Shown here: positions 1-57,784 of the stretch, one piece after another
Layout of the letters: each line of letters starts with the position of its first letter
How positions within the stretch are numbered: position 1 is the first letter of the stretch
From: a virus
Strand: one strand, 5' to 3'
DNA: 57,784 nucleotides
IMG/VR virus record: IMGVR_UViG_3300044742_000189
Location: 1-57,784 of that record
Notes under the pieces: model-generated
Databases searched by the model: none
The model's input: only the letters and a program-made list of their open reading frames with translations
Told to the model about the DNA's origin: nothing
Made by a program: the position numbers and the translations under genes

Positions 1-127
1 TCGCCGACGTAGGGGCACCAAGCATTGTACGGGCGCGCACTGTCGTCGTCGTTGTCGACGTATGGCGACAGGCAGTCCATCTCGGGCGGGCAAAGCGAAG
101 TCGGGCCAACCAGCCAATCCCACATCC
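1..127. repeat. Left copy of the 127-bp contig-end repeat
   Basis: These 127 bases are identical to 57658-57784. Both copies lie inside the same portal reading frame, which continues across the join without a break. This is the overlap an assembler leaves when it closes a circular path; 127 is also a common maximum k-mer. The true unit is therefore 57,657 bp and circular or circularly permuted, as expected for headful packaging. Confidence 0.97.
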
Positions 128-968
128 ACTCGCCTTTGAACTTATACCAAATGTTGACCAGGAAGATGCGGCGCTCACGACTGTTTACCCACTGCGTCCA
201 GTTCTTCTCCTTTGGGAACAGCTGGGGCATCATGGCCTGGCCGCCGGCCGCGATCTCGCCGATTTGGTCAATCGTCTCCTTCGCCCAAGGCAGCAGATCC
301 TTGGCCACCTCGGTCGGCGTCCATTGCGCCTCGCCCATGAATTGGGCGTCGCTGAAATCCCATTCCTCCGATCGCGGGTCGTAGAACCACGTCTGTCCCT
401 TGACGCGGCGCTTCTTGATCTGGTGCTTGCTCTTCTTGTCCTTGACCACGCCGCCCCATTGGGCGCCAATGCCGCGAATGAGAGCGTCACGGGCGCACTC
501 GGACGCCACGCTCTGGAATTTCGTCGTATCCTGGATGGAGCGCAGCGTTGCCGTGGCGATGGGGGCGGCTGCCTCGGCCTCTGGCGTGCGCGGGAATGCC
601 TTGGGATCGCGCCGAAGCCGCTGCTCCAGCCCGACCAAAAAGTCAATCTTGCGCCGGATCAGATTCTTGGTGGATGGCGGCTGGTTGCGGCGAGCGAGCG
701 TTTTCAGCTCAGCGTCAGTCCACTGCTTGCTGTGATAGTAGCGCTCCGCCTCGTACATCTCGAGGTTCTCGGCGGCCTTGGCGGTCTCCCACGCCTGGAA
801 CATGCGGAACAGGTCGGGCGCCTCGATGCGTTCGGCGAGCGGTTCCGGCTCCGGCATCTGCTGCGCACGCATTGCGGCGAGGAATGCCTGTATGTCCGGC
901 GACTGGATGTCGCCGCCCATCATTGGGGCGGGCGGCTCCATGCCTTGGGGCTGCATCGTGTCGAGCAT
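1..968 (-). CDS. Portal protein, P22 gp1-like (N-terminal part, runs off left edge)
   Basis: This is the N-terminal ~322 residues of the portal, the dodecameric ring at the capsid vertex through which DNA is packaged and ejected. The frame starts at ATG 968, which overlaps the stop of the upstream gene as TGATG. It stays open to base 1 and continues in phase at the other contig end (57784 down to 56460), for a full length of about 721 aa, the usual size for P22-type portals. Seen in it are an acidic N-terminus, a segment with IRRKIDFLVGLEQRLRRDPK and a Trp-rich stretch (WTQWVNSRERRIFLVNIWYK). The gene is split only by the arbitrary cut of the circle. Confidence 0.93.
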   Translation of the reverse strand, partial: MLDTMQPQGMEPPAPMMGGDIQSPDIQAFLAAMRAQQMPEPEPLAERIEAPDLFRMFQAWETAKAAENLEMYEAERYYHSKQWTDAELKTLARRNQPPSTKNLIRRKIDFLVGLEQRLRRDPKAFPRTPEAEAAAPIATATLRSIQDTTKFQSVASECARDALIRGIGAQWGGVVKDKKSKHQIKKRRVKGQTWFYDPRSEEWDFSDAQFMGEAQWTPTEVAKDLLPWAKETIDQIGEIAAGGQAMMPQLFPKEKNWTQWVNSRERRIFLVNIWYKFKGEWMWDWLVGPTSLCPPEMDCLSPYVDNDDDSARPYNAWCPYVG

Positions 969-1186
969 CAGTCCAACAATCCTCTTTGCTCGGCATCACG
1001 ATGACGCTCGATGACCTCGGATTCCTCCAAGGCGTCGAGGATGACTGCTTCCATCAATCGCTGAGACATGGCGGGATGGGTGGCGATCTTTTCTGCTGCG
1101 AACGCCGCGATCTGTTCCTTGGTGGGCAACCCACGCGACGGATCGCCCTTGAGGGCTTCGCCGAAGAGATCGAGCAGCTTGCTCAT
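968..1186 (-). CDS. Small acidic protein between terL and portal
   Basis: 72 aa, unrecognised. The start ATG 1186 overlaps the terL stop (ATGA), and its stop overlaps the portal start (TGATG), so it sits in a translationally coupled terL-portal block. It is predicted helical and acidic (KLLDLFGEALKGDPSRGL, then EEIA-like helices) with no Cys or membrane segment. Its position suggests a packaging or assembly accessory protein, but this is only inferred from context. Confidence 0.8.
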   Translation of the reverse strand: MSKLLDLFGEALKGDPSRGLPTKEQIAAFAAEKIATHPAMSQRLMEAVILDALEESEVIERHRDAEQRGLLD

Positions 1187-1944
1187 GCGACCTTCCAGCC
1201 TTCCCCGTCATCGCCGCCGCTGCCATAGTCAGACCGATGCGGGCGAGGATCCGATCCACCTTCCAAAGCGTACCGCTTCATCATGACGGCGATGCGCGTT
1301 GCCGAGAGAATGTCGTCGGCCAGTTTCACGATCAGGCCGTCCTTGCGGTGATAAAGCCTGAATTCTTCGAGCCACTCATTCAGGTTCGAGAACACCTTGA
1401 GCCGGCCCGTCTGCATTCGCTCCAGCATTTCACTGATGCCGGCCTCGATCCCGAACCCGCCCGCATCGTGCGTTGCGTGCTCTTGCCACATGTTGAGACC
1501 ATGCGTGGCGTACTGGTCCTTGAGTTGCAGGCCGGAACTCTTGTCGTGCTGCAGGCCGTCATGCGGCCAGGCGACTGGTATCCACGCGCCCCATGGCTTG
1601 ATCGCCGCGGCATGAATGGGCGGCGTTGCCTGTCTCTCGCGATAGCAGGCCGTCACATAAATCGTATCGGTGTCCTTGTCCCATGCCAGCCTGGCGGCGC
1701 CGAATGGGTGATCCCAACCAAAGTCAATCCCGATGATCTGCGCCCAGTATTTGGGAATGGGGAACGGGTCGACCTTGATCTTGTCTTCGCTGACCGGGAA
1801 AACGCGACCAGAGCCTAGAACCGGGATACCTTTAGCGCGGGCTTCGCGCTCTGCCTCTGGGTAGCTGGCGACGATCGCGGCCCGTTGCTCTGGGCTGTAG
1901 TGCTCCGCATCATCGATTGTCATGAACGTGACAAAGCGGCTCAC
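1183..1944 (-). CDS. terL: Terminase large subunit, C-terminal nuclease part
   Basis: 253 aa corresponding to the RNase H-like nuclease domain of TerL, which cuts concatemeric DNA during packaging. It contains IIGIDFGWDHPF (first metal Asp, ~D74), WPHDG (~D129) and LADDILSA (~D210/D211), so the expected acidic triad is present. The ORF opens with GTG 1944 immediately after an in-frame TAG, and no clear ribosome-binding site precedes it. It is in the same frame as the ATPase half that ends at 2029. Together the two halves have the length and motif order of one normal terL, so this is a naturally split gene, a disrupted gene, or one joined by an unknown event. Confidence 0.88.
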   Translation of the reverse strand: MSRFVTFMTIDDAEHYSPEQRAAIVASYPEAEREARAKGIPVLGSGRVFPVSEDKIKVDPFPIPKYWAQIIGIDFGWDHPFGAARLAWDKDTDTIYVTACYRERQATPPIHAAAIKPWGAWIPVAWPHDGLQHDKSSGLQLKDQYATHGLNMWQEHATHDAGGFGIEAGISEMLERMQTGRLKVFSNLNEWLEEFRLYHRKDGLIVKLADDILSATRIAVMMKRYALEGGSDPRPHRSDYGSGGDDGEGWKVA

Positions 1945-2028
1945 GTGCTATATAGTCCAGTCACGACGCCCGTCCCGCTATGACCACTGGCTAGATGCTA
2001 GCTCGATGCCGGTGCGAGCGGGCGGGGG
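1945..2028 (-). other. 84-nt in-frame gap with stops inside terL
   Basis: This is the spacer between the two terL ORFs. Because it is exactly 28 codons long, both halves share one frame. With the TGA at 2031-2029 that ends the first half, the joined frame carries TGA, TAG and TAG. Homologous single-chain terminases, as I remember them, have only a handful of residues at this point, so most of the stretch looks like an insertion. No intron-like fold or matching take-off and landing codons were found by eye. Confidence 0.6.
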
Positions 2029-2796
2029 TCATTTCGTTAACCTCTCCACCATCTGCGGCGTCAGAAACATCCGCACTACTTCCGACATGCCTTGCAGCGG
2101 CGTAAACGTCATGATGGCGAACTGCCCGCGCTGTCCATTGTTGGTTCGGGTCAGCCCCTCGGTGTAAATCTCCAGCGGGGCTTCCTCATCGAACCAAACA
2201 CCATCCACGGTAGGGCCTTGCCACTTCTCGCGGCCCTTCTCGTAGCTCTTAAAGTACAGCAGGCTTTCGCCCTGCTGAACGTCACCACCACCGCCCCATT
2301 TGACAATGGCATTATCAAGAAGCCCAGTGACACCCATGGCTCGAGCAACTTGACCAAGAGCATCCTTGGGGACCATGCCGGTGCCCCACTCCTCAACCTT
2401 TGGGGGTGGGCCAATCAGGATGCGCTGCGGGTTGTCTCGGGTTGATTCCGACGTGACGCCCGACGCCCACAGGATCACGGGCTTGGCGAACGTGGCGCCT
2501 TCCCACCAATCAGGATACCGTCCGGTGAGGTGCATCGCCCATTCAGCCCCACCGGCGACAGTTTTTCCCAATTGGTTACCTGCCATAAAGAGGCGCTGGG
2601 AATTGAGTTCCTTACCGTTGCGGTGGAACTCAAGTTGCTTGCTGTACGGCTTATAGGTTCGCAGCTTATTAGTGGCGAGCCTTCGAGCCGCTTCCTTCTC
2701 GATCTTTGCTATCAATGCCCGCAGCGTCTCCGAGGAGGCTGGCTGCGAGAGCGGCGAGAGCGGCGAGCTGTTCGTCTGTGAACTCTGAAAGCTCAT
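2029..2796 (-). CDS. terL: Terminase large subunit, N-terminal ATPase part
   Basis: 255 aa carrying the packaging ATPase. Walker A is AGNQLGKT (residues ~72-79), Walker B is GVWFDEE (~199-205), and a coupling motif lies in FAIMTFTP. This half powers DNA translocation into the procapsid through the portal. The start ATG 2796 lies inside the 3' end of the small-subunit gene (128-nt overlap in another frame). The ORF ends at TGA 2029 just after the ATPase core, and the nuclease half follows in phase after 84 nt. All ATPase motifs are intact, which argues against simple decay. Confidence 0.9.
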   Translation of the reverse strand: MSFQSSQTNSSPLSPLSQPASSETLRALIAKIEKEAARRLATNKLRTYKPYSKQLEFHRNGKELNSQRLFMAGNQLGKTVAGGAEWAMHLTGRYPDWWEGATFAKPVILWASGVTSESTRDNPQRILIGPPPKVEEWGTGMVPKDALGQVARAMGVTGLLDNAIVKWGGGGDVQQGESLLYFKSYEKGREKWQGPTVDGVWFDEEAPLEIYTEGLTRTNNGQRGQFAIMTFTPLQGMSEVVRMFLTPQMVERLTK

Positions 2797-3064
2797 TCTT
2801 TACGGTGATCTCTTTCGGCAACAAGCTGGCGACCATCTTAGCGAATTCGGTTGGCTTGTTCTCCGCCGCGCGCCTTAGAACGTCGAGGCCGGACTCTTTC
2901 CAAACGGCGTACAGATCCTGGAGAAAGTCATCCGATAGCTTGTTGCGTGAGCCCTTTTCGCGGCCCTTGGGGTTTCCGGATTGGCCGGGCTGGAAAAGGT
3001 GCGGTTTATTCTGCTTTTCTTCTGTAGGTGCAGAATGTGCTGGTTTGTTCTTTTTGTCGGTCAT
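2669..3064 (-). CDS. terS: Terminase small subunit-like protein
   Basis: 131 aa. The N-terminal motif FQPGQSGNPKGREKGSRNK is the hallmark of the DUF5681-like proteins that commonly precede terL and act in DNA recognition for packaging. After it come helical segments and an Ala-rich tail. ATG 3064 was preferred over an upstream TTG (3097). The 3' end overlaps the terL start by 128 nt. The small-subunit role is inferred from family and position; the motif itself is clear. Confidence 0.78.
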   Translation of the reverse strand: MTDKKNKPAHSAPTEEKQNKPHLFQPGQSGNPKGREKGSRNKLSDDFLQDLYAVWKESGLDVLRRAAENKPTEFAKMVASLLPKEITVKNELSEFTDEQLAALAALAASLLGDAAGIDSKDREGSGSKARH

Positions 3065-3097
3065 TTTGTAAGCTTGGCCCGCTCCGCAGCCTCCCAA

Positions 3098-3400
3098 TCA
3101 ACCATCAACATTGCTGATCCTCTTCCGTTTGGCTCTATGCGTGGCCGCTGGCGGGGATTTCGCTTCTGGGGCGGGGGCGGGAGCCTCAACCAGCGGAGAC
3201 ACCCTAGCGGCCTCCAGCTTAGCTTTCACACGGCCCACATCCCATGAGGGCTCGATGACGATGGTCTGACGATAAGCGAGAGGCCCGAACGTTAGAAAGA
3301 ACTGCGGATTGTGATCCCAGCCCTCTTTGACGGTGACAGACACTCGCTCAACGACGAGCTCGTCACAGATGTCGACGATATCTCGGGCTCGTAGAGTCAT
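3098..3400 (-). CDS. Hypothetical protein upstream of terS
   Basis: 100 aa with a beta-rich N-terminal half (LVVERVSVTVKEGWDHNPQF) and a Pro/Ala-rich linker leading to a basic tail (HRAKRKRISNVDG). ATG 3400 follows directly on the stop of the preceding small gene (TGAATG), which supports both genes. No family was recognised. Confidence 0.75.
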   Translation of the reverse strand: MTLRARDIVDICDELVVERVSVTVKEGWDHNPQFFLTFGPLAYRQTIVIEPSWDVGRVKAKLEAARVSPLVEAPAPAPEAKSPPAATHRAKRKRISNVDG

Positions 3401-3556
3401 TCAGTCACCTAGTTTGTTGTGCCAAACGGGGCGCTTTTTCTTGCGAACGTCCGCACCGGCGTCCGCTTCGTTGGATCTCGCTTGTTTTGGGCTGACTGAA
3501 GGCGTGCCTCGCACCTTTATAGCTCGAAGATCGCCAGGAGTTTCAGTGGTGGCCAT
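3401..3556 (-). CDS. Small basic protein, 51 aa
   Basis: This short ORF (ATG 3556, TGA 3401) fits exactly between its neighbours. Its start lies 2 nt after the upstream stop, and its stop abuts the next ATG. The product is polar, with a basic C-terminal cluster (DVRKKKRPVWHNKLGD). Function unknown; support is tight packing only. Confidence 0.6.
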   Translation of the reverse strand: MATTETPGDLRAIKVRGTPSVSPKQARSNEADAGADVRKKKRPVWHNKLGD

Positions 3557-3558
3557 CT

Positions 3559-3732
3559 CTATTTCTGGGCCTTTGGTGCCTCAAGATACGCCGCAACCAG
3601 CTCCTCCAGCCTTGAAAGCTGTGCTGGCAAGTCCCTTAGAGCATCCTCATTGGGACACACCTGCAGAACCCGATTTATTACGCCAAGTTGATTGCCAACC
3701 AGCGCGAGGATATCCCAATGGGTGAGCGTCAT
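3559..3732 (-). CDS. Small helical protein, 57 aa
   Basis: It starts MTLTHWDILALVGNQL and ends in a predicted helix (LPAQLSRLEELVAAYLEAP). ATG 3732 has a GGAGA about 13 nt upstream; the frame stays open to 3810, so a longer 83-aa form is possible. Unrecognised. Confidence 0.6.
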   Translation of the reverse strand: MTLTHWDILALVGNQLGVINRVLQVCPNEDALRDLPAQLSRLEELVAAYLEAPKAQK

Positions 3733-3810
3733 TTTGATTATCACATCTCCGGGTAGACAGGGCTCGGCGGCAACGCCCCACAAGCGCATCTCTGCGAGGA
3801 AACGTACCAT

Positions 3811-4032
3811 GGAGTCAGCTTCATCGGCGATGACGGAGTGTAGTTTCTAAGCGAGCGTCATGATGGGGCCGCAATTGTTTCCTATTGTTTCAATCGTGAG
3901 TGGCGTAGATGGTCTCGCGTAACCCTGTCAGTACCAACGCCCGGGTAGCTGTTCCCACAGCACTCGGGCGTCACTGTTTGTGGGGGGATAGGTCAGCTAT
4001 GCTGTCCGACTTCCCGTGAAACAATGAAGCGT
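3811..4032. other. Gene-free stretch with a long hairpin
   Basis: No convincing ORF is seen here. A near-perfect hairpin occupies 3940-3976. Its outer arms CGCCCGGGT/ACTCGGGCG give 9 pairs with one G-T, and its inner arms CTG/CAG close a TTCCCA loop. There is no T-run beside it. It lies between an RHH gene and the packaging genes, so it could be an attenuator, a processing site or part of a pac region; the sequence does not decide. Confidence 0.45.
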
Positions 4033-4257
4033 TCAGTTTCCAACCTTCGGCTTCTTCGCTTCCCAGGCAGCAGCCCGCAACCCAAGCTCTATAAGTTTGC
4101 GAACCGCGCCACTTTGTGACTTGAAACGATTAGAGAAACGGTAGTCTTCGACATCAGCTAGGAGGCTCGGAGTGACGGCGATAAAGATCCTCTCCGACGC
4201 CAGCTCTGCACTGTCGTCATCTTGGGAAACGCTGCCGTTGATGGCAGGATGGGCCAT
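4033..4257 (-). CDS. Ribbon-helix-helix type DNA-binding protein
   Basis: 74 aa. The core runs from RIFIAVTPSLLADVEDY to SGAVRKLIELGLRAA. A short beta strand followed by two helices, the second ending in the LIELGLRA signature, fits the Arc/MetJ/CopG fold, whose dimers bind operators through the strand. It is preceded by a 200-bp gene-free stretch where it may act on its own promoter. It lies just upstream of the packaging genes and could regulate late transcription. The fold is assigned from the pattern only. Confidence 0.7.
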   Translation of the reverse strand: MAHPAINGSVSQDDDSAELASERIFIAVTPSLLADVEDYRFSNRFKSQSGAVRKLIELGLRAAAWEAKKPKVGN

Positions 4258-4457
4258 TTCTCAGGACATGTTTCGGGTTTTGCCGGGTTGGCTGTCCTAG
4301 CACCGTGCTCCCCGCATATCCGCCTTGGGAAGGGCTAGCACGCCGAAGCCACGGGCACATCAAACTTTGACAGTTGGGTATTTCCCATTGTTCGCAAATT
4401 CACGCAAGCGAAATCTTATCCCTTTCTACCGATTTTTGCCGATGTTGCCGGCGAGCG
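4258..4457. other. Gene-free stretch upstream of the RHH gene
   Basis: 200 bp with no plausible ORF. It contains a small palindrome (TGGGTATTTCCCA, 4375-4387) next to a TTTGACA on the plus strand. No good minus-strand -35/-10 pair could be picked by eye. It probably holds the leader or promoter of the RHH gene and late region, downstream of the NusG-like gene. Confidence 0.35.
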
Positions 4458-5018
4458 TCAGGCGGCCCTCACTTTGTCGAATGGAACCTCCACGACGTGC
4501 ATAGATCCGAGCATATTGAGCAAGACCCTCACGCCCTTTTTTGTGACGCTGTCGATCTTGGTCTCCTGGACATCAGAGCCGATGTATACGTTGACCTTTT
4601 TGCCGGGTTGTAACGCCTTATGTAGACTGACCTCCGTTGCGCCTGATGTCCCCTCAACCAAGGCGGATAGCATTCTCACGTCGGCGTCGGAAAGGATGAG
4701 GGGCGACCATTCTCCCCTTGCCCGGCTAACGATGCCCTTAATTTCTGGGATGGCGCCGCGCAGCGCTAGATAATCCATCTTCACGTCTTGGAGGCCGGCA
4801 AACACATAGGTCGGGAATAGCGCGTATTTCCGGAGTTTGACCTGGTTCTTGCCTGGGCGCGTTTCGTGGACGATCTCGACGGGCAGTAACGCGGGGCGCT
4901 CCCACTGGGTAATGCGATGGAGAACAAGGAACTCTATCCTGTGTTGCGGCACAGTTTTTAGGGCTACCCAAGAGAGCATTTGGCGTCGTCTCCATTTTTC
5001 TGCGCTGACGCCAATCAC
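4458..5018 (-). CDS. NusG/RfaH-like transcription antitermination protein
   Basis: 186 aa. The N-terminal NGN-like part begins SWVALKTVPQHRIEF and includes LFPTYVFAG. The C-terminal KOW-like part runs from LQPGKKVNVYIGS to EVPFDKVRAA. Host NusG paralogues bind RNA polymerase and make it processive. This phage copy lies between the early and packaging genes on the same strand, as expected of a late-gene antiterminator. The start is GTG 5018, in a GTGA overlap with the upstream gene; ATG 4979 is an alternative just before the domain. Confidence 0.85.
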   Translation of the reverse strand: MIGVSAEKWRRRQMLSWVALKTVPQHRIEFLVLHRITQWERPALLPVEIVHETRPGKNQVKLRKYALFPTYVFAGLQDVKMDYLALRGAIPEIKGIVSRARGEWSPLILSDADVRMLSALVEGTSGATEVSLHKALQPGKKVNVYIGSDVQETKIDSVTKKGVRVLLNMLGSMHVVEVPFDKVRAA

Positions 5019-5455
5019 CGAGGATCGTATTGCCGGATCTTGGTCTCGAAGTGATCCGCGAGCTTGCGAGCGAGTTCTAGGGCTTCATGATTTGTGAAAC
5101 GGCCGACGCCTAGGTACGTCTTGTCCCCATCAGGGACGAGGTCGATCTGGGTGAGCTGGTTGGCGATGGCGTTGCGGGTGGCTTCGCTGGTCTGCAGGCG
5201 GCGCAGGTATTCCGGGTCGTTGGATGGGAGCTTGAGGGTTTCCATCCCCTCACGGATTGCCTCTGTGCTCTCAACAAGACGCAGCAGCAGATCATGGTCC
5301 TGCTCGGCTAGGAGCTTGTCGGCTTCGCGCTCGAGCGGATCGACCTTGTGATACCCACTAGCCGCGAGCAGTCGGTCCTCGCGTTCGGCTCGCGTGTCAG
5401 CTGCGCCGGAGACATCGCGCAGAGACATCAGCTTTGATTGCTTCTTGCGTGCCAC
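5015..5455 (-). CDS. Hypothetical charged helical protein
   Basis: 146 aa from GTG 5455, which overlaps the methyltransferase stop (TAGTG); its own stop overlaps the next GTG. It is basic at the N-terminus (ARKKQSKLMSLRDVSG), then strongly helical and acidic (READKLLAEQDHDLLLRLVE), with a final globular segment (KTYLGVGRFTNHEALELARK). The longer frame up to 5554 lies inside the methyltransferase gene and was rejected. No family was recognised. Confidence 0.75.
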   Translation of the reverse strand: MARKKQSKLMSLRDVSGAADTRAEREDRLLAASGYHKVDPLEREADKLLAEQDHDLLLRLVESTEAIREGMETLKLPSNDPEYLRRLQTSEATRNAIANQLTQIDLVPDGDKTYLGVGRFTNHEALELARKLADHFETKIRQYDPR

Positions 5456-6393
5456 TATGGTGCCTCCGAGAGGGTGAGCTGTTCTGGTTCTGGAGCTTTG
5501 GCGGACTCCACGAACATGTCGGGTTGATTCATGGCTTCGGTGATGCGACGACATGCGATCTCGAAGTAAGTTGGCTCTATCTCAATTCCGATGAAACGCC
5601 GACCAAGCTTCACACACGCGACGCCGGTTGACCCAGACCCCATGAACGGATCAAGGATGGTAGCGCCATCCGCTGACACAACCGTCAGCAGTTGTTTCAT
5701 GAGATCAACGGGCTTCTCAGTCTGATGCTCACGCTCAGATGAATGCATTCGCGGGATCGTCAGCACGTTCCCATAGTCAAAGCTGTGATAGGCGGCGGTA
5801 CCTTTTGCGAAATGCATCGCAAGCTCATGCTGAGCACGAAAGCCCGTCCCTAGCCCAGCATTCCCTTTGTTCCAGACCACAAGGTTCTGATAGCGGAATC
5901 GCGCACTTTCGATGGCCGGGGCTAGGTGGCCTGCCATCCTCCAATCCGTGAACGCCGTTAGCGTGCCCCCGTCAGGAAGTAACTGGTAGCACCAGCCCGC
6001 CACCGAGCTCATGAGCCACGAAATGCCCGCCGTCGTCATGTTGTCGCCAGCGAACCAACCAACATCGCGAATAGTCTCGGAGCGCAAACCCATCCCCTTC
6101 GCCTGCTTTTTGCCCGTCTCGGAGAACCCACCGCTGCAATACGGAGGGTCCATCACCACGGCGTCGACGCGCGGCAGAAGCGGCAAGATTTGGGTGCAGC
6201 CGCCCAGGTACAGCTTATGCGGCCCGATCCTCTCGCAGCGAAACGACACCAGCTTCTGTCTCATCGTATCAATGGCGAGGTCGTAGCACTTGGCGGAATT
6301 GTCGGCGGCGTCATAGCCGTCGTCTTCCACCCTCGCGTAATAGTTACGGAGGCAGTTGAGCAGAGCGAGGGGAGGCTTGCGCTTTCTGGCCAT
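5455..6393 (-). CDS. DNA methyltransferase, beta class (N6-A or N4-C)
   Basis: 312 aa. The catalytic motif DPPY (residues 82-85) precedes the AdoMet-binding motif DPFMGSGSTG (~248-257), the order that defines beta-class amino-methyltransferases. The target-recognition region lies between them. DPPY methylates an exocyclic amino group on adenine or cytosine. It resembles orphan phage and prophage enzymes and does not look like canonical CcrM around DPPY. No restriction partner is nearby. Likely roles are protection from host restriction or altering methylation read by GcrA-type regulators. The ATG 6393 start abuts the previous stop. Confidence 0.93.
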   Translation of the reverse strand: MARKRKPPLALLNCLRNYYARVEDDGYDAADNSAKCYDLAIDTMRQKLVSFRCERIGPHKLYLGGCTQILPLLPRVDAVVMDPPYCSGGFSETGKKQAKGMGLRSETIRDVGWFAGDNMTTAGISWLMSSVAGWCYQLLPDGGTLTAFTDWRMAGHLAPAIESARFRYQNLVVWNKGNAGLGTGFRAQHELAMHFAKGTAAYHSFDYGNVLTIPRMHSSEREHQTEKPVDLMKQLLTVVSADGATILDPFMGSGSTGVACVKLGRRFIGIEIEPTYFEIACRRITEAMNQPDMFVESAKAPEPEQLTLSEAP

Positions 6394-6582
6394 TCAGTTT
6401 CTCGTCCGCATTTCGCGCAGCCAAACATAGGCGCTCGCGACCTTGATTTCTTCGGGAGACAGCGCCTCGGGATCGCTTCGACCTCTTTCCAGGATGGAGC
6501 GAATGCCTGCCTCAGTGTAAGGGGCGATGATGCGCTTCGCCTCTTTGTGTGACGGAACGGGAGGCTTGCGCTTGCGGGTCAT
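6394..6582 (-). CDS. Small basic protein upstream of the methyltransferase
   Basis: 62 aa beginning MTRKRKPPVPSHKEAKRI. It shares the RKRKPP opening with the methyltransferase that follows (MARKRKPP), a possible local duplication. ATG 6582 overlaps the stop of the preceding 23-aa gene (ATGA), and its stop abuts the methyltransferase ATG. Predicted helical; function unknown. Confidence 0.72.
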   Translation of the reverse strand: MTRKRKPPVPSHKEAKRIIAPYTEAGIRSILERGRSDPEALSPEEIKVASAYVWLREMRTRN

Positions 6583-6650
6583 GGCTGGACCGCCAGCAGA
6601 TAGGCGCCCCAGACAGCAAACACAGCAATCACGATCCACTGGGCAGTCAT
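6579..6650 (-). CDS. 23-aa membrane peptide
   Basis: This very short ORF (MTAQWIVIAVFAVWGAYLLA, then VQP) is almost entirely one transmembrane helix. Its ATG overlaps the upstream stop and its stop overlaps the downstream ATG, both as ATGA, a chain pattern seen throughout this operon. One of several such micro-membrane proteins in the genome. Confidence 0.6.
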   Translation of the reverse strand: MTAQWIVIAVFAVWGAYLLAVQP

Positions 6651-6790
6651 CTTGCCTTCTTCGCTTTCCGCAGCTCTGCCAACAACAGCGCAATCTGCTC
6701 CGCCAGGGCTGTCCTGGGGCAGTCGATGCTTGGGTCTGCGTGGCACATGTGGATGATGTCCCAGGCCTGCTTGAGGTCGCGGGCGGTCAT
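6647..6790 (-). CDS. 47-aa helical protein
   Basis: Starts MTARDLKQAWDIIHMCHADP and ends in a Lys/Arg-rich helix (LLLAELRKAKKAR). ATGA overlaps at both ends support start 6790; the longer open frame to 6979 is the shadow of the next gene. Unrecognised. Confidence 0.65.
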   Translation of the reverse strand: MTARDLKQAWDIIHMCHADPSIDCPRTALAEQIALLLAELRKAKKAR

Positions 6791-6936
6791 GGGCGGTTGT
6801 ATCCCTTGGCTACGCGCACGCGCTTGCTGGCTTTCTGGCGCAACCTGGCGCTGACATCGACGTGCTTTTGGCAGCGAACGAGTTGACCGTTCTTGTCCAG
6901 GCGAAAACCCGAAAGCTTGATCCCGTTTTGTTTCAT
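6787..6936 (-). CDS. 49-aa very basic protein
   Basis: Begins MKQNGIKLSGFRLDKNGQL and has an Arg/Lys-rich C-terminus (LRQKASKRVRVAKGYNRP), suggesting nucleic-acid binding. It is the first gene after the 174-bp gene-free stretch that holds the 7042-7073 hairpin. Function unknown. Confidence 0.62.
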   Translation of the reverse strand: MKQNGIKLSGFRLDKNGQLVRCQKHVDVSARLRQKASKRVRVAKGYNRP

Positions 6937-7041
6937 AGGTACTTTCCGAACCTTGCTGATCTTTCCGTCCCGTACACAATCGTACTCAGCAGAGGGGCGA
7001 TGCGATCCCCTAATCGCTTCCCTCCGGTCCCCTCTGCTACT

Positions 7042-7073
7042 GGCGCGGCCCCGACCCCCGTTCGGGCCGCGCC
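7042..7073 (-). terminator. GC-rich hairpin, possible terminator or attenuator
   Basis: Ten perfect pairs, GGCGCGGCCC with GGGCCGCGCC, around a 12-nt loop, in the gap after the 7111-7344 gene on the minus strand. There is no T-run, so it may be a factor-dependent terminator, a pause site or a processing stem. It would separate the 9.8-7.1 kb genes from those at 6.9 kb and below, and is a plausible target of antitermination. Confidence 0.5.
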
Positions 7074-7110
7074 GCCTTCCCATGGCTGGGTTCTGCTGCC
7101 CCGCTTGTCA

Positions 7111-7344
7111 CTACTGCCTGGCCTTGGTTGACGGGGGAGCGGGGCTGGCTGCCTTTGTTGGCGCATGGAGCGATGCCAGCCCACTCCAGAAGATCCACGC
7201 ATTGACACCGACCGGGATGCAAACGGCTGCAATCAGAAGCAGGAAGATCGCGGTGATTACGCCATCTCTTGCGCCTTGAAGGCACGAGATCGCAACGCCA
7301 CTGATCGTCGCCAAAGAAGCCCTCGCGGAAGACTGTGCGGTCAT
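7111..7344 (-). CDS. Membrane protein, 77 aa
   Basis: Contains one strong transmembrane helix (GVITAIFLLLIAAVCIPVGV) after a polar N-terminus, and ends in an Ala/Pro/Lys tail. Start ATG 7344 overlaps the stop of the previous gene (ATGA). Unrecognised. Confidence 0.65.
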   Translation of the reverse strand: MTAQSSARASLATISGVAISCLQGARDGVITAIFLLLIAAVCIPVGVNAWIFWSGLASLHAPTKAASPAPPSTKARQ

Positions 7345-7511
7345 TGCCTTGCTCCATCCCTCGCGATCGCCAGCACTATGGCCGCGACGAGTCCAACGGC
7401 AACCATCACCCATCCAGTGGTGGGTGACAGCTGAATTCCGGTTATGCCGGTTGCTACGGCGCCAGCGCCGACGCCTAATTGACTCCAAGCAAACCTTTCA
7501 AGATCGGTCAT
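7341..7511 (-). CDS. Membrane protein, 56 aa
   Basis: Two hydrophobic segments, around VGAGAVATGITGIQL and WVMVAVGLVAAIVLAIA, fit a small two-helix hairpin. Start ATG 7511 overlaps the upstream stop (ATGA), and its stop overlaps the next ATG. Holin-like in size, but it lies far from the lysis genes; function unknown. Confidence 0.65.
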   Translation of the reverse strand: MTDLERFAWSQLGVGAGAVATGITGIQLSPTTGWVMVAVGLVAAIVLAIARDGARQ

Positions 7512-7696
7512 TGTTGCCTTGCTCCATTTCCCCATGACGCGCGACGGGCTGCGATCTTTTGGCTGTATCTCTCTAGCCGTAGCTCCTCCTCTAGGTGCTC
7601 GACCTTTGCTAGGGCGGCATCGAGAAGCCTACCGAGCTGGGCGTTGCGGTCCTCGAGGATCTTGACCGTTGTGGGCTTCTTTGGTGCACCGGTCAT
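7508..7696 (-). CDS. Coiled-coil protein, 62 aa
   Basis: A Leu-heptad helix (LLDAALAKVEHLEEELRLE) follows a basic N-terminus. It is joined by ATGA overlaps to both neighbours. Unrecognised. Confidence 0.65.
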   Translation of the reverse strand: MTGAPKKPTTVKILEDRNAQLGRLLDAALAKVEHLEEELRLERYSQKIAARRASWGNGARQQ

Positions 7697-7869
7697 ATCC
7701 GAACCCCCACAACGATTGGCTCGCTGTCCTTTGATCTGTCTCGCTGCTTGACGACTCGGCGTCTCGCCCTGTGAAGCTCATCGACGGCTTTGCTGTGCTG
7801 CTCTGGGGCGAGCCTGCCGCTGGCAAGCAGCTCCTCGAGGTGAGCGATAAGGGCGCCGGTCATGTCCAT
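7693..7869 (-). CDS. Small helical protein, 58 aa
   Basis: Begins MDMTGALIAHLEELLASGRL, followed by a basic helix (AVDELHRARRRVVKQRDRSK). ATG 7869 overlaps the upstream stop as TGATG. The longer frame to 8100 is a shadow of the secreted-protein gene. Unrecognised. Confidence 0.65.
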   Translation of the reverse strand: MDMTGALIAHLEELLASGRLAPEQHSKAVDELHRARRRVVKQRDRSKDSEPIVVGVRI

Positions 7870-8399
7870 CACTTTCGCCCCCTGATGTCGTCGGGCTTGC
7901 GCTCGACAAGACACGGCCGAGCCCACAGAGCACAGCGCACGTTCTGGCCGCCCTTGCCGGTTAGCGCGCCCGCCGCCTCGGTTAGACGGCCTGATGCCGT
8001 ATCGTGAGCGTTGCTGGGTCCACATCGCCAACGTATGTGCGCAGCCTCGTCCAGGTCCATGTACATGCCGCCTACGGACCATTGGACCTTTGCCATCCAC
8101 AGCTTGCGGGCGGCCTCGCGTGCGTTGTCTTCGGATTGATGCTCGGTTGAGAGAACATCAACCTCAGCCGGCAAGCATTGGTCGCGCCTGTCGGGGCGAT
8201 CCCATCGATCGTCGCTGCGGCGCTCGTATCCGTACACCCTCGGCGCATAGACCCGCTGACGCTCGTGCCGCTGGTAACAGTGACCCCACCCGTTGCAGTA
8301 GGTGCGACGGATCGTGCGGTAAGTTTCTTCGGGCTGGGCAACAGCCAGATCCGGCAGTGCCGCCATCGCCAGAACTATCGCAAGCAGAAACGTTTTCAT
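7869..8399 (-). CDS. Secreted/periplasmic protein with signal peptide
   Basis: 176 aa from ATG 8399. It has a typical Sec signal ([19 protein letters not shown], cleavage near AVA-Q). The mature part is Arg/Tyr-rich (RRTYCNGWGHCYQRHERQRV) and carries several Cys that could form disulphides in the periplasm. It directly follows two outer-membrane-type genes, so the block appears aimed at the cell envelope. No known family. Confidence 0.78.
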   Translation of the reverse strand: MKTFLLAIVLAMAALPDLAVAQPEETYRTIRRTYCNGWGHCYQRHERQRVYAPRVYGYERRSDDRWDRPDRRDQCLPAEVDVLSTEHQSEDNAREAARKLWMAKVQWSVGGMYMDLDEAAHIRWRCGPSNAHDTASGRLTEAAGALTGKGGQNVRCALWARPCLVERKPDDIRGRK

Positions 8400-8488
8400 T
8401 GGCTCACCACACACAGCGTGATGGCCATAAACACGACAAACGCCGCAGCGTGTCGCAGTCCATTTAGGATCGTCTTACTACCAGCCAT
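8396..8488 (-). CDS. 30-aa membrane peptide
   Basis: The ORF has a basic start ([13 protein letters not shown]) and one transmembrane helix ([15 protein letters not shown]). It begins inside the last codons of the collagen-like gene (11-nt overlap) and ends in an ATGA overlap with the secreted-protein gene. Function unknown. Confidence 0.58.
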
Positions 8489-8993
8489 AGCGAACCCCCA
8501 CCCGTCCACCAGCCTTGCCGTCCTCTGTCCATCCAAGAGCGCCGTTGACGCTCAAGTGCCCTTGGATGCGCGCCACGCCTGAAATGGCCACGGCCGAATT
8601 GTCCCCAAAGAGACCTATGCCGGCGCCTAGCGCGAACTTCTCTTTTTGCTCCAGCCACACGGGCGTCGATAGCGCGATCCCCAGCGCAACGCCTCTGTCT
8701 GCGTTGGCGTTGATTCCAGGTAGACCCTGGTCGCCTTTTGGGCCTTGCTGGCCCGTCGCACCGGTCAGCCCCTGTGGGCCAGCAGCTCCAGTCGCCCCAG
8801 CGGGGCCAGTTGCGCCTGCATCGCCTTTAGGCCCTGGCTCGCCCTGTGGACCCTGCGGACCGGCGGGACCCTGAGGTCCAGGCGTTCCACTTCCGAGGCA
8901 GGCGGCAGGCAACGGAACCTGCGTACAATCCGGTGCACTGTAAGCCGCCGAATGCATCAGCATTAAAAGAGAAAGCGCGTATACGACTTTCAT
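8478..8993 (-). CDS. Collagen-like secreted protein with YadA-type C-terminal region
   Basis: 171 aa. A signal peptide ([20 protein letters not shown]) is followed by about 20 Gly-X-Y triplets ([18 protein letters not shown] and on, residues ~47-105), then a ~75-aa beta-rich region. That region ([20 protein letters not shown] to [10 protein letters not shown]) resembles the trimeric YadA anchor barrel of autotransporter adhesins. Collagen repeats are frequent in phage fibres, but a signal peptide plus anchor would place this one in the host outer membrane. ATG 8993 was chosen because the signal sequence starts there. Confidence 0.82.
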
Positions 8994-9015
8994 TTCAGAC
9001 CTCATGTAAAGTTGA

Positions 9016-9139
9016 CCCGGCGTCAAAGCAGCGAGCGAGGGAATAGCCCGCCTCTAAGTTTTCCCGCGCCACCACGAACGGGGCAAGCCGATCATAGGAG
9101 AAGGCGCAGCGAGGACAACTCAGGGGCTTTGACGCCGGG
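9016..9139. repeat. Perfect 14-bp inverted repeat between two outer-membrane genes
   Basis: CCCGGCGTCAAAGC at 9016-9029 is matched by its exact reverse complement at 9126-9139, with 96 bp between. The spacer carries no ORF. The pair lies precisely in the gap between the barrel protein stop (9146) and the collagen-like gene start (8993). In mRNA it could fold into a long stem controlling the downstream gene. As DNA it could be a site pair for inversion. I see no promoter-like match inside and no invertase beside it. Confidence 0.8.
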
Positions 9140-9145
9140 GTTCCT

Positions 9146-9814
9146 TTATTTCATCGACTTACAGCTGCCGGCAAGCTTCGGGTCACAGCCCTTGACGGCG
9201 CTTTCCGGCGCGTCGTCAAAAAGAACTGGCACCAAGTTCGGGCCGAGCTTGAAATTGACGCCGAGGCGGATGCTATCGCCACGCACGTCAACACCAGGTC
9301 CGAAAGCGTCCTTCTCCACCCAGAGATGGGTATAGCGAAAGTCGAGGCTTGCTGGTGTCTTGGGAATTTTGACCTCAATACCAGCGCCCATTCCCCAGCT
9401 GTCCAGATGATCGCCAGAGCCGAGAATGCGGGTCCATTGGCCAAGTGCGTAGACGAGCGCATTCTGCGTCGGGAGGACGCCGAGGCGACCACCAACCGTT
9501 ACGGTGTTGTCGATGCCGAACTTGTGCAGGTCACCCCACACGTAATCGCCCTCGAGAAAGACGCCGGCCACGAGGGCCTGCATCTGGTAATCACAGAACA
9601 GGCTGACGCCGGCTGATTGGCCGGTCATGCTGAGCCCAACAGGGCCGCCAGCCGATGCGCCACCTTCAATCAGAGCGCCATGCACGCCCGCGCCGCAACC
9701 GGTCCAAGATGTGCCGGCCTTCGCCTTGCTGGCCGAGTACGTCAGGAACAGGAGCGCCGCAGATAGGCAGACCACGAAGGCTGCCCAGAATTTTCTATCC
9801 TTTAGCATATGCAT
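9146..9814 (-). CDS. Outer-membrane beta-barrel protein (opacity/Omp25-like)
   Basis: 222 aa. An N-terminal hydrophobic signal (FWAAFVVCLSAALLFLTYSA) is followed by alternating amphipathic strands. These include VAGVFLEGDYVWGDL, VTVGGRLGVLPTQNALVYA, LDFRYTHLW and a final strand SIRLGVNFKL, as in the 8-strand barrels common in Rhizobiales. A clear GGAG lies 8 nt before ATG 9814. It is unusual for a phage gene; it may change the surface of lysogens or infected cells (exclusion of other phages, adhesion). It has only a few Cys and a polar tail with an extra Cys pair. Confidence 0.82.
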   Translation of the reverse strand: MHMLKDRKFWAAFVVCLSAALLFLTYSASKAKAGTSWTGCGAGVHGALIEGGASAGGPVGLSMTGQSAGVSLFCDYQMQALVAGVFLEGDYVWGDLHKFGIDNTVTVGGRLGVLPTQNALVYALGQWTRILGSGDHLDSWGMGAGIEVKIPKTPASLDFRYTHLWVEKDAFGPGVDVRGDSIRLGVNFKLGPNLVPVLFDDAPESAVKGCDPKLAGSCKSMK

Positions 9815-9889
9815 CGTTACGTCTCCTTAGCGTTGGTTGTGAACAGCTGATCGAACGCACTGAGACGCAACGGAAACTCAGGAAGGAAA

Positions 9890-10216
9890 TCAGCCGGCGA
9901 TGCCGATCATTTCCGGTCTGGCGTCGCCCTCTTGCTTATCTTCTGCTCCCGGAAGAGCCGAGGTCAGGACTAGGGCCGTGTCTGGCCCGTCTAGCTCGTC
10001 ATCGAGAATTGGAACACCACTGATAGCGCATCGGATAACGATGCCATTCTCATCGACCGCCAAGAGGAGCCCCCGCTCTTCGTAGGCGGCAAAAGCATCG
10101 TCGCGCCGACGGAAGTCGCTTTCGGTTGAATCCGAGGACATGGCCTCTTCTAGTGTCATATATTCCTCGTACAGCCTCGCGGCCTCTCGCCTTGCTTCCA
10201 TGTCAGATAGGGTCAT
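9890..10216 (-). CDS. Hypothetical acidic protein
   Basis: 108 aa beginning MTLSDMEARREAARLYEEY. It has an N-terminal helix and a beta-rich middle (RGLLLAVDENGIVIRCAISG). ATGA overlaps the stop of the gene upstream. It shows a weak resemblance to small phage proteins near replication genes; no named family. Confidence 0.72.
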   Translation of the reverse strand: MTLSDMEARREAARLYEEYMTLEEAMSSDSTESDFRRRDDAFAAYEERGLLLAVDENGIVIRCAISGVPILDDELDGPDTALVLTSALPGAEDKQEGDARPEMIGIAG

Positions 10217-10902
10217 CGCCACGTCGCTCCTTTCAAAACAATGTCGGCAAGCTCGTTCCTGCGCTTGAGCATGGCGTCACCGACGTTACTCACAAGATCT
10301 CTCATGGCTCCAAGTGCCCGCAGATCGCTGCTGCCGTTTCCGCGCACGGCTAGAGCATAGGCTTCGTCAAAGTCTTTGGCCTCTCGCTTGCACCACTCAA
10401 GCTCGGCGACCATTTGCTCCGGTACCTTGCTAGATTTGCGATATGCGATCTTGTCCGTTGCAGAAGGCATCCTGCGGTGCTTGCGAACGAACGTGTGCAG
10501 CGTGCCGATCCAGCCTTCCTTGGCTGCCTGGATGCAGAGCGGGTTTTTTCTGTTGAGAGCTATATCGTTGGCGAAGTCGTCCTCTCTCCAGTCCATCAGG
10601 TATGGCTCTGGAGTTTTGGTCGCGAACGCCATCGTGCCCGCGTTGCTTTCCGCAAAAATAGCGCCTCGGGCGTCCTTGCAGTACCGGATGCATTCCGCGA
10701 CGGTTGGAGTCTTTCGCTCCTCAGTCGTCAGGCCGCGCGTTTGAATAATTTTATGTGCGGCGCGATTGAGCACATCCGCATCGAAGCCTCCGAGCTCGCG
10801 GACCATGTCCTCGGTCCATGAATTCTTCTGGGCGTCATCCCATCTGAAGCTGGGGGGAAACCGCTGAATGATGCGATCGATGAAGTCCGTTAGGGCGCTC
10901 AT
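10213..10902 (-). CDS. Probable replication accessory protein (helicase-loader position)
   Basis: 229 aa, mostly helical (MSALTDFIDRIIQRFPPSFR). It has no Walker motifs. It directly follows the DUF1376 replication gene with an ATGA overlap, the position where a helicase loader (lambda P, DnaC-like or phage Gp-P analog) is often found. That role is inferred from position only. Confidence 0.7.
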   Translation of the reverse strand: MSALTDFIDRIIQRFPPSFRWDDAQKNSWTEDMVRELGGFDADVLNRAAHKIIQTRGLTTEERKTPTVAECIRYCKDARGAIFAESNAGTMAFATKTPEPYLMDWREDDFANDIALNRKNPLCIQAAKEGWIGTLHTFVRKHRRMPSATDKIAYRKSSKVPEQMVAELEWCKREAKDFDEAYALAVRGNGSSDLRALGAMRDLVSNVGDAMLKRRNELADIVLKGATWR

Positions 10903-11924
10903 ACCCGGTGGCCCTCCCTCTTGAGTTTCGCCTCTGCCTGCTCAGCGAACCGGCGAATGCTCTCTCGGGTGGACTCTTTCGGCGTCCCGGCAGCCTTCGC
11001 GGTTCTGGCTACCCGGCTATCCTTGATCTTCTGCGCGGTTCCGATCAGGTATTTGTAGGGCTTAGGGATCACGCCGCCGGCCATTTCAGCCACCGTGATC
11101 GTGTACGCCTCCATCATCGCATCGGGGCCATAAACCCTAATGTTTGAGGAAAGCATCCGCCTGGCTTCCGCTTCCTCAATGATGCCGCCCGCGTACTTGC
11201 CGATGAATGCGAGCAGATCGACCGCTGTCCCATTCAAAATATCGAGGTAATCACCACCACTACGCGCAGCGTCAGACTCGACGCCTGTGGTAGTATTCTT
11301 TCTTTCTTCTTCTAGCTTCTGGATTCTAGATTCTAGATTAGTGCCAGAGCTGTGGTCGCCTTGTGCCACAGCTGTGCTACCTGCATTCAATGATTTCAAC
11401 GGGTTAGGTGGGGTCGACTGGGGTGGTGGTCCATTGTGCACTGGGGGGGATACCCTAGCCCCGACTGGGGGGGTCAGGGCGGGGGTCGCAAGGGGGGTCG
11501 GGGTGGGGGTGGACTTTCGCCGTCTCTCTATTTCAGCCTCAACAGCATTGGCGAGTTGTATAGCCCTGCGCGCGTCTTCGCGATCCCTCGCAGCCTTTGA
11601 CCGCGCGACATGCTCCATCCGGTATTTGTCGATTTCCTCCTGCACCCGCTCGTTGAACAGAATGCCCTGGGCGCGAATTACCTTCCCCTTTGAGATGAGG
11701 GAGTCCATGACCTTGCGGAACTTGTTGACGTGCACGTTAAGAAGGTTCGCCGCCTTCGGGTAATCGTCCGGAAGCGCCTTCCCGGTGTCGTAGTGGAACA
11801 TGCATAGTCGGATATAGAGCCCTTCCTCTTCTAGGTTCAGCACCAGGCATCCGGTTCGCCAGTCGCTGGGAAAGAACTTGGTGAAGGTCATGCCGCCGCG
11901 CGGCGCATATGTTTCCGTGATCAT
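10899..11924 (-). CDS. DUF1376 phage replication initiator-like protein
   Basis: 341 aa. The N-terminal ~110 residues match the DUF1376 pattern: FFPSDWRTGCLVLNLEEEGL, GKALPDDYPKAANLLNV, then VHVNKFRKVMDSLISKGKVI. This is a winged-helix fold used in phage replication initiators (lambda O-like role). A long Pro/Thr-rich linker follows, then a helical C-terminal domain. Start ATG 11924 (ATGA overlap) is used; ATG 11891 is an alternative. The origin could lie within this gene, as in lambda O, but no clear iterons were seen by eye. Confidence 0.85.
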   Translation of the reverse strand: MITETYAPRGGMTFTKFFPSDWRTGCLVLNLEEEGLYIRLCMFHYDTGKALPDDYPKAANLLNVHVNKFRKVMDSLISKGKVIRAQGILFNERVQEEIDKYRMEHVARSKAARDREDARRAIQLANAVEAEIERRRKSTPTPTPLATPALTPPVGARVSPPVHNGPPPQSTPPNPLKSLNAGSTAVAQGDHSSGTNLESRIQKLEEERKNTTTGVESDAARSGGDYLDILNGTAVDLLAFIGKYAGGIIEEAEARRMLSSNIRVYGPDAMMEAYTITVAEMAGGVIPKPYKYLIGTAQKIKDSRVARTAKAAGTPKESTRESIRRFAEQAEAKLKREGHRV

Positions 11925-12133
11925 GCCGCCACCTCGTGGGTGCCGGGGTCGCGTGTGAAGATGGCAAGCAGAATACGCTGCTCGCGGTTTGGGCGGCTGG
12001 TAGACGACGCCCGAACGATCGAACGGACTAGCTCCCCTGTCTCACGTAGAGACAGTTTGGACGATGTGGCACGCCATGCAGTTAGATCGATGTCAATGCC
12101 GTCTATTTGCGGGGCGATCGACTTCTTACGCAT
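11921..12133 (-). CDS. Hypothetical protein, 70 aa
   Basis: Starts MRKKSIAPQIDGIDIDLTAW and has a helix RETGELVRSIVRASS. Its ATG lies in the last codons of the HNH gene, and its stop overlaps the DUF1376 start (ATGA). Unrecognised. Confidence 0.7.
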   Translation of the reverse strand: MRKKSIAPQIDGIDIDLTAWRATSSKLSLRETGELVRSIVRASSTSRPNREQRILLAIFTRDPGTHEVAA

Positions 12134-12521
12134 GACGCGCCTCCATCACGGAGAGGCTGCGTACCGGACCAATGAACTCGCTGGTGCCCTTGTTGCTATT
12201 GCACACGAGGCAAGCGCGAGTGACGTTGGCTGGATCGTATGTGCCGCCATGCAAGCGCGGAACGATGCGATCAACCGCCGCACCAGACGCGCAGCCGCAA
12301 TACTCACAGCAATTGAATGCTGCGCGCACACGGCGGCGAATGGACTTAGGACATGCCTTATGCTTGCGAGGCTTTGACGGTTTCCATCCATGCAGCTCGG
12401 GATAGGTGAATGGTATTCCCTCTGCGATTTGGACGGCGATCTGGCGCGCTAGGGGGCTAACAAGCCCGTCGCTCCTTGTGCGCAACCTCTTGACAACTTG
12501 TGGGCTTCTGTTAATGTCCAT
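12126..12521 (-). CDS. HNH endonuclease
   Basis: 131 aa from ATG 12521. It has a zinc-knuckle CEYCG, then AAVDRIVPRLHGGTYDPAN and CLVCNSNKG, the zinc-braced HNH fold. The usual first His of the D-H-I motif is Arg (DRI), a variant seen in a subset of phage HNH proteins. It may nick DNA during packaging or act as a mobile nuclease. The N-terminal half is basic. It lies between the replication genes and the membrane winged-helix gene. Confidence 0.85.
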   Translation of the reverse strand: MDINRSPQVVKRLRTRSDGLVSPLARQIAVQIAEGIPFTYPELHGWKPSKPRKHKACPKSIRRRVRAAFNCCEYCGCASGAAVDRIVPRLHGGTYDPANVTRACLVCNSNKGTSEFIGPVRSLSVMEARHA

Positions 12522-12578
12522 CTGTTTTCCTTCGTATGTGGGTCGATGCAACCGACCTACTCAGCACTCGGGCAGTTC

Positions 12579-12608
12579 CGAAACCTCGCCGTGGCTGGCG
12601 GGGTTTCG
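12579..12608 (-). terminator. Hairpin upstream of the HNH gene
   Basis: CGAAACCTCGCC and GGCGGGGTTTCG form a 12-bp stem (one G-T) with a 6-nt loop, just after the stop of the membrane winged-helix gene. No T-run follows on the minus strand. It looks like an intrinsic-terminator stem or an attenuator, and may be overcome by antitermination because genes continue on the same strand. Confidence 0.6.
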
Positions 12609-12612
12609 CATT

Positions 12613-13569
12613 TCACGACACAGCTCTAAGGTGCCCATTCGCACGCATTGGTGATACCGCCACGATGCGCCGGCCGCGCCTTACTCGTTTGATGTCGCCC
12701 TGACTTTGGATGGTCGCCAGCCACTTGCTGGCTTGACCCTTATCCACACCCCATCTTTGGGCATATTCGGTGGTGCAAATCTCACGGCCGCGAGCACAGT
12801 CGCTCAGAACGTCGGTTTTGGCTTGGGCGAAGGAGAGTTGCCGCAAGGTTGCCGATAACCGTCGGTTGGTTTCTTGGGGTGAATGGGGCCACAAAAGAGC
12901 GCTCAAAAACGGCCCCAAAAGCTCCCCGACAACCAATAGAATTGGCAGGGCCGCAATTGATAGAGCTTGGGCCTTGTCTGTATCTACACCTAGGAGGTTT
13001 TTGGCGACCTCGGCTCGTGGATCGACGACGATGACATCGGATGACTCGGCCACTTGGAGCGTGACTGGTTTCTGGCTCAGCGCTTCGATGCGCGAGAGAA
13101 CGTCATCCTTGTCTTTCTTGGCGGCTGTCGTGTAGGTGCGGAACAGTTCAGTGCGCAGCTCCTTGCGTTCATCCAAGGTTAGTTTGTTCTGGATTGCGGC
13201 GGTGTCCTCGGCGTTCCTGCGGCGGGCCTCGGCGGGCTTGGTTTTCGAGTACACCTGCCACCCCGCATAACCCGTTGAATTGCTGACGGTATACCCGACA
13301 AAGCAAACGGCTATCGCCATCATGACAATAGCGCCAACCCAGCCCAGAAAGGTACGCCGCTCGGCCAGCAGCCCGGCACCGAACGCGAACAACCCGCCAA
13401 TGATCGATAGAGCAACGACGGCGCCGCCCTGCACCCACCAGCCCTCGTCGTCGACCGTCATGCGCTGGGCATAGCGGACACTCATGTACCCATGGACAAG
13501 TGCGGCAACGCATGCCGCAACGCCAAGCGCGAAACAAAAAACCTTCATTCTTGTTGCGCTGCCGTTCAC
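12613..13569 (-). CDS. Membrane protein with C-terminal winged-helix DNA-binding domain
   Basis: 318 aa. Three to four hydrophobic helices occur at the N-terminus (VFCFALGVAACVAALVHGY, AVVALSIIGGLFAFGAGLL, VGAIVMMAIAVCFVGYTV). A charged, coiled segment follows, then another hydrophobic stretch near residue 210. The final ~85 residues read as a winged helix (CTTEYAQRWGVDKGQASKWL, then WLATIQSQGDIKRVRRGRRI). It would place a DNA-binding head at the inner membrane. GTG 13569 is chosen (GGAG 8 nt upstream, GTGA overlap); ATG 13548 is possible. No known phage family. Confidence 0.8.
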   Translation of the reverse strand: MNGSATRMKVFCFALGVAACVAALVHGYMSVRYAQRMTVDDEGWWVQGGAVVALSIIGGLFAFGAGLLAERRTFLGWVGAIVMMAIAVCFVGYTVSNSTGYAGWQVYSKTKPAEARRRNAEDTAAIQNKLTLDERKELRTELFRTYTTAAKKDKDDVLSRIEALSQKPVTLQVAESSDVIVVDPRAEVAKNLLGVDTDKAQALSIAALPILLVVGELLGPFLSALLWPHSPQETNRRLSATLRQLSFAQAKTDVLSDCARGREICTTEYAQRWGVDKGQASKWLATIQSQGDIKRVRRGRRIVAVSPMRANGHLRAVS

Positions 13570-14240
13570 GCGACGGTCTCCGTGGCGTCGAATTCAGCAA
13601 GTGCCAAGATCCTGCCCGTCATCTGGGGGGCGCTGGAGTGGAGCGGATTAGGCAGCCGCGACGGCGGCTGTGGCGGCTGATACGCCCTGGCGCAGTGGTG
13701 CGGGCAGTAGGGCAAACCAGAACCGGCGGTTTTCTTCCCGTTGCAGAAATGGAAATCCGGCGATTGGGGGTCGCCTATAGGCCATCGACACGCCGTAGCG
13801 TCCATTGCGTCATTGGCGCATAGCTGGCCCTTGGCATTGCGAACCAAGATGCCCCTGCGCTCGTCGAGCGGAACGACGATGTCGGGCTCGCTCAAGAGGG
13901 CAAGAAGCTCTTCTCTGAGCCTCGCCTCTGTCGCGGCGTGCTCGGCGAACGAGGCTACTGGTGCGGCGCCGCGCAGCCTACGACGGCCGTTGATTTGGGC
14001 CAGTTTGGCTGCCTTACGCGCCTCGGATAGCCCGCGGGATATGCGCTTTCCTGTCGGACCCAGCCGACGCGCGTTTCGATGGTGGGTGATCCTCCCCGAC
14101 AAGCCGAGGCGATGCACCTTCCCTATGACCGCCATTCTCGAGATCCCGCCACCTAGACGGCGCGCGATCTGGCTACCGGAATAGCCGGCCGCCCAATCTT
14201 GTTTAAGTAGTTGAACGCGCTCTTCTGTCCATGCAGCCAC
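13566..14240 (-). CDS. GcrA-family cell cycle regulator homologue
   Basis: 224 aa. The first ~55 residues have the GcrA signature: MAAWTEERVQLLKQDWAAGY, SQIARRLGGGISRMAVIGKV, HRLGLSGR. In alphaproteobacteria GcrA binds sigma70 RNA polymerase and promoters whose GANTC sites are methylated by CcrM. The phage copy also has a C-terminal Cys/His cluster (CRWPIGD, FCNGKK, YCPHHC), which is likewise typical of GcrA. It sits second in the operon after the cro-like gene, so it would be made early and could redirect host or phage transcription. Confidence 0.9.
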   Translation of the reverse strand: MAAWTEERVQLLKQDWAAGYSGSQIARRLGGGISRMAVIGKVHRLGLSGRITHHRNARRLGPTGKRISRGLSEARKAAKLAQINGRRRLRGAAPVASFAEHAATEARLREELLALLSEPDIVVPLDERRGILVRNAKGQLCANDAMDATACRWPIGDPQSPDFHFCNGKKTAGSGLPYCPHHCARAYQPPQPPSRLPNPLHSSAPQMTGRILALAEFDATETVA

Positions 14241-14294
14241 GACGTAGCCCCCGCTGTGATGTGGTGGTTACGCAACTCGACGAACACAGAAGAT

Positions 14295-14549
14295 TTACGC
14301 TGCCGCTTGAGCGCGCCCGCGACGGCGCCCCTTCTCACTCTGTAGGCGCTCGGCGATACGGTTGGCCTGGTAAATTTGGTCGACCGTCCGGCCGCTAAGC
14401 TCCATGATCATCGGCCAATGGTCCTCAGGGATGCCGTTTCGGTACCACTTGAAGACGGCCTCGTTTGTTACCGCAGAGGCCGTCCTCTGAGACGCCCTCG
14501 AAACAGCTATGGCTCCGCCGCAGTCCTTGATGATCTCGCGAACAGTCAT
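14295..14549 (-). CDS. Cro/YdaS-like repressor of the lysogeny switch
   Basis: 84 aa from ATG 14549: MTVREIIKDCGGAIAVSRAS, a helix-turn-helix with AVTNEAVFKWYRNGIPEDHW, as in YdaS/Cro-type proteins. It is divergent from the CI-like gene across an 85-bp intergenic region, the classical switch layout. Its predicted promoter overlaps operator 14562-14576 and would give a leaderless or nearly leaderless mRNA (the -10 ends 6 nt before ATG). It is first gene of the minus-strand operon. Confidence 0.85.
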   Translation of the reverse strand: MTVREIIKDCGGAIAVSRASQRTASAVTNEAVFKWYRNGIPEDHWPMIMELSGRTVDQIYQANRIAERLQSEKGRRRGRAQAAA

Positions 14550-14555
14550 AGTTGT

Positions 14556-14584
14556 AGTGTATGGAAGTAAAATCCACTTTGCAA
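14556..14584 (-). promoter_or_regulatory. Promoter of the cro-like gene, with repressor operator
   Basis: On the minus strand TTGCAA (-35) and TACACT (-10) are separated by 17 nt; the -10 ends only 6 nt before ATG 14549, so the transcript should start at or beside the initiation codon. The operator TGGAAGTAAAATCCA (14562-14576) lies in the spacer. The same 15-bp pattern recurs twice at the early plus-strand promoter, so one repressor can shut both. Confidence 0.72.
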
Positions 14585-14634
14585 GCTGCTTTTTTCCGTT
14601 ATGGTGGAAGTGTTGCGCTGATACGCTCGCGGTC

Positions 14635-15252
14635 ATGGAATGGCATGCTCGGTTGCTGCAGCGCATCAAAGACCTAGGCTGGCCCAAAGTGGAACTCGCC
14701 CGGCGAGCCGGCCTAGACAAAGATCGGCTGTATAAGTGGTTGCGGGGCGGGGTCGATCATCCGCGCGGCGATGTTCTTGAGCGGCTGGCGAAAGCGGTCG
14801 GCTGGACGGAACACTTTCTGCTTTACGGCGTAGAACTGGACCAGAGTGATGATCGACTGCCCTTCTATTCGTGGGGGGAATTGAAAATGTTGGATGTTGT
14901 TAGGCGTAACAGCGCCGAGGCGGTTGGCATGCTGAAGCCAAATAATGATGTGGGGCCAGACGCTTTCTATACGACAGCGCCAGACAACAGCAACGCGCCC
15001 GGCATCATGACTGGAGATCGGTTGCTTTGTGATCCGGCCAAGCCGGCCGCGCCCGGCGTCTTCGTTATCGCCAAGGTGGTCGGCCATGCCGACCCCATCC
15101 TCGCCCGCTACAAAGTCAAGAAGACCAAAGGCGGCAAGCCGATAGCGGTCGATCTCGTTCCAGACAATGATAAGTTCGAAACCGTCGAGGTGCGGCGGAT
15201 GGCGGACATGCAAATTCTGGGGCGTGTCGTCTACAGAACGCACCCTATCTAG
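14635..15252 (+). CDS. CI-like phage repressor (HTH + S24/LexA-type domain)
   Basis: 205 aa. The N-terminal helix-turn-helix (WPKVELARRAGLDKDRLYKW, residues ~16-35) is followed by a linker and a C-terminal S24-like part. DNSNAPGIMTGD matches the GDSMxPxIxxGD pattern with Ser in the catalytic place, and a Lys follows in the ARYKVKK segment. This fits a repressor that dimerises and can self-cleave on SOS induction. The start is the ATG before the HTH, as the longer frame crosses the promoter region. It maintains lysogeny by binding the TGGAAnTAAnnTCCA sites. Confidence 0.92.
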   Translation: MEWHARLLQRIKDLGWPKVELARRAGLDKDRLYKWLRGGVDHPRGDVLERLAKAVGWTEHFLLYGVELDQSDDRLPFYSWGELKMLDVVRRNSAEAVGMLKPNNDVGPDAFYTTAPDNSNAPGIMTGDRLLCDPAKPAAPGVFVIAKVVGHADPILARYKVKKTKGGKPIAVDLVPDNDKFETVEVRRMADMQILGRVVYRTHPI

Positions 15253-15259
15253 GGCCGTA

Positions 15260-15271
15260 CCCCCCCCCCCC
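15260..15271 (+). repeat. 12-C homopolymer downstream of the repressor gene
   Basis: A run of twelve C follows the CI-like stop by 7 nt. It lies outside coding sequence. Such runs vary by slippage and are also prone to sequencing error; the exact length should not be trusted. Confidence 0.9.
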
Positions 15272-15301
15272 GCGTGGCCGTTTTGTCACTACAAAAATAA
15301 T

Positions 15302-15356
15302 TGGAACTAATTTCCAGATTGTTGTTGACACGTCTGCGATATGGAATTAAATTCCA
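15302..15356 (+). promoter_or_regulatory. Early plus-strand promoter with two CI-type operators
   Basis: Operators TGGAACTAATTTCCA (15302-15316) and TGGAATTAAATTCCA (15342-15356) start exactly 40 bp apart. Between and under them lie TTGACA (15325-15330) and, after 17 nt, TAAATT (15348-15353). One operator lies upstream of the -35 and the other covers the -10, so bound repressor would block RNA polymerase. This promoter would drive the recombination/integration operon from 15464 on, the counterpart of lambda PL. Confidence 0.85.
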
Positions 15357-15360
15357 GATC

Positions 15361-15437
15361 GTCACTGAGCGCAGACGCCCCGCAACCTCAACACAAAGCG
15401 GCTACGCGCACTCAGGCAGGGCGGCTCGCTCGGTGAC
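15361..15437 (+). promoter_or_regulatory. 5' leader of the early operon with inverted repeat
   Basis: The ~100-nt untranslated leader contains GTCACTGAGCG (15361-15371) and CGCTCGGTGAC (15427-15437), which can pair over 11 bp with one G-T. A structured leader between promoter and first gene may serve antitermination or mRNA stability. No ORF with a good ribosome-binding site is seen inside. Confidence 0.4.
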
Positions 15438-15463
15438 ACTGGTTTCAGCCGGGAGAGATCGCA

Positions 15464-15763
15464 TTGGCAACCAAACCAAAATCCAACGGCGACCGCGCGG
15501 TGCTCGTGACAACCGCGCATCGTGGCGTGTTCTTCGGTTACGCCCGTGAGACGGGCGGCGCCACCATCAAACTGCGCGCCGCCCGCAATTGCCTCTCCTG
15601 GCCGAGCGAGAATAAAGGCTTCATCGGTCTTGCTGCATTGGGTCCGATGAGTGGCGCCCGCGTCGGACCTGCTGCCGACATCGAGGTTCGCGACATCACC
15701 TGCGTGGCCGAATGCACGCCCGCCGCCGTTGAAGCATGGGAGCGCGCACCGTGGACCAAGTAA
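15464..15763 (+). CDS. DUF6948-like small early protein
   Basis: 99 aa from TTG 15464, with GGGAGAG 8 nt upstream. The phrases LVTTAHRGVFFGYA, LRAARNCLSWPSENKGFIGL and VTP/CTPAAVEAWERAPW match a family of small proteins widespread in rhizobial phages and prophages (DUF6948, from memory). Function unknown. It is the first gene of the early operon and overlaps the Gly-repeat gene by 13 nt. Confidence 0.8.
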   Translation: MATKPKSNGDRAVLVTTAHRGVFFGYARETGGATIKLRAARNCLSWPSENKGFIGLAALGPMSGARVGPAADIEVRDITCVAECTPAAVEAWERAPWTK

Positions 15764-16284
15764 CCATTGTGAGGGGCGACGCCCCGAATGGCTATGGCTC
15801 TGGCTATGGCGATGGCGGCTATGGCGATGGCTCTGGCTCTGGCTCTGGCTATGGCTATGGCTCTGGCTATGGCGATGGCTATGGCGATGGCTCTGGCGGC
15901 TATGGCGATGGCTCTGGCTCTGGCTATGGCTATGGCTCGGTCGAGTATTGGGCTGCGTGCGTCGATTACTTGGCGCGCGCGTGGCCTGACGGTCTACGCG
16001 CGCGCCTCACCGATCTGCGCAAGGCCCGGGCAACGATCGCCTTTTGGCGATCGGACGCCAATGGCCGAGCCTGCAACGGCGGCAGCAACGCGCCCGTCAA
16101 ACCCGGCACCGTCGAGACAAGTCCGGGACCGCTCTCGCTCTGCGCCGCGGGTACGCTGCACGCCACGCTGTTGCCGCCGAGGTGGCATGGCGAGCGCTGG
16201 TGGATCGTCGCCCTGATCGGCGAGGTGGTCGGCGACGGCGAGAAGTTTGGCGCGCTCAAGCGCGAGATCATCGGGGAGGTGTGA
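15751..16284 (+). CDS. Early protein with Gly-Tyr/Ser/Asp dipeptide repeat
   Basis: 177 aa from GTG 15751 (GGGAG about 8 nt upstream; an ATG at 15736 is also open). Residues ~14-63 are 50 residues of GY, GS and GD dipeptides. Then comes a folded part: a Trp/Tyr-containing segment (SVEYWAACVDYLARAWPDGL) and a C-terminal RWHGERWWIVALIGEVVGD. The repeat is encoded by GGC-NNT hexamers, and all three plus frames are open across it, so frame choice rests on the flanking sequence. Such a stretch is disordered and sticky, prone to phase separation; family function unknown. Confidence 0.78.
   Translation: MDQVTIVRGDAPNGYGSGYGDGGYGDGSGSGSGYGYGSGYGDGYGDGSGGYGDGSGSGYGYGSVEYWAACVDYLARAWPDGLRARLTDLRKARATIAFWRSDANGRACNGGSNAPVKPGTVETSPGPLSLCAAGTLHATLLPPRWHGERWWIVALIGEVVGDGEKFGALKREIIGEV
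15790..15939 (+). repeat. GGC-NNT hexanucleotide repeat tract
   Basis: 150 bp made of GGCTAT, GGCTCT and GGCGAT units with two extra GGC codons. The period is 6 (and 3), so slippage changes protein length without a frameshift. The tract lies inside the 15751-16284 gene. The mixture of three units in irregular order means long exact repeats are limited. Confidence 0.93.
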
Positions 16285-16520
16285 TGTTCCGCTTCATCAT
16301 CGGCGGCAACCGCCGCAACGGCGAACAGATAGTCGAGGCTGCAACTCAATTCGAGGCGCGCAAACTCGCAATCATCAAAGATTTCCGCGCCGGCTACATG
16401 GATGAGGAGCTTCGCGTTTGCTGGGCCGAGCCATGGACCTGGGATCTGGCCTACGAATACGACCTCCTCCCCTACGAAGAGCACCCGCAATGGGTGGGGG
16501 TCTCGCCATGGATGGCCTGA
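16284..16520 (+). CDS. Small early protein, 78 aa
   Basis: Begins MFRFIIGGNRRNGEQIVEAA and is rich in aromatic and acidic residues (WAEPWTWDLAYEYDLLPYEE). ATG 16284 overlaps the stop of the Gly-repeat gene (TGATG). Unrecognised. Confidence 0.7.
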   Translation: MFRFIIGGNRRNGEQIVEAATQFEARKLAIIKDFRAGYMDEELRVCWAEPWTWDLAYEYDLLPYEEHPQWVGVSPWMA

Positions 16521-16597
16521 TCTTAAACCTCCTGTTTTTCGGACTGGGAACACTGTTCGGTGTCGTCCTTTTTGCCAGCGCGAGGGAGGGGAAATGA
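16508..16597 (+). CDS. 29-aa membrane peptide
   Basis: MDGLILNLLFFGLGTLFGVV and a short basic tail form one transmembrane helix. It overlaps the end of the previous gene by 13 nt and is followed at once by the next gene. Similar micro-proteins occur elsewhere in this genome. Confidence 0.55.
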   Translation: MDGLILNLLFFGLGTLFGVVLFASAREGK

Positions 16598-16598
16598 G

Positions 16599-16817
16599 AT
16601 GCTAGCCGAGCGGGCCCACAACATCCGCACGCTCGGCTGGCGCATGTGGCTTCGCTGCGAGGTCAGGAATATCGCGTTACGGTTTCAGCTTACCAGCAAC
16701 CAGATGGTTTTACCCGGTCTCGGGTCCGCCACGGGCGGCGGACGGTGTGGGCGCGAGATCGGTTTAGCGGGGGGTGGGGGTGAGTCAGATTCAGCGGTCT
16801 CGGCTCACCCCCATTAA
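16599..16817 (+). CDS. Small protein, 72 aa
   Basis: From ATG 16599, preceded by GAGGGG. The first half is basic and helical (RAHNIRTLGWRMWLRCEVRN); the second is Gly-rich. Unrecognised; the Gly-rich end may be low-complexity readthrough, so confidence is moderate. Confidence 0.5.
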   Translation: MLAERAHNIRTLGWRMWLRCEVRNIALRFQLTSNQMVLPGLGSATGGGRCGREIGLAGGGGESDSAVSAHPH

Positions 16818-16841
16818 CGCAGACGACAGGAGAAGGTTCCA

Positions 16842-17108
16842 ATGAAGTTTCTCATCGAGTGGGGCATGCACGGCTATGTCCAGTTCGCGGACGTGGTCGA
16901 GGCGGAAACCCTCCAGCAAGCGATCCGCATGGCCGACGAACAAGCCGAAGATCTGTGGGAGTCAAACAAGATCGCCACGGCGCGACCATTCAGGGACAAG
17001 CAAGAAGATGGACAGCCTACAGACAACGCTCTTCCAGGTAACGACGCTGTGCTTAGTGTGCGTATTGTTGGGTGTGGTTCTGGCAATGGTGGCTCGGTGA
17101 CGCCATGA
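16842..17108 (+). CDS. Hypothetical protein, 88 aa
   Basis: Begins MKFLIEWGMHGYVQFADVVE, a beta-alpha start, then a helix (TLQQAIRMADEQAEDLWESN). It is preceded by a good ribosome-binding site (AGGAGAAGG). Its C-terminal third is overlapped in another frame by a 30-aa membrane ORF. Unrecognised. Confidence 0.75.
   Translation: MKFLIEWGMHGYVQFADVVEAETLQQAIRMADEQAEDLWESNKIATARPFRDKQEDGQPTDNALPGNDAVLSVRIVGCGSGNGGSVTP
17008..17100 (+). CDS. 30-aa membrane peptide nested in the preceding gene
   Basis: MDSLQTTLFQVTTLCLVCVL continues as one hydrophobic helix and ends VAR. It lies wholly inside 16842-17108 in the +1 frame, and its stop abuts the start of the next gene. The codons give a clean transmembrane segment, but the overlap leaves doubt. 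Confidence 0.45.
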   Translation: MDSLQTTLFQVTTLCLVCVLLGVVLAMVAR

Positions 17109-17353
17109 GCAACGTAAGCCAGCTCGCTGACCATCCGAAACGGAAGGACCTGACGGAGAAGATGCGAAAGCTGCGCGACGGCTTATGCGCCGGGCTAACA
17201 GCAGATCAAATCATCCAGCAGGAAGTGGACCGAGAGGCGCACATCATCGCCGCCGCCATGGATCGGATCGCTGGTTACACATTATCCAAGTCGGCGATGG
17301 TCGACGTCGTTGAGAAGCTGTTGCAAGCGAAGGTCGGAGGAGCGGTGAGATGA
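17105..17353 (+). CDS. Hypothetical helical protein, 82 aa
   Basis: MSNVSQLADHPKRKDLTEKM, then helices. Start ATG 17105 overlaps the stop of the previous gene, and its own stop overlaps the Gp157-like ATG (ATGA). Unrecognised; part of the recombination cluster. Confidence 0.72.
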   Translation: MSNVSQLADHPKRKDLTEKMRKLRDGLCAGLTADQIIQQEVDREAHIIAAAMDRIAGYTLSKSAMVDVVEKLLQAKVGGAVR

Positions 17354-17859
17354 GTAACGCGGCGCACCAACTCCAGCGCGAGACAGAGGCGGCGCGGGTT
17401 CTGCGCGCCCAGATTTCTGCGCTTGATGGGGTGGATGAGGACACCATCCGCGACACCATCGAAGGCGAAACCAAGCTTGATTCGCTGATCGCCCAGGTGG
17501 TCGAGGATATCGCCATAGACAGCGCCAGCATCGACGGCATCAAGGCGCACATCGAAACCATGCGCGGCCGCAAGGAGCGGCTAGAGGCGCGGATTGAAAG
17601 CCGGCGCACGGCTGTTTTGATGGCCATGACCATGGGCGAGATCAAGAAGCTGGAGCTTCCTGTTGCCACGCTCAGCCGCAAGCCGGTGCCTCCGAAAGTC
17701 CAAGTTGTAGACGAGGCGCAAATTCCGTCCGCCTTCTGGAGGCGATCGGACCCAACCCTAGACAAGCGCGCATTACTCGACGCGCTCAAAGGCGAGCAAG
17801 TCATTCCTGGAGCCAGCCTATCAAACGGCGGCGAAACCCTTAGTCTGCGTTGGAGCTAA
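17350..17859 (+). CDS. Siphovirus Gp157-family protein
   Basis: 169 aa. A long coiled N-terminal half (TEAARVLRAQISALDGVDED ... MRGRKERLEARIESRR) is followed by TLSRKPVPPKVQVVDEAQIP and WRRSDPTLDKRALLDALK. This is the arrangement of the Gp157 family found beside single-strand annealing recombinases in many temperate phages. Precise role unknown; probably assists DNA recombination. Directly upstream of bet/recT. Confidence 0.85.
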   Translation: MSNAAHQLQRETEAARVLRAQISALDGVDEDTIRDTIEGETKLDSLIAQVVEDIAIDSASIDGIKAHIETMRGRKERLEARIESRRTAVLMAMTMGEIKKLELPVATLSRKPVPPKVQVVDEAQIPSAFWRRSDPTLDKRALLDALKGEQVIPGASLSNGGETLSLRWS

Positions 17860-17863
17860 CACC

Positions 17864-18805
17864 ATGAATGCTACCGCCCAATGGTATGACAGCGAGAAGC
17901 AAGTAGCGCTCGTCAAGAAGACCGTTGCCAAGGATTGCGACCGCGACAGTCAGGGCCGCGACCTGCATCTAGGCGAGTTCGATTGGTTTTGCTCGATCTG
18001 CAAAAAGCTCAACCTCGACCCGCTGCGCAGGCAAATTTACGCCTTCGTCTTCAATAAAGACGACCCAAGCAAGCGCCAGCTGGTGTTTGTCATCGGGATC
18101 GGCGGTTATCGCGCCATAGCCGCACGAACGGGAGACTACCGCCCAGGCAGCAGCGAGATCGTCATAGACGAAAGACTGAAAGACCCAGCCACCAACCCCA
18201 TAGGTATCTCGCACGCCAAAGTGAGCGTTTTCCGGCATTCGCATGGCGAGTGGCACGAATTCTCTGACGTTGCCTATTGGGAAGAATTCGCGCCGCTAAA
18301 GGAGATTTGGGTAGACAACAAGCGCACCGGCAAGTTCCAGCTCGACCCCAAAAAAGATGGCTGGCGCAAGATGGGCCGGCTCATGATCGAGAAATGTGCC
18401 GAGGCAAAGACGCTGCGGCGAGGCTGGCCCGAGAACCTATCCGGCACCTATGGCGAGGAGGAACTGGACCGCCACAAGACGATCGAATTGACCGCAACGG
18501 AAATGGCGGCATCCGCAGAGCAAGCCGAGCGGCTGGCCAAACTCGGCGGCCCCAATCAGATCGCGGTGCAGTGGGAGCCGAACAAGCCGCTGGAGCGCGT
18601 CCAGGCAGGCAAATTTCACGACGCCGTTATGGAGTTCATCGGGAAGCACAAGGACCAGCCATCGGTTGTGATGATCTGGCGAAACATGAACACCATAGCT
18701 CTGCAGGACTACTGGGCACACGATAAAGACGCCGCGCTAAGCCTCAAGGTGGAGCTTGAGAAGGTAAACGCATCCATCGTGAATGTGTCCGAAGCAGCGG
18801 AGTGA
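17864..18805 (+). CDS. bet: Bet/RecT-family single-strand annealing protein
   Basis: 313 aa. LNLDPLRRQIYAFVF and LVFVIGIGGYRAIAARTGDY are hallmark stretches of the lambda Bet/RecT superfamily. The core spans residues ~30-195, and the C-terminus is helical. It anneals complementary single strands in phage recombination and repair. No exonuclease partner was recognised in the operon; the Gp157-like neighbour and the DUF1367-like gene fill that space. Start ATG 17864 lies 4 nt after the preceding stop. Confidence 0.93.
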   Translation: MNATAQWYDSEKQVALVKKTVAKDCDRDSQGRDLHLGEFDWFCSICKKLNLDPLRRQIYAFVFNKDDPSKRQLVFVIGIGGYRAIAARTGDYRPGSSEIVIDERLKDPATNPIGISHAKVSVFRHSHGEWHEFSDVAYWEEFAPLKEIWVDNKRTGKFQLDPKKDGWRKMGRLMIEKCAEAKTLRRGWPENLSGTYGEEELDRHKTIELTATEMAASAEQAERLAKLGGPNQIAVQWEPNKPLERVQAGKFHDAVMEFIGKHKDQPSVVMIWRNMNTIALQDYWAHDKDAALSLKVELEKVNASIVNVSEAAE

Positions 18806-18808
18806 TCC

Positions 18809-19036
18809 ATGCTCTCCCTAGACACCATCAAAGCCATAGAGGCGGAGAAGAAGAGAAACCAGCGCTTGGCCGAGATCCAGCGCAAGCAACGGGCCTACCA
18901 GATCAGGCTGCTAGTTAGGGAGGGATACGGCGTCGATGATCTTATGCACGACCCGAAGGAAGGACCATCTAAGCCGTGGAAGTTGGGGTTGTCCCGCGAG
19001 GCGGCGCGGGCGGCTGTGTTCGGGGGGGGAAAGTGA
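18809..19036 (+). CDS. Hypothetical basic protein, 75 aa
   Basis: Starts with a Lys/Arg/Glu-rich helix (IKAIEAEKKRNQRLAEIQRK) and then a globular part (LLVREGYGVDDLMHDPKEGP). Its stop overlaps the GTG of the next gene. Unrecognised. Confidence 0.75.
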   Translation: MLSLDTIKAIEAEKKRNQRLAEIQRKQRAYQIRLLVREGYGVDDLMHDPKEGPSKPWKLGLSREAARAAVFGGGK

Positions 19037-19500
19037 CCGTCACTCATTGCCCCGAGTGCGGCTTCATCTTTGGTGGAGGGCGAAGCCTGCCGGATCTGCG
19101 GCGCTTCTTTGCCCTTCTCCGCGCCGCCCACATGCACTGGCCAGAAGATCACCCACTTATATCCAGTAACGAGGAGCAATTCCGTGCGCGTTTACTACTC
19201 GAGGCGGGACACGCCCATGTGGCAAAAGCTGAGATACCTGCGGGCTATGCGGAAAGCGAAGCGGACCGCAATTACTTCCGGGCAGCTGTCGACGGAGCTT
19301 TTAGAAGCGCTGACGGCAAGGCTCTATATCGTGAGCTGCGAGTGCGAGATGCTTCGCTGGAGATTATCACACCTAGAAGCATATCGTTCCGAGCAAGTCA
19401 GCAAAGGGAGTTCAACGCCGTTCGCGACTCCGTCGAGTCGATTATTGAACTAGCAACAGGGGTTCCCGTCGAGCAACTATTACGGGAGAAAGCAGCATGA
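19033..19500 (+). CDS. DUF1367-like protein with N-terminal zinc knuckle
   Basis: 155 aa from GTG 19033 (GTGA overlap). CPECGF is followed by SLPDLRRFFALLRAAHMHWP, LLLEAGHAHVAKAE, and a C-terminal ISFRASQQREFNAVRDSVES. The order matches a phage protein family usually listed as DUF1367, found next to recombination genes (NinB-like context). Function not established. The CxxC near the start could bind zinc with later Cys or His. Confidence 0.75.
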   Translation: MTVTHCPECGFIFGGGRSLPDLRRFFALLRAAHMHWPEDHPLISSNEEQFRARLLLEAGHAHVAKAEIPAGYAESEADRNYFRAAVDGAFRSADGKALYRELRVRDASLEIITPRSISFRASQQREFNAVRDSVESIIELATGVPVEQLLREKAA

Positions 19501-19709
19501 TCGAGCGCACAGCCAGAGAGAGCATGCCTGATCGCGAGCGCGAGAAACAAGATCGCAGGCTCATCAGCGTCATCAAGTCCGGCATGCATTACAGCAAGAT
19601 CTTAGCCACCTACCGCGTGACGGAAAGTCGGCTCAATAATCTTGCCAAGGCTCATGGGCTTACGATCGTGAAGTTAGGGAACAACAAGGGCGTGTGGGGG
19701 AAACCGTGA
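19497..19709 (+). CDS. Small HTH-like protein, first of a tandem pair
   Basis: 70 aa. The helix-turn-helix-like core SGMHYSKILATYRVTESRLN continues into NLAKAHGLTIVKLGNNKG. The next gene encodes a related sequence in the same arrangement, so the pair arose by duplication. ATGA overlap upstream. Probably DNA-binding. Confidence 0.7.
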   Translation: MIERTARESMPDREREKQDRRLISVIKSGMHYSKILATYRVTESRLNNLAKAHGLTIVKLGNNKGVWGKP

Positions 19710-19939
19710 CAAGGACAGGACTATTATTCGCCGCCTCGAAGGGTACGCCGCGGACGGTCGAATCCATCCGCGCCCAAGCCCGGATGGAACACCGCGTCGT
19801 CGCGGCCCTGGAAAACCTTTGGACTTTATCCAGGATCATGGCTGTCTATAGGGTCAGCCCTGACTATGTCCGAGGCATAGCCGCCAAACACCATTTGACC
19901 GTCGAGAGGCCGTCAGACAATTGGGTGGGGCGGGAATGA
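19706..19939 (+). CDS. Small HTH-like protein, second of a tandem pair
   Basis: 77 aa from GTG 19706 (GTGA overlap). Core ENLWTLSRIMAVYRVSPDYV, then GIAAKHHLTVERPSDNWVG, parallel to the preceding gene (I-L/M-A-x-Y-R-V, A-K-x-H-x-L-T). The two could form a heterodimer. Unrecognised family. Confidence 0.7.
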   Translation: MTRTGLLFAASKGTPRTVESIRAQARMEHRVVAALENLWTLSRIMAVYRVSPDYVRGIAAKHHLTVERPSDNWVGRE

Positions 19940-20340
19940 GCAGGGCGCGCATTCCATTCAAGACCAAGTTGGCGTCCGCGCTTCGAACGATGCTCGTCGA
20001 GGAAGACGGCAAGCTGGTGCCGTTCATTGACTACGAAACGGCAAAGCAAATGACCGAGGACCAGGTCATCAGCCTATTTCACTTTGACCACGATCCAAAA
20101 CCGAAGGCATTCGGCGGTTCAGACGAGCATCACAATCTAGTGCCGCGGCCGATTCTAGCGCACCGGATCAAGACGGCAAAAGTCGATCGGCCGCGAATCG
20201 CAAAGGCTGATCGCCTGTCCTCCAAACAAGAGGAATTCCGGCGTGTGTTGTTGGCGAAGGCCGGGCAAGGCGATGCTCAGCCGCAGCCGTGGCGTTCGCG
20301 CTTCAAGAAAAAGATAAACGGTCGAGCTGTCCTGAGATGA
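19936..20340 (+). CDS. HNH-type nuclease-like protein
   Basis: 134 aa from ATG 19936. LFHFDHDPKPKAFGGSDEHH, NLVPRPILAHRIKTAKVDR and RIAKADRL match the rhizobial phage HNH family that lacks zinc-knuckle cysteines (D-H, N-L, H...K). It could act in DNA processing or recombination in this operon. Its basic tail (SRFKKKINGR) is typical of a DNA binder. Confidence 0.78.
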   Translation: MSRARIPFKTKLASALRTMLVEEDGKLVPFIDYETAKQMTEDQVISLFHFDHDPKPKAFGGSDEHHNLVPRPILAHRIKTAKVDRPRIAKADRLSSKQEEFRRVLLAKAGQGDAQPQPWRSRFKKKINGRAVLR

Positions 20341-20483
20341 CTCCCGCCCTCACCATCATCGGCATCGCCCTATGGGGACAGCTCATATGCGGGCTTGTGG
20401 GGTTCGTGATCGGGCGCATCACGGCGAAGCGCGGGCCGTGTCGAATCGTTGAGGTCTACGAAGGCGAGGGGGTCCCATTCTGA
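20337..20483 (+). CDS. Membrane protein, 48 aa
   Basis: One transmembrane helix (IIGIALWGQLICGLVGFVIG) and a polar tail. Start ATG 20337 overlaps the HNH stop (ATGA), and its stop overlaps the next ATG (TGATG). Confidence 0.65.
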   Translation: MTPALTIIGIALWGQLICGLVGFVIGRITAKRGPCRIVEVYEGEGVPF

Positions 20484-20656
20484 TGGGTGAGGTCGGACAC
20501 ATCGATTGGACGTGCGAGCACTGCCAGGCTCGACGCTTCACATGCTGCTATTGCGGCCACGAGGTGATTACAGATCACGATCCCGAAAGCGAGATGTGCG
20601 AGAGCTGCTTCCGGAAGCCACCGCCAGAATTGCCGAAACCAGAGACGAAGCCATGA
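20483..20656 (+). CDS. Small zinc-ribbon protein, 57 aa
   Basis: Three CxxC pairs: CEHC, CCYCGH and CESC, spread over MGEVGHIDWTCEHCQARR to CFRKPPPELPKP. Likely binds one or two zinc ions; may contact nucleic acid or protein. It is coupled to both neighbours by overlaps. Function unknown. Confidence 0.68.
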   Translation: MGEVGHIDWTCEHCQARRFTCCYCGHEVITDHDPESEMCESCFRKPPPELPKPETKP

Positions 20657-20838
20657 GCGTCAACCGCTGGCCATGGGTGGATTACCTCAACGAGGAAGAG
20701 ATCAACGATCTCCGCGCCACCGAGGCACATCTGCGGTGGGCGAGGCTACAGGCCGACGCAGCGCAGACGAGAAGGACAAGACTCGTCAATCTTGGAACGC
20801 AAAGAGCCAAGGCAGCAGCGGGGAAGACCGATGTCTGA
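20653..20838 (+). CDS. Small protein upstream of xis-like, 61 aa
   Basis: MSVNRWPWVDYLNEEEINDL followed by a basic helix (TRRTRLVNLGTQRAKAAAGK). ATG 20653 overlaps the stop of the zinc-ribbon gene. Unrecognised. Confidence 0.68.
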   Translation: MSVNRWPWVDYLNEEEINDLRATEAHLRWARLQADAAQTRRTRLVNLGTQRAKAAAGKTDV

Positions 20839-21184
20839 GGCCGCCGCCAAGTACCTCACCGTGCAGGATTGTCTTGCCCGCTTACCAATCCGAATGAGTG
20901 AGCGAACGTTTCGCGATAAGGTGCGCAAGAACGGTTGCTGTCACGAGCACCGCAAGCAGATATTCTTGTCAGAGGAGCAATTCGCTACGTTCCTGGAGAC
21001 CTTGACCCCATGCGCAACATCCGCTCGACGCTCGCGCCGTACTGGCACAAAGGGCGCCGGAAATGGTATCCCCGCGGCACGTATCCGGTCAAAGACGAGA
21101 CCGGCCACATTGTTCGAAAACGAGGTTTCGTCGGCGCGGGCTCAGATTCGAAGGCTGTGTGCCAAGTCGACTGTGACCGCCTAA
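20831..21184 (+). CDS. Excisionase-like HTH protein
   Basis: 117 aa. The N-terminal ~60 residues (KYLTVQDCLARLPIRMSERT, FRDKVRKNGCCHEHRKQIFL) form a winged HTH as in Xis/AlpA proteins. The last ~58 residues overlap the integrase gene by 175 nt in another frame and are low-complexity. It lies directly before int, as expected for a directionality factor. The long overlap could mean the stop is later than in relatives. Confidence 0.68.
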   Translation: MSEAAAKYLTVQDCLARLPIRMSERTFRDKVRKNGCCHEHRKQIFLSEEQFATFLETLTPCATSARRSRRTGTKGAGNGIPAARIRSKTRPATLFENEVSSARAQIRRLCAKSTVTA

Positions 21185-22101
21185 GCCGGGAATTCGAGGC
21201 CGAGGCGACCTCTGGCCCGCTTGAGCCGACATTTGCGGAAGCCGTCGCCACCTACCTGGGCACGGGCGGGGATAGGCGGTTCCTGGGCGAGACCGAGGAT
21301 GGTCCGACCAACCGGCTGCTGGATCAGCTTGGGCACGTCAGAGTGAATGATATCACCGATACGGTGATGGTGCATGCCGCCGCAGCGGTCTATCCCACGG
21401 CAACGCCGGCTACCATCAACCGGCAGTTATATACACCTGTCATTGCGGTGCTGAGGATGGCGGCGAAGGGCAGGCCGTGGAAGCCGGACCTGACCCGCCC
21501 CAGGGGGCATAGCGACATCAAGCCAGCCGAGGCGCCCCCGGATACATGGTTCAAGCCGCTGCTGCCCCAGTGTCGGCCGCAGCTCGCCGCCGTCCTGCTG
21601 TTCTGCACGACGTCTGGCAGGCGGGCCGGAGAGGCCATCAAGTGCCTGCCCAGTAGCTACGACCCAGAGAGGGGAACGGTTCTGATCGGGCGGGACAAGC
21701 GCGGCAACCCGATCTTGGTCCAGGTCGCCAAGCAGGTGCAGGAGGCACTTGGGTTCTACGATTGGAAGGCGGGGCCGGGGCTATTCGGCTACTACACCCC
21801 GAGGAACCGCCGCAACCTGTTCCGCGACCTCGAGGCGGCCTGCGAGCGCGCCGGGGTCAAATACTACACCCCACACAAAGTTGGCCGCCACGCCTTTGCC
21901 AAGCGCTTCCTGGAGGCAGGCTATTCGATCGCCCACCTGATGGGTGCTGGCGGCTGGGACGACCCCAAGATGCCCACCAAGTTGTACGGTCATTACGCCT
22001 ACTCAGAAGTTGCAGAGGACGCTAAAAAGGTTGGCGAGGCATTCCTGACCAAGATCGAGACCAGAGACAACGTGGTGGAATTGAAAAGATTGAAAAAGTA
22101 G
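21010..22101 (+). CDS. int: Tyrosine recombinase integrase
   Basis: 363 aa from ATG 21010. Catalytic residues seen: Arg in TTSGRRAGEAI (~204/205), the TPHKVGRHAF box (His ~289, Arg 293), Trp in GGWDD (316) and the nucleophile Tyr in TKLYGHY (~326). The N-terminal ~70 residues are arm-binding/SAM-like (APYWHKGRRKWYPRG). It recombines attP with attB; attP lies 0.6 kb downstream, in a tRNA-Thr 3' fragment. The start is inside the xis-like gene. Confidence 0.94.
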   Translation: MRNIRSTLAPYWHKGRRKWYPRGTYPVKDETGHIVRKRGFVGAGSDSKAVCQVDCDRLSREFEAEATSGPLEPTFAEAVATYLGTGGDRRFLGETEDGPTNRLLDQLGHVRVNDITDTVMVHAAAAVYPTATPATINRQLYTPVIAVLRMAAKGRPWKPDLTRPRGHSDIKPAEAPPDTWFKPLLPQCRPQLAAVLLFCTTSGRRAGEAIKCLPSSYDPERGTVLIGRDKRGNPILVQVAKQVQEALGFYDWKAGPGLFGYYTPRNRRNLFRDLEAACERAGVKYYTPHKVGRHAFAKRFLEAGYSIAHLMGAGGWDDPKMPTKLYGHYAYSEVAEDAKKVGEAFLTKIETRDNVVELKRLKK

Positions 22102-22118
22102 AGGCCCTAGCGTCGACC

Positions 22119-22573
22119 ATGCTGCGTTGCCCCTGGACCTCTGAGCCGTGCGACTGCAAATTCAGGGGCGTTGATGAATGGCCCTGGCCGGCCGGCAACC
22201 GCGTGCCCAAGCGCTGTCAGGACCGCCTATCGCTGGTGCGGAAATCTCGCTCCATGCTGAACCCTCGGCGAGTGGAGAGGGTGGACTTTTGGGCGAAATG
22301 GGATGGACAGCCGTGCGCCTATTGCGGCAAGCCAATGGAGCTAGAAAATCCGTGGCGCAGACCGACGCGTGATCACGTGGTTCCGAGGAATAAGAAAAAG
22401 ATAGGGTCGAACGCGGCGTCCCATCCATTGTCATCGCTTGTTACTACTGCAACCAAAGCAAGGGGGACACGATGCTCGACGTATGGCAGGAAAGGTTGGC
22501 CGAGGAGGGCGACCCAAGGGCAGGCTGCGTACTTGCGTTCCTAAGAGATCGCCAAGCCAAGATCATAGCTTAA
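22119..22573 (+). pseudogene. HNH endonuclease, frameshifted
   Basis: The first frame (ATG 22119) gives CAYCGKPMELENPWRRPTRD and HVVPRN, the first half of an HNH nuclease, and then turns to nonsense. The -1 frame continues correctly with IVIACYYCNQSKGD, WQERLAEEGDPRAG and LRDRQAKIIA, to a stop at 22573. The switch must occur at the A-rich AAGAAAAAG near 22391-22400. It is one indel from an intact HNH, or a programmed -1 shift at G-AAA-AAG, or a sequencing slip. It is the last gene before attP. Confidence 0.75.
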
Positions 22574-22599
22574 GTTGCAGATCGGAACCGTCTGAAATT

Positions 22600-22618
22600 T
22601 GGTGACAGAACGGTTACA
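22600..22618 (+). repeat. Putative integrase arm site, left of attP core
   Basis: TGGTGACAGAACGGTTACA matches 17 of 19 bases of the direct repeat at 22856-22874. Each repeat contains two GGTGACA-like motifs 11 bp apart. Their placement on both sides of the attP core is what arm-type integrase sites look like. Confidence 0.65.
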
Positions 22619-22703
22619 AAACGAAGCCGCGTCGCTCCCCAATCATCGAAAACCCCTTATTTCTCTAGCTAAAGCGCTCCCTTGAGTGTCAGTTGCGCTC
22701 ACT

Positions 22704-22749
22704 CTTGGTAAGGGAGAGGTCGAGAGTTCAATCCCCTCCGGCAGCACCA
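22704..22749 (+). other. attP core: 3' part of a tRNA-Thr(GGT) gene
   Basis: From the anticodon loop (CTTGGTAAGGG, anticodon GGT) through the T-loop (AGTTCAATCC) to the acceptor strand and CCA (CCGGCAGCACCA), this matches the last ~46 nt of an alphaproteobacterial tRNA-Thr. No 5' half is present, so it is not a working tRNA. Phages integrating in tRNA genes carry exactly such a fragment, which restores the gene after insertion. It is 0.6 kb past int. Confidence 0.82.
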
Positions 22750-22855
22750 TCAAAACCCACGAAATACACGATATTTCTTGCGGTCTTGCCGATCTTGACC
22801 AAGGGCGACGCGGCGGGAACTGGTGATGAACACGTCGGGAACCCGCATTCATTGG

Positions 22856-22874
22856 TGGTGACAGATCGGTGACA
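22856..22874 (+). repeat. Putative integrase arm site, right of attP core
   Basis: TGGTGACAGATCGGTGACA, direct repeat of 22600-22618 (17/19 identical), 107 bp beyond the core. The gene-free region 22574-22879 contains nothing else recognisable apart from these repeats and the tRNA fragment. Confidence 0.65.
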
Positions 22875-22879
22875 CGAGT

Positions 22880-23098
22880 TCATTGTTTGTCTTCAGTCTC
22901 CGTAGTCAATTGCAGCACCCCGCCTGCTTCTAGCAAGCGCGCAAATTCCGCATTCGCCTCTTTGTTCGCGGGCAGGTTGGACACCGCGCTCCAGTAGGCC
23001 GCTCGCTGCTCTGCCATCGCCTCGCGCTTCGTCTCATAGCCTTCGCACCCGCCAGTGCATCCCAGGCATTCGTTCTCCTGCAAACACCACATCGGCAT
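22880..23098 (-). CDS. Cys-rich small protein, 72 aa
   Basis: N-terminal cysteines (CLQENECLGCTGGCEG) are followed by a helical part ending near LLEAGGVLQLTTETEDKQ. It is the last gene of the minus-strand cluster that begins at 25538 and converges on attP. Unrecognised. Confidence 0.68.
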   Translation of the reverse strand: MPMWCLQENECLGCTGGCEGYETKREAMAEQRAAYWSAVSNLPANKEANAEFARLLEAGGVLQLTTETEDKQ

Positions 23099-23107
23099 AG
23101 GGCATCC

Positions 23108-23506
23108 TCAGTTCTTATGGGCGGTCGCCAGAACGGCCTTAGCATGCGCCACGCTATCCCAGCACTCAGCCCGTCCGGGGTTCGGACTGAGGTTGTTGGT
23201 TTTCTCGTAGTCGTTCACGTCGTGCACCACTCGGCGTAGCGCGTCCTCAAGCTCTGCGATGCGCGCCGCTACCGATCCCATCGTGGAATTACGCAAAGCG
23301 TCGTAGGCGATGCGGCAGGCGAAGCTCTCGAATGGGCATCCGCTCTCATGGTCGTACTCGCCATCGGGGCCGGCAACGATCTTCTGTAGTGCCGCCTCCG
23401 CGATGCCGGCGCGGTCGAAAGCCACGAGCGCATCGAAACGGCGCTCGCCAGTCAGACGCATGTACTCTGCGAGCGCCTTGCTCTTCCACGCCTCGAGTGT
23501 CAGCAT
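23108..23506 (-). CDS. Hypothetical protein, 132 aa
   Basis: Begins MLTLEAWKSKALAEYMRLTG; helical throughout, with a late coiled segment (VAARIAELEDALRRVVHDVN). A clear GGAG precedes ATG 23506. It shares the helical 'ARIAELEDALR' style with 24375-24728 but not enough to call a family. Confidence 0.75.
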   Translation of the reverse strand: MLTLEAWKSKALAEYMRLTGERRFDALVAFDRAGIAEAALQKIVAGPDGEYDHESGCPFESFACRIAYDALRNSTMGSVAARIAELEDALRRVVHDVNDYEKTNNLSPNPGRAECWDSVAHAKAVLATAHKN

Positions 23507-23518
23507 TTACCTCGGCTC

Positions 23519-23713
23519 CTAAATTATCTTCGTCGGTCGTCTGAGTGTGCGACGCCTTTTCTTCGCGCGCCCGCCCGTCCAGATGCGCCTCAAGATGAGC
23601 GGCGAACTCTTCCGCAGATGCCAGTAGAAGGACCCGACGTACACGCCACGGAAGCGACGCATGGAACGTCTCGGGTCTTGCGCCTCCTGCCACACGGTAA
23701 GCCGCTCCTGCAT
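23519..23713 (-). CDS. Small basic protein, 64 aa
   Basis: MQERLTVWQEAQDPRRSMRR then a very basic tail (GGRAKKRRRTLRRPTKII). Likely binds nucleic acid. ATG 23713 is chosen; the frame is open to 23782. Unrecognised. Confidence 0.6.
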   Translation of the reverse strand: MQERLTVWQEAQDPRRSMRRFRGVYVGSFYWHLRKSSPLILRRIWTGGRAKKRRRTLRRPTKII

Positions 23714-23745
23714 TGAAACCACCACCCCTTGCGGGCGACCTGTTG

Positions 23746-23964
23746 TCAGGTCTGGCGTACCCTGGGAAGAGGCCGGTGGCATATCTCCCTATCGCGCCGC
23801 GCCCGCATCTGCACTCGGTTGCCTTTGACGCGAAAATCAACCTCGTGAACTAGCGCACAATCACAGCACCGCATCCGATATCCGCGCATCTCTGGCCGAT
23901 ACCAGTCGGTCCAGCCAGCCTTGTCTATGCCGTGATCTTGGTAGCGCAACGCCCCGCTTCTCAC
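23746..23964 (-). CDS. Small protein with CCDC motif, 72 aa
   Basis: MRSGALRYQDHGIDKAGWTD, then YRMRCCDCALVHEVDFRV, possibly a zinc-binding ribbon, and a basic tail. ATGA overlap with the gene upstream. Unrecognised, but the pattern C-x2-C...H is typical of small phage proteins. Confidence 0.68.
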   Translation of the reverse strand: MRSGALRYQDHGIDKAGWTDWYRPEMRGYRMRCCDCALVHEVDFRVKGNRVQMRARRDREICHRPLPRVRQT

Positions 23965-24272
23965 TTAACCACGCGCAATCCGTGCGGGTTCGCCTTCGCG
24001 GCGCGCACCTTGCGCAATTTGATGAAATCCCATCCAACCGTCCCGGTTGGCTCGACGGTGAGCTCCCAACCCAGCGCCGCCGCAGCTCGCGAGATTGCTT
24101 CGCGGTTCTGGGTGTGCGCCATCGTGTCAATCTCAGCGACCATTCCCTCAGACATGCGCCACCAGATTTGGCCGAACTCGAACCCATGAACGAACGCGCG
24201 CTCTTCCGGCATCGTCGGATAGAGACCATCGAAGCTGACGATCAGTCCGTAGGTTGTCGCGTCCTCGGTCAT
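23961..24272 (-). CDS. Hypothetical protein, 103 aa
   Basis: MTEDATTYGLIVSFDGLYPT with a central FVHGFEFGQIWWRMSEGM and a C-terminal ALGWELTVEPTGTVGWDFIK. Similar proteins occur in rhizobial phages, by memory. ATG 24272 overlaps the stop of the 30-aa membrane gene. Confidence 0.75.
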   Translation of the reverse strand: MTEDATTYGLIVSFDGLYPTMPEERAFVHGFEFGQIWWRMSEGMVAEIDTMAHTQNREAISRAAAALGWELTVEPTGTVGWDFIKLRKVRAAKANPHGLRVVK

Positions 24273-24361
24273 CTCGTCACCTTGCGAATAAACCTGTCGA
24301 TTGAGGGGCCCACCGTGTAGCCGAGCAGCACCCCGAGCGTCATCCAGAACCACCACTCCAC
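24269..24361 (-). CDS. 30-aa membrane peptide
   Basis: From GTG 24361, preceded by GAGGAGG: MEWWFWMTLGVLLGYTVGPS then RFIRKVTR. One aromatic-rich transmembrane helix with a basic cytoplasmic end. Stop overlaps the next ATG (ATGA). The good ribosome-binding site makes this one of the better-supported micro-proteins. Confidence 0.65.
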   Translation of the reverse strand: MEWWFWMTLGVLLGYTVGPSIDRFIRKVTR

Positions 24362-24374
24362 TGCGGCCTCCTCG

Positions 24375-24728
24375 TTATACAGTCTTGCCCAACGTCTCAC
24401 GCGCCTTGTCGAGCGCTTCCGCGAGCACCGCGCCGGTTTGCATGAAAGCCCATGTGCGCGATTTGCTGCCCATATCTGGCGCCTGCACCCTCTCCAGCAT
24501 CACGAGACTGCGGAGCGCCGACTGCAACTCGACGACGCGTCTCTCTAGCGCCGCAATGCGCTCGCGCGCCATATCGGCGGTCATCTTCCCACCGTGCGCT
24601 GGGTCAGTCGGGGCGCTGTCGTAGTCATAGCGCGCCGCCGCTGCTGCCTGGCACTTGCACGGGTGCCGCCCGGTGCTGTCGTGGTAGTAGCCAAGACCGG
24701 CGCAGACCATGCATGTTTGAGCGCTCAA
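24375..24728 (-). CDS. Zinc-knuckle/coiled-coil protein, 117 aa
   Basis: From TTG 24728, with GGAGGAG 6 nt upstream. CMVCAGLGYYHDSTGRHPCK (CxxC...CxC, like a DnaJ zinc repeat) is followed by a coiled segment (ARERIAALERRVVELQSALR) and a helical end. Unrecognised; likely a nucleic-acid or protein adaptor. Confidence 0.7.
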   Translation of the reverse strand: MSAQTCMVCAGLGYYHDSTGRHPCKCQAAAAARYDYDSAPTDPAHGGKMTADMARERIAALERRVVELQSALRSLVMLERVQAPDMGSKSRTWAFMQTGAVLAEALDKARETLGKTV

Positions 24729-24742
24729 GCGTCTCTCCTCCG

Positions 24743-24961
24743 CTACCGCTTCGACACGTCGCCGTAGATGCGCACGGCTACGAAGTCTCCGCTCTCCGCA
24801 TCGTAGCCCAGCTCGACGTTGCCGGAGCCCGCATATATCCGCCAGATGATGTTGCAGTCGCGTAGCAGCATCTCCGTGCGCTTCGGCGTATCGAACACAA
24901 TCACGCACGGTTCGAACGGCACATCGAAGTCCGGGATCGCCATGTCGTCGTTGTCGCGCAC
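24743..24961 (-). CDS. Hypothetical protein, 72 aa
   Basis: MRDNDDMAIPDFDVPFEPCV, then beta strands (VELGYDAESGDFVAVRIYG). Start ATG 24961 or 24943. Unrecognised. Confidence 0.68.
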   Translation of the reverse strand: MRDNDDMAIPDFDVPFEPCVIVFDTPKRTEMLLRDCNIIWRIYAGSGNVELGYDAESGDFVAVRIYGDVSKR

Positions 24962-24971
24962 GCCTGCCTCC

Positions 24972-25538
24972 CTAGTTCCTGGGTCCGAATTTCCGCCAAG
25001 CCTCGCGTGGGGTGAGGTCGAGCGCCTTCAAGGGCGCGCGGGTGTCCTCCCACGTTTTGAGCCTGCGGTTATTCCAGACCGCCTCTGCCTTTGCCCAATG
25101 CTCGGGCGGGAACGTCTTCAACGGCCGCCCTAGCCTGCCGTTGATGTGCGACCGCAGACCCCGGCCGTCCCGCGCAAGCTGCTCCGTCGCCAGCGCGATC
25201 AGCGCATAGCGATGCTCGTTGTTCGCGGTTGTGAGCCCTGAATCCACGTCTTTTATCATCCCGCCGCGCTTCTCGATCCTGGCCATGGCGTCCAGCAAGT
25301 CCTTGCGCCGGCCGCCCGCCTTCCGCTTCGACCTGGGGTCCGCCAGCAAAAACGTGTGGACAAGTTTGACCACCGTACCGCCGCGCACCAGCCGCTCTAA
25401 GTCTTCCCGCTTGTGGCCGCCCTTGATGCTGATGTCCATGATCGCCCGGACTCCATCGCGCTCTAGGCGCTCCCTCTGGCCTTTGGCCTTGAGGCGCCGA
25501 TGCTCGCGAACAACGCCAATGGCATCCACATCGTTCAT
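24972..25538 (-). CDS. Recombinase/resolvase-like protein (weak)
   Basis: 188 aa from ATG 25538. The middle and C-terminal parts (LLDAMARIEKRGGMIKDVDS, EQLARDGRGLRSHINGRLGR, AEAVWNNRRLKTWEDT) resemble the serine-recombinase-like proteins found in rhizobial prophages, but the catalytic Ser is not evident. It is first gene of the 25.5-22.9 kb cluster and divergent from 25619. It could regulate the palindrome between them. Confidence 0.55.
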   Translation of the reverse strand: MNDVDAIGVVREHRRLKAKGQRERLERDGVRAIMDISIKGGHKREDLERLVRGGTVVKLVHTFLLADPRSKRKAGGRRKDLLDAMARIEKRGGMIKDVDSGLTTANNEHRYALIALATEQLARDGRGLRSHINGRLGRPLKTFPPEHWAKAEAVWNNRRLKTWEDTRAPLKALDLTPREAWRKFGPRN

Positions 25539-25549
25539 TACCGAAATGT

Positions 25550-25590
25550 CTAACACAGGGGTTGACAACGTGTCAAGCACCCCTTATCTT
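25550..25590. promoter_or_regulatory. Back-to-back promoters sharing one palindrome
   Basis: TTGACA-ACG-TGTCAA (25562-25576) is a perfect palindrome. Rightwards, its TTGACA is followed after 17 nt by TATCTT (25585-25590). Leftwards, the mirror TTGACA is followed after 17 nt by TTAGAC. One operator-like palindrome thus supplies both -35 boxes for the divergent genes at 25538 (minus) and 25619 (plus); a dimeric repressor on it would shut both. Confidence 0.82.
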
Positions 25591-25618
25591 CGCATCACTG
25601 GACAACGGAGAAGACGCC

Positions 25619-25816
25619 ATGTTGACCGAGAGACAAGAGCAGGTTCTGAAGGCCGAGGTCTTCTACTTCGGCTATCGCCGGACCCCGAGCAAGGTCGTCA
25701 GCATGGTGCGCCTTGAGAGCAACTCGCAGTACATCGGTCGCGCTGAGTTGGTTGGGCCGCGCGGCGGCAGGTTCATCGCGTTCATCCGGCACGACGGGAC
25801 TGCCCGCAAAATATAG
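25619..25816 (+). CDS. Small protein, 65 aa
   Basis: MLTERQEQVLKAEVFYFGYR, a single helix followed by beta strands (VGPRGGRFIAFIRHDGTAR). Good ribosome-binding site (GGAGAAG) before ATG 25619. First gene behind the rightward promoter. Unrecognised. Confidence 0.75.
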   Translation: MLTERQEQVLKAEVFYFGYRRTPSKVVSMVRLESNSQYIGRAELVGPRGGRFIAFIRHDGTARKI

Positions 25817-25821
25817 GAAAA

Positions 25822-26091
25822 ATGCGGACCATGAACCGCGCCTTAGCCATCGACATCGTGAACGACATTCGGGCGCTCTCGCTCATTGAGCAGAAAGCAG
25901 AGCGCCTGGAGGCAGTTGTCGCCAATGCGGTAGCTGCGGAGCGCGAGGCGTGCGCCGCCGTCGCGGATCGCCAGACCGCAATGTATCGTGAGACGCTGGC
26001 GGCGATGGGCGACAGCATGATGAAAGAGCTTGCAGCAATCCGCGCGGAGACGGCGAGCCTTGTGGCGACCGCCATCCGCGCCCGGCACTAG
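25822..26091 (+). CDS. Coiled-coil protein, 89 aa
   Basis: An Ala/Glu-rich helix (IEQKAERLEAVVANAVAAER, then EACAAVADRQTAMYRETLAA). ATG 25822 or 25831. Similar 'EREACA...' segments occur in many small phage proteins. Function unknown. Confidence 0.7.
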   Translation: MRTMNRALAIDIVNDIRALSLIEQKAERLEAVVANAVAAEREACAAVADRQTAMYRETLAAMGDSMMKELAAIRAETASLVATAIRARH

Positions 26092-26098
26092 AGGCCCG

Positions 26099-26356
26099 AT
26101 GGCTACGAACCAAAAGATCAGGCCGTGCCCGCAATGCGGCTCCGCCGATGATGTTGCCGTGTACAAGTACGATAACGGCTGGTGCTACGTAGAGTGCAAC
26201 AACGGCTTCAACGCGGTAGGCAAAAAGTCCTGCAGATACCTCGGGCCGGGCGAGGGCTCCGTCCGTCAGGCGATCAAGTCGCACAATGAGAAATGTCAGC
26301 TAACGCATCAACAGGAGGTCGGCGAGGTTGTGCGTCATGGCCCCGGATCATCGTGA
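26099..26356 (+). CDS. Lar-like restriction-alleviation/zinc-ribbon protein
   Basis: 85 aa. RPCPQCGSADDVAVYKYDNG, WCYVECNNGF, CRYLGPGEGSVRQAIKSHNE: the CPxCG...Y.V.C..C...A..W/H..N pattern of the Lar family. Lar proteins lessen host type I restriction in Rac-type prophages; many relatives have no tested function. Start ATG 26099. Confidence 0.7.
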   Translation: MATNQKIRPCPQCGSADDVAVYKYDNGWCYVECNNGFNAVGKKSCRYLGPGEGSVRQAIKSHNEKCQLTHQQEVGEVVRHGPGSS

Positions 26357-26426
26357 GGAAAGGCCCGAAAGATGTACCCGTGGTACACAAACCGGGCGAA
26401 GGATAAACCAACCATGAGGCACCGCC

Positions 26427-26669
26427 ATGGTGAGCTTCGGACCCGATCAATCAGACTGGTGCCTGTTGCACGGGTACGACCACATGCGTCGCGAGGCGGG
26501 CAGCCCGATTTCCGTTTGCGATGCGTGCGATGCCTACTTCGACCCGATCGAGAAGTTGGCAGGGTGGATGAACGCCAACGGCTTTGCGACCGGGCACGGT
26601 GACACGTTCGACAACCTGCTCCGCGAGCTTGATTGGCAGATCAAAGAGCTTCGCGCTCGCAACCGCTAA
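26427..26669 (+). CDS. Hypothetical protein with Cys pairs, 80 aa
   Basis: MVSFGPDQSDWCLLHGYDHM, CDACDAYFDPIEKLAGWMNA, then a helical end. A C...H...CxxC arrangement suggests zinc. Other short frames in 26360-26430 lack support. Unrecognised. Confidence 0.66.
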   Translation: MVSFGPDQSDWCLLHGYDHMRREAGSPISVCDACDAYFDPIEKLAGWMNANGFATGHGDTFDNLLRELDWQIKELRARNR

Positions 26670-26681
26670 GGAAGGCCCGCC

Positions 26682-26930
26682 GTGGCGCACGACCGCGAAG
26701 CATATGCGAAGGCCAAGGCGATCATGGAGAAGTATTGGCCGAAGTACACTGACGAGACTGGGCGCCGGCCTATGTGCAGCATCGATGGAGACTACGTGCG
26801 CTCGCACATCGAGCAGGAGATGGCGCTAGAGTTTGAGCGGCTGGGCGCCGAGAACCGTACACTGCGCAACGTAGGCATTTCGCAGTTGGAACAGATCAAC
26901 CGGCTGCTCGCCCAGCAGACCAACAATTGA
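26682..26930 (+). CDS. Hypothetical helical protein, 82 aa
   Basis: From GTG 26682, with GGAAGG upstream: MAHDREAYAKAKAIMEKYWP, then a coiled C-terminus (LEFERLGAENRTLRNVGISQ). Unrecognised. Confidence 0.7.
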   Translation: MAHDREAYAKAKAIMEKYWPKYTDETGRRPMCSIDGDYVRSHIEQEMALEFERLGAENRTLRNVGISQLEQINRLLAQQTNN

Positions 26931-26937
26931 GCCCGCT

Positions 26938-27069
26938 ATGTGGAAGACGGGCATGTACTGGCGATGGACGAGCCCGCACCAGATCACGGTCTATAACCGG
27001 CTCGGTCAGATCGTGTGCGTGTTCAACAGCATCGAAGACCTGCGCCGATGGGTGGCAGGGAAACGGTAA
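26938..27069 (+). CDS. Small protein, 43 aa
   Basis: MWKTGMYWRWTSPHQITVYN then LGQIVCVFNSIEDLRRWVAG, a likely beta-beta-alpha fold. It fills the gap between neighbours exactly, and the next gene has its own GGAGG. Unrecognised. Confidence 0.58.
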   Translation: MWKTGMYWRWTSPHQITVYNRLGQIVCVFNSIEDLRRWVAGKR

Positions 27070-27079
27070 CGGAGGCCCA

Positions 27080-27256
27080 ATGAAACGCTTGGAAGGCATG
27101 ACCCAGAAAGAGCTAGAGGCGTACATTGCTGAGCGCACGACGTGGCATCCGGCAACCAAATCACGCGCGATCCTCGACGCACAGCGATTGCCGCGCCTGA
27201 GCGACGATGAGGTTAAGGAGACGCTCAATGCAATCCGCAAGCGCAACCTAAACTGA
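27080..27256 (+). CDS. Small helical protein, 58 aa
   Basis: MKRLEGMTQKELEAYIAERT, TKSRAILDAQRLPRLSDDEV. GGAGG 5 nt before ATG 27080. Unrecognised. Confidence 0.68.
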   Translation: MKRLEGMTQKELEAYIAERTTWHPATKSRAILDAQRLPRLSDDEVKETLNAIRKRNLN

Positions 27257-27266
27257 GGCCGCCCTC

Positions 27267-27617
27267 GTGACCGACATCGTTCAACTTCTCCGCGAGTACG
27301 ATAGCGGCAAGGCGTTCGTCACAGTCATCGACAGCATTACGGAGCAGGCGGCCGACGAGATCGAGGCGCTGCGCGCTGCACTGATCGAGCGCCGCGTCAT
27401 GGACAGCCACGAGAGGCCCTCTCAGATGCCGAGACCGTATCCGCCAGAACTGACAGAGCAGGAGAGGCGCCTAGACCGCGCGCTGTGCTGTTTCTGCAAT
27501 CAAGCGGGTGATCCGTTCCAGCCAGCATCTCAATGGGACGAGTACGTCAGGCGCGATCTAGCCGAACTCGCGGCCGCATATAATGAGTGGTACAAACTCA
27601 AGGTCATGCAGAAATGA
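27267..27617 (+). CDS. Hypothetical protein, 116 aa
   Basis: From GTG 27267. An N-terminal helix (TEQAADEIEALRAALIERR, a common phage motif) is followed by CCFCNQAGDPFQ and WYKLKVMQK. Unrecognised. Confidence 0.72.
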   Translation: MTDIVQLLREYDSGKAFVTVIDSITEQAADEIEALRAALIERRVMDSHERPSQMPRPYPPELTEQERRLDRALCCFCNQAGDPFQPASQWDEYVRRDLAELAAAYNEWYKLKVMQK

Positions 27618-27826
27618 CGCTAGATGAATTGGTGCGCGAGACCCTGACCGAGAAGAACCGCCGACTGCGGCAGGAGAAGTGCAAACACAAAGAGACGTAC
27701 TCGCAGAGATGCGACGGGCCTAGCGGCTCATTCGCCTCCGGATTCTGCTGGGACTGCGGCAAGCCGTGGCGCTCAGAAGTCACGCCATCAGTAGCAAAGC
27801 AGCGATGGCGATCGAGGCCGCGTTAA
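27614..27826 (+). CDS. Small zinc-binding-like protein, 70 aa
   Basis: MTLDELVRETLTEKNRRLRQ, then CKHKETYSQRC and FCWDCGKPW (possible Cys/His zinc site). ATG 27614 overlaps the preceding stop. It converges with the end of the lysis cluster, overlapping 27780-27854 by 47 nt. Confidence 0.68.
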   Translation: MTLDELVRETLTEKNRRLRQEKCKHKETYSQRCDGPSGSFASGFCWDCGKPWRSEVTPSVAKQRWRSRPR

Positions 27827-27854
27827 CGCACCAGCGGCATTTCGTGTGGGCCAT
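27780..27854 (-). CDS. Possible 24-aa membrane peptide at the end of the lysis cluster
   Basis: MAHTKCRWCVNAASIAIAAL then LLMA: one hydrophobic helix after a CxxC-like pair. It follows the holin-like gene by 17 nt but lacks a clear ribosome-binding site, so it is doubtful. The same frame is open upstream to 28190 within other genes. Confidence 0.35.
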   Translation of the reverse strand: MAHTKCRWCVNAASIAIAALLLMA

Positions 27855-27871
27855 GTACCAGTCATAAAACG

Positions 27872-28180
27872 CTACAATCCTGCGAGCCAGCCGAGGCTTG
27901 AGGAGATAAGACGCGCCAAATAACGCAGCCCCGGCAATACCAGCGTCCAGAGTGAGACCGCCAGCAAAACTAGCAGCGGCCACGTTGTCAGGAGCAACCG
28001 CAGAAGCGAAACGACCCGCGACGATATCTCCACCGCCCCCTTGATCCGCGCCCATCTCTCGGCGGATGTCTCCGATGATGTCGTCAACCGAGACTCGAGC
28101 GCCGTGATGCGGCCGTCGTGACTCGAAAGCCTCGCCTGCAGCACCCGCAGACGAGCCCAGAAGATCCCCTCGAGCTCCAT
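27872..28180 (-). CDS. Holin-like membrane protein
   Basis: 102 aa. An N-terminal coiled part (LEGIFWARLRVLQARLSSHD, GRITALESRLTT) is followed by a C-terminal hydrophobic stretch of ~40 residues (LLLTTWPLLVLLAVSLWTLV, LISSSLGWLAGL). It lies last in the endolysin-spanin cluster. A phage holin or lysis regulator is the simplest reading. The alternative frame over the same DNA has poorer third-position GC. Confidence 0.65.
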   Translation of the reverse strand: MELEGIFWARLRVLQARLSSHDGRITALESRLTTSSETSAERWARIKGAVEISSRVVSLLRLLLTTWPLLVLLAVSLWTLVLPGLRYLARLISSSLGWLAGL

Positions 28181-28223
28181 GGTCGGTCATCCGTCTTCCC
28201 CCTCACGCTCCCCCGAGCGCGAT

Positions 28224-28478
28224 TTAAGTTGTCGGCGGCTTCACCTCATCAACTTGGCACGGCGCCTTATACACAACGGCTTTCTTGCCCTTGACGCTCG
28301 CAAGGTAGGAGTTTTGCGCGGCTATCTGCTGCTGCTGCCAGCATGGGGATTTGGTGGAGTTCTGCACCCTCGGCAGCCCATCCAGCAGTTTAGTCGTTGC
28401 GGGTAGTGGGATCTCGCTTCCCGCGCACCCGCTTATCAAGAGAGCCAGCGGCAGCGCCGCCACCAAGCTTGGTCGCAT
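28224..28478 (-). CDS. Outer-membrane lipoprotein spanin (Rz1-like)
   Basis: 84 aa from ATG 28478: MRPSLVAALPLALLISGCAG, a lipoprotein signal with Cys at the lipobox (SGC), then a short Pro- and Gln-containing periplasmic domain. With the inner-membrane spanin it fuses the membranes at the last step of lysis. It starts inside the Rz-like gene in a shifted frame and runs beyond it, a typical overlapping pair. Confidence 0.85.
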   Translation of the reverse strand: MRPSLVAALPLALLISGCAGSEIPLPATTKLLDGLPRVQNSTKSPCWQQQQIAAQNSYLASVKGKKAVVYKAPCQVDEVKPPTT

Positions 28479-28629
28479 TGTCGTTCGCCTTCTCGATGTT
28501 ATCAACAACGCGCTCGGTGGCGCGGGTCTCAACTCGTGCGTCATGGACAAGCAGCCACGCGAAGAACGACGCTGCTAGAACTGCGGCGCATGCCGTGGCT
28601 CGCGCGATTGGCGATAGCAATAGGCTCAT
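28390..28629 (-). CDS. Inner-membrane spanin (Rz-like)
   Basis: 79 aa from ATG 28629: an N-terminal transmembrane anchor (ATACAAVLAASFFAWLLVHD) then a charged helix (VETRATERVVDNIEKANDNA). Small for an Rz but with the right topology. ATGA overlap with the endolysin stop; the Rz1-like gene begins within it. Confidence 0.8.
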   Translation of the reverse strand: MSLLLSPIARATACAAVLAASFFAWLLVHDARVETRATERVVDNIEKANDNATKLGGGAAAGSLDKRVRGKRDPTTRND

Positions 28630-29555
28630 GCCGGCCTCCACAGACGCTTGATGCGTTCAGCTATCTGCGGCCAGAACCAGACCCCGGCGATGACGATTGC
28701 AACGGCCACGGCCAGCACGGGAGCGCTGATCGCGGCCTTGGCAAAACCGGATACCTTCTCGCTTGCGGCCTGCCACACGCTCAAGCTGGAAACCGTATCA
28801 AGCCAGCTCTGGGGCACGTTAGGGATAGCCGCGAGCGTTGTGGCCGTTCCCGCCAGCGCCATGGGCTTCGCGCTCGACGGGGCCTCCGGGGCGGTGTCCG
28901 GCTTGCCCTTGCCGCCCCAGATGCTCCACGCCTTGGCGAACCACGCCCGGCGGTCGCTCATGCCTACCGGCTTCACGTTGGAGGTCGCGGAGCCCGTATT
29001 GATCGCCTTGCTGACTTTGACGATGTCGTTTTCGTCTGCCCACTTGTTGCATTCGCTGTGCACCCATTCGGCGCAAGCGAAGCGAAGAGTGAGGAGCGGG
29101 TCATCCAGGGAGTGGGGAGACGGCGCGACGCCCAGCTCCTTGCAATACTTGTCGACGGCGTAACGACCCGTGGTCTGTAGCCACATTCCGCCCCGATAGT
29201 CATAGCCGTCCGACGTGCCAGGGCGGTTTCCCATGCGCCCGCCATAAACGGCATCGGCCAGCTTGATTTGATCGGCACACAGGTCGGCTAGATAGGCGTC
29301 AGACTTGTCGCGGAAGCGCGACGGCCATACCTCGCGCAGCCGCGACGGGCGATAGGCTAGGCTTTCGCGCAGCACGACAAAGCCGCCCGTCTCGGCCCCG
29401 CACTGAGCGAAAAAATGCGCTGCACGAAGGCTGTTGTCCAAGATCCCCGCATCGCGCAATATGTGTACATTGTCCAGAAGCGTGTCCACATAGACGGGCC
29501 GAGCACGCGGCGCGAACTTGCGCAAGTCTTCGCGGGTGATGGTCAAGGAGGTCAT
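28626..29555 (-). CDS. Endolysin, glycoside hydrolase 19 type, with C-terminal membrane helix
   Basis: 309 aa. HFFAQCGAETGGF (catalytic Glu) and YRGGMWLQTTGRYAVDKYC are GH19 lysozyme/chitinase motifs; the catalytic domain covers residues ~1-200. After a Pro/Ala linker, an additional C-terminal segment ends in one transmembrane helix (APVLAVAVAIVIAGVWFW) with a short basic tail. A C-terminal anchor is unusual for an endolysin and suggests retention at the inner membrane until release. ATG 29555; first of the lysis genes. Confidence 0.92.
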   Translation of the reverse strand: MTSLTITREDLRKFAPRARPVYVDTLLDNVHILRDAGILDNSLRAAHFFAQCGAETGGFVVLRESLAYRPSRLREVWPSRFRDKSDAYLADLCADQIKLADAVYGGRMGNRPGTSDGYDYRGGMWLQTTGRYAVDKYCKELGVAPSPHSLDDPLLTLRFACAEWVHSECNKWADENDIVKVSKAINTGSATSNVKPVGMSDRRAWFAKAWSIWGGKGKPDTAPEAPSSAKPMALAGTATTLAAIPNVPQSWLDTVSSLSVWQAASEKVSGFAKAAISAPVLAVAVAIVIAGVWFWPQIAERIKRLWRPA

Positions 29556-29623
29556 TTTATCCGCCCTCCCCGCTTGAGGGTTTCAGCTAGACAAGATTGG
29601 AAGCGATCTGGCATGGTCTGTAG

Positions 29624-31243
29624 TCATCCCGTCCAGAGCGCCGATAGCACAAAGTCATCCTCGCCACCGAACTGAGCTGGCGTGCCTTGAGTATTGGGGG
29701 CGATTTCGAGCGCCGTAACCACGTTGATGCCCAGGCTTGGAACCTGGATGAACTCGGCGGATATAGTCATGTCGTTGTCGTCAGCGGACGGATTTGTGAT
29801 TGAGGCGGCGCCCTGCCTTCCGCTGAGTGCGCTCGTCGAGTTCCAACCTATGCCAACGTAAGATGCTTGGGTCTTCGAGCCACCTCCAGGAACGGCCACC
29901 GTGACACGCTGCGTGTTTCGCAGAATGTACATCTCCTCGGCGAGACCCTGAAACACCGTCAGGCTGTTGGCGCTGGAGCCGTTCGCTGCTCTCCATGTGT
30001 TGGTATTGTAGGCCCACGACGCGGTCGAATCCCCAGCCTTCAGAATAATGGGCTTGCGGTGGAAGGCATTCCAGATGCCCCACTTGCGCGACTGTCCCCA
30101 ACTGCGATGACACGTAACCTGCCCCGCCACCCCGTCGATGAAGAGCGACCCGACATAGGTCGCCTGATTGGCGGATAAGCTATAGGTCGTCGCACTATTG
30201 CGAGCCGTCATGGCGTTGGCATTAGTCAGCAGGCCGCCAACGCGGGACAGCCCCGTTGTTCCTGCCCCCGAGCCACGCGCGCATGATCCGGCCGTTATTG
30301 TCGACCATGCCGGGCCTGTTCCTACCGTTACGGCTCCCCCCGATGGATTCAAAAAGATGAACACATCATAGATGGAACTGAGCACGTGAGACGCCGACAG
30401 CGTCAAGGTCAATTCGGCAAATGTCTTCTGCACCATTATCGAGCCATCGTAGATCGGCACGAAGTTGCCGGCATATGGTGTGTAATAGATGACGGTGGCT
30501 GATGTGACATCTGCCGCGATCACTGGCGTTGCGCTTGTTGGGGTAAGGTAGCCCTGCGGATGCGGCAGCGCCGTCGCGGTGGCGACGCCGGCATCTTGCC
30601 CAATCATCCTAAAGTCTGTTGCATTGCAGATGATCTCAAACCCCTCGCCAACAGCGAGGTCGCGAGAGGTAAAAGTGCTGCCCTCGAAACGGATGTTCTG
30701 GGATGCCGATAGATTCACGGTATTGGCGCTGCCGGAGTTGCGTATTTTGCAGGACCAGCCATCGCCCAGCGTTGCTGCCGCCGTGAGCGTCAACGTAAAC
30801 GTGCCACCCGTAGCGTTGACCTCTACCAGCTTGGATCGATCGGCGGCTACAATCGTATAGTCTGCCGTCTTGGATATGACGGACTGCGTCAGGGTCGACG
30901 TTGATCCCGTCGTCAGGAACGTCGAGGTATCAATCGCCCCCTTGATGTTGTCGAGGGACATGATTGTGTTGTCGTCGGAATCCGTGATGACGAGCTTGTA
31001 TGCCGCCGTCCCCGTGTAGACCATGACCTCCGTGTTTGAGCCAGACGATGCAACGGGAGCGCCAAGGCTATCCGTGTAGACGGTTGAGCCAAGTGAGGAC
31101 GACAACCCGGAGTTGGAATAGACGGTCTTCGGCGTTGTGGTGCCGACATCGTAAAATTTCAGTTTCGCCCCAGACAGCGGGGCTCCAGTTTCGTCGTCGG
31201 TGACGCGAAAGCCGGGCGGGAAGATCTGGACGGAGTCCGTCAT
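29624..31243 (-). CDS. Tail fibre/appendage protein
   Basis: 539 aa. The N-terminus (IFPPGFRVTDDETGAPLSGA, KLKFYDVGTTTPKTVY) resembles the particle-binding part of phage fibres. The remainder is beta-rich with Thr/Ser/Gly repeats and no enzymatic motif. Separate from the 717-aa tailspike and the 358-aa fibre, so several receptor-binding proteins are encoded. Last structural gene before lysis. Confidence 0.78.
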   Translation of the reverse strand: MTDSVQIFPPGFRVTDDETGAPLSGAKLKFYDVGTTTPKTVYSNSGLSSSLGSTVYTDSLGAPVASSGSNTEVMVYTGTAAYKLVITDSDDNTIMSLDNIKGAIDTSTFLTTGSTSTLTQSVISKTADYTIVAADRSKLVEVNATGGTFTLTLTAAATLGDGWSCKIRNSGSANTVNLSASQNIRFEGSTFTSRDLAVGEGFEIICNATDFRMIGQDAGVATATALPHPQGYLTPTSATPVIAADVTSATVIYYTPYAGNFVPIYDGSIMVQKTFAELTLTLSASHVLSSIYDVFIFLNPSGGAVTVGTGPAWSTITAGSCARGSGAGTTGLSRVGGLLTNANAMTARNSATTYSLSANQATYVGSLFIDGVAGQVTCHRSWGQSRKWGIWNAFHRKPIILKAGDSTASWAYNTNTWRAANGSSANSLTVFQGLAEEMYILRNTQRVTVAVPGGGSKTQASYVGIGWNSTSALSGRQGAASITNPSADDNDMTISAEFIQVPSLGINVVTALEIAPNTQGTPAQFGGEDDFVLSALWTG

Positions 31244-31249
31244 CTCGTG

Positions 31250-32812
31250 CTATTCTTTCTTGCGGGGATTGCCGGCAAAGTGGCCGGTATCGCCTTCATG
31301 GTAACGGGTGACGCCATCCTTGCCCTTACTCTTGGTGAAGACGCGAGGCTCAAGTGCAGATTGACTGGGCGAAGCTACGGGAGACGGCAGTTGACGTTGG
31401 GCCGGACCGCCAGCGAGCCCGTTTCTTGCGACTCCTAGCGCCGTTCCTTCCGGCACTAGCGTTGCTGGGGGTGTGCCTGATATTCCCTGATTACCCCCAC
31501 CGGGCGGTAGCCCTCCACTACTTGGTCCCCCTGGGCCTCCTAGCTGCGGCCCTTGACGCCCTCCTCCTCTGAATGGTGAGGCCAAAGCGTTAGCGCCCTT
31601 CGCAAGAAGGGAGGCAACTAGTGACCCTCCGTAACCTCCGACAGCACCCTCTACTCCACCATAGAGGCTTCGCTCGGTCAGCTTGGTCGGGTCATAAAAT
31701 TCCTTTGAGGCTGCCGAACGGATCGGGTTCTCCTCTGGGAGACCTCTGGCGTACGCTTGCCATTCTGCGCGCCTAGTGGGCTTGCCAGCGGGGTCCGTTG
31801 GCGGTAGGTCGCGGCTATATTCCTCGTATGCCTCACGAGTAGGATTGTAGGCTGGGGGACCAATATAGGCATCATACCCGAGCGGGCCATTGGCGCCCAC
31901 CACGCCTTCGGGAATGCCAACACCTATGGGGAACGCATACTTTGCAATGGGGTTGTTACCGCCAACCAACCGACTAACTGCACCAGTAATGGCGGGGAGA
32001 ATTGCCGGCGTGTAACCTGCGGTCGTATCATAGAATTTTTTTGTGTCCGAATCCTCGAATCTTCCCCTTTTGGCCTTGGCTAACGCATCCTGGAGCTTGC
32101 CCTCTGCGTTGGCCACCTGGCTGTCATATTGCTCGCGATCCTTGCGTGCAGCCTCTGTCTTGAGGGTGCGCTGGGCATCGGCCTCTGCTTCATCTTTTCT
32201 GATGGAGGAATCTTGTTTCTTGCGCGTTTCTTCTATCTCAAGCATACGCCGCTGGCGTGGCGTGAGCCCCTGCGCCTGCGCCTGCGATGGATCGAGCAAC
32301 CCCAGATCCTTTGCTGCGGCGCCTGCATACCCAGCCCCAAGCGAGCCGAGTACAATTCCGGGGCGCATAAGGGCTGCTCCACTCGCGGCTCCCGCCCTTG
32401 AAACATTGGCGATGGACGGATCGATCATCGCATCCCCAACCGCATCGCCGGCTCGAGCCAAGCCAGGAACGAATGTGAGCTCGGCCGCCGTTCCAGCGGT
32501 GCGCCCCAGCTCATTCATCTGCTCTTCCGGCAGCATATTGGCCATCCGCTCGCCGCCAGCCCGGAAATAGTCTAGGGGTGAGGACACGATGGACGGCGTT
32601 GGGGGCGCCGCGCTGCGGGCCTCATGCCTTGGGGCCAGCGGCGGCAAATACGGAAGCTGCCCAGGCCGCACCCTCGGCCTATCCAGCGCGGTCGCAGCCG
32701 TCCTCACGGCTTCCTGTGGGCTTGCGCCAGCTCTTTCAAGCTCGGCCGCAAGAGCTGCCAAGGCTTCCTCAAAGGATACGGGAGCGCCGCTTGAGTTTTC
32801 GGCCATTGCCAT
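31250..32812 (-). CDS. Virion/ejection-type protein, 520 aa
   Basis: Ala/Gly-rich with a helical middle (RRMLEIEETRKKQDSSIRKD, EAEADAQRTLKTEAARKDRE) and Gly-rich hydrophobic stretches at ~135-165 and ~395-415. The C-terminus is Pro/Gly-rich. Composition and position, after the large ejection-type genes, fit a protein packed in the capsid and ejected with DNA. GGGAUAA precedes ATG 32812. No family named. Confidence 0.65.
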   Translation of the reverse strand: MAMAENSSGAPVSFEEALAALAAELERAGASPQEAVRTAATALDRPRVRPGQLPYLPPLAPRHEARSAAPPTPSIVSSPLDYFRAGGERMANMLPEEQMNELGRTAGTAAELTFVPGLARAGDAVGDAMIDPSIANVSRAGAASGAALMRPGIVLGSLGAGYAGAAAKDLGLLDPSQAQAQGLTPRQRRMLEIEETRKKQDSSIRKDEAEADAQRTLKTEAARKDREQYDSQVANAEGKLQDALAKAKRGRFEDSDTKKFYDTTAGYTPAILPAITGAVSRLVGGNNPIAKYAFPIGVGIPEGVVGANGPLGYDAYIGPPAYNPTREAYEEYSRDLPPTDPAGKPTRRAEWQAYARGLPEENPIRSAASKEFYDPTKLTERSLYGGVEGAVGGYGGSLVASLLAKGANALASPFRGGGRQGPQLGGPGGPSSGGLPPGGGNQGISGTPPATLVPEGTALGVARNGLAGGPAQRQLPSPVASPSQSALEPRVFTKSKGKDGVTRYHEGDTGHFAGNPRKKE

Positions 32813-32821
32813 TTATCCCTT

Positions 32822-33316
32822 TTAGTACGGCGCGTCAGGCAGCACGGGGACGCCACCCTCGCCTATTTTGGGATCCTGAGTGCGCCCAGTGCCGACTGAG
32901 AACCCGACATATCCGGCGTTGCCCCAAGCAGGCAGGGCCTGGCGGTATCGCAAGGCCAATGCTGCGAGGCCCCCATGAAGCAACAGGCCCTGATTGAGGT
33001 ATGCCTTATCGCCAACCAAAGATCTGGGAAGGTACCAAGGAAGATCATAGTTGGGTTGCGCTTTCCCCAATTCGCTCCGAACGGCTTTCTCAAGCTCCGT
33101 TTCACTTTGCGAGGTTGTCTTTTCGCTAGGGACAAAACCAGCCAAGGGGCGCGTGCCGCTCAAAGTAACGCGCGCTTTCGTTCCGAGCCCTAGCGCCAGT
33201 TCAATGGGGTCGGGTGGCCGCATGAGGTCATTCTGAAATAATTGCGCTTGGCGCATGGCCTCATCGTAGGCACCCCGTCCATCATTCCCCATCTTGTTTT
33301 TCCAGTCTTCGGCCAT
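32822..33316 (-). CDS. Virion-associated hypothetical, paralogue of 45428-45955
   Basis: 164 aa. Its middle, WYLPRSLVGDKAYLNQGLLL, HGGLAALALRYRQ, and the stretch NAGYVGFSVGTGRTQDP align with YLPEGLVGDLPYRYQGVGLH and AAYVAWTIGSGRT of 45428-45955. A hydrophobic central part may span a membrane. Among ejection genes here, near fibres there. Function unknown. Confidence 0.72.
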   Translation of the reverse strand: MAEDWKNKMGNDGRGAYDEAMRQAQLFQNDLMRPPDPIELALGLGTKARVTLSGTRPLAGFVPSEKTTSQSETELEKAVRSELGKAQPNYDLPWYLPRSLVGDKAYLNQGLLLHGGLAALALRYRQALPAWGNAGYVGFSVGTGRTQDPKIGEGGVPVLPDAPY

Positions 33317-33396
33317 TGGCCTATCTTGCTCCTGGTGGGAGATGAGGGTAGAAAGCGCAGATGCGGGGAAGATTTGCGCTGTATTTCCTGCTCGGC

Positions 33397-35778
33397 CTAA
33401 TGCAGCCGGGGCTGTTGTTCTATTGGCTGTTGCTCATTGGGGCGCTCGCCGACCCCATTTTCAGCGGCGACAGCCCGGTAGATGGGAAGTAAAGCCTGGT
33501 CCTTCTGAGCCAGATCACCCAGCCGATTGACCACGACTTGCAGTCTCGCGGTGTTTGCGTTGATGCGTGATCGCGCAACGGCAGCGCGCACCTGAGCATA
33601 GGTCGTCATCCAGCGAACATAGGCCGGCCTCGACATGAGGATTGAAGCAGCGAGACCCGATCCAGCAACGCCAAGAGGGACGGCAATATTGCCGGCAGCG
33701 ATCGACCCAGCCGATCCAACCAAGGCGGTTAGATTCATGGCGTTGGTGCCGCTGCGAGATCGGTTGGCGGTTTTTTCCACATTGGCCAGCCGCGACACGA
33801 CATGAATGAAGTTGTCGATGTCCTTCTTGAGTTCGCCGCCAAACAACAAATTGCGCGCCTCTGGGCTCATCGCCTGCCAACGCGTCAATGCCGACTCCAT
33901 GGAGAATTTGGCTTCTTGCACTATGCCGCCCGCCGATGCTTGCGGCTTTCCGAGCTCCTCGAAGACCATCCTAGATACTTGGCTTCGTTCTTCCGGTCGA
34001 AGGACAGCCAATGACGTGCGCAACATCTGCATGTTGCCCTTGGTGCCATCCAGGGCTGATCGAATGAGTAGGCCAGCAGCGGCTTGCGGGTTCTCGGTGC
34101 CAACCAGCTTGGCAAAGCGATCCATGCGCTCCATGCCCATGCGCGTATAGCGATCAGCCCGACGCAGCGCATAGAGCGCGCCCTCGGCTTTTCTGGCAGC
34201 GTCCAGGCTGACGGCATCGGCGCGGTTATTGCCAAGCCGCGATTGGATGCGCGCGCGATTGGCGAGATCCATGACGCCCACCTCTATGTCGCGCGAGATG
34301 GCGCCATAGAGATGCTTGAGCTGCGAACGGTCCAGGCGCGCATCATAGATGCCGAAGTTGGACAGCGAGCGTCCGATCTCCGTTCGCATCAGCTTGAGAT
34401 CGGGGAGCGTCACGTTGGTCTTGACGCGGTCGGCCATGCCGGCGAAGCGTCCGCCTACAATGCCCCCAGAAATGCCAGCCTTAGCCTCGGCCGCGGCCAT
34501 TTGCTGAAATGCATTCTTGGTGTTTACCGCCGCCATCAAATCCGGGTTGGCCGCGCTGTTGATTTTGAGCTTGGCGGGAATTTGATTCCATGCGTGCTCA
34601 AACAACGCTTCCTGCCGCGCAGCAAAGGACGTGTCGGCGCTTGGTGCGCGAATGATGCGGTTGAGCTCCGCTTGGCTCATGTCCTCGGCACCGCGCCGGG
34701 CGGTGATTGTTTCGTTGAGCGGACGGGCGGCAGGAACGGTTGCGCCGCGCGCCGTCGTTGCTTGCGCCGTCTCGCCGCTGGCTACTCGGATTAGCCCGGC
34801 CTGCTCCAGGCGCTCCGCAGCTCCCTGCGTCATGGTTGTGCGCGGCTGAACGGGCGCCCGCGCCGCAATACCCATGTTCTCCAACACGCCTGGCTCAAGA
34901 TCACGAATGCCTGCTGTGCGGTAGCGGTCCAGGCCGCGCTGTAACGCAGCGCCAGTTTGCTCGACGCTGGCAGAGGGCGCAATCGCATCGGCGATCCTGC
35001 TGCCAGCCGCTGCTGTATCCTTATAGCTCTCCTCCAGCGCGTTACGGAGCGGCCCGCCTATAACTGGCGTCTCGGTCAACTGCTTGGCGATAGACGCAAC
35101 GGGGCCTTGGTTGAAGGCTGGGCCGAACCTGCGAACATCCAAATCCTTGAAGGCTTGCGCATCGCGCGCGGCTGCTGCCGCGCGCTCCGTCGCCATAGCG
35201 GCACCAGTCTTGGTGCCGAACGTCTCAACGGCGCGGGCGCCTTGCGCTGCACGCTCGGCCGCGCCGAGAGCTTGCACGCTGCGCTGAATGCCCGCGATCG
35301 GGCCGACGACCATTCCCTCAAGCAGCCCCTGCGCACCGCTGGCGCGCGGCTGATTGGTCAGCGCCTCTGCCTCGGCGCCCGCGCTCCTTTCGTGTCGCGC
35401 GTAGACGGCGAGCTTGCCGGTTTCTGGATCGCGAGCGACGAAATCCTTAGCCGGGTTGATGCGCAGCTCTGCCGGCTTCCCGGTCGCTGGGTCGACCCCG
35501 TGGTATCCCTCGCCCCACTCGAACTGCTGGAAGTCACCAAGCCTGGTTGGCTGCTTCGGTGCGTTTGGAGATAGAGCGTAGTTGGATACCTTTTGCTTGC
35601 GGGCGAGATCGGCATCGGCTTGCGCTTGCGCGGCGACATCGACGCCTTTTGAGAGGCTAAGGTTTACGTCTGGCTGCTGGAAATCCTCCCACGGCCCGCC
35701 AGACGGCGGCGATGCCGGCGACGGCACGACTTGCGCCTTCGCCATGGGCAACTGATAGTCTTCCCAAGGTCCGCTCAC
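33397..35778 (-). CDS. Large ejection-type protein, 793 aa
   Basis: Start GTG 35778 (GTGA overlap with the gene before). It carries two GPWEDY/GPWEDF-type repeats at the N-terminus (SGPWEDYQLP, GGPWEDFQQP), then a long Ala-rich helical body, and a hydrophobic stretch near ~690 (GSAGSIAAGNIAVPLGVAGS). This resembles P22-like gp16/gp20 internal proteins that exit the capsid ahead of DNA. No lysozyme motif was seen. Confidence 0.72.
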   Translation of the reverse strand: MSGPWEDYQLPMAKAQVVPSPASPPSGGPWEDFQQPDVNLSLSKGVDVAAQAQADADLARKQKVSNYALSPNAPKQPTRLGDFQQFEWGEGYHGVDPATGKPAELRINPAKDFVARDPETGKLAVYARHERSAGAEAEALTNQPRASGAQGLLEGMVVGPIAGIQRSVQALGAAERAAQGARAVETFGTKTGAAMATERAAAAARDAQAFKDLDVRRFGPAFNQGPVASIAKQLTETPVIGGPLRNALEESYKDTAAAGSRIADAIAPSASVEQTGAALQRGLDRYRTAGIRDLEPGVLENMGIAARAPVQPRTTMTQGAAERLEQAGLIRVASGETAQATTARGATVPAARPLNETITARRGAEDMSQAELNRIIRAPSADTSFAARQEALFEHAWNQIPAKLKINSAANPDLMAAVNTKNAFQQMAAAEAKAGISGGIVGGRFAGMADRVKTNVTLPDLKLMRTEIGRSLSNFGIYDARLDRSQLKHLYGAISRDIEVGVMDLANRARIQSRLGNNRADAVSLDAARKAEGALYALRRADRYTRMGMERMDRFAKLVGTENPQAAAGLLIRSALDGTKGNMQMLRTSLAVLRPEERSQVSRMVFEELGKPQASAGGIVQEAKFSMESALTRWQAMSPEARNLLFGGELKKDIDNFIHVVSRLANVEKTANRSRSGTNAMNLTALVGSAGSIAAGNIAVPLGVAGSGLAASILMSRPAYVRWMTTYAQVRAAVARSRINANTARLQVVVNRLGDLAQKDQALLPIYRAVAAENGVGERPNEQQPIEQQPRLH

Positions 35779-37022
35779 TGAGCCCGTTCCCAACTATTAG
35801 CGTCGGCAGGATTGCCGCCCTTGAAGCGGTACGGCACGCCATCGCGACCAGTTTTGACTGTGCCGGGAGCCGGCGCCTGCGGCAGCGCACCCGTATTCTG
35901 CTTCTGGACTTGAGGCCCAGCCGCCGGCCCGTTCTGCACCTTCGTCACGCCGCTCAGATCAAACGGAACCTGCTTGTTGACCTCAGCCATGATGGCCGGC
36001 GTATCTGGCGGCATGCCGCGCTTATAGAACTCCATCTCTAGCTGATGCTTGATCATGGAGCGCTGGGCGACGGCTTTCAGCACGGGAAGCGCCGCCGGCA
36101 ATGTGGACGGGTCGGATTGCAAACTCGCAGTTGCGCGCTCGCTAGCGATCATGTCGAGGTTGGATGCTGGCTTGAGCTGCTTCGTGAGTTCGAACACGCC
36201 TTTTTGAGCGAGAAACTGGAACAGCTCGGTAGGCGCAATTGAGGGGTCTTTGATGCCAAGCTGCGTACCGAGCTTGCGCAACTGCAGCAACTGTGGCCCA
36301 GCAAAGCCAGTCTTGGCATACGGCGCCAATTCCTCGAGCGTGCCCATGATGTTGTGGGTATCGGCGGCATCCCCGTATAGCCTGCTGGATTCCGCGTAGA
36401 GCTTCGGTGCCTCGGTCTTCGCGAACTCCTTGCCGAAGATGAGCGCGCCTTGCGGACCCGCGTTTGACACGGGCGGCGCCTCCATCTGATTGTAGTATTC
36501 GCCGGTGACGGCGTTGACCTGAGTCTTGGCCTTCGACTGCTGCATGGCGAGCGCGCCCTTGCCGGTGGCCTCCGCCGTCTGCGCTGCCTGCAGCGCCGCG
36601 GCGCCTGGGTCTTTGTATCCATGCGCGATCTGAGATGTGAAATGCCCAACCAGAGCGGGATTGCTTTGCCAGCCTGGCGGGAGCGCCCTATCCAGCATCT
36701 CCCTCATTTTTGGGTGGGAATAAATCTGCTGGACATATTGCTGTTGTTTGGCAGGGTCAGTCTCAGCAAGAATGGCCTGCCCGATCCCGCCAAAACGCTG
36801 CGACAAGTTCTTCTCATATTCCAGCTTACCCGTATCGACTTGCTGCTGTGCCGTCTGCACCTTGAACGGCTGCAAGGCCCTCTCGAACCCAAGCCGCTCC
36901 CCCTCGAAGCCGAGGCGCTTCTCTTCCATGGCGAGCTTGTTGCGCGCCACTTCATTCAGCGCATTCTCCTGCAGAGACTGGTTGAGGGAATTGAAACCCT
37001 CAAGCGCATCATAGCGGCCCAT
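35775..37022 (-). CDS. Ejection-type internal virion protein, 415 aa
   Basis: MGRYDALEGFNSLNQSLQEN then Gln/Ala-rich helices (QPFKVQTAQQQVDTGKLEYE). The C-terminal tail includes GRDGVPYRFKGGNPADANSW, a sequence often seen in phage internal proteins. It lies between the gp7-like gene and the large ejection-type gene, matching P22 order 7-20-16. No enzymatic motif. Confidence 0.72.
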   Translation of the reverse strand: MGRYDALEGFNSLNQSLQENALNEVARNKLAMEEKRLGFEGERLGFERALQPFKVQTAQQQVDTGKLEYEKNLSQRFGGIGQAILAETDPAKQQQYVQQIYSHPKMREMLDRALPPGWQSNPALVGHFTSQIAHGYKDPGAAALQAAQTAEATGKGALAMQQSKAKTQVNAVTGEYYNQMEAPPVSNAGPQGALIFGKEFAKTEAPKLYAESSRLYGDAADTHNIMGTLEELAPYAKTGFAGPQLLQLRKLGTQLGIKDPSIAPTELFQFLAQKGVFELTKQLKPASNLDMIASERATASLQSDPSTLPAALPVLKAVAQRSMIKHQLEMEFYKRGMPPDTPAIMAEVNKQVPFDLSGVTKVQNGPAAGPQVQKQNTGALPQAPAPGTVKTGRDGVPYRFKGGNPADANSWERAQ

Positions 37023-37027
37023 TGACG

Positions 37028-37738
37028 TTACCCCGCCGCGCCGAAGCTGCCGTTGCCAGCAGGAAAGTACTTGCCGAGGTTGTTATTGCCGTAGTTTATG
37101 CCGCCCGCGCCGCCTGCTCCGGGTATAAACTTGGCAACGGTGCCCGCAACAGCAAGAGAGTTCTTTAGACCCGTGCTGTCGTTTTCGGCCATATCGCCGT
37201 AGCCCTTCATCAACCTGTCGGCGTTTTGCCCGTAGGCACCTGACAGCAATCCCGCCGATTGCATGTATCCAGAGCCGCTGTCTCGGGTGGCACCGTAGCC
37301 CAAGTCCACCATGCCTTTTTGGCGGTTCAGCCAATCTTGCTGGGCGCCGTAATAATTTTGGTAGTTGACACGGGAATCAGCAAGCGCGCCGATGCCGCTT
37401 CGGCCGCCGTCTGCGCCGCCATAATTGCCACCCGCGTTAGACAATCGCCGCTGCCGATCAATGTCTATTTGGCGCGCTTGGTTCAGCGGACCCTCGGGGT
37501 CGAAATACCGCTGATCGAAGCCGCCTGGTCCGCCAGTGCCGTTGGCAAGCGCGTTCCTGTATGTCGCATAGTCTTGCTGGCCACCCTGAACGTAGGGCTG
37601 AAACCCTGCCTGGTATTTGCCGCTGGCGTCATTGATGGCGCCGGTCTGCTTGGCGAGGTCGGCATTGGCCGCATCAATGCCCTGCTGAATATGCTGCTTC
37701 TGTGCCTTGCCAGTGAAGCCGTCAAACCAGCCGCTCAT
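37028..37738 (-). CDS. P22 gp7-like DNA-transfer protein
   Basis: 236 aa from ATG 37738. Gly/Gln/Tyr-rich (GKYQAGFQPYVQGGQQDYAT, NQARQIDIDRQRRLSNAGG), with a GAG-rich hydrophobic segment (IPGAGGAGGINYGN) near the end. Such small Gly-rich proteins are typical of the first ejection protein in P22-like phages. The assignment is from order and composition. Confidence 0.68.
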   Translation of the reverse strand: MSGWFDGFTGKAQKQHIQQGIDAANADLAKQTGAINDASGKYQAGFQPYVQGGQQDYATYRNALANGTGGPGGFDQRYFDPEGPLNQARQIDIDRQRRLSNAGGNYGGADGGRSGIGALADSRVNYQNYYGAQQDWLNRQKGMVDLGYGATRDSGSGYMQSAGLLSGAYGQNADRLMKGYGDMAENDSTGLKNSLAVAGTVAKFIPGAGGAGGINYGNNNLGKYFPAGNGSFGAAG

Positions 37739-38100
37739 ATCCTCACCCGCGCCGTTAGAGTGCCGGAACCAAGATCTATGGCCCCGCCTGTTTCGTTTTG
37801 GAAGCGTACCGAGACCGTATCGTCTGCGCTCACCCAAGCCGTAAGGGTCACACCTTGCAGATCGAGGGAAAAGGACACCTCGGCAAAATTGCCGAGCGCC
37901 GCGCCAGTAACGGTCACAGTCGTCGTTTCCCCGGCCCCGTCTACAAGATTGCCGGGGTCATAGGTGGCTGTGCCGGTTAGCCCTTGCAGCGCGTTCACCG
38001 CGGCAAACAAAAAGAACAAACGCTGATACCACGTCTCATCCGGGCGGCCGTCGTCCTTGGTAAGCCGAGCCGTGGGCGACGGAAGAAGCTGATCGGCCAT
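37735..38100 (-). CDS. Structural protein, 121 aa
   Basis: Short N-terminal region (MADQLLPSPTARLTKDDGRP, ETWYQRLFFLFAAVNALQG) then beta strands. Similar small proteins with 'W-Y/F' and a coil start tail modules of rhizobial podoviruses. ATGA overlap with gp7-like. Function unknown. Confidence 0.7.
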   Translation of the reverse strand: MADQLLPSPTARLTKDDGRPDETWYQRLFFLFAAVNALQGLTGTATYDPGNLVDGAGETTTVTVTGAALGNFAEVSFSLDLQGVTLTAWVSADDTVSVRFQNETGGAIDLGSGTLTARVRI

Positions 38101-38104
38101 CGGA

Positions 38105-39559
38105 TCAGGCCAGCTTTCGCGCCGTCACCGCCGCACTCATGAACCCCTTGATCACCCTAGCCGAGCAAGACAGCCGGAACGATACGCCCTGCACGTCGAA
38201 CATGCCAAAGTGTGACTCGCGCAAGACGATGCCGCGCTGAGCGTCGGCGCCGATGTCGATCTGCCGCAAACCGCCAAACGACGCCCCGCCATCGTCAGAA
38301 TAGTCCACCATCAGCTGCGGATTGGCGTCCTCATCCAGGCTCGAGTTCACGCCAACCCCCGTCAGCGCGTCGATATAGAGATCGTCGATGACGAACGAAT
38401 GAGGGAACATGTGCACGGGCGGGGTGATGATCGTTGCCACGATGGGATCGCCCACCTCATCGAATGTTTCGGCATTAGACTGATAGAGCAGGTTGTCGGC
38501 GTAGTCCCCGAACAGATGCACCTGCCCGATCTGGGCGTGGCACTGAGCCCGCCAGCGATCGAGACCGTAGCTCTTGCGTTGGTGCCATTGGCCGGTGCCG
38601 GAATCCCAGCACATGGAGAACGCCGTTCCAGAGATGCAATAGAAGCTATGCTCGCCCTCGGTCCAAGCCATGGCCCTCAGATTGGCGGGATCACTTTCCG
38701 CCCTCACCAGGCGATCCACTTGCGGGGTTGAGATCCGTGTCCCCGAGTACCCATCCAGCACCCGAATACCATTGTATGTACCCTCGCTGTCCGTAGCCGC
38801 CCAAATCACGCTGTCCACGGCCGATCCGGATTGGGGCTGTAGGATTATCTGCTGGACCGATCCCGCCGCGTAGCAGCCAATTCTGGCCGTCTGGACGCGG
38901 GAGAACGGGAAATCGGCCGAGGCGGCGTTGTCCACGTAGAACTCGAGGGATTTGGACCCCATGATGATGAGCTCGCGCCCGCGAACCGCAGCCATCACAT
39001 TCTGATCGGGCGAGGATTGCGCCTCGGTGAAATCCAGGCCGTCGATTGTCGTGTCGTCGATAGCGCTGATGAACCAGCGCCCATCGGCAATGAGAAAGAC
39101 GAAATAACCGTCGATCTCCGTGACAGCGGTCGGCGGGGGAAGATCGGTATCGGTGCCCTCCGTCAATGTCCCGCCGTTGAATATGAACCACTGCCCATCG
39201 CTGACGATGGCCACGTCAGGCGTCGGCGTGCGTCGGTTGCGCGCCATGGTAACGAAGCCATCGGAGGGAATGCCGCCCACCAGCGTCATGGGCGAACCGC
39301 CCGCATTGGTGGAGTACAGATGCCGCCCTGAGACGGTCAACACTTGGCTATCGACGGTGAGCATGGCGCGAATGGCGCCGCCGCTCGTCAGTTCATCCCC
39401 GAAGCTATCCTGCCCGTTGATGGCATAGATCGGCCATTCGACCTTGCCGCCCTCGCCCAAGTGCTCGACGTAGCAATTGACGAAAGAGGCAACACCCTCT
39501 TGTCCGTGCCGGCCCTCATTGGAGCCGCGACCGAGGGATATGGGAATGGGCTCAGCCAT
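38105..39559 (-). CDS. Tail closure protein, P22 gp10-like (packaged DNA stabilisation)
   Basis: 484 aa. YVEHLGEGGKVEWPIYAING, GGAIRAMLTVDSQVLTVSGR, YLPEGEH-type repeats and HFGMFDVQGVSFRLSCSA reflect the beta-propeller-like P22 gp10, which plugs the portal together with gp4 and anchors tailspikes. Start ATG 39559, overlapping the stop of the gp4-like gene. The length matches P22 gp10 (472 aa). Confidence 0.87.
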   Translation of the reverse strand: MAEPIPISLGRGSNEGRHGQEGVASFVNCYVEHLGEGGKVEWPIYAINGQDSFGDELTSGGAIRAMLTVDSQVLTVSGRHLYSTNAGGSPMTLVGGIPSDGFVTMARNRRTPTPDVAIVSDGQWFIFNGGTLTEGTDTDLPPPTAVTEIDGYFVFLIADGRWFISAIDDTTIDGLDFTEAQSSPDQNVMAAVRGRELIIMGSKSLEFYVDNAASADFPFSRVQTARIGCYAAGSVQQIILQPQSGSAVDSVIWAATDSEGTYNGIRVLDGYSGTRISTPQVDRLVRAESDPANLRAMAWTEGEHSFYCISGTAFSMCWDSGTGQWHQRKSYGLDRWRAQCHAQIGQVHLFGDYADNLLYQSNAETFDEVGDPIVATIITPPVHMFPHSFVIDDLYIDALTGVGVNSSLDEDANPQLMVDYSDDGGASFGGLRQIDIGADAQRGIVLRESHFGMFDVQGVSFRLSCSARVIKGFMSAAVTARKLA

Positions 39560-39924
39560 CAGAAATACGTCGCCTTAACCGGGAGGCCGGTTGCCTCCGT
39601 CGCCAAGATGCGATTGAGCATGAACCGGCCCTTGGTGCCGATGGAAACGGGCTGGCCGGTTTCGTCGGGCTCCATGGGAGTCTGCATGCCCAAGCCAGGG
39701 CACATCTCCTCGGCAATGATGCGGGATAGCGCGCCGAACACGAGATCAGGGATCTCGTCTGCCGGCCAATACGTCCGATCGAACCGGCTCATCTCGGCGT
39801 ATTTTTGATCGTATAGGGATTGCACCCTTGCGCGCTGCGCCGCGGTCGGCGACTTGTTGATATCGATCACGCCAAGGCGCACGCCCAGCACATCGACCGC
39901 AAGCTCTGCGACGTTCTTTGTCAT
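39559..39924 (-). CDS. Tail adaptor protein, P22 gp4-like
   Basis: 121 aa from ATG 39924. TKNVAELAVDVLGVRLGVID and WPADEIPDLVFGALSRIIAE (helical) match P22 gp4-type head-closure adaptors, which bind the portal ring after packaging. It is upstream of gp10-like, in P22 order. ATGA overlap upstream. Confidence 0.78.
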   Translation of the reverse strand: MTKNVAELAVDVLGVRLGVIDINKSPTAAQRARVQSLYDQKYAEMSRFDRTYWPADEIPDLVFGALSRIIAEEMCPGLGMQTPMEPDETGQPVSIGTKGRFMLNRILATEATGLPVKATYF

Positions 39925-40259
39925 GGTGCGTAATCCATCGACCAAATCGGGTCTTCGAACCTAGACCACTGCACCAGGAATTCGCCCTCATCGACGATCT
40001 CGATCACATCATCTGTTTCAGCCTCCCAGCGGCGATACCAGCGCCCACCACGATCGGGCCTGATGGTGCCGACGTAGTTGCCGGAATCCGCGCGCGTCAC
40101 TTCGTCATCTGTGCCGTAGACATAGGAGGTTTCCACGCCGCACGGGTCTATGATGCGCAGCGTCACAACCTCCGGGTCGTAGTCATTGCCGCTCGCGTCT
40201 GCGAAATTGACCGCAAGCGATATCGGGCTATTAACGTAGTGCTTTCCGGGGGAGAGCAT
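39921..40259 (-). CDS. Hypothetical structural protein, 112 aa
   Basis: Beta-rich: YVNSPISLAVNFADASGNDY, then a PCGVETSYVYGTDDEVTRAD region and GGRWYRRWEAETDD. A recurring small protein of rhizobial podoviruses, perhaps a tail accessory. ATG 40259. Function unknown. Confidence 0.72.
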   Translation of the reverse strand: MLSPGKHYVNSPISLAVNFADASGNDYDPEVVTLRIIDPCGVETSYVYGTDDEVTRADSGNYVGTIRPDRGGRWYRRWEAETDDVIEIVDEGEFLVQWSRFEDPIWSMDYAP

Positions 40260-40262
40260 TGT

Positions 40263-40451
40263 TCACCGTGCAGAAGCTGTTACGCCGCCAGAAGACGCGT
40301 TGCCTCGTATGCTCGCCGCCTGCAGACACGGGCCGGCCAATGATGCCCCGATCGGAAGAGAGCCGATTGGCGCTCCGGTTCCTGATACCGCCACAGGCAC
40401 AGGCAAAGGCCGCGCGGTATCGGTGGACTTAGCGGCAATGGTGGTGGTCAT
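40263..40451 (-). CDS. Small Ala/Gly/Pro-rich protein, 62 aa
   Basis: MTTTIAAKSTDTARPLPVPV then Gly/Ala-rich. Low complexity, no fold apparent. Start ATG 40451; stop overlaps nothing. It overlaps no other gene, and its spacing to both neighbours is short. Confidence 0.6.
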   Translation of the reverse strand: MTTTIAAKSTDTARPLPVPVAVSGTGAPIGSLPIGASLAGPCLQAASIRGNASSGGVTASAR

Positions 40452-40468
40452 GTCAGCGTTCCCGGCAT

Positions 40469-42622
40469 TTACGCGGCGCGACCCACTTCCACCCATAAGG
40501 TTGAAAGGCGGCGCAATCTAACGGTGCTGTTGGAGCCCATTGCGAAATTAACATCCCCCGCCAGGCGGATTGATCCGCCTGTAACGAGCGTTGTGTTGGC
40601 GTTGGTGGCATAGATCGTTATTTCCTGTCCATCCACGCCGTTGGTGAAATTTGTAATCGATGTGGGCGCGCTATTGGTGGCGGTAAACACACTGCGGCCC
40701 CCGAGCACAGACGGCGTGGTCGAATTGTTTGTCAGCAGGTAGCTCTGGACGCTCTCCTGCGTCGTATAAACATTGTCATTTATGGCGGCGTCGAGTACGT
40801 CAACCCTGAGGTCCGCGGTGGTATTTCCCGAGCAATTGTTACCGTTAACGGCTAGGCGCGTAAACGCACCGTTATTTACGCATAGGACGCCGTATCGCGA
40901 ATTGTTGCGGCATTGATTGCTGGCGACCGTCAACCCGTTGACCTCGTCTGACGCACCCACCGCTATGCCAGAGATGCCGTCTTGGGTGTTATTGTAGCAA
41001 CTGTTGCCCACAACGATCACACCGTTTATGTGGCGTGTGCCGACCCCTGCGTTGACCAAAATGCCAGCAACCTGCGTCCGCGCGCCAGCCGCTCGCGTAT
41101 CGAAGCAGCTGTTCGCTGAAATCGTCGTGTTTGATGTCTCATCGATTACGATGCCGTACAGATTATCGCTGCAGCTGTTGCCGACGCATGTGGAATTGTC
41201 AATGGTCAGCAACGCTATCCCGCCCTCTGGGTGAACGCTGCAGACGTTGCCCGTGATCGTGATGCCCGATGGTACGTCGTCCTCGGTCAGATACACAACG
41301 TCACACTGTATCCCGCTGAAGCCATTGTTGCGGCACACGTTGCCCGTGATCGCGAGATTGGTGGTTGTGAAGCCCAGCGCCCCGTTGAATATGATCCCGG
41401 AGCCGACAGCGCCTTGGCAATTGTTGCCGTACACCACCCCGCCCGTGCAGGTCATGCTGATAGCGGACCCGCCCGTATCACTAACGACGTTTCCGAACAC
41501 GACCGGCTCGATCTCCAGCTCGTCGGTGGCGTAATAGCCGATCTTCAGTCCGCCGGCACCGTTGGCAATGATACCGTCGGATACGCTATTGAAGAGATAC
41601 CTGCAGCCCTCATTGCCAAGTGCGCCGATCTGCGAAAAATAGCCGCCGCCCGTGACGGTGTTATAGGAAATTTCGCAGTTGGCACTATTCGACATTGCGA
41701 TCTGCGCGCCGTCGAACGCTTGCCCGTCAAGAACTGTGCGTGTCCACACGCAATTGGCGCAGTCGTCGATATAAACCCACACCAACCCGAGATTGCCGCG
41801 CGTGTTGTCCGCTGCCGCGGTGAATTTGATCACCGCAAGCTGCCCGTCGATAACAAGATCGCTGCGGCTGACGACGGTTAGTCCGTTCTCATCAACCAGG
41901 TAGGTACCGGGCGGGAAGACAATTTTTGCGCCATCTGGTGCGCCGTCGATTGCAGCCTGAATGCTGGCGGTGTCGTTTGTTACGCCGTCGCCCGTGGCGC
42001 CGTGGGCCGATACATCGATAACGCTAGGGCCAATGTAGAGCTTAAACACGTATACGCCGCTTTCCTTGCGGTAGCGCGTTCGCAGACTGTTGCGGCTCTC
42101 ATCAACGAACACCTCGACGACGGCAAGATTCGACAGCCCCGCGAGCGCAGCGTTCGCGGCTGACTTGGTGTCGTAGAAATTGATAGCGCCGGATGCCTCG
42201 GCCGCGGCTTCGGCCGCTGCGGCTGAGCCAGCGGCACCTGAGGCGGAGGTGGCCGCCGCCGCAACGCTGGCAGCGAGCATAGTGGGATCTTCCGCAATCG
42301 CAACCAGATCTTCAATTATGATCGCCGGCAGGCCGCCAACGACATCCTTGATCCCAGACGAGAAGTTAACGGCATTGCCTTCGTTGCTTGACGACAGAAT
42401 TTCTGTGCGGGTCAGGGTGTCGCCGCCAGCGCCATATGTGTACTCGGCTATCTCCCATTGCGGCAGCAGACGATGCGAAACGGTGAGATAGATTGTGTCG
42501 TCGTCCTCAAGAACATCCCGCGCGTTCTGGTAGCCGTTGAACGACGGGGAATTAAGCGTTAGTGCTCCCGTCCCCGTGGTTGAGGTGGAGTCGAGCACGC
42601 GGTCTGCAAAGACGTGGGCCAT
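40469..42622 (-). CDS. Tailspike with right-handed beta-helix (pectate-lyase-3 type)
   Basis: 717 aa. N-terminal head-binding part (~1-200, with an Ala-rich SAAAAEAAAEASGAINF stretch). The start of the beta-helix is VIDVSAHGATGDGVTNDTAS, with FPPGTYLVDENG. Many parallel-helix coils follow, repeating N-x-C and 'GNxCxxN' (GNNCQGAVGSGIIF, GNVCRNNGFSGIQC). The C-terminal ~80 residues are a trimer-type cap. Such spikes bind and hydrolyse surface polysaccharide. Confidence 0.9.
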   Translation of the reverse strand: MAHVFADRVLDSTSTTGTGALTLNSPSFNGYQNARDVLEDDDTIYLTVSHRLLPQWEIAEYTYGAGGDTLTRTEILSSSNEGNAVNFSSGIKDVVGGLPAIIIEDLVAIAEDPTMLAASVAAAATSASGAAGSAAAAEAAAEASGAINFYDTKSAANAALAGLSNLAVVEVFVDESRNSLRTRYRKESGVYVFKLYIGPSVIDVSAHGATGDGVTNDTASIQAAIDGAPDGAKIVFPPGTYLVDENGLTVVSRSDLVIDGQLAVIKFTAAADNTRGNLGLVWVYIDDCANCVWTRTVLDGQAFDGAQIAMSNSANCEISYNTVTGGGYFSQIGALGNEGCRYLFNSVSDGIIANGAGGLKIGYYATDELEIEPVVFGNVVSDTGGSAISMTCTGGVVYGNNCQGAVGSGIIFNGALGFTTTNLAITGNVCRNNGFSGIQCDVVYLTEDDVPSGITITGNVCSVHPEGGIALLTIDNSTCVGNSCSDNLYGIVIDETSNTTISANSCFDTRAAGARTQVAGILVNAGVGTRHINGVIVVGNSCYNNTQDGISGIAVGASDEVNGLTVASNQCRNNSRYGVLCVNNGAFTRLAVNGNNCSGNTTADLRVDVLDAAINDNVYTTQESVQSYLLTNNSTTPSVLGGRSVFTATNSAPTSITNFTNGVDGQEITIYATNANTTLVTGGSIRLAGDVNFAMGSNSTVRLRRLSTLWVEVGRAA

Positions 42623-42862
42623 TTAGGTATTCGCCACCTGCTCCACGTGCCCGTTGGCATGGATAGCTGGCTTGGGTGCATGGGCAGGCGCGACGGAGGG
42701 CTCCCCAACCCTGGCCTCTAGTTCGCTTATCCTGCGCTGCGCCGCCAGGAGCTGTGCTCGCAAACTAACCCCGTCATTCAAAGCGCCGTTGCGTTGCAAT
42801 TCCATGCCGTCAAGCTGATCCTGGATAGCCTGCTGCATCGCTTGCTTTTCCGGTTCGGTCAT
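42623..42862 (-). CDS. Small coiled-coil protein, 79 aa
   Basis: MTEPEKQAMQQAIQDQLDGM, LLAAQRRISELEARVGE. A GGAG lies before ATG 42862. It follows the site where the ISL3 element interrupts the previous gene. Function unknown; possibly a tailspike accessory. Confidence 0.68.
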   Translation of the reverse strand: MTEPEKQAMQQAIQDQLDGMELQRNGALNDGVSLRAQLLAAQRRISELEARVGEPSVAPAHAPKPAIHANGHVEQVANT

Positions 42863-43055
42863 AAACCATTCTCCTTGTTGTTTGACCCCATCTACTAAGC
42901 GAGGCTACTCGGAAGTTGTTGTTGGAAGGCCATGACCATTGGCGTGCCCATTTCTGTGGAAACTGCTTAACTGGCTTTCCGGTTTTAGGTGTTGACAAGG
43001 CATCTCTCCTCCACTATGTTGACTCCGGAAGTTGATGTGGAACGGGGAGACGGAT

Positions 43056-43379
43056 ATGCGAGAAGAAAAGCGCACGATGGCTGTCGAGGCCACGATCTAT
43101 ATTTGCGATGATGGGACAGAGTTTGCTCCCACGATAGAGGGCATGGAGCCCGGTAATCTCAAGTGGCGCCAAGACGATGCGAAGTCGAGGGCCGCGCGCC
43201 ACCAGAGCCAAGTTGAGAGGCGAGCAAAACTTACACCGATGCTGGAGAGGCTGTTTGGCGCCAGGGCTGACGAGGTCAAGGCGGCAATGGATGTGCCTGC
43301 GATGCAGTGCCTAGAAAGGCGCTGGCGCGTCCTAGAAACGCTCGACAACCAGTTGGAGAGTCGAAAGCAAGCATCTTGA
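43056..43379 (+). CDS. ISL3 accessory ORF
   Basis: 107 aa from ATG 43056 (GGGGAG upstream). A Cys/Asp-containing start (TIYICDDGTEFAPTIEGMEP) is followed by a helical body (QSQVERRAKLTPMLERLFGA). It lies upstream of the transposase with a TTGA overlap, so is probably coupled to it. Not recognised as a known transposition helper. Confidence 0.72.
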   Translation: MREEKRTMAVEATIYICDDGTEFAPTIEGMEPGNLKWRQDDAKSRAARHQSQVERRAKLTPMLERLFGARADEVKAAMDVPAMQCLERRWRVLETLDNQLESRKQAS

Positions 43380-44866
43380 ACCACGCCCTCATGCTCGTCG
43401 GCTGGGACGTTACCGAGGTCAAGATCGTCGGTAACGTCCAGGAGGCCACAGCGACCTACGGCCCGGCACTGGAGGAATGTCCCAAATGCGGCGTTGTTGG
43501 GCGCCTCTACCGTCATGGCACCAAGACCGTCGAATACCGGGACGCTCCCGCATTCGGCAAACAATTCGTTATTCGCTGCAAAGTCCAGCGCTTCCGCTGC
43601 CGCGATTGCAATGAGACATCCATGCAACCTCTGCCGGACATGGATACCAACCGGCAGATGACTAAGCGCTGTGTGGCCTATGTCGAGCAGCAGGGCATTC
43701 CGCGCACATTTGCCGAAGTGGCGCGCGACATAGGTGTGGACGAGGCGACAGTCAGAAGCATTTGCACGGCCTACTTCAAATCGAAGATGAAAGGCCACAA
43801 TCACGTCACCGAGGCGCCGGTTGCCCTCGGGATTGACGAATTGATGCTTGATAGGCGCATGCGGGCCATATTCATGGACCTCGGGATTGGTCGCCCCATC
43901 GATATCATCGGCAGCCATAGCAAATGGGAGGTCGCCCGCTGGCTTTCGCAGATGAAGCATCGCGACCGCGTTAAGATCGTCACCATCGACATGACGGGCC
44001 ATTACAAGGATGTGGTTCGAGGCAACCTGCCGAACGCGGTCGTCGTTATCGATAAGTTCCACGTTTTGCGGTACGCCGACGATGCTCTGAAGAAGGTTCG
44101 CGCCAAAGCCCGCAGGAAGGCCGAGGGAGGCACCGGCAAGAATCCGAGACGGAACGTCACCATCCTGCGAAAACGCGCCCACAGGCTCTCCCCGGCGCAG
44201 GAACTGGCCCTTGATGGGATTATCAAGAACGATCCAGTTGTCGGCGCTGCGTATCTCGCCAAGGAGGCGTTTCACAACATCTGGCAAATGACCAACCGCA
44301 TCCAAGCTGAAAAGCTGTTCGCTGATTGGGCTGCCAGCCTCGCGCCCGAAATCAGACGCGAGTTCGGGGTAGTGGCCAGAATGGTGGAGCGCTGGCACGA
44401 GGAGATATTCGCCTATTTCGACTATCGGGCCACGAATGCCGTAACCGAGAACAGAAACGGCTTGATCAAGCACGTCAATCGGTCTGGGCGCGGGTACTCG
44501 TTTGAAATCATCCGCGCCAAGGCTCTTCTCGCTGAGTCGCTGTATTCTGGCCCGATGCGCAAATGCGAGTACTGCAAAGGCGACTATCCAGCGAAGGCTT
44601 TCAGGCGGCTGCCCATCTTTGACAAGGTCTCTATCGATCCGAAAAGCCGAGCGCCCGTGGCGCGCATAATGCGGATCGCCGCCAAGAAACTGCCGGAGAG
44701 TTGCCTGAACTGCCATTATTCGATGTTCACGGTTAGCAAAGGACCGCCGCCCGAGCCCGGTCCAGATAGCGTGGAGATATCGTTTGCCGAAGCCATCTCG
44801 ACTCCATTGCACGCGCTTGTCGCCAAATACGGGACGGACAAATTCCACGGCGGAGGTCCGATGTGA
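43376..44866 (+). CDS. ISL3-family transposase
   Basis: 496 aa from TTG 43376 (or ATG 43391). N-terminal zinc fingers (CPKCGVVGRLYRHG, FRCRDCNETS), then an HTH (FAEVARDIGVDEATVRSICT), then the DDE core: GIDELMLD, VTIDMTGHYK, VVIDKFHVLRYADDA, and Glu in NAVTENRNGLIKHVNRSGRG. All ISL3 landmarks are intact. The C-terminus carries a CEYCKGDYP...CLNCHY zinc pair. Intact ends imply an active element. Confidence 0.94.
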   Translation: MNHALMLVGWDVTEVKIVGNVQEATATYGPALEECPKCGVVGRLYRHGTKTVEYRDAPAFGKQFVIRCKVQRFRCRDCNETSMQPLPDMDTNRQMTKRCVAYVEQQGIPRTFAEVARDIGVDEATVRSICTAYFKSKMKGHNHVTEAPVALGIDELMLDRRMRAIFMDLGIGRPIDIIGSHSKWEVARWLSQMKHRDRVKIVTIDMTGHYKDVVRGNLPNAVVVIDKFHVLRYADDALKKVRAKARRKAEGGTGKNPRRNVTILRKRAHRLSPAQELALDGIIKNDPVVGAAYLAKEAFHNIWQMTNRIQAEKLFADWAASLAPEIRREFGVVARMVERWHEEIFAYFDYRATNAVTENRNGLIKHVNRSGRGYSFEIIRAKALLAESLYSGPMRKCEYCKGDYPAKAFRRLPIFDKVSIDPKSRAPVARIMRIAAKKLPESCLNCHYSMFTVSKGPPPEPGPDSVEISFAEAISTPLHALVAKYGTDKFHGGGPM

Positions 44867-44887
44867 CGAGTGTTCATTTGTTATCAG

Positions 44888-45310
44888 TTACACCCTCAAT
44901 ACCGGAAAGCCGCTTAACTCGCGACACGCTGGACACTTGTTGCTAACGCCAATGCTCTCCCTGCCCGGCACCGGGTAAGAGACTGTTTCGACCGCATCGG
45001 CCTCGAATTGGCCGAGGCACATCTCGCACATCGTGAAGTCTCCCCCGAGATTGCGCATCCGCATGGCCTTGGCGCGGAGGATTGGAAACGTGTACCCGTT
45101 GCCGGCGCCATTGAGTGCCCGGATCAGTTTGTTGCGGTACTCGGTGTAGGCGTTGGTGAAGGGATAGTCGAAGAAATGGAATATCTCCTTGCGCCATTCC
45201 TGGACGGTTGCTGCGGCATCCTCAAACTCCGGGATCGAGGATGCATGCTTGATGCGCCAGTCGTCGAACATACGCTCAGCCTTTCTTTGCGGCGGCTTGT
45301 CGTAAAGCAT
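44888..45310 (-). CDS. ISL3-transposase C-terminus-like phage gene, interrupted near its end by the IS
   Basis: Residues 1-133 resemble the C-terminal quarter of ISL3 transposases: VQEWRKEIFHFFDYPFTNAY, TEYRNKLIRALNGAGNGYTF, LRAKAMRMRNL, and then CEMCLGQF...CPACREL. The catalytic Asp residues are missing, so it is not a transposase by itself. The final residues (GFPVLRV) are encoded by the IS end. If the IS and one target copy are removed, the frame continues through 42964-42905 (SFHRNGHANGHGLPTTTSE). The start is ATG 45310 or 45271. A domesticated zinc-binding fragment or a remnant. Confidence 0.75.
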   Translation of the reverse strand: MLYDKPPQRKAERMFDDWRIKHASSIPEFEDAAATVQEWRKEIFHFFDYPFTNAYTEYRNKLIRALNGAGNGYTFPILRAKAMRMRNLGGDFTMCEMCLGQFEADAVETVSYPVPGRESIGVSNKCPACRELSGFPVLRV

Positions 45311-45431
45311 CCCGCATTGGGGCTAACTCTACATGGGCGCGCATCAGTGCGGCGCGTATAATGACGGTTGTTCTATCGTGGCGGCGACTTCGTTTTGGTG
45401 TCGCGGCCACGGTGGTTGGTGGTTTCTTCAT
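45276..45431 (-). CDS. 51-aa basic protein
   Basis: MKKPPTTVAATPKRSRRHDR then an alpha-helical end (MRDALRQAAAKKG). ATG 45431 overlaps the stop of the upstream gene (ATGA); it overlaps the start of the ISL3-C-like gene in another frame. One of the two may use a later start. Confidence 0.55.
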   Translation of the reverse strand: MKKPPTTVAATPKRSRRHDRTTVIIRAALMRAHVELAPMRDALRQAAAKKG

Positions 45432-45955
45432 TTCATGCGATCCAACACATTACGTGTGTCGTGGTCGGCGCTATCCAATTCAAGCAAGGGATTGCGATAG
45501 CCTTCGCCATACCTATTGCTCAGGATCGAGGCTAGATCATTAGCTGGCATCGGGTCGTTGACTTTTGGCTTCGGCGCCGTGCGCCCGCTGCCAATCGTCC
45601 AGGCCACGTACGCAGCATTAGCTAATGCGGTAACCAATCCAAGCCACCCAGGCCCTCCCATTCGGCCGCCGGCAAGTTTGCTTGCCAGCCCATCCAATGC
45701 GGATGCGGCGCCATATGCCGCTATCCCCCCGTGCAGTCCCACACCTTGGTAGCGATACGGTAGATCACCGACGAGCCCTTCCGGCAGATAGTAAGCATGG
45801 TCGCCGTTTGGGCGATAAAAGCCACCTTCGCTTCGCTTCGGGTCCGTTAGTGTAACACCTGGCATGCTGGGCGCGGGAGCTTGATAGCTGCTGCCGTTGC
45901 CGTAATGCTCCTTCAATAGCTGGACCAAGGCATTATGGTCACTGTATTCGGCCAT
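45428..45955 (-). CDS. Virion-associated hypothetical, paralogue of 32822-33316
   Basis: 175 aa. YLPEGLVGDLPYRYQGVGLH, GGIAAYGAASALDGLASKL, AAYVAWTIGSGRTAPKP match its partner at 32.8 kb across ~75 residues. There the unit is preceded by a different N-terminus. It has a hydrophobic Gly/Ala central part, so may contact membrane. Lies between a fibre gene and the tailspike region. Unrecognised family. Confidence 0.74.
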   Translation of the reverse strand: MAEYSDHNALVQLLKEHYGNGSSYQAPAPSMPGVTLTDPKRSEGGFYRPNGDHAYYLPEGLVGDLPYRYQGVGLHGGIAAYGAASALDGLASKLAGGRMGGPGWLGLVTALANAAYVAWTIGSGRTAPKPKVNDPMPANDLASILSNRYGEGYRNPLLELDSADHDTRNVLDRMK

Positions 45956-46038
45956 TTCCCCGCTCCGCCCCCAATATCAAGTTCCGAATTTGGCACTACT
46001 CTGGTTTGGCGCTATTCACAAGTGAAATCCGGAGAGCC

Positions 46039-47115
46039 CTAAGCGATTGTGCTAGAAGCCATCCTGATCCAGTTAGTTCCGTCGCTAACCATGATGCACC
46101 ATGCGCCGTCAGTTCCGGGTAAAATTGCAGTTCCGGCACTTGCCGTAGTATTGGGAACAACATTGGACGAGACGGATGTTACAGTCTGTGCTTGTATTGT
46201 CTTCATGTAAATCTCGCGACCTGGCCAAGCCGATGCTGCAGGAAGAGTTACTTGCGTGTCGCTTCCTTTGTTGCATATCACCCAGTTCTCCGTAGCCGCC
46301 AGACTGAAGTCGCCCGTCTTGGTGACGACGTTGCCGCGCGAAAGCGGCCCGCCCAATGTCGCAAGCAGCGTGCTCGCAATGGTTAGGCCGGCGACGGGCG
46401 TGTTCGGCGTTGAGCCCGTGCTGCCCGCAGGCGCCACCTTGAATATGAAGCTGCCGCCTGCTCCAGTCCCTTTCCCAGGCGAGGCGATGAACGTCCAATC
46501 TTTACCAGCTTGATCCGATGAGCCGCCAGTAACGAGTCCCTGAGAGCGGATCGTCTGCGCGACGGCGGCCGCATTGGTATCTGCATCGGCGGCGCCAAGC
46601 TGAAGAGAGGCGGCGCCGCCGCGCGTGATAAAGAGATCCTGCGTATCGCCATAAGAGGACCCACTCGTCCACGCAAGCGCCAGGGCGCTTGTTATCTGCA
46701 TCGCAGCGCTGCTGCGAACGCCAAGCCCAAACGCATTGCTTGAATCCGTGAAGGCTGCGCCAGCGCGAACTATTCCATAACCGGAGACACTAAAATACGA
46801 CGACACGCCCACCAGGCAATCGATATGTTTTGAATTGCCGTCACTTGCCGTGTCCGTAATCGCACTGCTAATAGAAGTAAAGACCGTGGCGCCGTTATTC
46901 CATGTTTGGCTGCTGGTGAGCGGCTTGCTGGTCGTGACGGTGCCGGCCGCAAAGATATTTTGCCCTGTCCACGTATTCGCTAAGCCAAGGATGTAATCCC
47001 TGATTTGGCTGTTGGTGAGATACCCCTTGACGCCGGCCTTCGACGCTGGGATGCGGTCGGTGGCCGACGCAGAAGCATGCGCGCTAGAGCCAGAAATAGT
47101 AACAGCGGTGCTCAT
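46039..47115 (-). CDS. Tail fibre/appendage protein, 358 aa
   Basis: N-terminal region (MSTAVTISGSSAHASASATD, SKAGVKGYLTNSQIRDYILG) like fibre and head-binding parts, then a Gly/Ser/Thr-rich beta body and a C-terminal WCIMVSDGTNWIRMASS motif common to phage appendage proteins. No enzymatic motif. Among the late structural genes. Confidence 0.72.
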   Translation of the reverse strand: MSTAVTISGSSAHASASATDRIPASKAGVKGYLTNSQIRDYILGLANTWTGQNIFAAGTVTTSKPLTSSQTWNNGATVFTSISSAITDTASDGNSKHIDCLVGVSSYFSVSGYGIVRAGAAFTDSSNAFGLGVRSSAAMQITSALALAWTSGSSYGDTQDLFITRGGAASLQLGAADADTNAAAVAQTIRSQGLVTGGSSDQAGKDWTFIASPGKGTGAGGSFIFKVAPAGSTGSTPNTPVAGLTIASTLLATLGGPLSRGNVVTKTGDFSLAATENWVICNKGSDTQVTLPAASAWPGREIYMKTIQAQTVTSVSSNVVPNTTASAGTAILPGTDGAWCIMVSDGTNWIRMASSTIA

Positions 47116-47119
47116 GGTG

Positions 47120-47266
47120 TCAGTCGTCCCATGCTATCCAGACGTTAACATCCTCGTCCCACGCCATGACATCGCCATCGTCCCAGAGGATTTCATCGGG
47201 TACGGAGCCGATAGGCGTCCCACCAGCACCGCCAATGAGGATGATGAGTTTTTTGACGGTATCCAT
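47120..47266 (-). CDS. Small acidic/Trp-rich protein, 48 aa
   Basis: MDTVKKLIILIGGAGGTPIG, then DEILWDDGDVMAWDEDVNVW. ATG 47266 shares TGATG with the preceding gene, so translation is coupled. The C-terminal WDD repeats could bind metal or sit on the virion. Not in known families. Confidence 0.62.
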   Translation of the reverse strand: MDTVKKLIILIGGAGGTPIGSVPDEILWDDGDVMAWDEDVNVWIAWDD

Positions 47267-47745
47267 CAGAGTTTTACGGCATGCAGCGTGATTTTGTGTA
47301 CCGTTGCGCTCTGTGGCGTATAGGCGCCAACGGTCACCAAATAGGCGAACAGGCTTTGACCGCTCAGCGCTAATTGCTTGTTGACGATGTTCTGCTCGAC
47401 GTAGACCGTGCCACCGAGATCGACGGCAGTCCCGAGCTCTAGGAAGCCAAGATAAGACGCGCGATCACCCGTCAGAATGTCCCAAGCAACATTGTCACCA
47501 TAAGCACTAGGCGGCGTGATGTTGTAAAGATGCAAGCGGTAGCTGGTTTCGCCCGATATGACGGCGTTGCGGTCAATTTCCAGCTGCGTGCTGGTAATCA
47601 TGATGCGCGATCCGGATTCACCCATGCCCTTGAATTCTAGGGCAGCGGTTGACCCCGTGGCCGCGCCGAGCACATCATTGGCTGTGTATGCGTTCGTATC
47701 GCTGGTACGCGTCAGCGAGACGATGGCGCCGTAAGCGTCGCTCAT
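47266..47745 (-). CDS. Structural protein, 159 aa
   Basis: Beta-rich: MSDAYGAIVSLTRTSDTNAY, GSRIMITSTQLEIDRNAVIS, LHLYNITPPSAYGDNVAWDI. Resembles small virion proteins around decoration proteins in podoviruses. No enzymatic motif. Confidence 0.72.
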   Translation of the reverse strand: MSDAYGAIVSLTRTSDTNAYTANDVLGAATGSTAALEFKGMGESGSRIMITSTQLEIDRNAVISGETSYRLHLYNITPPSAYGDNVAWDILTGDRASYLGFLELGTAVDLGGTVYVEQNIVNKQLALSGQSLFAYLVTVGAYTPQSATVHKITLHAVKL

Positions 47746-47779
47746 GATCGGAGGCCTTCGAGGGAGAGGAGGGGAGGGG

Positions 47780-48535
47780 TTAGGAAACCTTGCGCCAGTT
47801 GAATGTGATCGTGCCGGTGAAGGTCACAGCGCCTGCCGCGTCCACGTTGGCCCAGCCATCAGCTACGTTCAGAAACAAATCGTGCGACAGTCCGCCGGTG
47901 GTCTTGATCCAAACGCCCATGGTGCTGGCCGCCAGCATGCCCTTTAACACGAAGGTATCGCCCGCGACGTTCGGCAGAATCGCGGTGCCGCCTACGACGC
48001 CGCCGGCCGCACCGCCGTCGATATAGTCCTCCATGGTGGTGGACAGCGTTGTGACGGCGCCCGTTCCAACGGTGGAACCGACACCATACTCTGGTGTATC
48101 GGTCGTGACAGAGATTGCGGCGGTGAACTTGCCAAAAATCACCATATCCTTGACCACGATATCGCCGGCCGGAAAGGTGTAGAACTTCGCGCCAATCGCA
48201 AGGTTAGAACTGTCGCCGGACGTGCCGATCGCGAATGCGGTCATAGTTAGTTTGGTGAAGTGGTCGACATCGCTGCCGGATTCTAGGGCTGCCGTGGTTG
48301 CCGAGGTGGTGACGGTCCCAGCGGTGCCGTCTGGCAACCAGGCGCTTCCACTGTAGACGTTAATCAGGCCCGTCGTGGTGTTGTAGATGGCATCGCCAGC
48401 CTTAGCACCACCCGATCCCGTCAGCGCGTCCCGCTGCGTGGTCGTCAGGTTGTTGAGGCGCAAACCCGGGTGGTCTGTGCCCTCAAACTGGTGACGCTTA
48501 CTCCAGACGATCGGGATATCACGATGCACGGACAT
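47780..48535 (-). CDS. Appendage/fibre-like structural protein, 251 aa
   Basis: [40 protein letters not shown] and LPDGT are features of phage fibre shafts and appendages. The rest is beta-rich. The UXS gene overlaps its start by 17 nt. It is a possible substrate of the glycan cassette next to it, though nothing proves it. Confidence 0.72.
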
Positions 48536-49535
48536 GGGTTGTCCTTTCAGAAGGTTGATGACTCATGTCCGCACGGGCCTTTCCATTCGGCCGCACCGAT
48601 TTCATTAGGATCGTCTCGAAGTATGCAATCGTCGCCGTCAGGCCGTCGCGCAATGGCACGGTCGGCCGCCAGCCCAGCTCCGTCTTGGCGAGCGCGATGT
48701 CGGGCTGGCGCTGGCGCGGGTCATCTTGCGGCAGCGGCAGATACACGAGCTTCGATTTCGATCCCGTAAGCTCGATCACGAGTTCAGCAAGGTCATTCAT
48801 GGAGAACTCAGAGGGATTGCCGAGGTTGACCGGCCCAGTGAATCCGTCCGAGTTCTCCATGAGTCGAACCAGACCGCGCACCAAGTCATCGACGTAGCAG
48901 AACGATCGCGTCTGGCTGCCGTCGCCGTAGATGGTGATCGGCTTACCCTTTAGGGCCTGCACGATGAAGTTCGACACCACGCGCCCATCGTTTGGGTGCA
49001 TGCGCGGGCCGTAGGTATTGAAGATGCGTGCGACCTTGATATCTAGGTGATGCTGGCGACGGTAATCGAAGAACAGAGTCTCGGCGCAGCGCTTGCCCTC
49101 GTCGTAGCAGGCCCGCGGCCCCACAGGGTTGACGTTGCCCCAGTAGTCCTCGCGCTGCGGATGCTGGCTTGGATCGCCGTAGACCTCACTCGTTGAGGCT
49201 TGCAGAATGCGACACTTGAGGCGCTTGGCGAGACCCAGCATGTTGATGGCGCCATGCACGCTGGTTTTCGTCGTCTGCACAGGATCGCGCTGATAGTGAA
49301 CTGGCGAGGCTGGGCACGCCAGGTTGTAGATTTCGTCGACCTCTACATACAGAGGAAGCGTCACATCATGGCGCAACAACTCAAAGCGCGGATGGCCAAT
49401 GCGATGCTCGACGTTACGCTTGTTGCCCGTGACGAAATTGTCTAAGCACAGCACCCCATGACCGGCCTCGAGCAGGCGGTCACACAGATGCGAGCCGAGA
49501 AACCCGGCGCCGCCGGTCACCAGGATGGATTTCAA
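48519..49535 (-). CDS. UDP-glucuronate decarboxylase (UDP-xylose synthase) family
   Basis: 338 aa from TTG 49535 (GGAG 8 nt upstream; TTGA overlap with the preceding gene). TGGAGFLG (residues 7-14) binds NAD; the catalytic pair is in CYDEGKR (Tyr-x3-Lys). [12 protein letters not shown] and [14 protein letters not shown] are UXS-type. It converts UDP-glucuronate to UDP-xylose. It is first of four glycan genes placed between decoration and fibre genes. The C-terminal tail is phage-specific. Confidence 0.9.
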
Positions 49536-50632
49536 TTCAGGTACTCCGCCCATTGGCGAGCTCGGATCGCCCATGTGTGATGCCGGTTCATATGAACTGC
49601 CTGGGCATAGAGCGCAGCGGCATCGGTCTCGATGGAATAAGGGCGGTCAACGATGGCGCGCGTGTAGTCCCGCACATATTTTGGTTCGTCCTTGAAATCG
49701 ATAGGCACGAGATCGGCAAAGCCCTCAGTCGTTTCCGGGAGCGCGGCGAAATCACTCGTCACCACACGCATTCCCGCGGCCATTGCTTCCATCACAGCTA
49801 TGCAGCTCGTTTCCGGGAATATGTTGGGATAGGCGAGGATGTGCGCGTGCGCGAGGCGTTCGGCGAGAGCCGGCTGAGGCAGGGAGCCGACGTACTCCAC
49901 GCCATCAGTGGACCTCAGGGCGTCGTACATGCCGCTGAACATTTCCGCGTCGAAAACCTCGTGCTTCCGATAGACAGCCATGCTCGAGAAGACGCTTAGC
50001 TTGGCTTCCGGGTTGCTTCGTCGGTACTCCGGGAAGATGTCGAGCAGATGCTTCAAGCCGCGGTATGGCGTGCTGGTATAAGCCAGCGTCAACGGGTTGG
50101 ACTTAGCCCTGACCAGATCATCAGGCGAACGGAACAACCCCTCGAAAGACGGCGCGATCGCATTGCGGATGGTGGTCAGCCGATCAGGGGCGAGACCGAA
50201 CGTCTCGATGTAAGAGTTGCGCTGCCAATCCGACACGCAAACGATGCCATCCCAATTCTCGCTGATCTCCTTGACGGCCAGCCTGCACATCGCCGGCTGC
50301 ACCGTCTCGTGCTGCGTCCACAGGATCAGCTTCGTCGATGGCGGCAGATCGGAGCGCCGCTTGCTACCGCTCGACGAGTTGAGGACGATAACAGCGTCGA
50401 ACTTGCGCTCGCGAAAGAATGCACCACTGCAAAGGCGGGCGTTGATGCACTCGACCCCGGATACTATGGCCGGGCGCTTCGTGCCGGACATAACCGTGAC
50501 TGTGTGCCCCACCTTGGCAAGCGCCACCGCGAGGTAACACAGCGCCGACTGAGACCCGCCGAGCGGCCCGACCGTAGGCGCATCGACGTTGTAGTCCCAG
50601 TCCGTGAGATCAACGAAGCAGAGGCGCATCAC
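49532..50632 (-). CDS. Glycosyltransferase, family 4 type
   Basis: 366 aa. Features of GT-B fold retaining enzymes: N-terminal [20 protein letters not shown], middle [20 protein letters not shown], and the E-x7-E type donor site [20 protein letters not shown]. Transfers a nucleotide-sugar, plausibly xylose from the neighbour's product. ATG 50632 in ATGA overlap. Confidence 0.87.
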
Positions 50633-51351
50633 GCTGCCGAGCCCATCTTCTCTGGTCTATCGGCGGCGCTCTTGGTAAAATCCCCGGCCCAGACGTTGCG
50701 GCCCGCATGCAGGAGCTTGATTACCGGATCGAGCCAAATCTTGAAGCCTGCACGTGTGGCGAATACGGAGAACGCATAGTCCTCTCCCCACCACATCGGC
50801 TTGCCCTTGGCATTCTTGGGAAACCCATCGATGAGACCCGTTGGGAACAGATCAATCACATCGGACTGGAACGGCTCGTGGTAAAACGTGCGGCCCGCAT
50901 GCTCGGCATACAAAACCTCTATGACCTCGCGCTTGATGAGCAAGAACCCGGTTGCGACCATGTCGCACTGAAGCAGGCCAAAGTCATCGGGTATGCCATC
51001 GGTCAACGCATACGGCCATGTCTTGGTTGGAGGCAGACCAGGCGCGACCTTCTTAGGGTAGGGCGCCACGATGATATCGCGGTCGTAGCTGAGCAAGCGA
51101 CGCAGGGCGCCCGCGGGGGCCGCTACGTCGTCATCCCAGAAGAACAGATGACTGCAACCAGACTGCATGAACTGATGGGTGAGAAGATTGCGGCACAGAT
51201 GCACGTAGCAGTTGCCGTGCAAGAAATTGACCTCCGGCCTCTCTTTATCGGCCTCCTGCATATCGAGGACCGTCGCGTTGAGACTGACGATGCAATCGAT
51301 GTCCGGCTTACCCGTACCTGACGGCATGGCAATGAAAACGCGTTCTTTCAT
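50629..51351 (-). CDS. Glycosyltransferase-like protein, GT-A fold
   Basis: 240 aa. FFWDDDVAAPAGALRRLLSY holds the DxD metal motif; ATGFLLIKREVIEVLYAEHA and WWGEDYAFSVFATRAGFKIW (acidic catalytic Glu-Asp) are GT-A landmarks. Possibly adds the first sugar to a protein. ATG 51351. The upstream methyltransferase stop lies 8 nt before. Confidence 0.83.
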   Translation of the reverse strand: MKERVFIAMPSGTGKPDIDCIVSLNATVLDMQEADKERPEVNFLHGNCYVHLCRNLLTHQFMQSGCSHLFFWDDDVAAPAGALRRLLSYDRDIIVAPYPKKVAPGLPPTKTWPYALTDGIPDDFGLLQCDMVATGFLLIKREVIEVLYAEHAGRTFYHEPFQSDVIDLFPTGLIDGFPKNAKGKPMWWGEDYAFSVFATRAGFKIWLDPVIKLLHAGRNVWAGDFTKSAADRPEKMGSAA

Positions 51352-51358
51352 CCTGTCC

Positions 51359-52141
51359 TCATGTCTTGCGCACCTGAGCGATGAAGTACCCGTTGTGCCA
51401 ATCGCTTTTGCCGCGGGTGTACTTGTCGGGTGGGTGGCTGTCGTTCTTAGTGGTGCGAATCTCGATGGCGTGATCTACGCGAAGTCCGGCATCTATTAGC
51501 GCCTTCAGCGTTCCAGTCCTGACCCCGAGCCAGTTCCAGTCGTCTACGATGAGGGTGTAGCTATCGGCGAGCGCATGCTGAGCGCGCCTGATCCCTTCGT
51601 AGTGATCCTGCTCATTGTGCGGCCCGTCGAACACATACACATTGAACGGGCCGCCCTTGATGCTGGAATATCGGACATCCCGGAAGTCGGACTCAATAAC
51701 CTCTAGCGTGGCATCGGTTCTGATGGCGGCGATATTGGCAAAGAAGTCCTCACGCGGGCCGCCATACTCGGACCAATTATCAATGCAGCAAGCGTGCCCC
51801 TTATTGCCCTCGATGGCAGAGGCAAGCGTCGAACCCTTCCACGATCCGACCTCGAGGTAGCGAGCGTCAGATCCGAGCAACCGCATCAACTGGTTGATGA
51901 ATATCCGATACCTACGGCCAGACATTCCATCTAAGCCGAGCACAAATGGCGAGGGGCGAGCAACTGTCGGACTGATAGCGGCCAGCATGGCTTGGCCGAT
52001 AAGCGTGCCGCTGGTGACTTGATCCCACCATCCCAATTCCTCTCGGTAGGATGGTTCTGCCAACCGCCGCTGGCGGTGTAGATCGGCCCGTGCGTCACCG
52101 TCTGAGAATTGGGGCGAGCCCATTTGCGCAGGCTCGCCCAT
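51359..52141 (-). CDS. SAM-dependent methyltransferase (Methyltransf_24-like)
   Basis: 260 aa. YLEVGSWKGSTLASAIEGNK is the AdoMet-binding loop; CCIDNWSEYG follows; VYVFDGPHNEQDHYEGIRRA and YTLIVDDWNWLGVRTGTL are typical of the family that methylates sugars in glycan cassettes. It lies in the cassette with two glycosyltransferases and UXS. Start ATG 52141. Confidence 0.85.
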   Translation of the reverse strand: MGEPAQMGSPQFSDGDARADLHRQRRLAEPSYREELGWWDQVTSGTLIGQAMLAAISPTVARPSPFVLGLDGMSGRRYRIFINQLMRLLGSDARYLEVGSWKGSTLASAIEGNKGHACCIDNWSEYGGPREDFFANIAAIRTDATLEVIESDFRDVRYSSIKGGPFNVYVFDGPHNEQDHYEGIRRAQHALADSYTLIVDDWNWLGVRTGTLKALIDAGLRVDHAIEIRTTKNDSHPPDKYTRGKSDWHNGYFIAQVRKT

Positions 52142-52150
52142 CTTGGTCTG

Positions 52151-52615
52151 TTACGCTGCCACGGGCGCGATTCCGGTCGTCACGTTGATCTCAGGATCGA
52201 CGAAATACGACAGCCCGAGGATGAACGTGCCGGCTACGGCGGTCTCTGCCGTAGTGGCAACCGTCATCTTGAGACGGGTGGCCGTCGCATACTTGGTGTA
52301 GCGAGCGGTTGTCGTCATCGCTGACGAACCGGCGCTCTGACCAGTGGTCGTGTTGGCGAAGAACAGGTTGGTAGTGGTCGAGTCGCCGACGTTGTACGCT
52401 AGTGATGTGCCGGTATCCAAATCGTCGACCTTCACATAACCATCAACGATGACGGCGCCGGCCGGAACATACATGAGCCAGGTAATGTCGCCGGTCTGCA
52501 TCTGTGTGGTTGGCAATTCCGCAATTGCGGTTGCGTGAACGATTTGGCGATTGCCGCCAGGGCCTACGCCCACATAGCCGGTTTTCGCGTTTGGAAGAGT
52601 GACTGTGTCAACCAT
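52151..52615 (-). CDS. Head decoration/structural protein, 154 aa
   Basis: Beta-rich (MVDTVTLPNAKTGYVGVGPG, ADGYVKVDDLDTGTSLAYNV-type patterns, WLMYVPAGAVIVDGYVK). Position right after the capsid gene fits a decoration protein. It may also be a glycan acceptor, as the four glycan genes follow. Start ATG 52615. Confidence 0.76.
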   Translation of the reverse strand: MVDTVTLPNAKTGYVGVGPGGNRQIVHATAIAELPTTQMQTGDITWLMYVPAGAVIVDGYVKVDDLDTGTSLAYNVGDSTTTNLFFANTTTGQSAGSSAMTTTARYTKYATATRLKMTVATTAETAVAGTFILGLSYFVDPEINVTTGIAPVAA

Positions 52616-52696
52616 TGGAGTTCATCCTTCGAGAAAGATTGTGGGTTTCGACTTGTTTAGCTGTGCAGCGATGCGTGTTTCCGCTATACTTATGCG

Positions 52697-53242
52697 ATGC
52701 AGAACAGCGACGAGATTTGGAAGGTCATCCCCAACTATGGGGATTGCTATTCGGTATCCAATCGTGGGCGAGTTATGCGCTTGAAACGCGGGCCCGGCAC
52801 AAGGCCGGGTCGCATTTGCAAGCCAGCATACTTGCGGGGATATGCTCGCTACAGGTTAAGCGTTAATGCCGAGCACCCACGCATGTTCAACGCCCACCGT
52901 CTCGTCTACGAGGTCTTCGTTGGCCCGATCCCGGAGGGAATGCAGATCAATCACAAGAACGGCATCAAGGACGACAACAGACCAGAGAACCTTGAGGTCG
53001 TTACTGCGTCTGAGAACAAACTGCATGCTCATCGCGTTTTGGGTCTGCCCGGCAATATCAACTCAATGCCAGGCGAAACAAATCCAAGAGCGAAAGTGAA
53101 CTGGGATCAGGTTCGCGAAATCCGCCGACGCTACGCAGTCGGCGGCATCAGTCAGCAGGCTCTCGCCGATGAATTCCGCCTTGACCAAACGGTGGTAAGC
53201 CGAATTGTCAGAGGAACTATTTGGAAAGAGCCGATCGCATAA
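52697..53242 (+). CDS. HNH homing endonuclease (NUMOD4 + HNH)
   Basis: 181 aa, against the late genes. A NUMOD4-like start (IWKVIPNYGDCYSVSNRGRV) precedes HNH: FNAHRLVYEVFVGPIPEGMQ, INHKNGIKDDNRPENLEVVT. A C-terminal HTH (ISQQALADEFRLDQTVVSRI) follows. Free-standing, between decoration and capsid genes; likely cuts an intronless site in relatives lacking it. Confidence 0.92.
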   Translation: MQNSDEIWKVIPNYGDCYSVSNRGRVMRLKRGPGTRPGRICKPAYLRGYARYRLSVNAEHPRMFNAHRLVYEVFVGPIPEGMQINHKNGIKDDNRPENLEVVTASENKLHAHRVLGLPGNINSMPGETNPRAKVNWDQVREIRRRYAVGGISQQALADEFRLDQTVVSRIVRGTIWKEPIA

Positions 53243-53264
53243 GTCATTGAAAACACTAGCGAAA

Positions 53265-54398
53265 TCACGCGTCCCCGACTGCGGCAAACCACCCGGTGAC
53301 AATGCCATTGTCGATGAACGTCCCGTCGACGCCGTGCTTGCGCATGATCTTGTTGACGCCAACCATCTCCTCGATGCCCGCGCCGGTGAAGAAGTCGTAA
53401 TCGGTTTCCTTCTTCTCGGTCGGCCTCGGCTCCTGACCCCAAGCAGCGCAAATCGCCTGTGCGCCGCAAAGGAAGGCGCCGCCGCAGACGACTGATCCGC
53501 TGTTGGTGATCGTCGGGAACTCCGGGATCTCGCGGATGATGACGCCGTCATGGATAAGGTCGCCGTCCTGAAACAGCGGGTTGTTATCCATGCCGTTGCC
53601 CTCACGGGAGCGAGCGTCACGATTGTTTGAGATGATCGTGCTGTCGCCCTTCAAATCCCGGAACGATCTTGAGTTTGTGAACAGGACGTAATACTCGCGA
53701 CCCGCTTCCGAGTCGGTGCGGATTGGCCGGATGTGCGGATCGCACGTCTTGGCCAGCCGCTTCATGACGCCGATTGCCGCCGCCGTGAGCTTGTCGTCGG
53801 TGTTGTCGAGAGTAGCCAACGATGTGGCGAAGTCGGTGGCGTTGTTGGAGATCAACTTGCCGAACAAAGTACGATCCGTATTGGCGGCTCGCCATGTGTT
53901 GTTCTGGGTGCTGGTCGCCGTGATGTTCCAACTATTCAGCGGCGCGGTGACAGTTGCGCATTGTGCGCCGCTGAACGCCACCGAATGCAGTGCATCGATG
54001 ACATCGTCGCGCAGCTTTTCGCTTGACCACTGCTTGAGCAGCGGGCGGGCGGCATCGCGAGCGCTGGAGGCGTCGTAATGCTCATCCTGGGCCGAGAATT
54101 CGATGGCGTTCCTGCGATACTGGATCGTCACCGAATGGCTGTGCTTGCCCAACGACTCCTCTGCACCGGTCAGGCGCGTGTTGCCGACCACGCCGCCGGA
54201 GGTCAAGCGACCAACGAGCGGGATCGTCAACGTCTTGCCCTTGGGCTTCAACTCCATCGCCGTGTGGATGACGGAGGTAATGCCCTCGCTGCCGGTGCCC
54301 ATATATTTCTTGAAGCCGGACTCGCGGACATACTCCAGCCAATACTGCTGCCTCCACTTAGTAAGTACGAGATCTGATGGCGTTGTGGTGGTGGTCAT
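53265..54398 (-). CDS. Major capsid protein, N4-gp56/DUF4043 type
   Basis: 377 aa. MTTTTTPSDLVLTKWRQQYW, ELKPKGKTLTIPLVGRLTSG, YRRNAIEFSAQDEHYDASSA, FTNSRSFRDLKGDST and FPTITNSGSVVCGGAFLCGA are features of the DUF4043/N4-gp56 capsid proteins (HK97 fold). Flanked by two homing nuclease genes, on the opposite strand. ATG 54398. Confidence 0.92.
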   Translation of the reverse strand: MTTTTTPSDLVLTKWRQQYWLEYVRESGFKKYMGTGSEGITSVIHTAMELKPKGKTLTIPLVGRLTSGGVVGNTRLTGAEESLGKHSHSVTIQYRRNAIEFSAQDEHYDASSARDAARPLLKQWSSEKLRDDVIDALHSVAFSGAQCATVTAPLNSWNITATSTQNNTWRAANTDRTLFGKLISNNATDFATSLATLDNTDDKLTAAAIGVMKRLAKTCDPHIRPIRTDSEAGREYYVLFTNSRSFRDLKGDSTIISNNRDARSREGNGMDNNPLFQDGDLIHDGVIIREIPEFPTITNSGSVVCGGAFLCGAQAICAAWGQEPRPTEKKETDYDFFTGAGIEEMVGVNKIMRKHGVDGTFIDNGIVTGWFAAVGDA

Positions 54399-54410
54399 GA
54401 GAGTTCCCGT

Positions 54411-55220
54411 CTAGGTTCGTTGCGGCTTCGCAAAGAGCTGCGATTTGAAGAAGTCGCCCGCATCCATGACCACCGGGGACGTAGCGCTGGCCCTGGTGGC
54501 GGATGAAAGCGACGGCGGGAGAATTTGAGGCTGCCCAGGTCGCGCGGCAGGCGCGGCCACCCCCTTCGCCAACTCAGCAAGGATTTCCGCTTTGAGCTTT
54601 TCCTTGTACGCGGCGGGGTCGCCGATTTCCTTCGCGATGGTCTGGCTCGTGTGCCACTTCATCAGCTCCTGGTAGGGAAGCTGCTGGTTCAGGAAGTAGT
54701 CACCTAAACCTGCCGCCTTGGCAGCATCGCGTGCAGTTTCGACGGCTGCATCGCCATGCTTGTCCCTAGCCAGCATCTCGGAGGTGTTGGCCCTGTTGTG
54801 GATCGCCATGCTTTGCATTTGCTGGTCCTTGCGGGCCAACTCCTGCTGAACGGCTGCAGCGAACCTTTCGGGCTCAGCCACCGGATCGATGGGTTGAGGC
54901 TGAGGTCGTGACGCATATTGCTGCGCCTCAAAATGCTGACGGATTTTCGCTTCGAGTTCCTGGCGTTCCTGGCGCAATTGCGCTTGGGCGGCTTGACGCT
55001 CTTTGCGTTCCTCAATCAGCAAATGCAGGGGAACCTGATACGGCTCGGCTGGCGTCGGCGGCACAACGGGCTGTGGGGCCGGCTGCGCGACGACGGGCTG
55101 AGCTACTGGCTCGGCTGTGGGCTGTGCCTGATGATGATCCGCCGAAATAGGCTGGAGGATCGACTCAACGTCCGCAGGCAATGCTTGCGGCTGAGCAACT
55201 TCAACTTGATGCTGTTCCAC
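54411..55220 (-). CDS. Scaffold-like protein
   Basis: 269 aa, Pro/Gln-rich N-terminal half (PAPQPVVPPTPAEPYQVPLH) then a charged coil (LLIEERKERQAAQAQLRQER, QELEAKIRQHFEAQQYAS) and a structured C-terminus. Position upstream of the capsid gene and composition fit procapsid scaffold. Similar in layout to P22 gp8. Confidence 0.82.
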   Translation of the reverse strand: MEQHQVEVAQPQALPADVESILQPISADHHQAQPTAEPVAQPVVAQPAPQPVVPPTPAEPYQVPLHLLIEERKERQAAQAQLRQERQELEAKIRQHFEAQQYASRPQPQPIDPVAEPERFAAAVQQELARKDQQMQSMAIHNRANTSEMLARDKHGDAAVETARDAAKAAGLGDYFLNQQLPYQELMKWHTSQTIAKEIGDPAAYKEKLKAEILAELAKGVAAPAARPGQPQILPPSLSSATRASATSPVVMDAGDFFKSQLFAKPQRT

Positions 55221-55383
55221 TGCGTTTTTCTCCAGTATCGTTGGGGAGCCACGAACCGCCCTGTGTCGTCGGGCGCGACGAACCGCTCTGGACGCAACTG
55301 TCTTTCCACCGTTCCGAGCGCGGAACGATGTGACTTCAGACGCGAATGCTGGTAAAATGGACTAAGCCAAATAGAGAGAGAAC

Positions 55384-55926
55384 ATGCCGCTTACTCAACG
55401 CCAGAAATGGGCTATCAAAAAACGAAACCGTCGCGGATTAACTTGCGAGCGCCTAAAAGAGTTGTTCGTGTACGACCAGGACGCCGGAACCTTTCGGCGC
55501 ACAGTAGATGCGGGAGGCTACAAGGCTGGAGCCATTGCGGGCGGCTCTACTGGCAAGGGATATCACTACATTGGCATCGACGGAGCGCAGTGGCTCACGC
55601 ACCAACTGGCGTGGCTATACGTTTACGGTGAATGGCCATCAATGCAGATCGACCACATCAACGGCAACCGAGCCGACAACCGCATCGCTAACCTACGGGA
55701 GGCCACAGATTCTCAGCAGAGAGCGAATTCCGCCACTCACAAGAACAACACATCAGGCTCCAGAGGGGTGAGCTTCTACGCGAAACACAACCGCTACAAA
55801 GCTAAAATTGCGTACAACGGCACAACGCACTATCTTGGTTGGTTCAAGACACGCGAGGAGGCCGAAGATGCGTACCGCAGAGCCGCTACCCGTCTATTCG
55901 GGGAGTTCTCTGCTGAACTGCGCTAG
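55384..55926 (+). CDS. HNH homing endonuclease with AP2-type domain
   Basis: 180 aa. HNH: WLTHQLAWLYVYGEWPSMQI, DHINGNRADNRIANLREAT (His, Asn, Asn). The C-terminal AP2/ERF-like DNA-binding part reads SGSRGVSFYAKHNRYKAKIA, HYLGWFKTREEAEDAYRRAA. Between scaffold and the 103-aa gene, on the opposite strand. ATG 55384. Confidence 0.93.
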   Translation: MPLTQRQKWAIKKRNRRGLTCERLKELFVYDQDAGTFRRTVDAGGYKAGAIAGGSTGKGYHYIGIDGAQWLTHQLAWLYVYGEWPSMQIDHINGNRADNRIANLREATDSQQRANSATHKNNTSGSRGVSFYAKHNRYKAKIAYNGTTHYLGWFKTREEAEDAYRRAATRLFGEFSAELR

Positions 55927-55992
55927 CTTCAGGCGCCCTGCCGTGTCGCTGCGGAGCAGTTCTTCACCCACGAGCACCCGTGCGAGTAGCGA

Positions 55993-56268
55993 ATGAAAAC
56001 GACAAAGCCTAGACTTAGTCTCGCCGAGGGCTGGCCCAAGGGCTGGTGCTACTCAGGCGAGATAGAAACCGTGAACATTGAAGCGCTACTGGCGCCGGAT
56101 GAGTATTTTAACCGGGTGATCCTAGGGCGTGATCACTCACCGAGCTTATTGCGCCACTCCTCTGGCGACGGTCCTTCGGGCAGTCCAGTATTGCCCCACA
56201 TGGCCGCACCACGACGAGCCCGCTGCGCTGCTCGCCATTCATCTAAAGCCTTCGATCCCGAGGCGTAA
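55993..56268 (+). CDS. Possible remnant ORF downstream of the HNH gene
   Basis: MKTTKPRLSLAEGWPKGWCY, SGEIETVNIEALLAPDEYFN is plausible protein to ~56130; after that it runs antisense over a minus-strand gene and loses character. It may be a truncated gene carried along with the homing endonuclease. Weakly supported. Confidence 0.35.
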   Translation: MKTTKPRLSLAEGWPKGWCYSGEIETVNIEALLAPDEYFNRVILGRDHSPSLLRHSSGDGPSGSPVLPHMAAPRRARCAARHSSKAFDPEA

Positions 56269-56444
56269 CCAAGCATCCCAAGCAGAGGCATGGCGCCTAC
56301 TCCTGCCCCACCAGATACAAATGGCGCGGCAGCCGTCGCAACACCAAGGCCACCAGATATGGTTCCGTTCAGAGCCATTTCAATTTGATGCTGCCTCTCA
56401 AGCTGCTGCATGTATTGCTGCATTGATGTGGTATCGTCGGCCAT
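56133..56444 (-). CDS. Small structural/hypothetical protein after portal, 103 aa
   Basis: Gln/Met-rich helix (TSMQQYMQQLERQHQIEMAL) then a Gly/Ala hydrophobic part (GVATAAAPFVSGGAGVGAMP) and a polar tail. Between portal and scaffold. Composition resembles ejection proteins. ATG 56444. Confidence 0.7.
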   Translation of the reverse strand: MADDTTSMQQYMQQLERQHQIEMALNGTISGGLGVATAAAPFVSGGAGVGAMPLLGMLGYASGSKALDEWRAAQRARRGAAMWGNTGLPEGPSPEEWRNKLGE

Positions 56445-56459
56445 GGCAATTTCCTCCTA

Positions 56460-57784
56460 TCAAACCCCACCCGGAGGCAGCGGAAGCCCGCCCGCCTGAT
56501 TTATCTGCGGTTCCTCGCCGGGAACCCAAGGCGTAGACGATTGCTCCAGGAAATCCTGCTGCGGTGCTTCGGCGCCCGGAGGCATGGCACCCTGACCAGG
56601 TGGGCCGCCGAGCGCGTTGGGTGGTGGTGGACCCGGCTGGCCTGGAGGAGCGCCGGGTCCACCCGCAAGCCCATTCATCCCTGGGGGTGGGCCACCCGAG
56701 ACGTGCTGGGCCTGGTCGAGAAATGATGGCTCGCGGTGAAAGAACGGGAAGACCTCGCCGATCTGCGGCAGCATCTGGGGCGGCATGCCAATACCCGCGG
56801 CCGCAACGAACGCGTCGGTGTGAACCTTATCCGTATCCGCCCGCGTCTTGTCGATGTCGGCCGCCTTTTGTAGCTCCTCGAGCTGGGCCATCCGCTTTTG
56901 CAGCTCGATCATCTCGGGCGGGGGCGCCTTGAATTGCTGCAGCTTCTGTAGCAGTGCGTCCTTGTCAGGGAGATTGGACAATTCAATCAGCACCTCTGAC
57001 GGGATGTCGGGTCGGTCGGATAGCTGCTCGATCAGCTCCTCTCGCATCGTGACGGTGTCCGGGCCCTCGTCGAGAATGATATCAACGTCCATCTCGGCGA
57101 TCTGGTTCTCGACGCCCGTGACATTGCCCATGCCGTCCGCGATAGGGACGTTGATGCGTAGATGCTGGTTGGCCTGGGCGTTGCCCGTCAGGCGGATGTA
57201 CCTGTCGTCGGTGTAGAACTTGCGGGCGTTATTCCAGTCCATGTGATAGCCGCTCAGCTTCCACTCGCGCATGCGCTCGTAAACGGGCGACAGTTCCGCC
57301 ATGCCGGAGTTTTGCTGGGCGAGGATGGCGCGGCCGGACTGCTGTTCAACCCCCTTGCCTTGAAGTGCAGGATTGGGGCCGGTGTTGTTGAGGTCCGCCT
57401 TGGCGTCCTGCATCATCTCCAGGTTTCCCTGGATCTGCGCAGTCTGCTCCAATGGCTCAAACAAGAATCCCTTGTTGACTTTGATGATGCCGTCCGGCTT
57501 GGCGAGCTCGCGCCTCGCTTCCTCGATATCGGCAACAGCCCCCGCCTCATACTTGACTTGGCGGACGGACAGTAGGTGCAGGGCCTTGGATGCCCGCTTG
57601 TTCACCTCATCTTGGAGGGAGCGAAGATCGCGCACCATACCGTAGCGCGTGCCGTCCTCGCCGACGTAGGGGCACCAAGCATTGTACGGGCGCGCACTGT
57701 CGTCGTCGTTGTCGACGTATGGCGACAGGCAGTCCATCTCGGGCGGGCAAAGCGAAGTCGGGCCAACCAGCCAATCCCACATCC
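56460..57784 (-). CDS. Portal protein, P22 gp1-like (C-terminal part, runs off right edge)
   Basis: The remaining ~400 residues of the 721-aa portal, continuing the frame that leaves the left edge at base 1 (the 127 bp at the very end duplicate the left edge). It contains WCPYVGEDGTRYGMVRDLRS, GPNPALQGKGVEQQSGRAIL and AQQNSGMAELSPVYERMREW, which are P22-portal core features. An acidic C-terminal coil (MIELQKRMAQLEELQKAADI) is followed by a Pro/Gly-rich tail. Stop TGA at 56460. Confidence 0.95.
   Translation of the reverse strand, partial: MWDWLVGPTSLCPPEMDCLSPYVDNDDDSARPYNAWCPYVGEDGTRYGMVRDLRSLQDEVNKRASKALHLLSVRQVKYEAGAVADIEEARRELAKPDGIIKVNKGFLFEPLEQTAQIQGNLEMMQDAKADLNNTGPNPALQGKGVEQQSGRAILAQQNSGMAELSPVYERMREWKLSGYHMDWNNARKFYTDDRYIRLTGNAQANQHLRINVPIADGMGNVTGVENQIAEMDVDIILDEGPDTVTMREELIEQLSDRPDIPSEVLIELSNLPDKDALLQKLQQFKAPPPEMIELQKRMAQLEELQKAADIDKTRADTDKVHTDAFVAAAGIGMPPQMLPQIGEVFPFFHREPSFLDQAQHVSGGPPPGMNGLAGGPGAPPGQPGPPPPNALGGPPGQGAMPPGAEAPQQDFLEQSSTPWVPGEEPQINQAGGLPLPPGGV
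57658..57784. repeat. Right copy of the 127-bp contig-end repeat
   Basis: Identical to 1-127. See the left copy; the circle closes here within the portal gene. Confidence 0.97.

Follow-up and report, generated by a model that had tools for sequence, protein, structure and literature searches.

For tailed phages, the large terminase subunit (TerL) is in use as a single-gene marker, and descriptions present it as a motor made of one chain. In the annotation of some actinophages, separate terminase genes appear under the names 'ATPase domain' and 'nuclease domain'. In phage P22, the large terminase gp2 is a single chain of 499 aa. Its ATPase fold has been assigned to residues 38-284 (PMC11728703). 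Several other phage enzymes are known to be encoded by genes in pieces. Thus, nrdA of phage Aeh1 is split by mobE, the topoisomerase of T4 is split by mobA, and the DNA polymerase genes 43A/43B of Aeromonas phages 25 and 44RR are associated with a seg gene or with intercistronic untranslated sequence; Aeh1 NrdA and 43A/43B have been reported to be functional (PMC2988022). In the Jug phages, terL itself is present as two to three ORF fragments split by group I introns, the splicing of which has been shown (PMC12363816).

The locus analysed here belongs to a viral record of 57,784 nucleotides (IMGVR_UViG_3300044742_000189), the whole of which is called the window. It resembles P22 gp2 in its sequence family (Terminase_6N plus Terminase_6C), its motifs, its nuclease fold (4DKW) and the P22-like head genes of the same genome, but its TerL is divided between two chains. 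We regard it, with a probability of roughly 0.85, as a natural two-gene large terminase of the P22 type, the separately translated chains of which would assemble into one TerL unit. As far as the open-access literature shows, a conserved TerL encoded by two genes, with the cut within the ATPase domain, is undescribed; the nearest case found there was that of the intron-split Jug phages. In the latter, splicing of the RNA restores a single coding region, whereas in the window terL no intron was found and half of the split cases have no spacer.

A cut inside the ATPase domain

The two genes lie on the minus strand and in the same frame: terL-A (2796 to 2029; 255 aa, from ATG to TGA) and terL-B (1944 to 1183; 253 aa, with a GTG start) are separated by 84 nt (1945-2028), and the joined frame is interrupted by a TGA, which is the stop of terL-A itself, and by two TAG codons. 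This layout, as well as the retention of the catalytic motifs, had been described in an earlier note made from the DNA letters, and both observations were confirmed. On the first gene, sequence patterns identify Walker A (AGNQLGKT, residues 72-79; 2560-2583, minus strand) and Walker B with the catalytic acidic residues (GVWFDEE, residues 199-205; 2182-2202, minus strand), while motif III (TFTP, residues 230-233; 2098-2109, minus strand) is recognised by sequence and alignment. The chain ends with the tail TPQMVERLTK (2029-2061 with the stop, minus strand), in which a helix is predicted at residues 247-254. This tail stands where fused homologues have a short linker (xxDDPGxx), and comparable ones, such as TDEEMKSMA or ADSEVEQMTK, are found in part of the split relatives.

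The earlier note had drawn the boundary between an ATPase half and a nuclease half, and in this it was mistaken. In Pfam, where only Terminase families were found, terL-A matches positions 1-150 of the 215 of Terminase_6N (E 2e-20), whereas positions 163-212 of the same family are matched by terL-B (E 4e-6), which also covers positions 1-154 of the 155 of Terminase_6C (E 2e-19). On P22 gp2, the match coordinates place the cut between residues 243 and 249. Since Terminase_6N spans both ORFs and this position falls within residues 38-284 of gp2, the break is inside the ATPase domain according to sequence comparison, and terL-B carries the last 42 or so residues of that domain in addition to the nuclease. 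These residues of terL-B (1-42; 1819-1944, minus strand) contain a predicted strand, RFVTFMT, and two predicted lid helices. The solved P22 gp2 nuclease (4DKW) matches terL-B residues 43-227 (E 4e-53), so that the RNase H-like nuclease domain proper starts at about residue 43. Thus, an ASCE ATPase domain that includes both Walker motifs and motif III is present, spread over both ORFs, and so is the nuclease domain, but the two activities are not encoded on one polypeptide, taking into account the three in-phase stops and the 72 relatives that are split as well.

An AlphaFold2 model was obtained for both chains joined through the read-through gap, with fused homologues in the alignment, and it is therefore no test of a two-chain assembly; its mean pLDDT is 81.7 and its pTM 0.70, and many of the gap residues are modelled with low confidence. 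The model matches the solved terminases of P22, D6E, T4, Sf6 and P74-26. Just past the cut it places a strand (residues 287-292) and two helices (302-311 and 314-321). From the order of these elements and the description of the D6E terminase (PMC5727402), the strand is predicted to complete the ATPase sheet and the two helices to form the lid.

The record bears a 127-bp direct terminal repeat, and for this reason it looks complete. The same genome encodes a portal protein, a head-closure protein Hc3 and a major head protein, the head genes being P22-like, and a DNA methyltransferase gene lies at 5455-6393 on the minus strand (phrog_67, E 1e-56).

Distribution and conservation of the split form

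Relatives were collected by comparing each half with viral contigs and, for the first half, also with bacterial genomes, so that the counts apply to the best matches to the window and not to TerLs at large; in addition, some of the rows are closely related. Among the 192 loci retrieved (designated by L numbers), in which a few contigs were fetched twice, 91 are split, 96 fused and five incomplete. Once the set had been dereplicated and one locus broken at a different place taken out, and without counting the window, 72 clean and distinct loci, in phages and prophages, are split at the same site. In 68 of these 72, the codon homologous to residue 1 of terL-B is ATG, GTG or TTG, which is the case in none of the 90 distinct fused loci (Fisher 2e-41, a value that ignores relatedness). 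This recurrence lends strong support to the two-chain terminase that the earlier note had listed among its options.

The distance from the first stop to the second start varies among the 72 loci. The commonest arrangement, seen in 35 of them, is an overlap of 4 nt (ATGA/GTGA); three overlap otherwise, and the gap measures 0-60 nt in 14, 61-250 nt in 12 and more in eight. The frame between the halves also differs. The assembled genomes of named bacterial strains, cultured bacteria among them, hold the split form in prophages of Bradyrhizobium C9 (L172), Mesorhizobium B2-3-4 (L174), Denitrobaculum (L177, L181), Pelagibius (L184) and Propionivibrio (L173). In two prophages of Mesorhizobium amorphae, the gaps of 2.4 kb (L175) and 1.1 kb (L183) are full of unrelated or partial sequence, including in the latter a second, partial terL-B start, and these copies look to be decaying.

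The closest relative (L002) shares 73% identity with the window in the first half and 79% in the second; it is also split, with a GTGA overlap of 4 nt and no gap. Between the two, dN/dS amounts to 0.19 for terL-A, 0.11 for terL-B and 0.13 for the 42-residue ATPase tail within terL-B, ratios that are approximate because dS is near 1. Both halves are under purifying selection, and neither gene looks decayed. The Walker A pattern was found in 61 of 63 split and in all 55 fused homologues, Walker B in all 63 split homologues, and these motifs, together with motif III and the nuclease motifs, are retained in almost every locus, split or fused.

The window halves also match PHROG families 31467 (261 positions, about the length of terL-A), 5653 and 30463, which suggests that TerL half-proteins may already sit in databases, partly labelled as of unknown function. 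None of the three carries a description of a two-chain terminase.

Proposed translation of the two genes and alternative explanations

The most likely interpretation of the locus is a conserved two-part motor, ahead of gene damage or misassembly. It is proposed that terL-A would provide the ATPase core as far as motif III, where translation stops, and that terL-B, which has a GTG start of its own at a residue also used as start in dozens of relatives, would supply the final ATPase strand and the lid, both predicted, as well as the nuclease. The two chains would then associate noncovalently into a TerL-like unit able to package and cut DNA. From the sequence comparisons we infer the independent translation, the assembly and the function of such a two-part TerL. 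In relatives with the overlap, the second gene is likely reached by translational coupling through ATGA/GTGA. In the window, terL-B would probably be reached by re-initiation after the untranslated 84 nt, perhaps aided by a stem. This last step appears to be the weakest of the account for this phage, taking into account the GTG start, the lack of a Shine-Dalgarno (SD) sequence and the 84-nt gap.

The lack of a ribosome-binding site before the second half, which had been pointed out previously, was borne out, the anti-SD energy before the GTG at 1944 being -3.0 kcal/mol, as against a mean of -2.8 at random positions. However, the ATG of terL-A (-2.9) and several other genes in the window are equally weak, so that a missing SD is not unusual here. 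A good SD precedes terL-B in many gapped relatives (e.g., L183, L186, L021, L184, L174 and L004). In the gaps of L004, L007, L058 and, in weaker form, L013, a small recurring hairpin, GTGTC...CCGG(T/G)CTGACAC, is followed by an SD and the terL-B start.

The 84-nt insert (1945-2028, minus strand), with its two in-phase TAG codons, is GC-rich and could form a 13-bp stem pairing most of its length. Alone, its fold has a z of -1.39 and is equalled by 19 of 200 shuffled sequences, and with the flanks z is -0.43; a special structure is suggestive at most. No small ORF is contained in it, and an ATG overlapping the terL-A stop opens just 13 codons. The earlier note had advised a search for the same gap in relatives: the split site recurs, as described above, but the 84-nt sequence was matched only by itself in viral contigs (searched with the exact pattern), phages, plasmids and the fetched loci. 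The motif RTGA on both flanks was considered as a target-site duplication and discarded, given that each gene brings its own copy and the pair proves nothing. Inside the insert, CCAGTCACGACG (1957-1968, plus strand) coincides with part of the common M13 sequencing-primer site, probably by chance. An assembly error could concern the insert, of which no collection searched holds a copy, but the split is independent of it.

A damaged terminase, belonging to a dead or mis-assembled phage in which the gap is the product of decay, is improbable. The uniqueness of the gap sequence to this contig and the lack of an SD ahead of the second half would agree with such damage, and some prophage copies (L183, L175) do look decayed. 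Against it, 72 distinct relatives share the break, and the start codon is conserved, dN/dS is low in both halves, with intact motifs, the closest relative is split without any gap, and the record looks complete, with its terminal repeat and P22-like head genes. Purifying selection, kept motifs and recurrence in many genomes thus tell against the damaged phage that the earlier note had considered.

Neither does the joining at the RNA or protein level, offered in the same note, find support. A small intron, or a translational bypass of the gene-60 type, would take the 84 nt out of a continuous TerL, and it would be helped by halves that are in phase and by a gap that is foldable and a multiple of three; we consider it very unlikely. 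A group I intron needs far more than 84 nt, and no Rfam family, group I introns included, was matched in the window or in any of 13 relatives with a gap. A bypass would require a landing codon matching the AAA before the terL-A stop, which is absent from all 84 nt, and the fold of the gap is not clearly better than that of shuffled sequence. It is true that group I introns with confirmed splicing interrupt the terL of Jug phages (PMC12363816). In this family, however, the frame between the halves varies, and about half of the relatives (35 of 72) overlap by 4 nt, which leaves nothing to skip and no room for an intron or an intein in this class. A split intein was rejected for the window as well, since inspection revealed no intein motif at the end of terL-A (...VERLTK*) or the start of terL-B (VSRFVTF). 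Run-through translation is unlikely in view of the conservation of start codons at residue 1 of terL-B.

The least credible option is a -1 frameshift at the overlap of the overlapping relatives, yielding beside the two chains a fused product that would be the functional form. In eight loci with the 4-nt overlap, the terL-B frame is indeed open for 38-218 codons upstream of its start, but in many others this opening is very short, with 0 codons in L003, one in L161 and 4-7 in another fourteen. A slippery site common to them was not observed, and the mechanism is unusable in gapped relatives, as it is in the window with its in-phase stops.

The junction as a possible insertion site and the meaning of a two-gene TerL

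On a tree of 119 rows, the split and fused states require at least eight changes, of which seven are imposed by branches with good support; one of these concerns L193, whose break is elsewhere, leaving about six to seven at this junction. The split L021, whose junction holds an HNH gene, and the fused L019 are sisters on the tree. The fused TerL of L019 (51-2504) bears an apparent intein in its nuclease part (DDILSA|CLHPETEVITSEG...FAVANGAIVHN|CRYAMMM). An intact small ORF, often overlapping one or both terL genes, lies between them in L006, L022, L026, L044, L091, L100, L102 and L137, and HNH endonucleases occupy the junction in L021 and L128 (E 2e-12 and 1e-5, respectively).

Tree distances of the N- and C-terminal parts correlate with r 0.02 in split loci and 0.56 in fused ones. 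Despite this, the idea that splitting causes the shuffling of halves was abandoned, as there are few conflicts with strong support, and fused loci show clear swaps as well. Exchange of halves is seen in both forms alike: the second halves of the split L044 and L137 are 93% identical and their first halves 64%, and for the fused L121 and L129 these values are 87% and 56%.

Several features of the locus are shared with genes in pieces. An ancestral coding region with continuous homologues is found here as two ORFs (96 fused and 91 split loci, and the tree), a phage enzyme being encoded as two independent polypeptides, and homing endonucleases or untranslated sequence lie at the split site (HNH genes in L021 and L128, 84 nt in the window). 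The differences are that the enzymes described so far are others, and that many splits in the terL family are direct 4-nt overlaps, the family switching back and forth between the fused and the split state. It could be speculated, tentatively and with the odds somewhat against it, that the motor works with its ATPase split, each unit of the terminase ring consisting of two chains of which the second donates the last ATPase strand and the lid, that the junction is a slot for small genes, and that the folded 84-nt spacer gives access to terL-B without an SD.

If the two-gene form is widespread, gene-length filters and terL trees will miss or mislabel the phages that carry it. If the proposed assembly is true, the lid, a proposed transmitter between ATP hydrolysis and movement, can be contributed, along with the nuclease, by a separate polypeptide, and this would constitute a natural mix-and-match of parts and a test of coupling models. 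In sum, the packaging motor would then join the short list of phage enzymes encoded by genes in pieces, with both fused and split relatives available for comparison.

Follow-up and report, generated by a model that had tools for sequence, protein, structure and literature searches.

Glycosylation-type genes next to the capsid cement gene of a temperate podovirus-like phage: a probable virion-glycosylation cassette

The window is the whole stretch of DNA analysed (record IMGVR_UViG_3300044742_000189; 57,784 nt); the phage is known from environmental DNA only. Because both window ends fall inside the portal gene, the record is apparently a circularly permuted genome that is nearly complete; going by position, the portal halves are out of frame with each other across the join. 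The phage is temperate and podovirus-like. Its cassette consists of four intact minus-strand ORFs, MT, GTA, GT4 and UXS, which are real, beyond chance, and have the same direction as the portal, scaffold, major capsid protein (MCP) and cement genes (Table 1). The glycosyltransferase and methyltransferase genes thus sit inside the virion gene block, as the sequence-only reading had placed them. The same reading described genes overlapping end to end; gaps separate cement from MT (9 bp) and MT from GTA (7 bp), and the remaining junctions overlap (GTA-GT4, 4 bp; GT4-UXS, 43 bp; UXS-g47780, 17 bp).

Table 1. Features of the window, in order of position
Feature	Position	Strand	Remarks
Transcription antiterminator-like gene	4458..5018	-	phrog_6386, 4e-10; upstream of terminase and virion block
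Repressor	14509-15252		temperate-phage gene
Integrase	20935-22101	+	about 26 kb away from the cassette
g47780	47780..48535	-	next gene after the cassette; homologue (57%) immediately follows cement in L008, a relative without the cassette
UXS	48519-49574	-	351 aa
GT4	49532-50632	-	366 aa; GTG start
GTA	50629-51351	-	240 aa
MT	51359-52141	-	260 aa
RNA hairpin	52112..52139	-	10-bp stem; just past the cement stop; overlaps the annotated MT start
Capsid cement (decoration) protein	52151..52615	-	154 aa; 22.7% Ser+Thr; proposed glycan acceptor
Endonuclease-like gene	52697-53242	+	at the MCP-cement boundary
Major capsid protein (MCP)	53265..54398	-	phrog_334 / PF13252

The antiterminator-like gene is in keeping with late expression of the cassette; late timing is suggested by this gene and by gene order. 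Promoter-like sites are not enriched in the window (3 vs 5.1 in shuffles); terminator-like sites number 12 vs 9.3 (sd 2.6) in shuffles. The hairpin behind the cement gene folds with a z of only -1.6, 17/200 shuffles being equally good. Hairpins 3′ of the cement gene(s) in relatives give z -4.2 (L151), -4.1 (L004), -3.5 (L008) and -2.4 (L006). The hairpin is a possible attenuator or processing site, and the true MT start may lie further downstream than annotated.

An alphaproteobacterial host had been proposed and is unsupported: scans of bacterial genomes with the GTA alignment and with the MCP confirmed no relative, and within the GenBank phage collection the closest MCP belongs to a cyanophage (38% identity). 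The insertion sequence (IS) region of the window matched no plasmid by megablast. The IS transposase protein matched 2898 plasmid records, each at <60% identity, indicating no host.

The proposed enzyme identities (UDP-xylose synthase, GT-B and GT-A glycosyltransferases, SAM methyltransferase) were borne out by Pfam, phrog_1574, the GT-A fold and the comparison with UXS1. By sequence, UXS is clearly a UDP-glucuronate decarboxylase/UDP-xylose synthase: it matches PF01370 (Pfam, 6e-53) and scores 436 bits to human UXS1 (2b69_A), whereas the next-best family reaches 147 bits, UDP-apiose/xylose synthase 96 and ArnA at most 93. STSEVYG and YDEGK, SDR motifs with catalytic roles, align with 2b69. 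GT4 exceeds the Pfam cut-offs of PF13692 (39.8/27 bits), PF00534 (38.4/26.4) and PF13439 (34.1/28.5) and matches phrog_2170 (8.9e-26), as expected of a GT-B glycosyltransferase (Glycos_transf_1 / Glyco_transf_4); it would act as an extender. MT matches PF13578 (1e-8) and phrog_1458 and is by family a SAM methyltransferase, presumably with a glycan-capping role. No cassette enzyme has a transmembrane-like stretch (highest 19-residue Kyte-Doolittle value, 1.56).

GTA matched no Pfam family, and neither MT nor GTA matched a PDB sequence up to E 1. GTA belongs to phrog_1574 (1.5e-16), listed by PHROGs as 'unknown function'. In its motif FFWDDDV, F71, D73 and D75 are invariant in 7/7 aligned rows (motifs conserved in A2/A3). 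The AF2 model of GTA (pLDDT 81) has STIV A197 as top Foldseek match (1.4e-8; VIA Z 17.4, rmsd 2.6, 163 residues), in a tie with LH3 (Z 17.1). On this model, GTA is a GT-A-fold glycosyltransferase with a DxD motif, and it would be the first, protein-directed transferase.

The gene upstream of the cassette, read earlier as a decoration protein, is confirmed in that role by sequence and predicted fold, which identify it as a Pam1-type capsid cement protein. By phmmer it matches 7eel_H 'Cement (decoration) proteins' (5e-7). Its AF2 model (pLDDT 76) matches 7eel_H (2.4e-7) and 8h89_J (3.3e-5) by Foldseek, with VIA Z 14.7 for the cement of cyanophage Pam1, which it resembles in fold and sequence, and 13.0 for that of Ralstonia phage GP4, which it resembles in fold; the phage baseplate-tail protein 8gtc is also among the nearest folds (Z 9.9). 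Cement is the next virion gene after MCP, the sole ORF between them being the opposite-strand endonuclease-like gene. At 1e-5, neither the cement protein nor MT′ (the methyltransferase of relative L004, with no detectable similarity to MT) matched the GenBank phage collection.

Comparison of relatives shows that cement type co-segregates with the cassette. The closest capsid relative, the cassette-less L008, has 79% MCP identity to the window vs 32% for cement (another cement type). The pair L004 and L011 repeats this pattern (MCP 80%, cement 36%). Cassette-bearing phages have cements 67-73% identical to that of the window although their MCPs are only 58-62% identical. In L008 the g47780 homologue, which marks the empty site because it stands directly behind cement, begins 59 bp after cement with no cassette between; on this comparison, the cassette is an insertion that separates cement from the head gene following it. 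For MCP (10 rows), the AU test rejected a single cassette clade (p 6e-6). For cement (10 rows), the tree recovered that clade (support 96/98), and AU tests rejected window+L008 (2e-5) and L004+L006+L011 (1e-6). The groups in all these tests, for MCP as for cement, were chosen with the identities already in view. In these trees L009 and L010, both contigs ending near the cement gene, were left out, L006 was scored as cassette-bearing though its contig ends within GTA, and L012, L014 and L018 are near copies. Other residues occupy 12 Ser/Thr positions of the cassette-linked cement type in L008, L009 and L011; the site list took in L009 and L010, and L004 and L006 each contributed two cements to it.

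The make-up of the cassette differs between phages, in that the methyltransferase is MT or MT′ and GT4 and UXS may be lacking; cement and GTA are constant. The L151 contig ends about 0.7 kb past MT′, and GT4 or UXS could lie beyond. The independent cassette lineages number about three (window, L004 group, L151) because L003-L006 are close relatives. The cassette is rare: the MCP scan gave a GTA match in 0/41 loci within the DNA covered, several loci ending soon after MCP. For MCP relatives lacking the cassette, phrog_1574 was found in 0/17 records, of which some are fragments. These comparisons suggest that the sugar enzymes move together with the cement protein, and therefore that the phage probably glycosylates its own shell, with cement as the likeliest acceptor. 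The sequence-only reading had left the acceptor among capsid, decoration and fibre proteins; its decoration option is favoured, and fibre is not the likeliest.

Joint transfer could also be explained by linkage alone: with cement and cassette side by side, one recombination tract could carry both with no functional tie, and the MCP-cement boundary holds an endonuclease-like gene. The main acceptor could then be the MCP, a spike or another structural protein, with cement merely a neighbouring gene. Passages of PMC12619734 place mycobacteriophage glycans on capsid and tail-tube subunits, and GTA relatives occur beside tail-collar genes (Synechococcus phage ACG-2014f) and shortly before a tape measure gene (L154). 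MCP type, however, does not follow the cassette; the cement type accompanies GTA even where the rest of the cassette (GT4, UXS, methyltransferase) has changed; and g47780, the other neighbour of the cassette, is also present in cassette-less L008. An acceptor other than cement is accordingly judged unlikely, though a serious contender.

The surroundings of GTA relatives also bear on cement glycosylation. They lie in virion gene blocks at 8/8 loci from the GTA scans and at the 3/3 GenBank loci examined (of 49 GenBank records matching GTA), and they occupy the same position behind capsids of several families. Further GTA-like matches are L064, L091, L097, L100 and L131. In Podoviridae sp. ctkAd229 (MW202691, Manatee Spring) a GT-A relative is flanked by P22-like coat and tail-adaptor genes, and the placement is the same in Myoviridae sp. 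ctTUS972 (MW202573, Manatee Spring), with a methyltransferase gene, weakly resembling MT′, before GT-A. Both differ from the window in that their GT-A is 26-32% identical and has neither UXS nor GT4 annotated next to it. Of 46 loci from the MT′ scan, 11 have a GT-A gene beside or near MT′: in L003, L155 and L156 (the last two being contigs of L004 and L005) GT-A is one gene (GT4) away, and in L151, L157, L158, L164, L182, L183, L189 and L197 it is directly adjacent. The other 35 loci have no GT-A/MT′ pair by profiles (in L198 the MT′ ORF itself was not called); phrog_1574 occurs elsewhere in the records of four of them (G024-G027).

Elsewhere, relatives of GT4 and UXS frequently lie away from capsid genes. 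Among the 2/20 GT4 relatives whose surroundings were seen, that of phiM12 lies among non-virion genes and that of HTVC027P among hypothetical genes flanked by tail-collar and structural-protein genes. The relatives from the MT scan (L049-L069) were compared with the other window proteins. For UXS, 4 loci among the best 80 of 376 match any other window protein.

The wide distribution of UXS relatives in viral contigs (376 confirmed) and a cassette G+C matching that of the genome (59.1% vs 59.4%) would suit a passenger cassette (moron) from host polysaccharide genes with no dedicated virion acceptor. This origin is most improbable given that all four reading frames are intact, that the order GTA-GT4-(MT′)-UXS is kept in a phage group with only 58% MCP identity and that GTA relatives keep their place behind different capsids.

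Modification of the host envelope, whether to convert O-antigen or capsule or to exclude superinfection, and whether it occurs during infection or from the prophage, would be compatible with a temperate phage, and phage glycosyltransferases are known, from passages of PMC12619734, to alter host serotype. It is very unlikely here: the cassette lies among virion genes, far from int, its enzymes show no membrane segment, and relatives too lie between coat and tail-adaptor genes. Gtr-type O-antigen conversion, with a GtrA flippase and a membrane transferase near int, was made less likely, no GtrA-type protein being found in the two records searched (window and L004; controls positive in 7/14). The earlier preference for virion over host modification therefore stands.

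Pentosylation of phage DNA is the least probable of the readings weighed, with a minimal chance. Passages of PMC12838424 report for Shewanella phage Thanatos a pentose on cytosine, a UDP-xylose pyrophosphorylase and a hydroxymethylase/thymidylate-synthase-type gene, and arabinosylation of DNA has been reported for phage RB69. In our material the cassette sits in the capsid block, and PF00303 was found in 0/6 records (window and five related; controls positive in 9/14). DNA glycosylation was made less likely by the absence of a thymidylate-synthase-family base hydroxymethylase gene from these six. A Tet_JBP search gave no match, and its controls were equally silent.

Virion glycosylation in actinobacteriophages has reportedly been described by Freeman et al. 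in 2023. By analogy, such glycosylation is a precedent for the window cassette. In the mycobacteriophage Corndog, an O-methyltransferase and glycosyltransferases lie within the head genes, and the authors of PMC4351075 proposed that the capsid is modified with methyl groups and glycans. Corndog gp35-gp38 resemble the window cassette in that an O-methyltransferase and three transferases are embedded in head genes; the window differs in having a P22-like MCP with a cement protein, a cassette after cement and not between portal and protease, and a nucleotide-sugar synthase in that cassette. Mycobacterium phages were absent from the GTA, MT and GT4 matches at 1e-5 (GenBank phage collection). PMC12619734 cites reports of glycans on the capsid and tail tube of mycobacteriophages, and PMC13313380 suspects the same modification in Rhodococcus cluster CB phages with glycosyltransferase and methyltransferase genes. 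With these precedents, the novelty first claimed for the window was too strong; no description of a cement-linked glycosyltransferase cassette in podoviruses was found in the open-licence literature searched. STIV A197 is, according to PMC10551542 and PMC4187194, essential and the candidate transferase for the glycosylated coat protein of that virus. GTA shares its compact GT-A fold; STIV differs in being an archaeal virus with an unrelated capsid and a donor presumed host-derived, and A197 is 21% identical to GTA.

The locus is therefore best read as a late virion-glycosylation cassette, probably with cement as acceptor and with the steps GTA, then GT4 with UXS, then MT. The cassette would be expressed late, read through together with the capsid genes. 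GTA would place the first sugar, from a host-supplied nucleotide sugar, on the cement protein; UXS would convert host UDP-glucuronate to UDP-xylose, from which GT4 may add a pentose to the glycan; and MT would add a methyl cap to the glycan. The resulting capsid would bear a methylated glycan on its outer studs, the sugars and the methyl position being putative.

A broader proposal, tentative and put at somewhat less than an even chance, is a 'glyco-cement' module: a cement type and its dedicated A197-like GT-A would be transferred as one unit from capsid to capsid, with UXS+GT4 and MT/MT′ exchanged behind it, giving switchable capsid glycotypes. If so, the occurrence of phrog_1574 beside coat/portal genes (P22-like, phrog_283 and SU10-portal phages) would mean capsid glycosylation by one family far beyond actinobacteriophages. 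If the cassette itself acts as proposed, phage-encoded capsid glycosylation would reach podovirus-like phages, with a predicted acceptor (cement), a self-supplied UDP-xylose step and modular change of the coat, and phrog_1574 would gain a testable role.

The virus record (57,784 bases) has both of its ends in the portal gene. Repressor and integrase genes are on the plus strand. Antiterminator-like, terminase, portal, scaffold (assigned from position and relatives), major capsid protein (MCP), cement, cassette, spike, Hc3 head closure and endolysin genes are on the minus strand. All four cassette genes are intact reading frames. The sequence-only reading had described them as overlapping end to end; by coordinates, this holds at three of five junctions (GTA/GT4, 4 bp; GT4/UXS, 43 bp; UXS/next gene, 17 bp), the cement-MT and MT-GTA junctions being gaps of 9 and 7 bp. 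Stops in mid-gene split the large terminase gene into two reading frames, which may reflect an error in sequencing, recoding or prophage decay.

Coordinates of the features discussed (L004, L008, L183: related viral loci)
Record	Positions	Strand	Feature
window	1183-2796	-	large terminase, split
window	40469-42622	-	spike
window	43307-44866	+	ISL3-family transposase
window	44888-45310	-	transposase-like fragment
window	46039-47115		358-aa protein
window	47780-48535		gene with homologue in L008
window	48519-49574	-	UXS, UDP-xylose synthase
window	49532-50632	-	GT4, GT-B glycosyltransferase
window	50629-51351	-	GTA, GT-A-fold glycosyltransferase
window	51359-52141	-	MT, SAM methyltransferase
window	52151-52615	-	cement
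window	52697-53242	+	antisense ORF, between MCP and cement
window	53265-54398	-	MCP
window	55384-55926	+	antisense ORF, upstream of scaffold
L004	4610-5077, 5080-5547		tandem cement pair
L008	14109-15296		fibre-like protein
L183	4277-5110		radical SAM/SPASM enzyme

UXS scores 436 bits against human UXS1, 147 against the best other family, 96 against UDP-apiose/xylose synthase and 93 or less against ArnA. GT4 exceeds the cut-off of three Pfam GT-B models; MT is PF13578 (Pfam search). GTA has no family in Pfam or NCBIfam and no sequence match in PDB; it matches phrog_1574 (1.5e-16). The top PDB match of its AF2 model (pLDDT 81) is A197 of STIV (Foldseek 1.4e-8; VIA Z 17.4, rmsd 2.6, 163 residues), tied with residues 294-520 of the human collagen lysyl hydroxylase/glycosyltransferase LH3 (Z 17.1), a part taken here to be accessory and not the main transferase domain. 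STIV has a glycosylated coat protein, for which A197, itself essential, is the candidate transferase (PMC10551542, PMC4187194).

The gene preceding the cassette had been labelled decoration, and it is indeed a cement gene: its product resembles the cement protein of Pam1 in both sequence (5e-7) and fold (Foldseek 2.4e-7, Z 14.7). Other fold matches include the cements of GP4 (Z 13.0) and KHP30 (Z 10.6) and, from phage R4C, a baseplate-tail protein (Z 9.9). The L004 group (L004, likewise L006) carries a tandem cement pair.

L008 (MCP 79% identical to that of the window) shows the empty site of the cassette: 59 bp behind its cement gene comes the homologue of the gene next to UXS, with no cassette in between, and its cement is only 32% identical. 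L004 (MCP 58%, cement 73%) has the order MCP, cement, second cement, 80-aa gene, GTA (66%), GT4 (55%), MT', UXS (69%); MT' is PF08241, without similarity to MT. L151 (MCP 62%, cement 67%) has MCP, cement, GTA (54-55%), MT' and one gene counted as outside the cassette; neither GT4 nor UXS was seen, but the sequence stops some 0.7 kb past MT'. L011, whose MCP and cement are 80% and 36% identical to those of L004, lacks the cassette.

Trees were built from 10 phages, 4 with and 6 without cassette (3 of the latter near copies), the tested groups being chosen after identities were seen. A single clade of the cassette-bearing phages is rejected by the MCP data (p-AU 6e-6) but recovered by those of cement (96/98). 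For cement, rejection extends to pairing of the window with L008 (2e-5) and to grouping of L004 and L006 with L011 (1e-6). Mapped as presence or absence, the cassette needs 3 changes with the MCP tree but 1 with that of cement. Mere linkage is a fair alternative, since cement adjoins the cassette and the groups were post hoc. In favour of a functional tie, cement type and GTA stay paired while MT, GT4 and UXS are exchanged, and phrog_1574 is absent from all 17 records, some of them fragments, of cassette-less MCP relatives. No GTA match was found in 41 MCP-scan loci within the sequence covered, several ending soon after MCP. Twelve positions are Ser/Thr in 7/7 aligned cassette-type cements (from 5 contigs) and non-Ser/Thr in L008, L009 and L011. 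Instead of cement, the glycan acceptor may be MCP or spike.

The two antisense ORFs are presumably HNH/homing endonuclease-like, and in several loci their relatives are neighbours of head or tail genes. Such genes could drive swapping of adjacent cement and cassette.

The 8 distinct loci from the GTA scans all fall inside blocks of virion structural genes. L004, L006 and L151 have the gene behind MCP/cement; in L003 and L005 it stands at the contig start, with Hc3 downstream; in L007 (three copies) it adjoins an SU10-type portal and MCP; L153 has it between MCP and Hc3, and L154 a short way ahead of the tape measure gene. GTA relatives also lie between P22-like coat and tail adaptor in two complete GenBank genomes, and adjoin tail-collar genes in ACG-2014f. 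Among the 46 loci of the MT' scan, 11 have a GT-A gene adjacent to MT' or separated from it by one gene; no such pair was seen in 35. Nine of the 11 have an MCP gene (phrog_334 and phrog_283 kinds) upstream within the piece covered. In L183, a radical SAM/SPASM gene directly follows GT-A and MT' and precedes Hc3, a hint that this slot may hold further chemistry on peptides or sugars.

Conversion of host O-antigen, Gtr-type, is made less likely by the distance of the cassette from int, by enzymes without membrane segments and by the absence of GtrA from both records searched (window, L004). Pentosylation of phage DNA is reported for Thanatos, there together with a hydroxymethylase-type gene (PMC12838424); that gene type is found in none of six records (window and related), which lowers this reading too.

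Under virion glycosylation, MCP, cement and cassette would share a late transcript. GTA, the constant member, would prime the cement protein with a host sugar, UXS and GT4 (in this group both seen or neither) would add xylose, and MT or MT' would cap the glycan. Hairpins behind the cement gene may hold enzyme levels below structural proteins; that of the window is not significant against shuffles (z -1.6), and the hairpins of four relatives score better, at z -2.4 to -4.2.

In the tail/spike region, the ISL3-family transposase gene is convergent with a fragment that matches this family in its C-terminal part; a search of 43000-45600 turned up no inverted repeats of at least 14 bp. The L008 fibre-like protein matches both the 358-aa protein of the window and the N-terminus of its spike, suggesting adaptor domains common to genes around the IS insertion.

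Published reports describe an O-methyltransferase and three transferases among the head genes of Corndog, with capsid modification proposed (PMC4351075), virion glycans in mycobacteriophages (PMC12619734) and suspected virion glycosylation in Rhodococcus phages (PMC13313380). The literature searched gave no description of a cement-linked glycosylation module on a P22-like capsid with its own UDP-xylose supply; the capsid type, the link to cement and the self-supplied UDP-xylose are what is new here.
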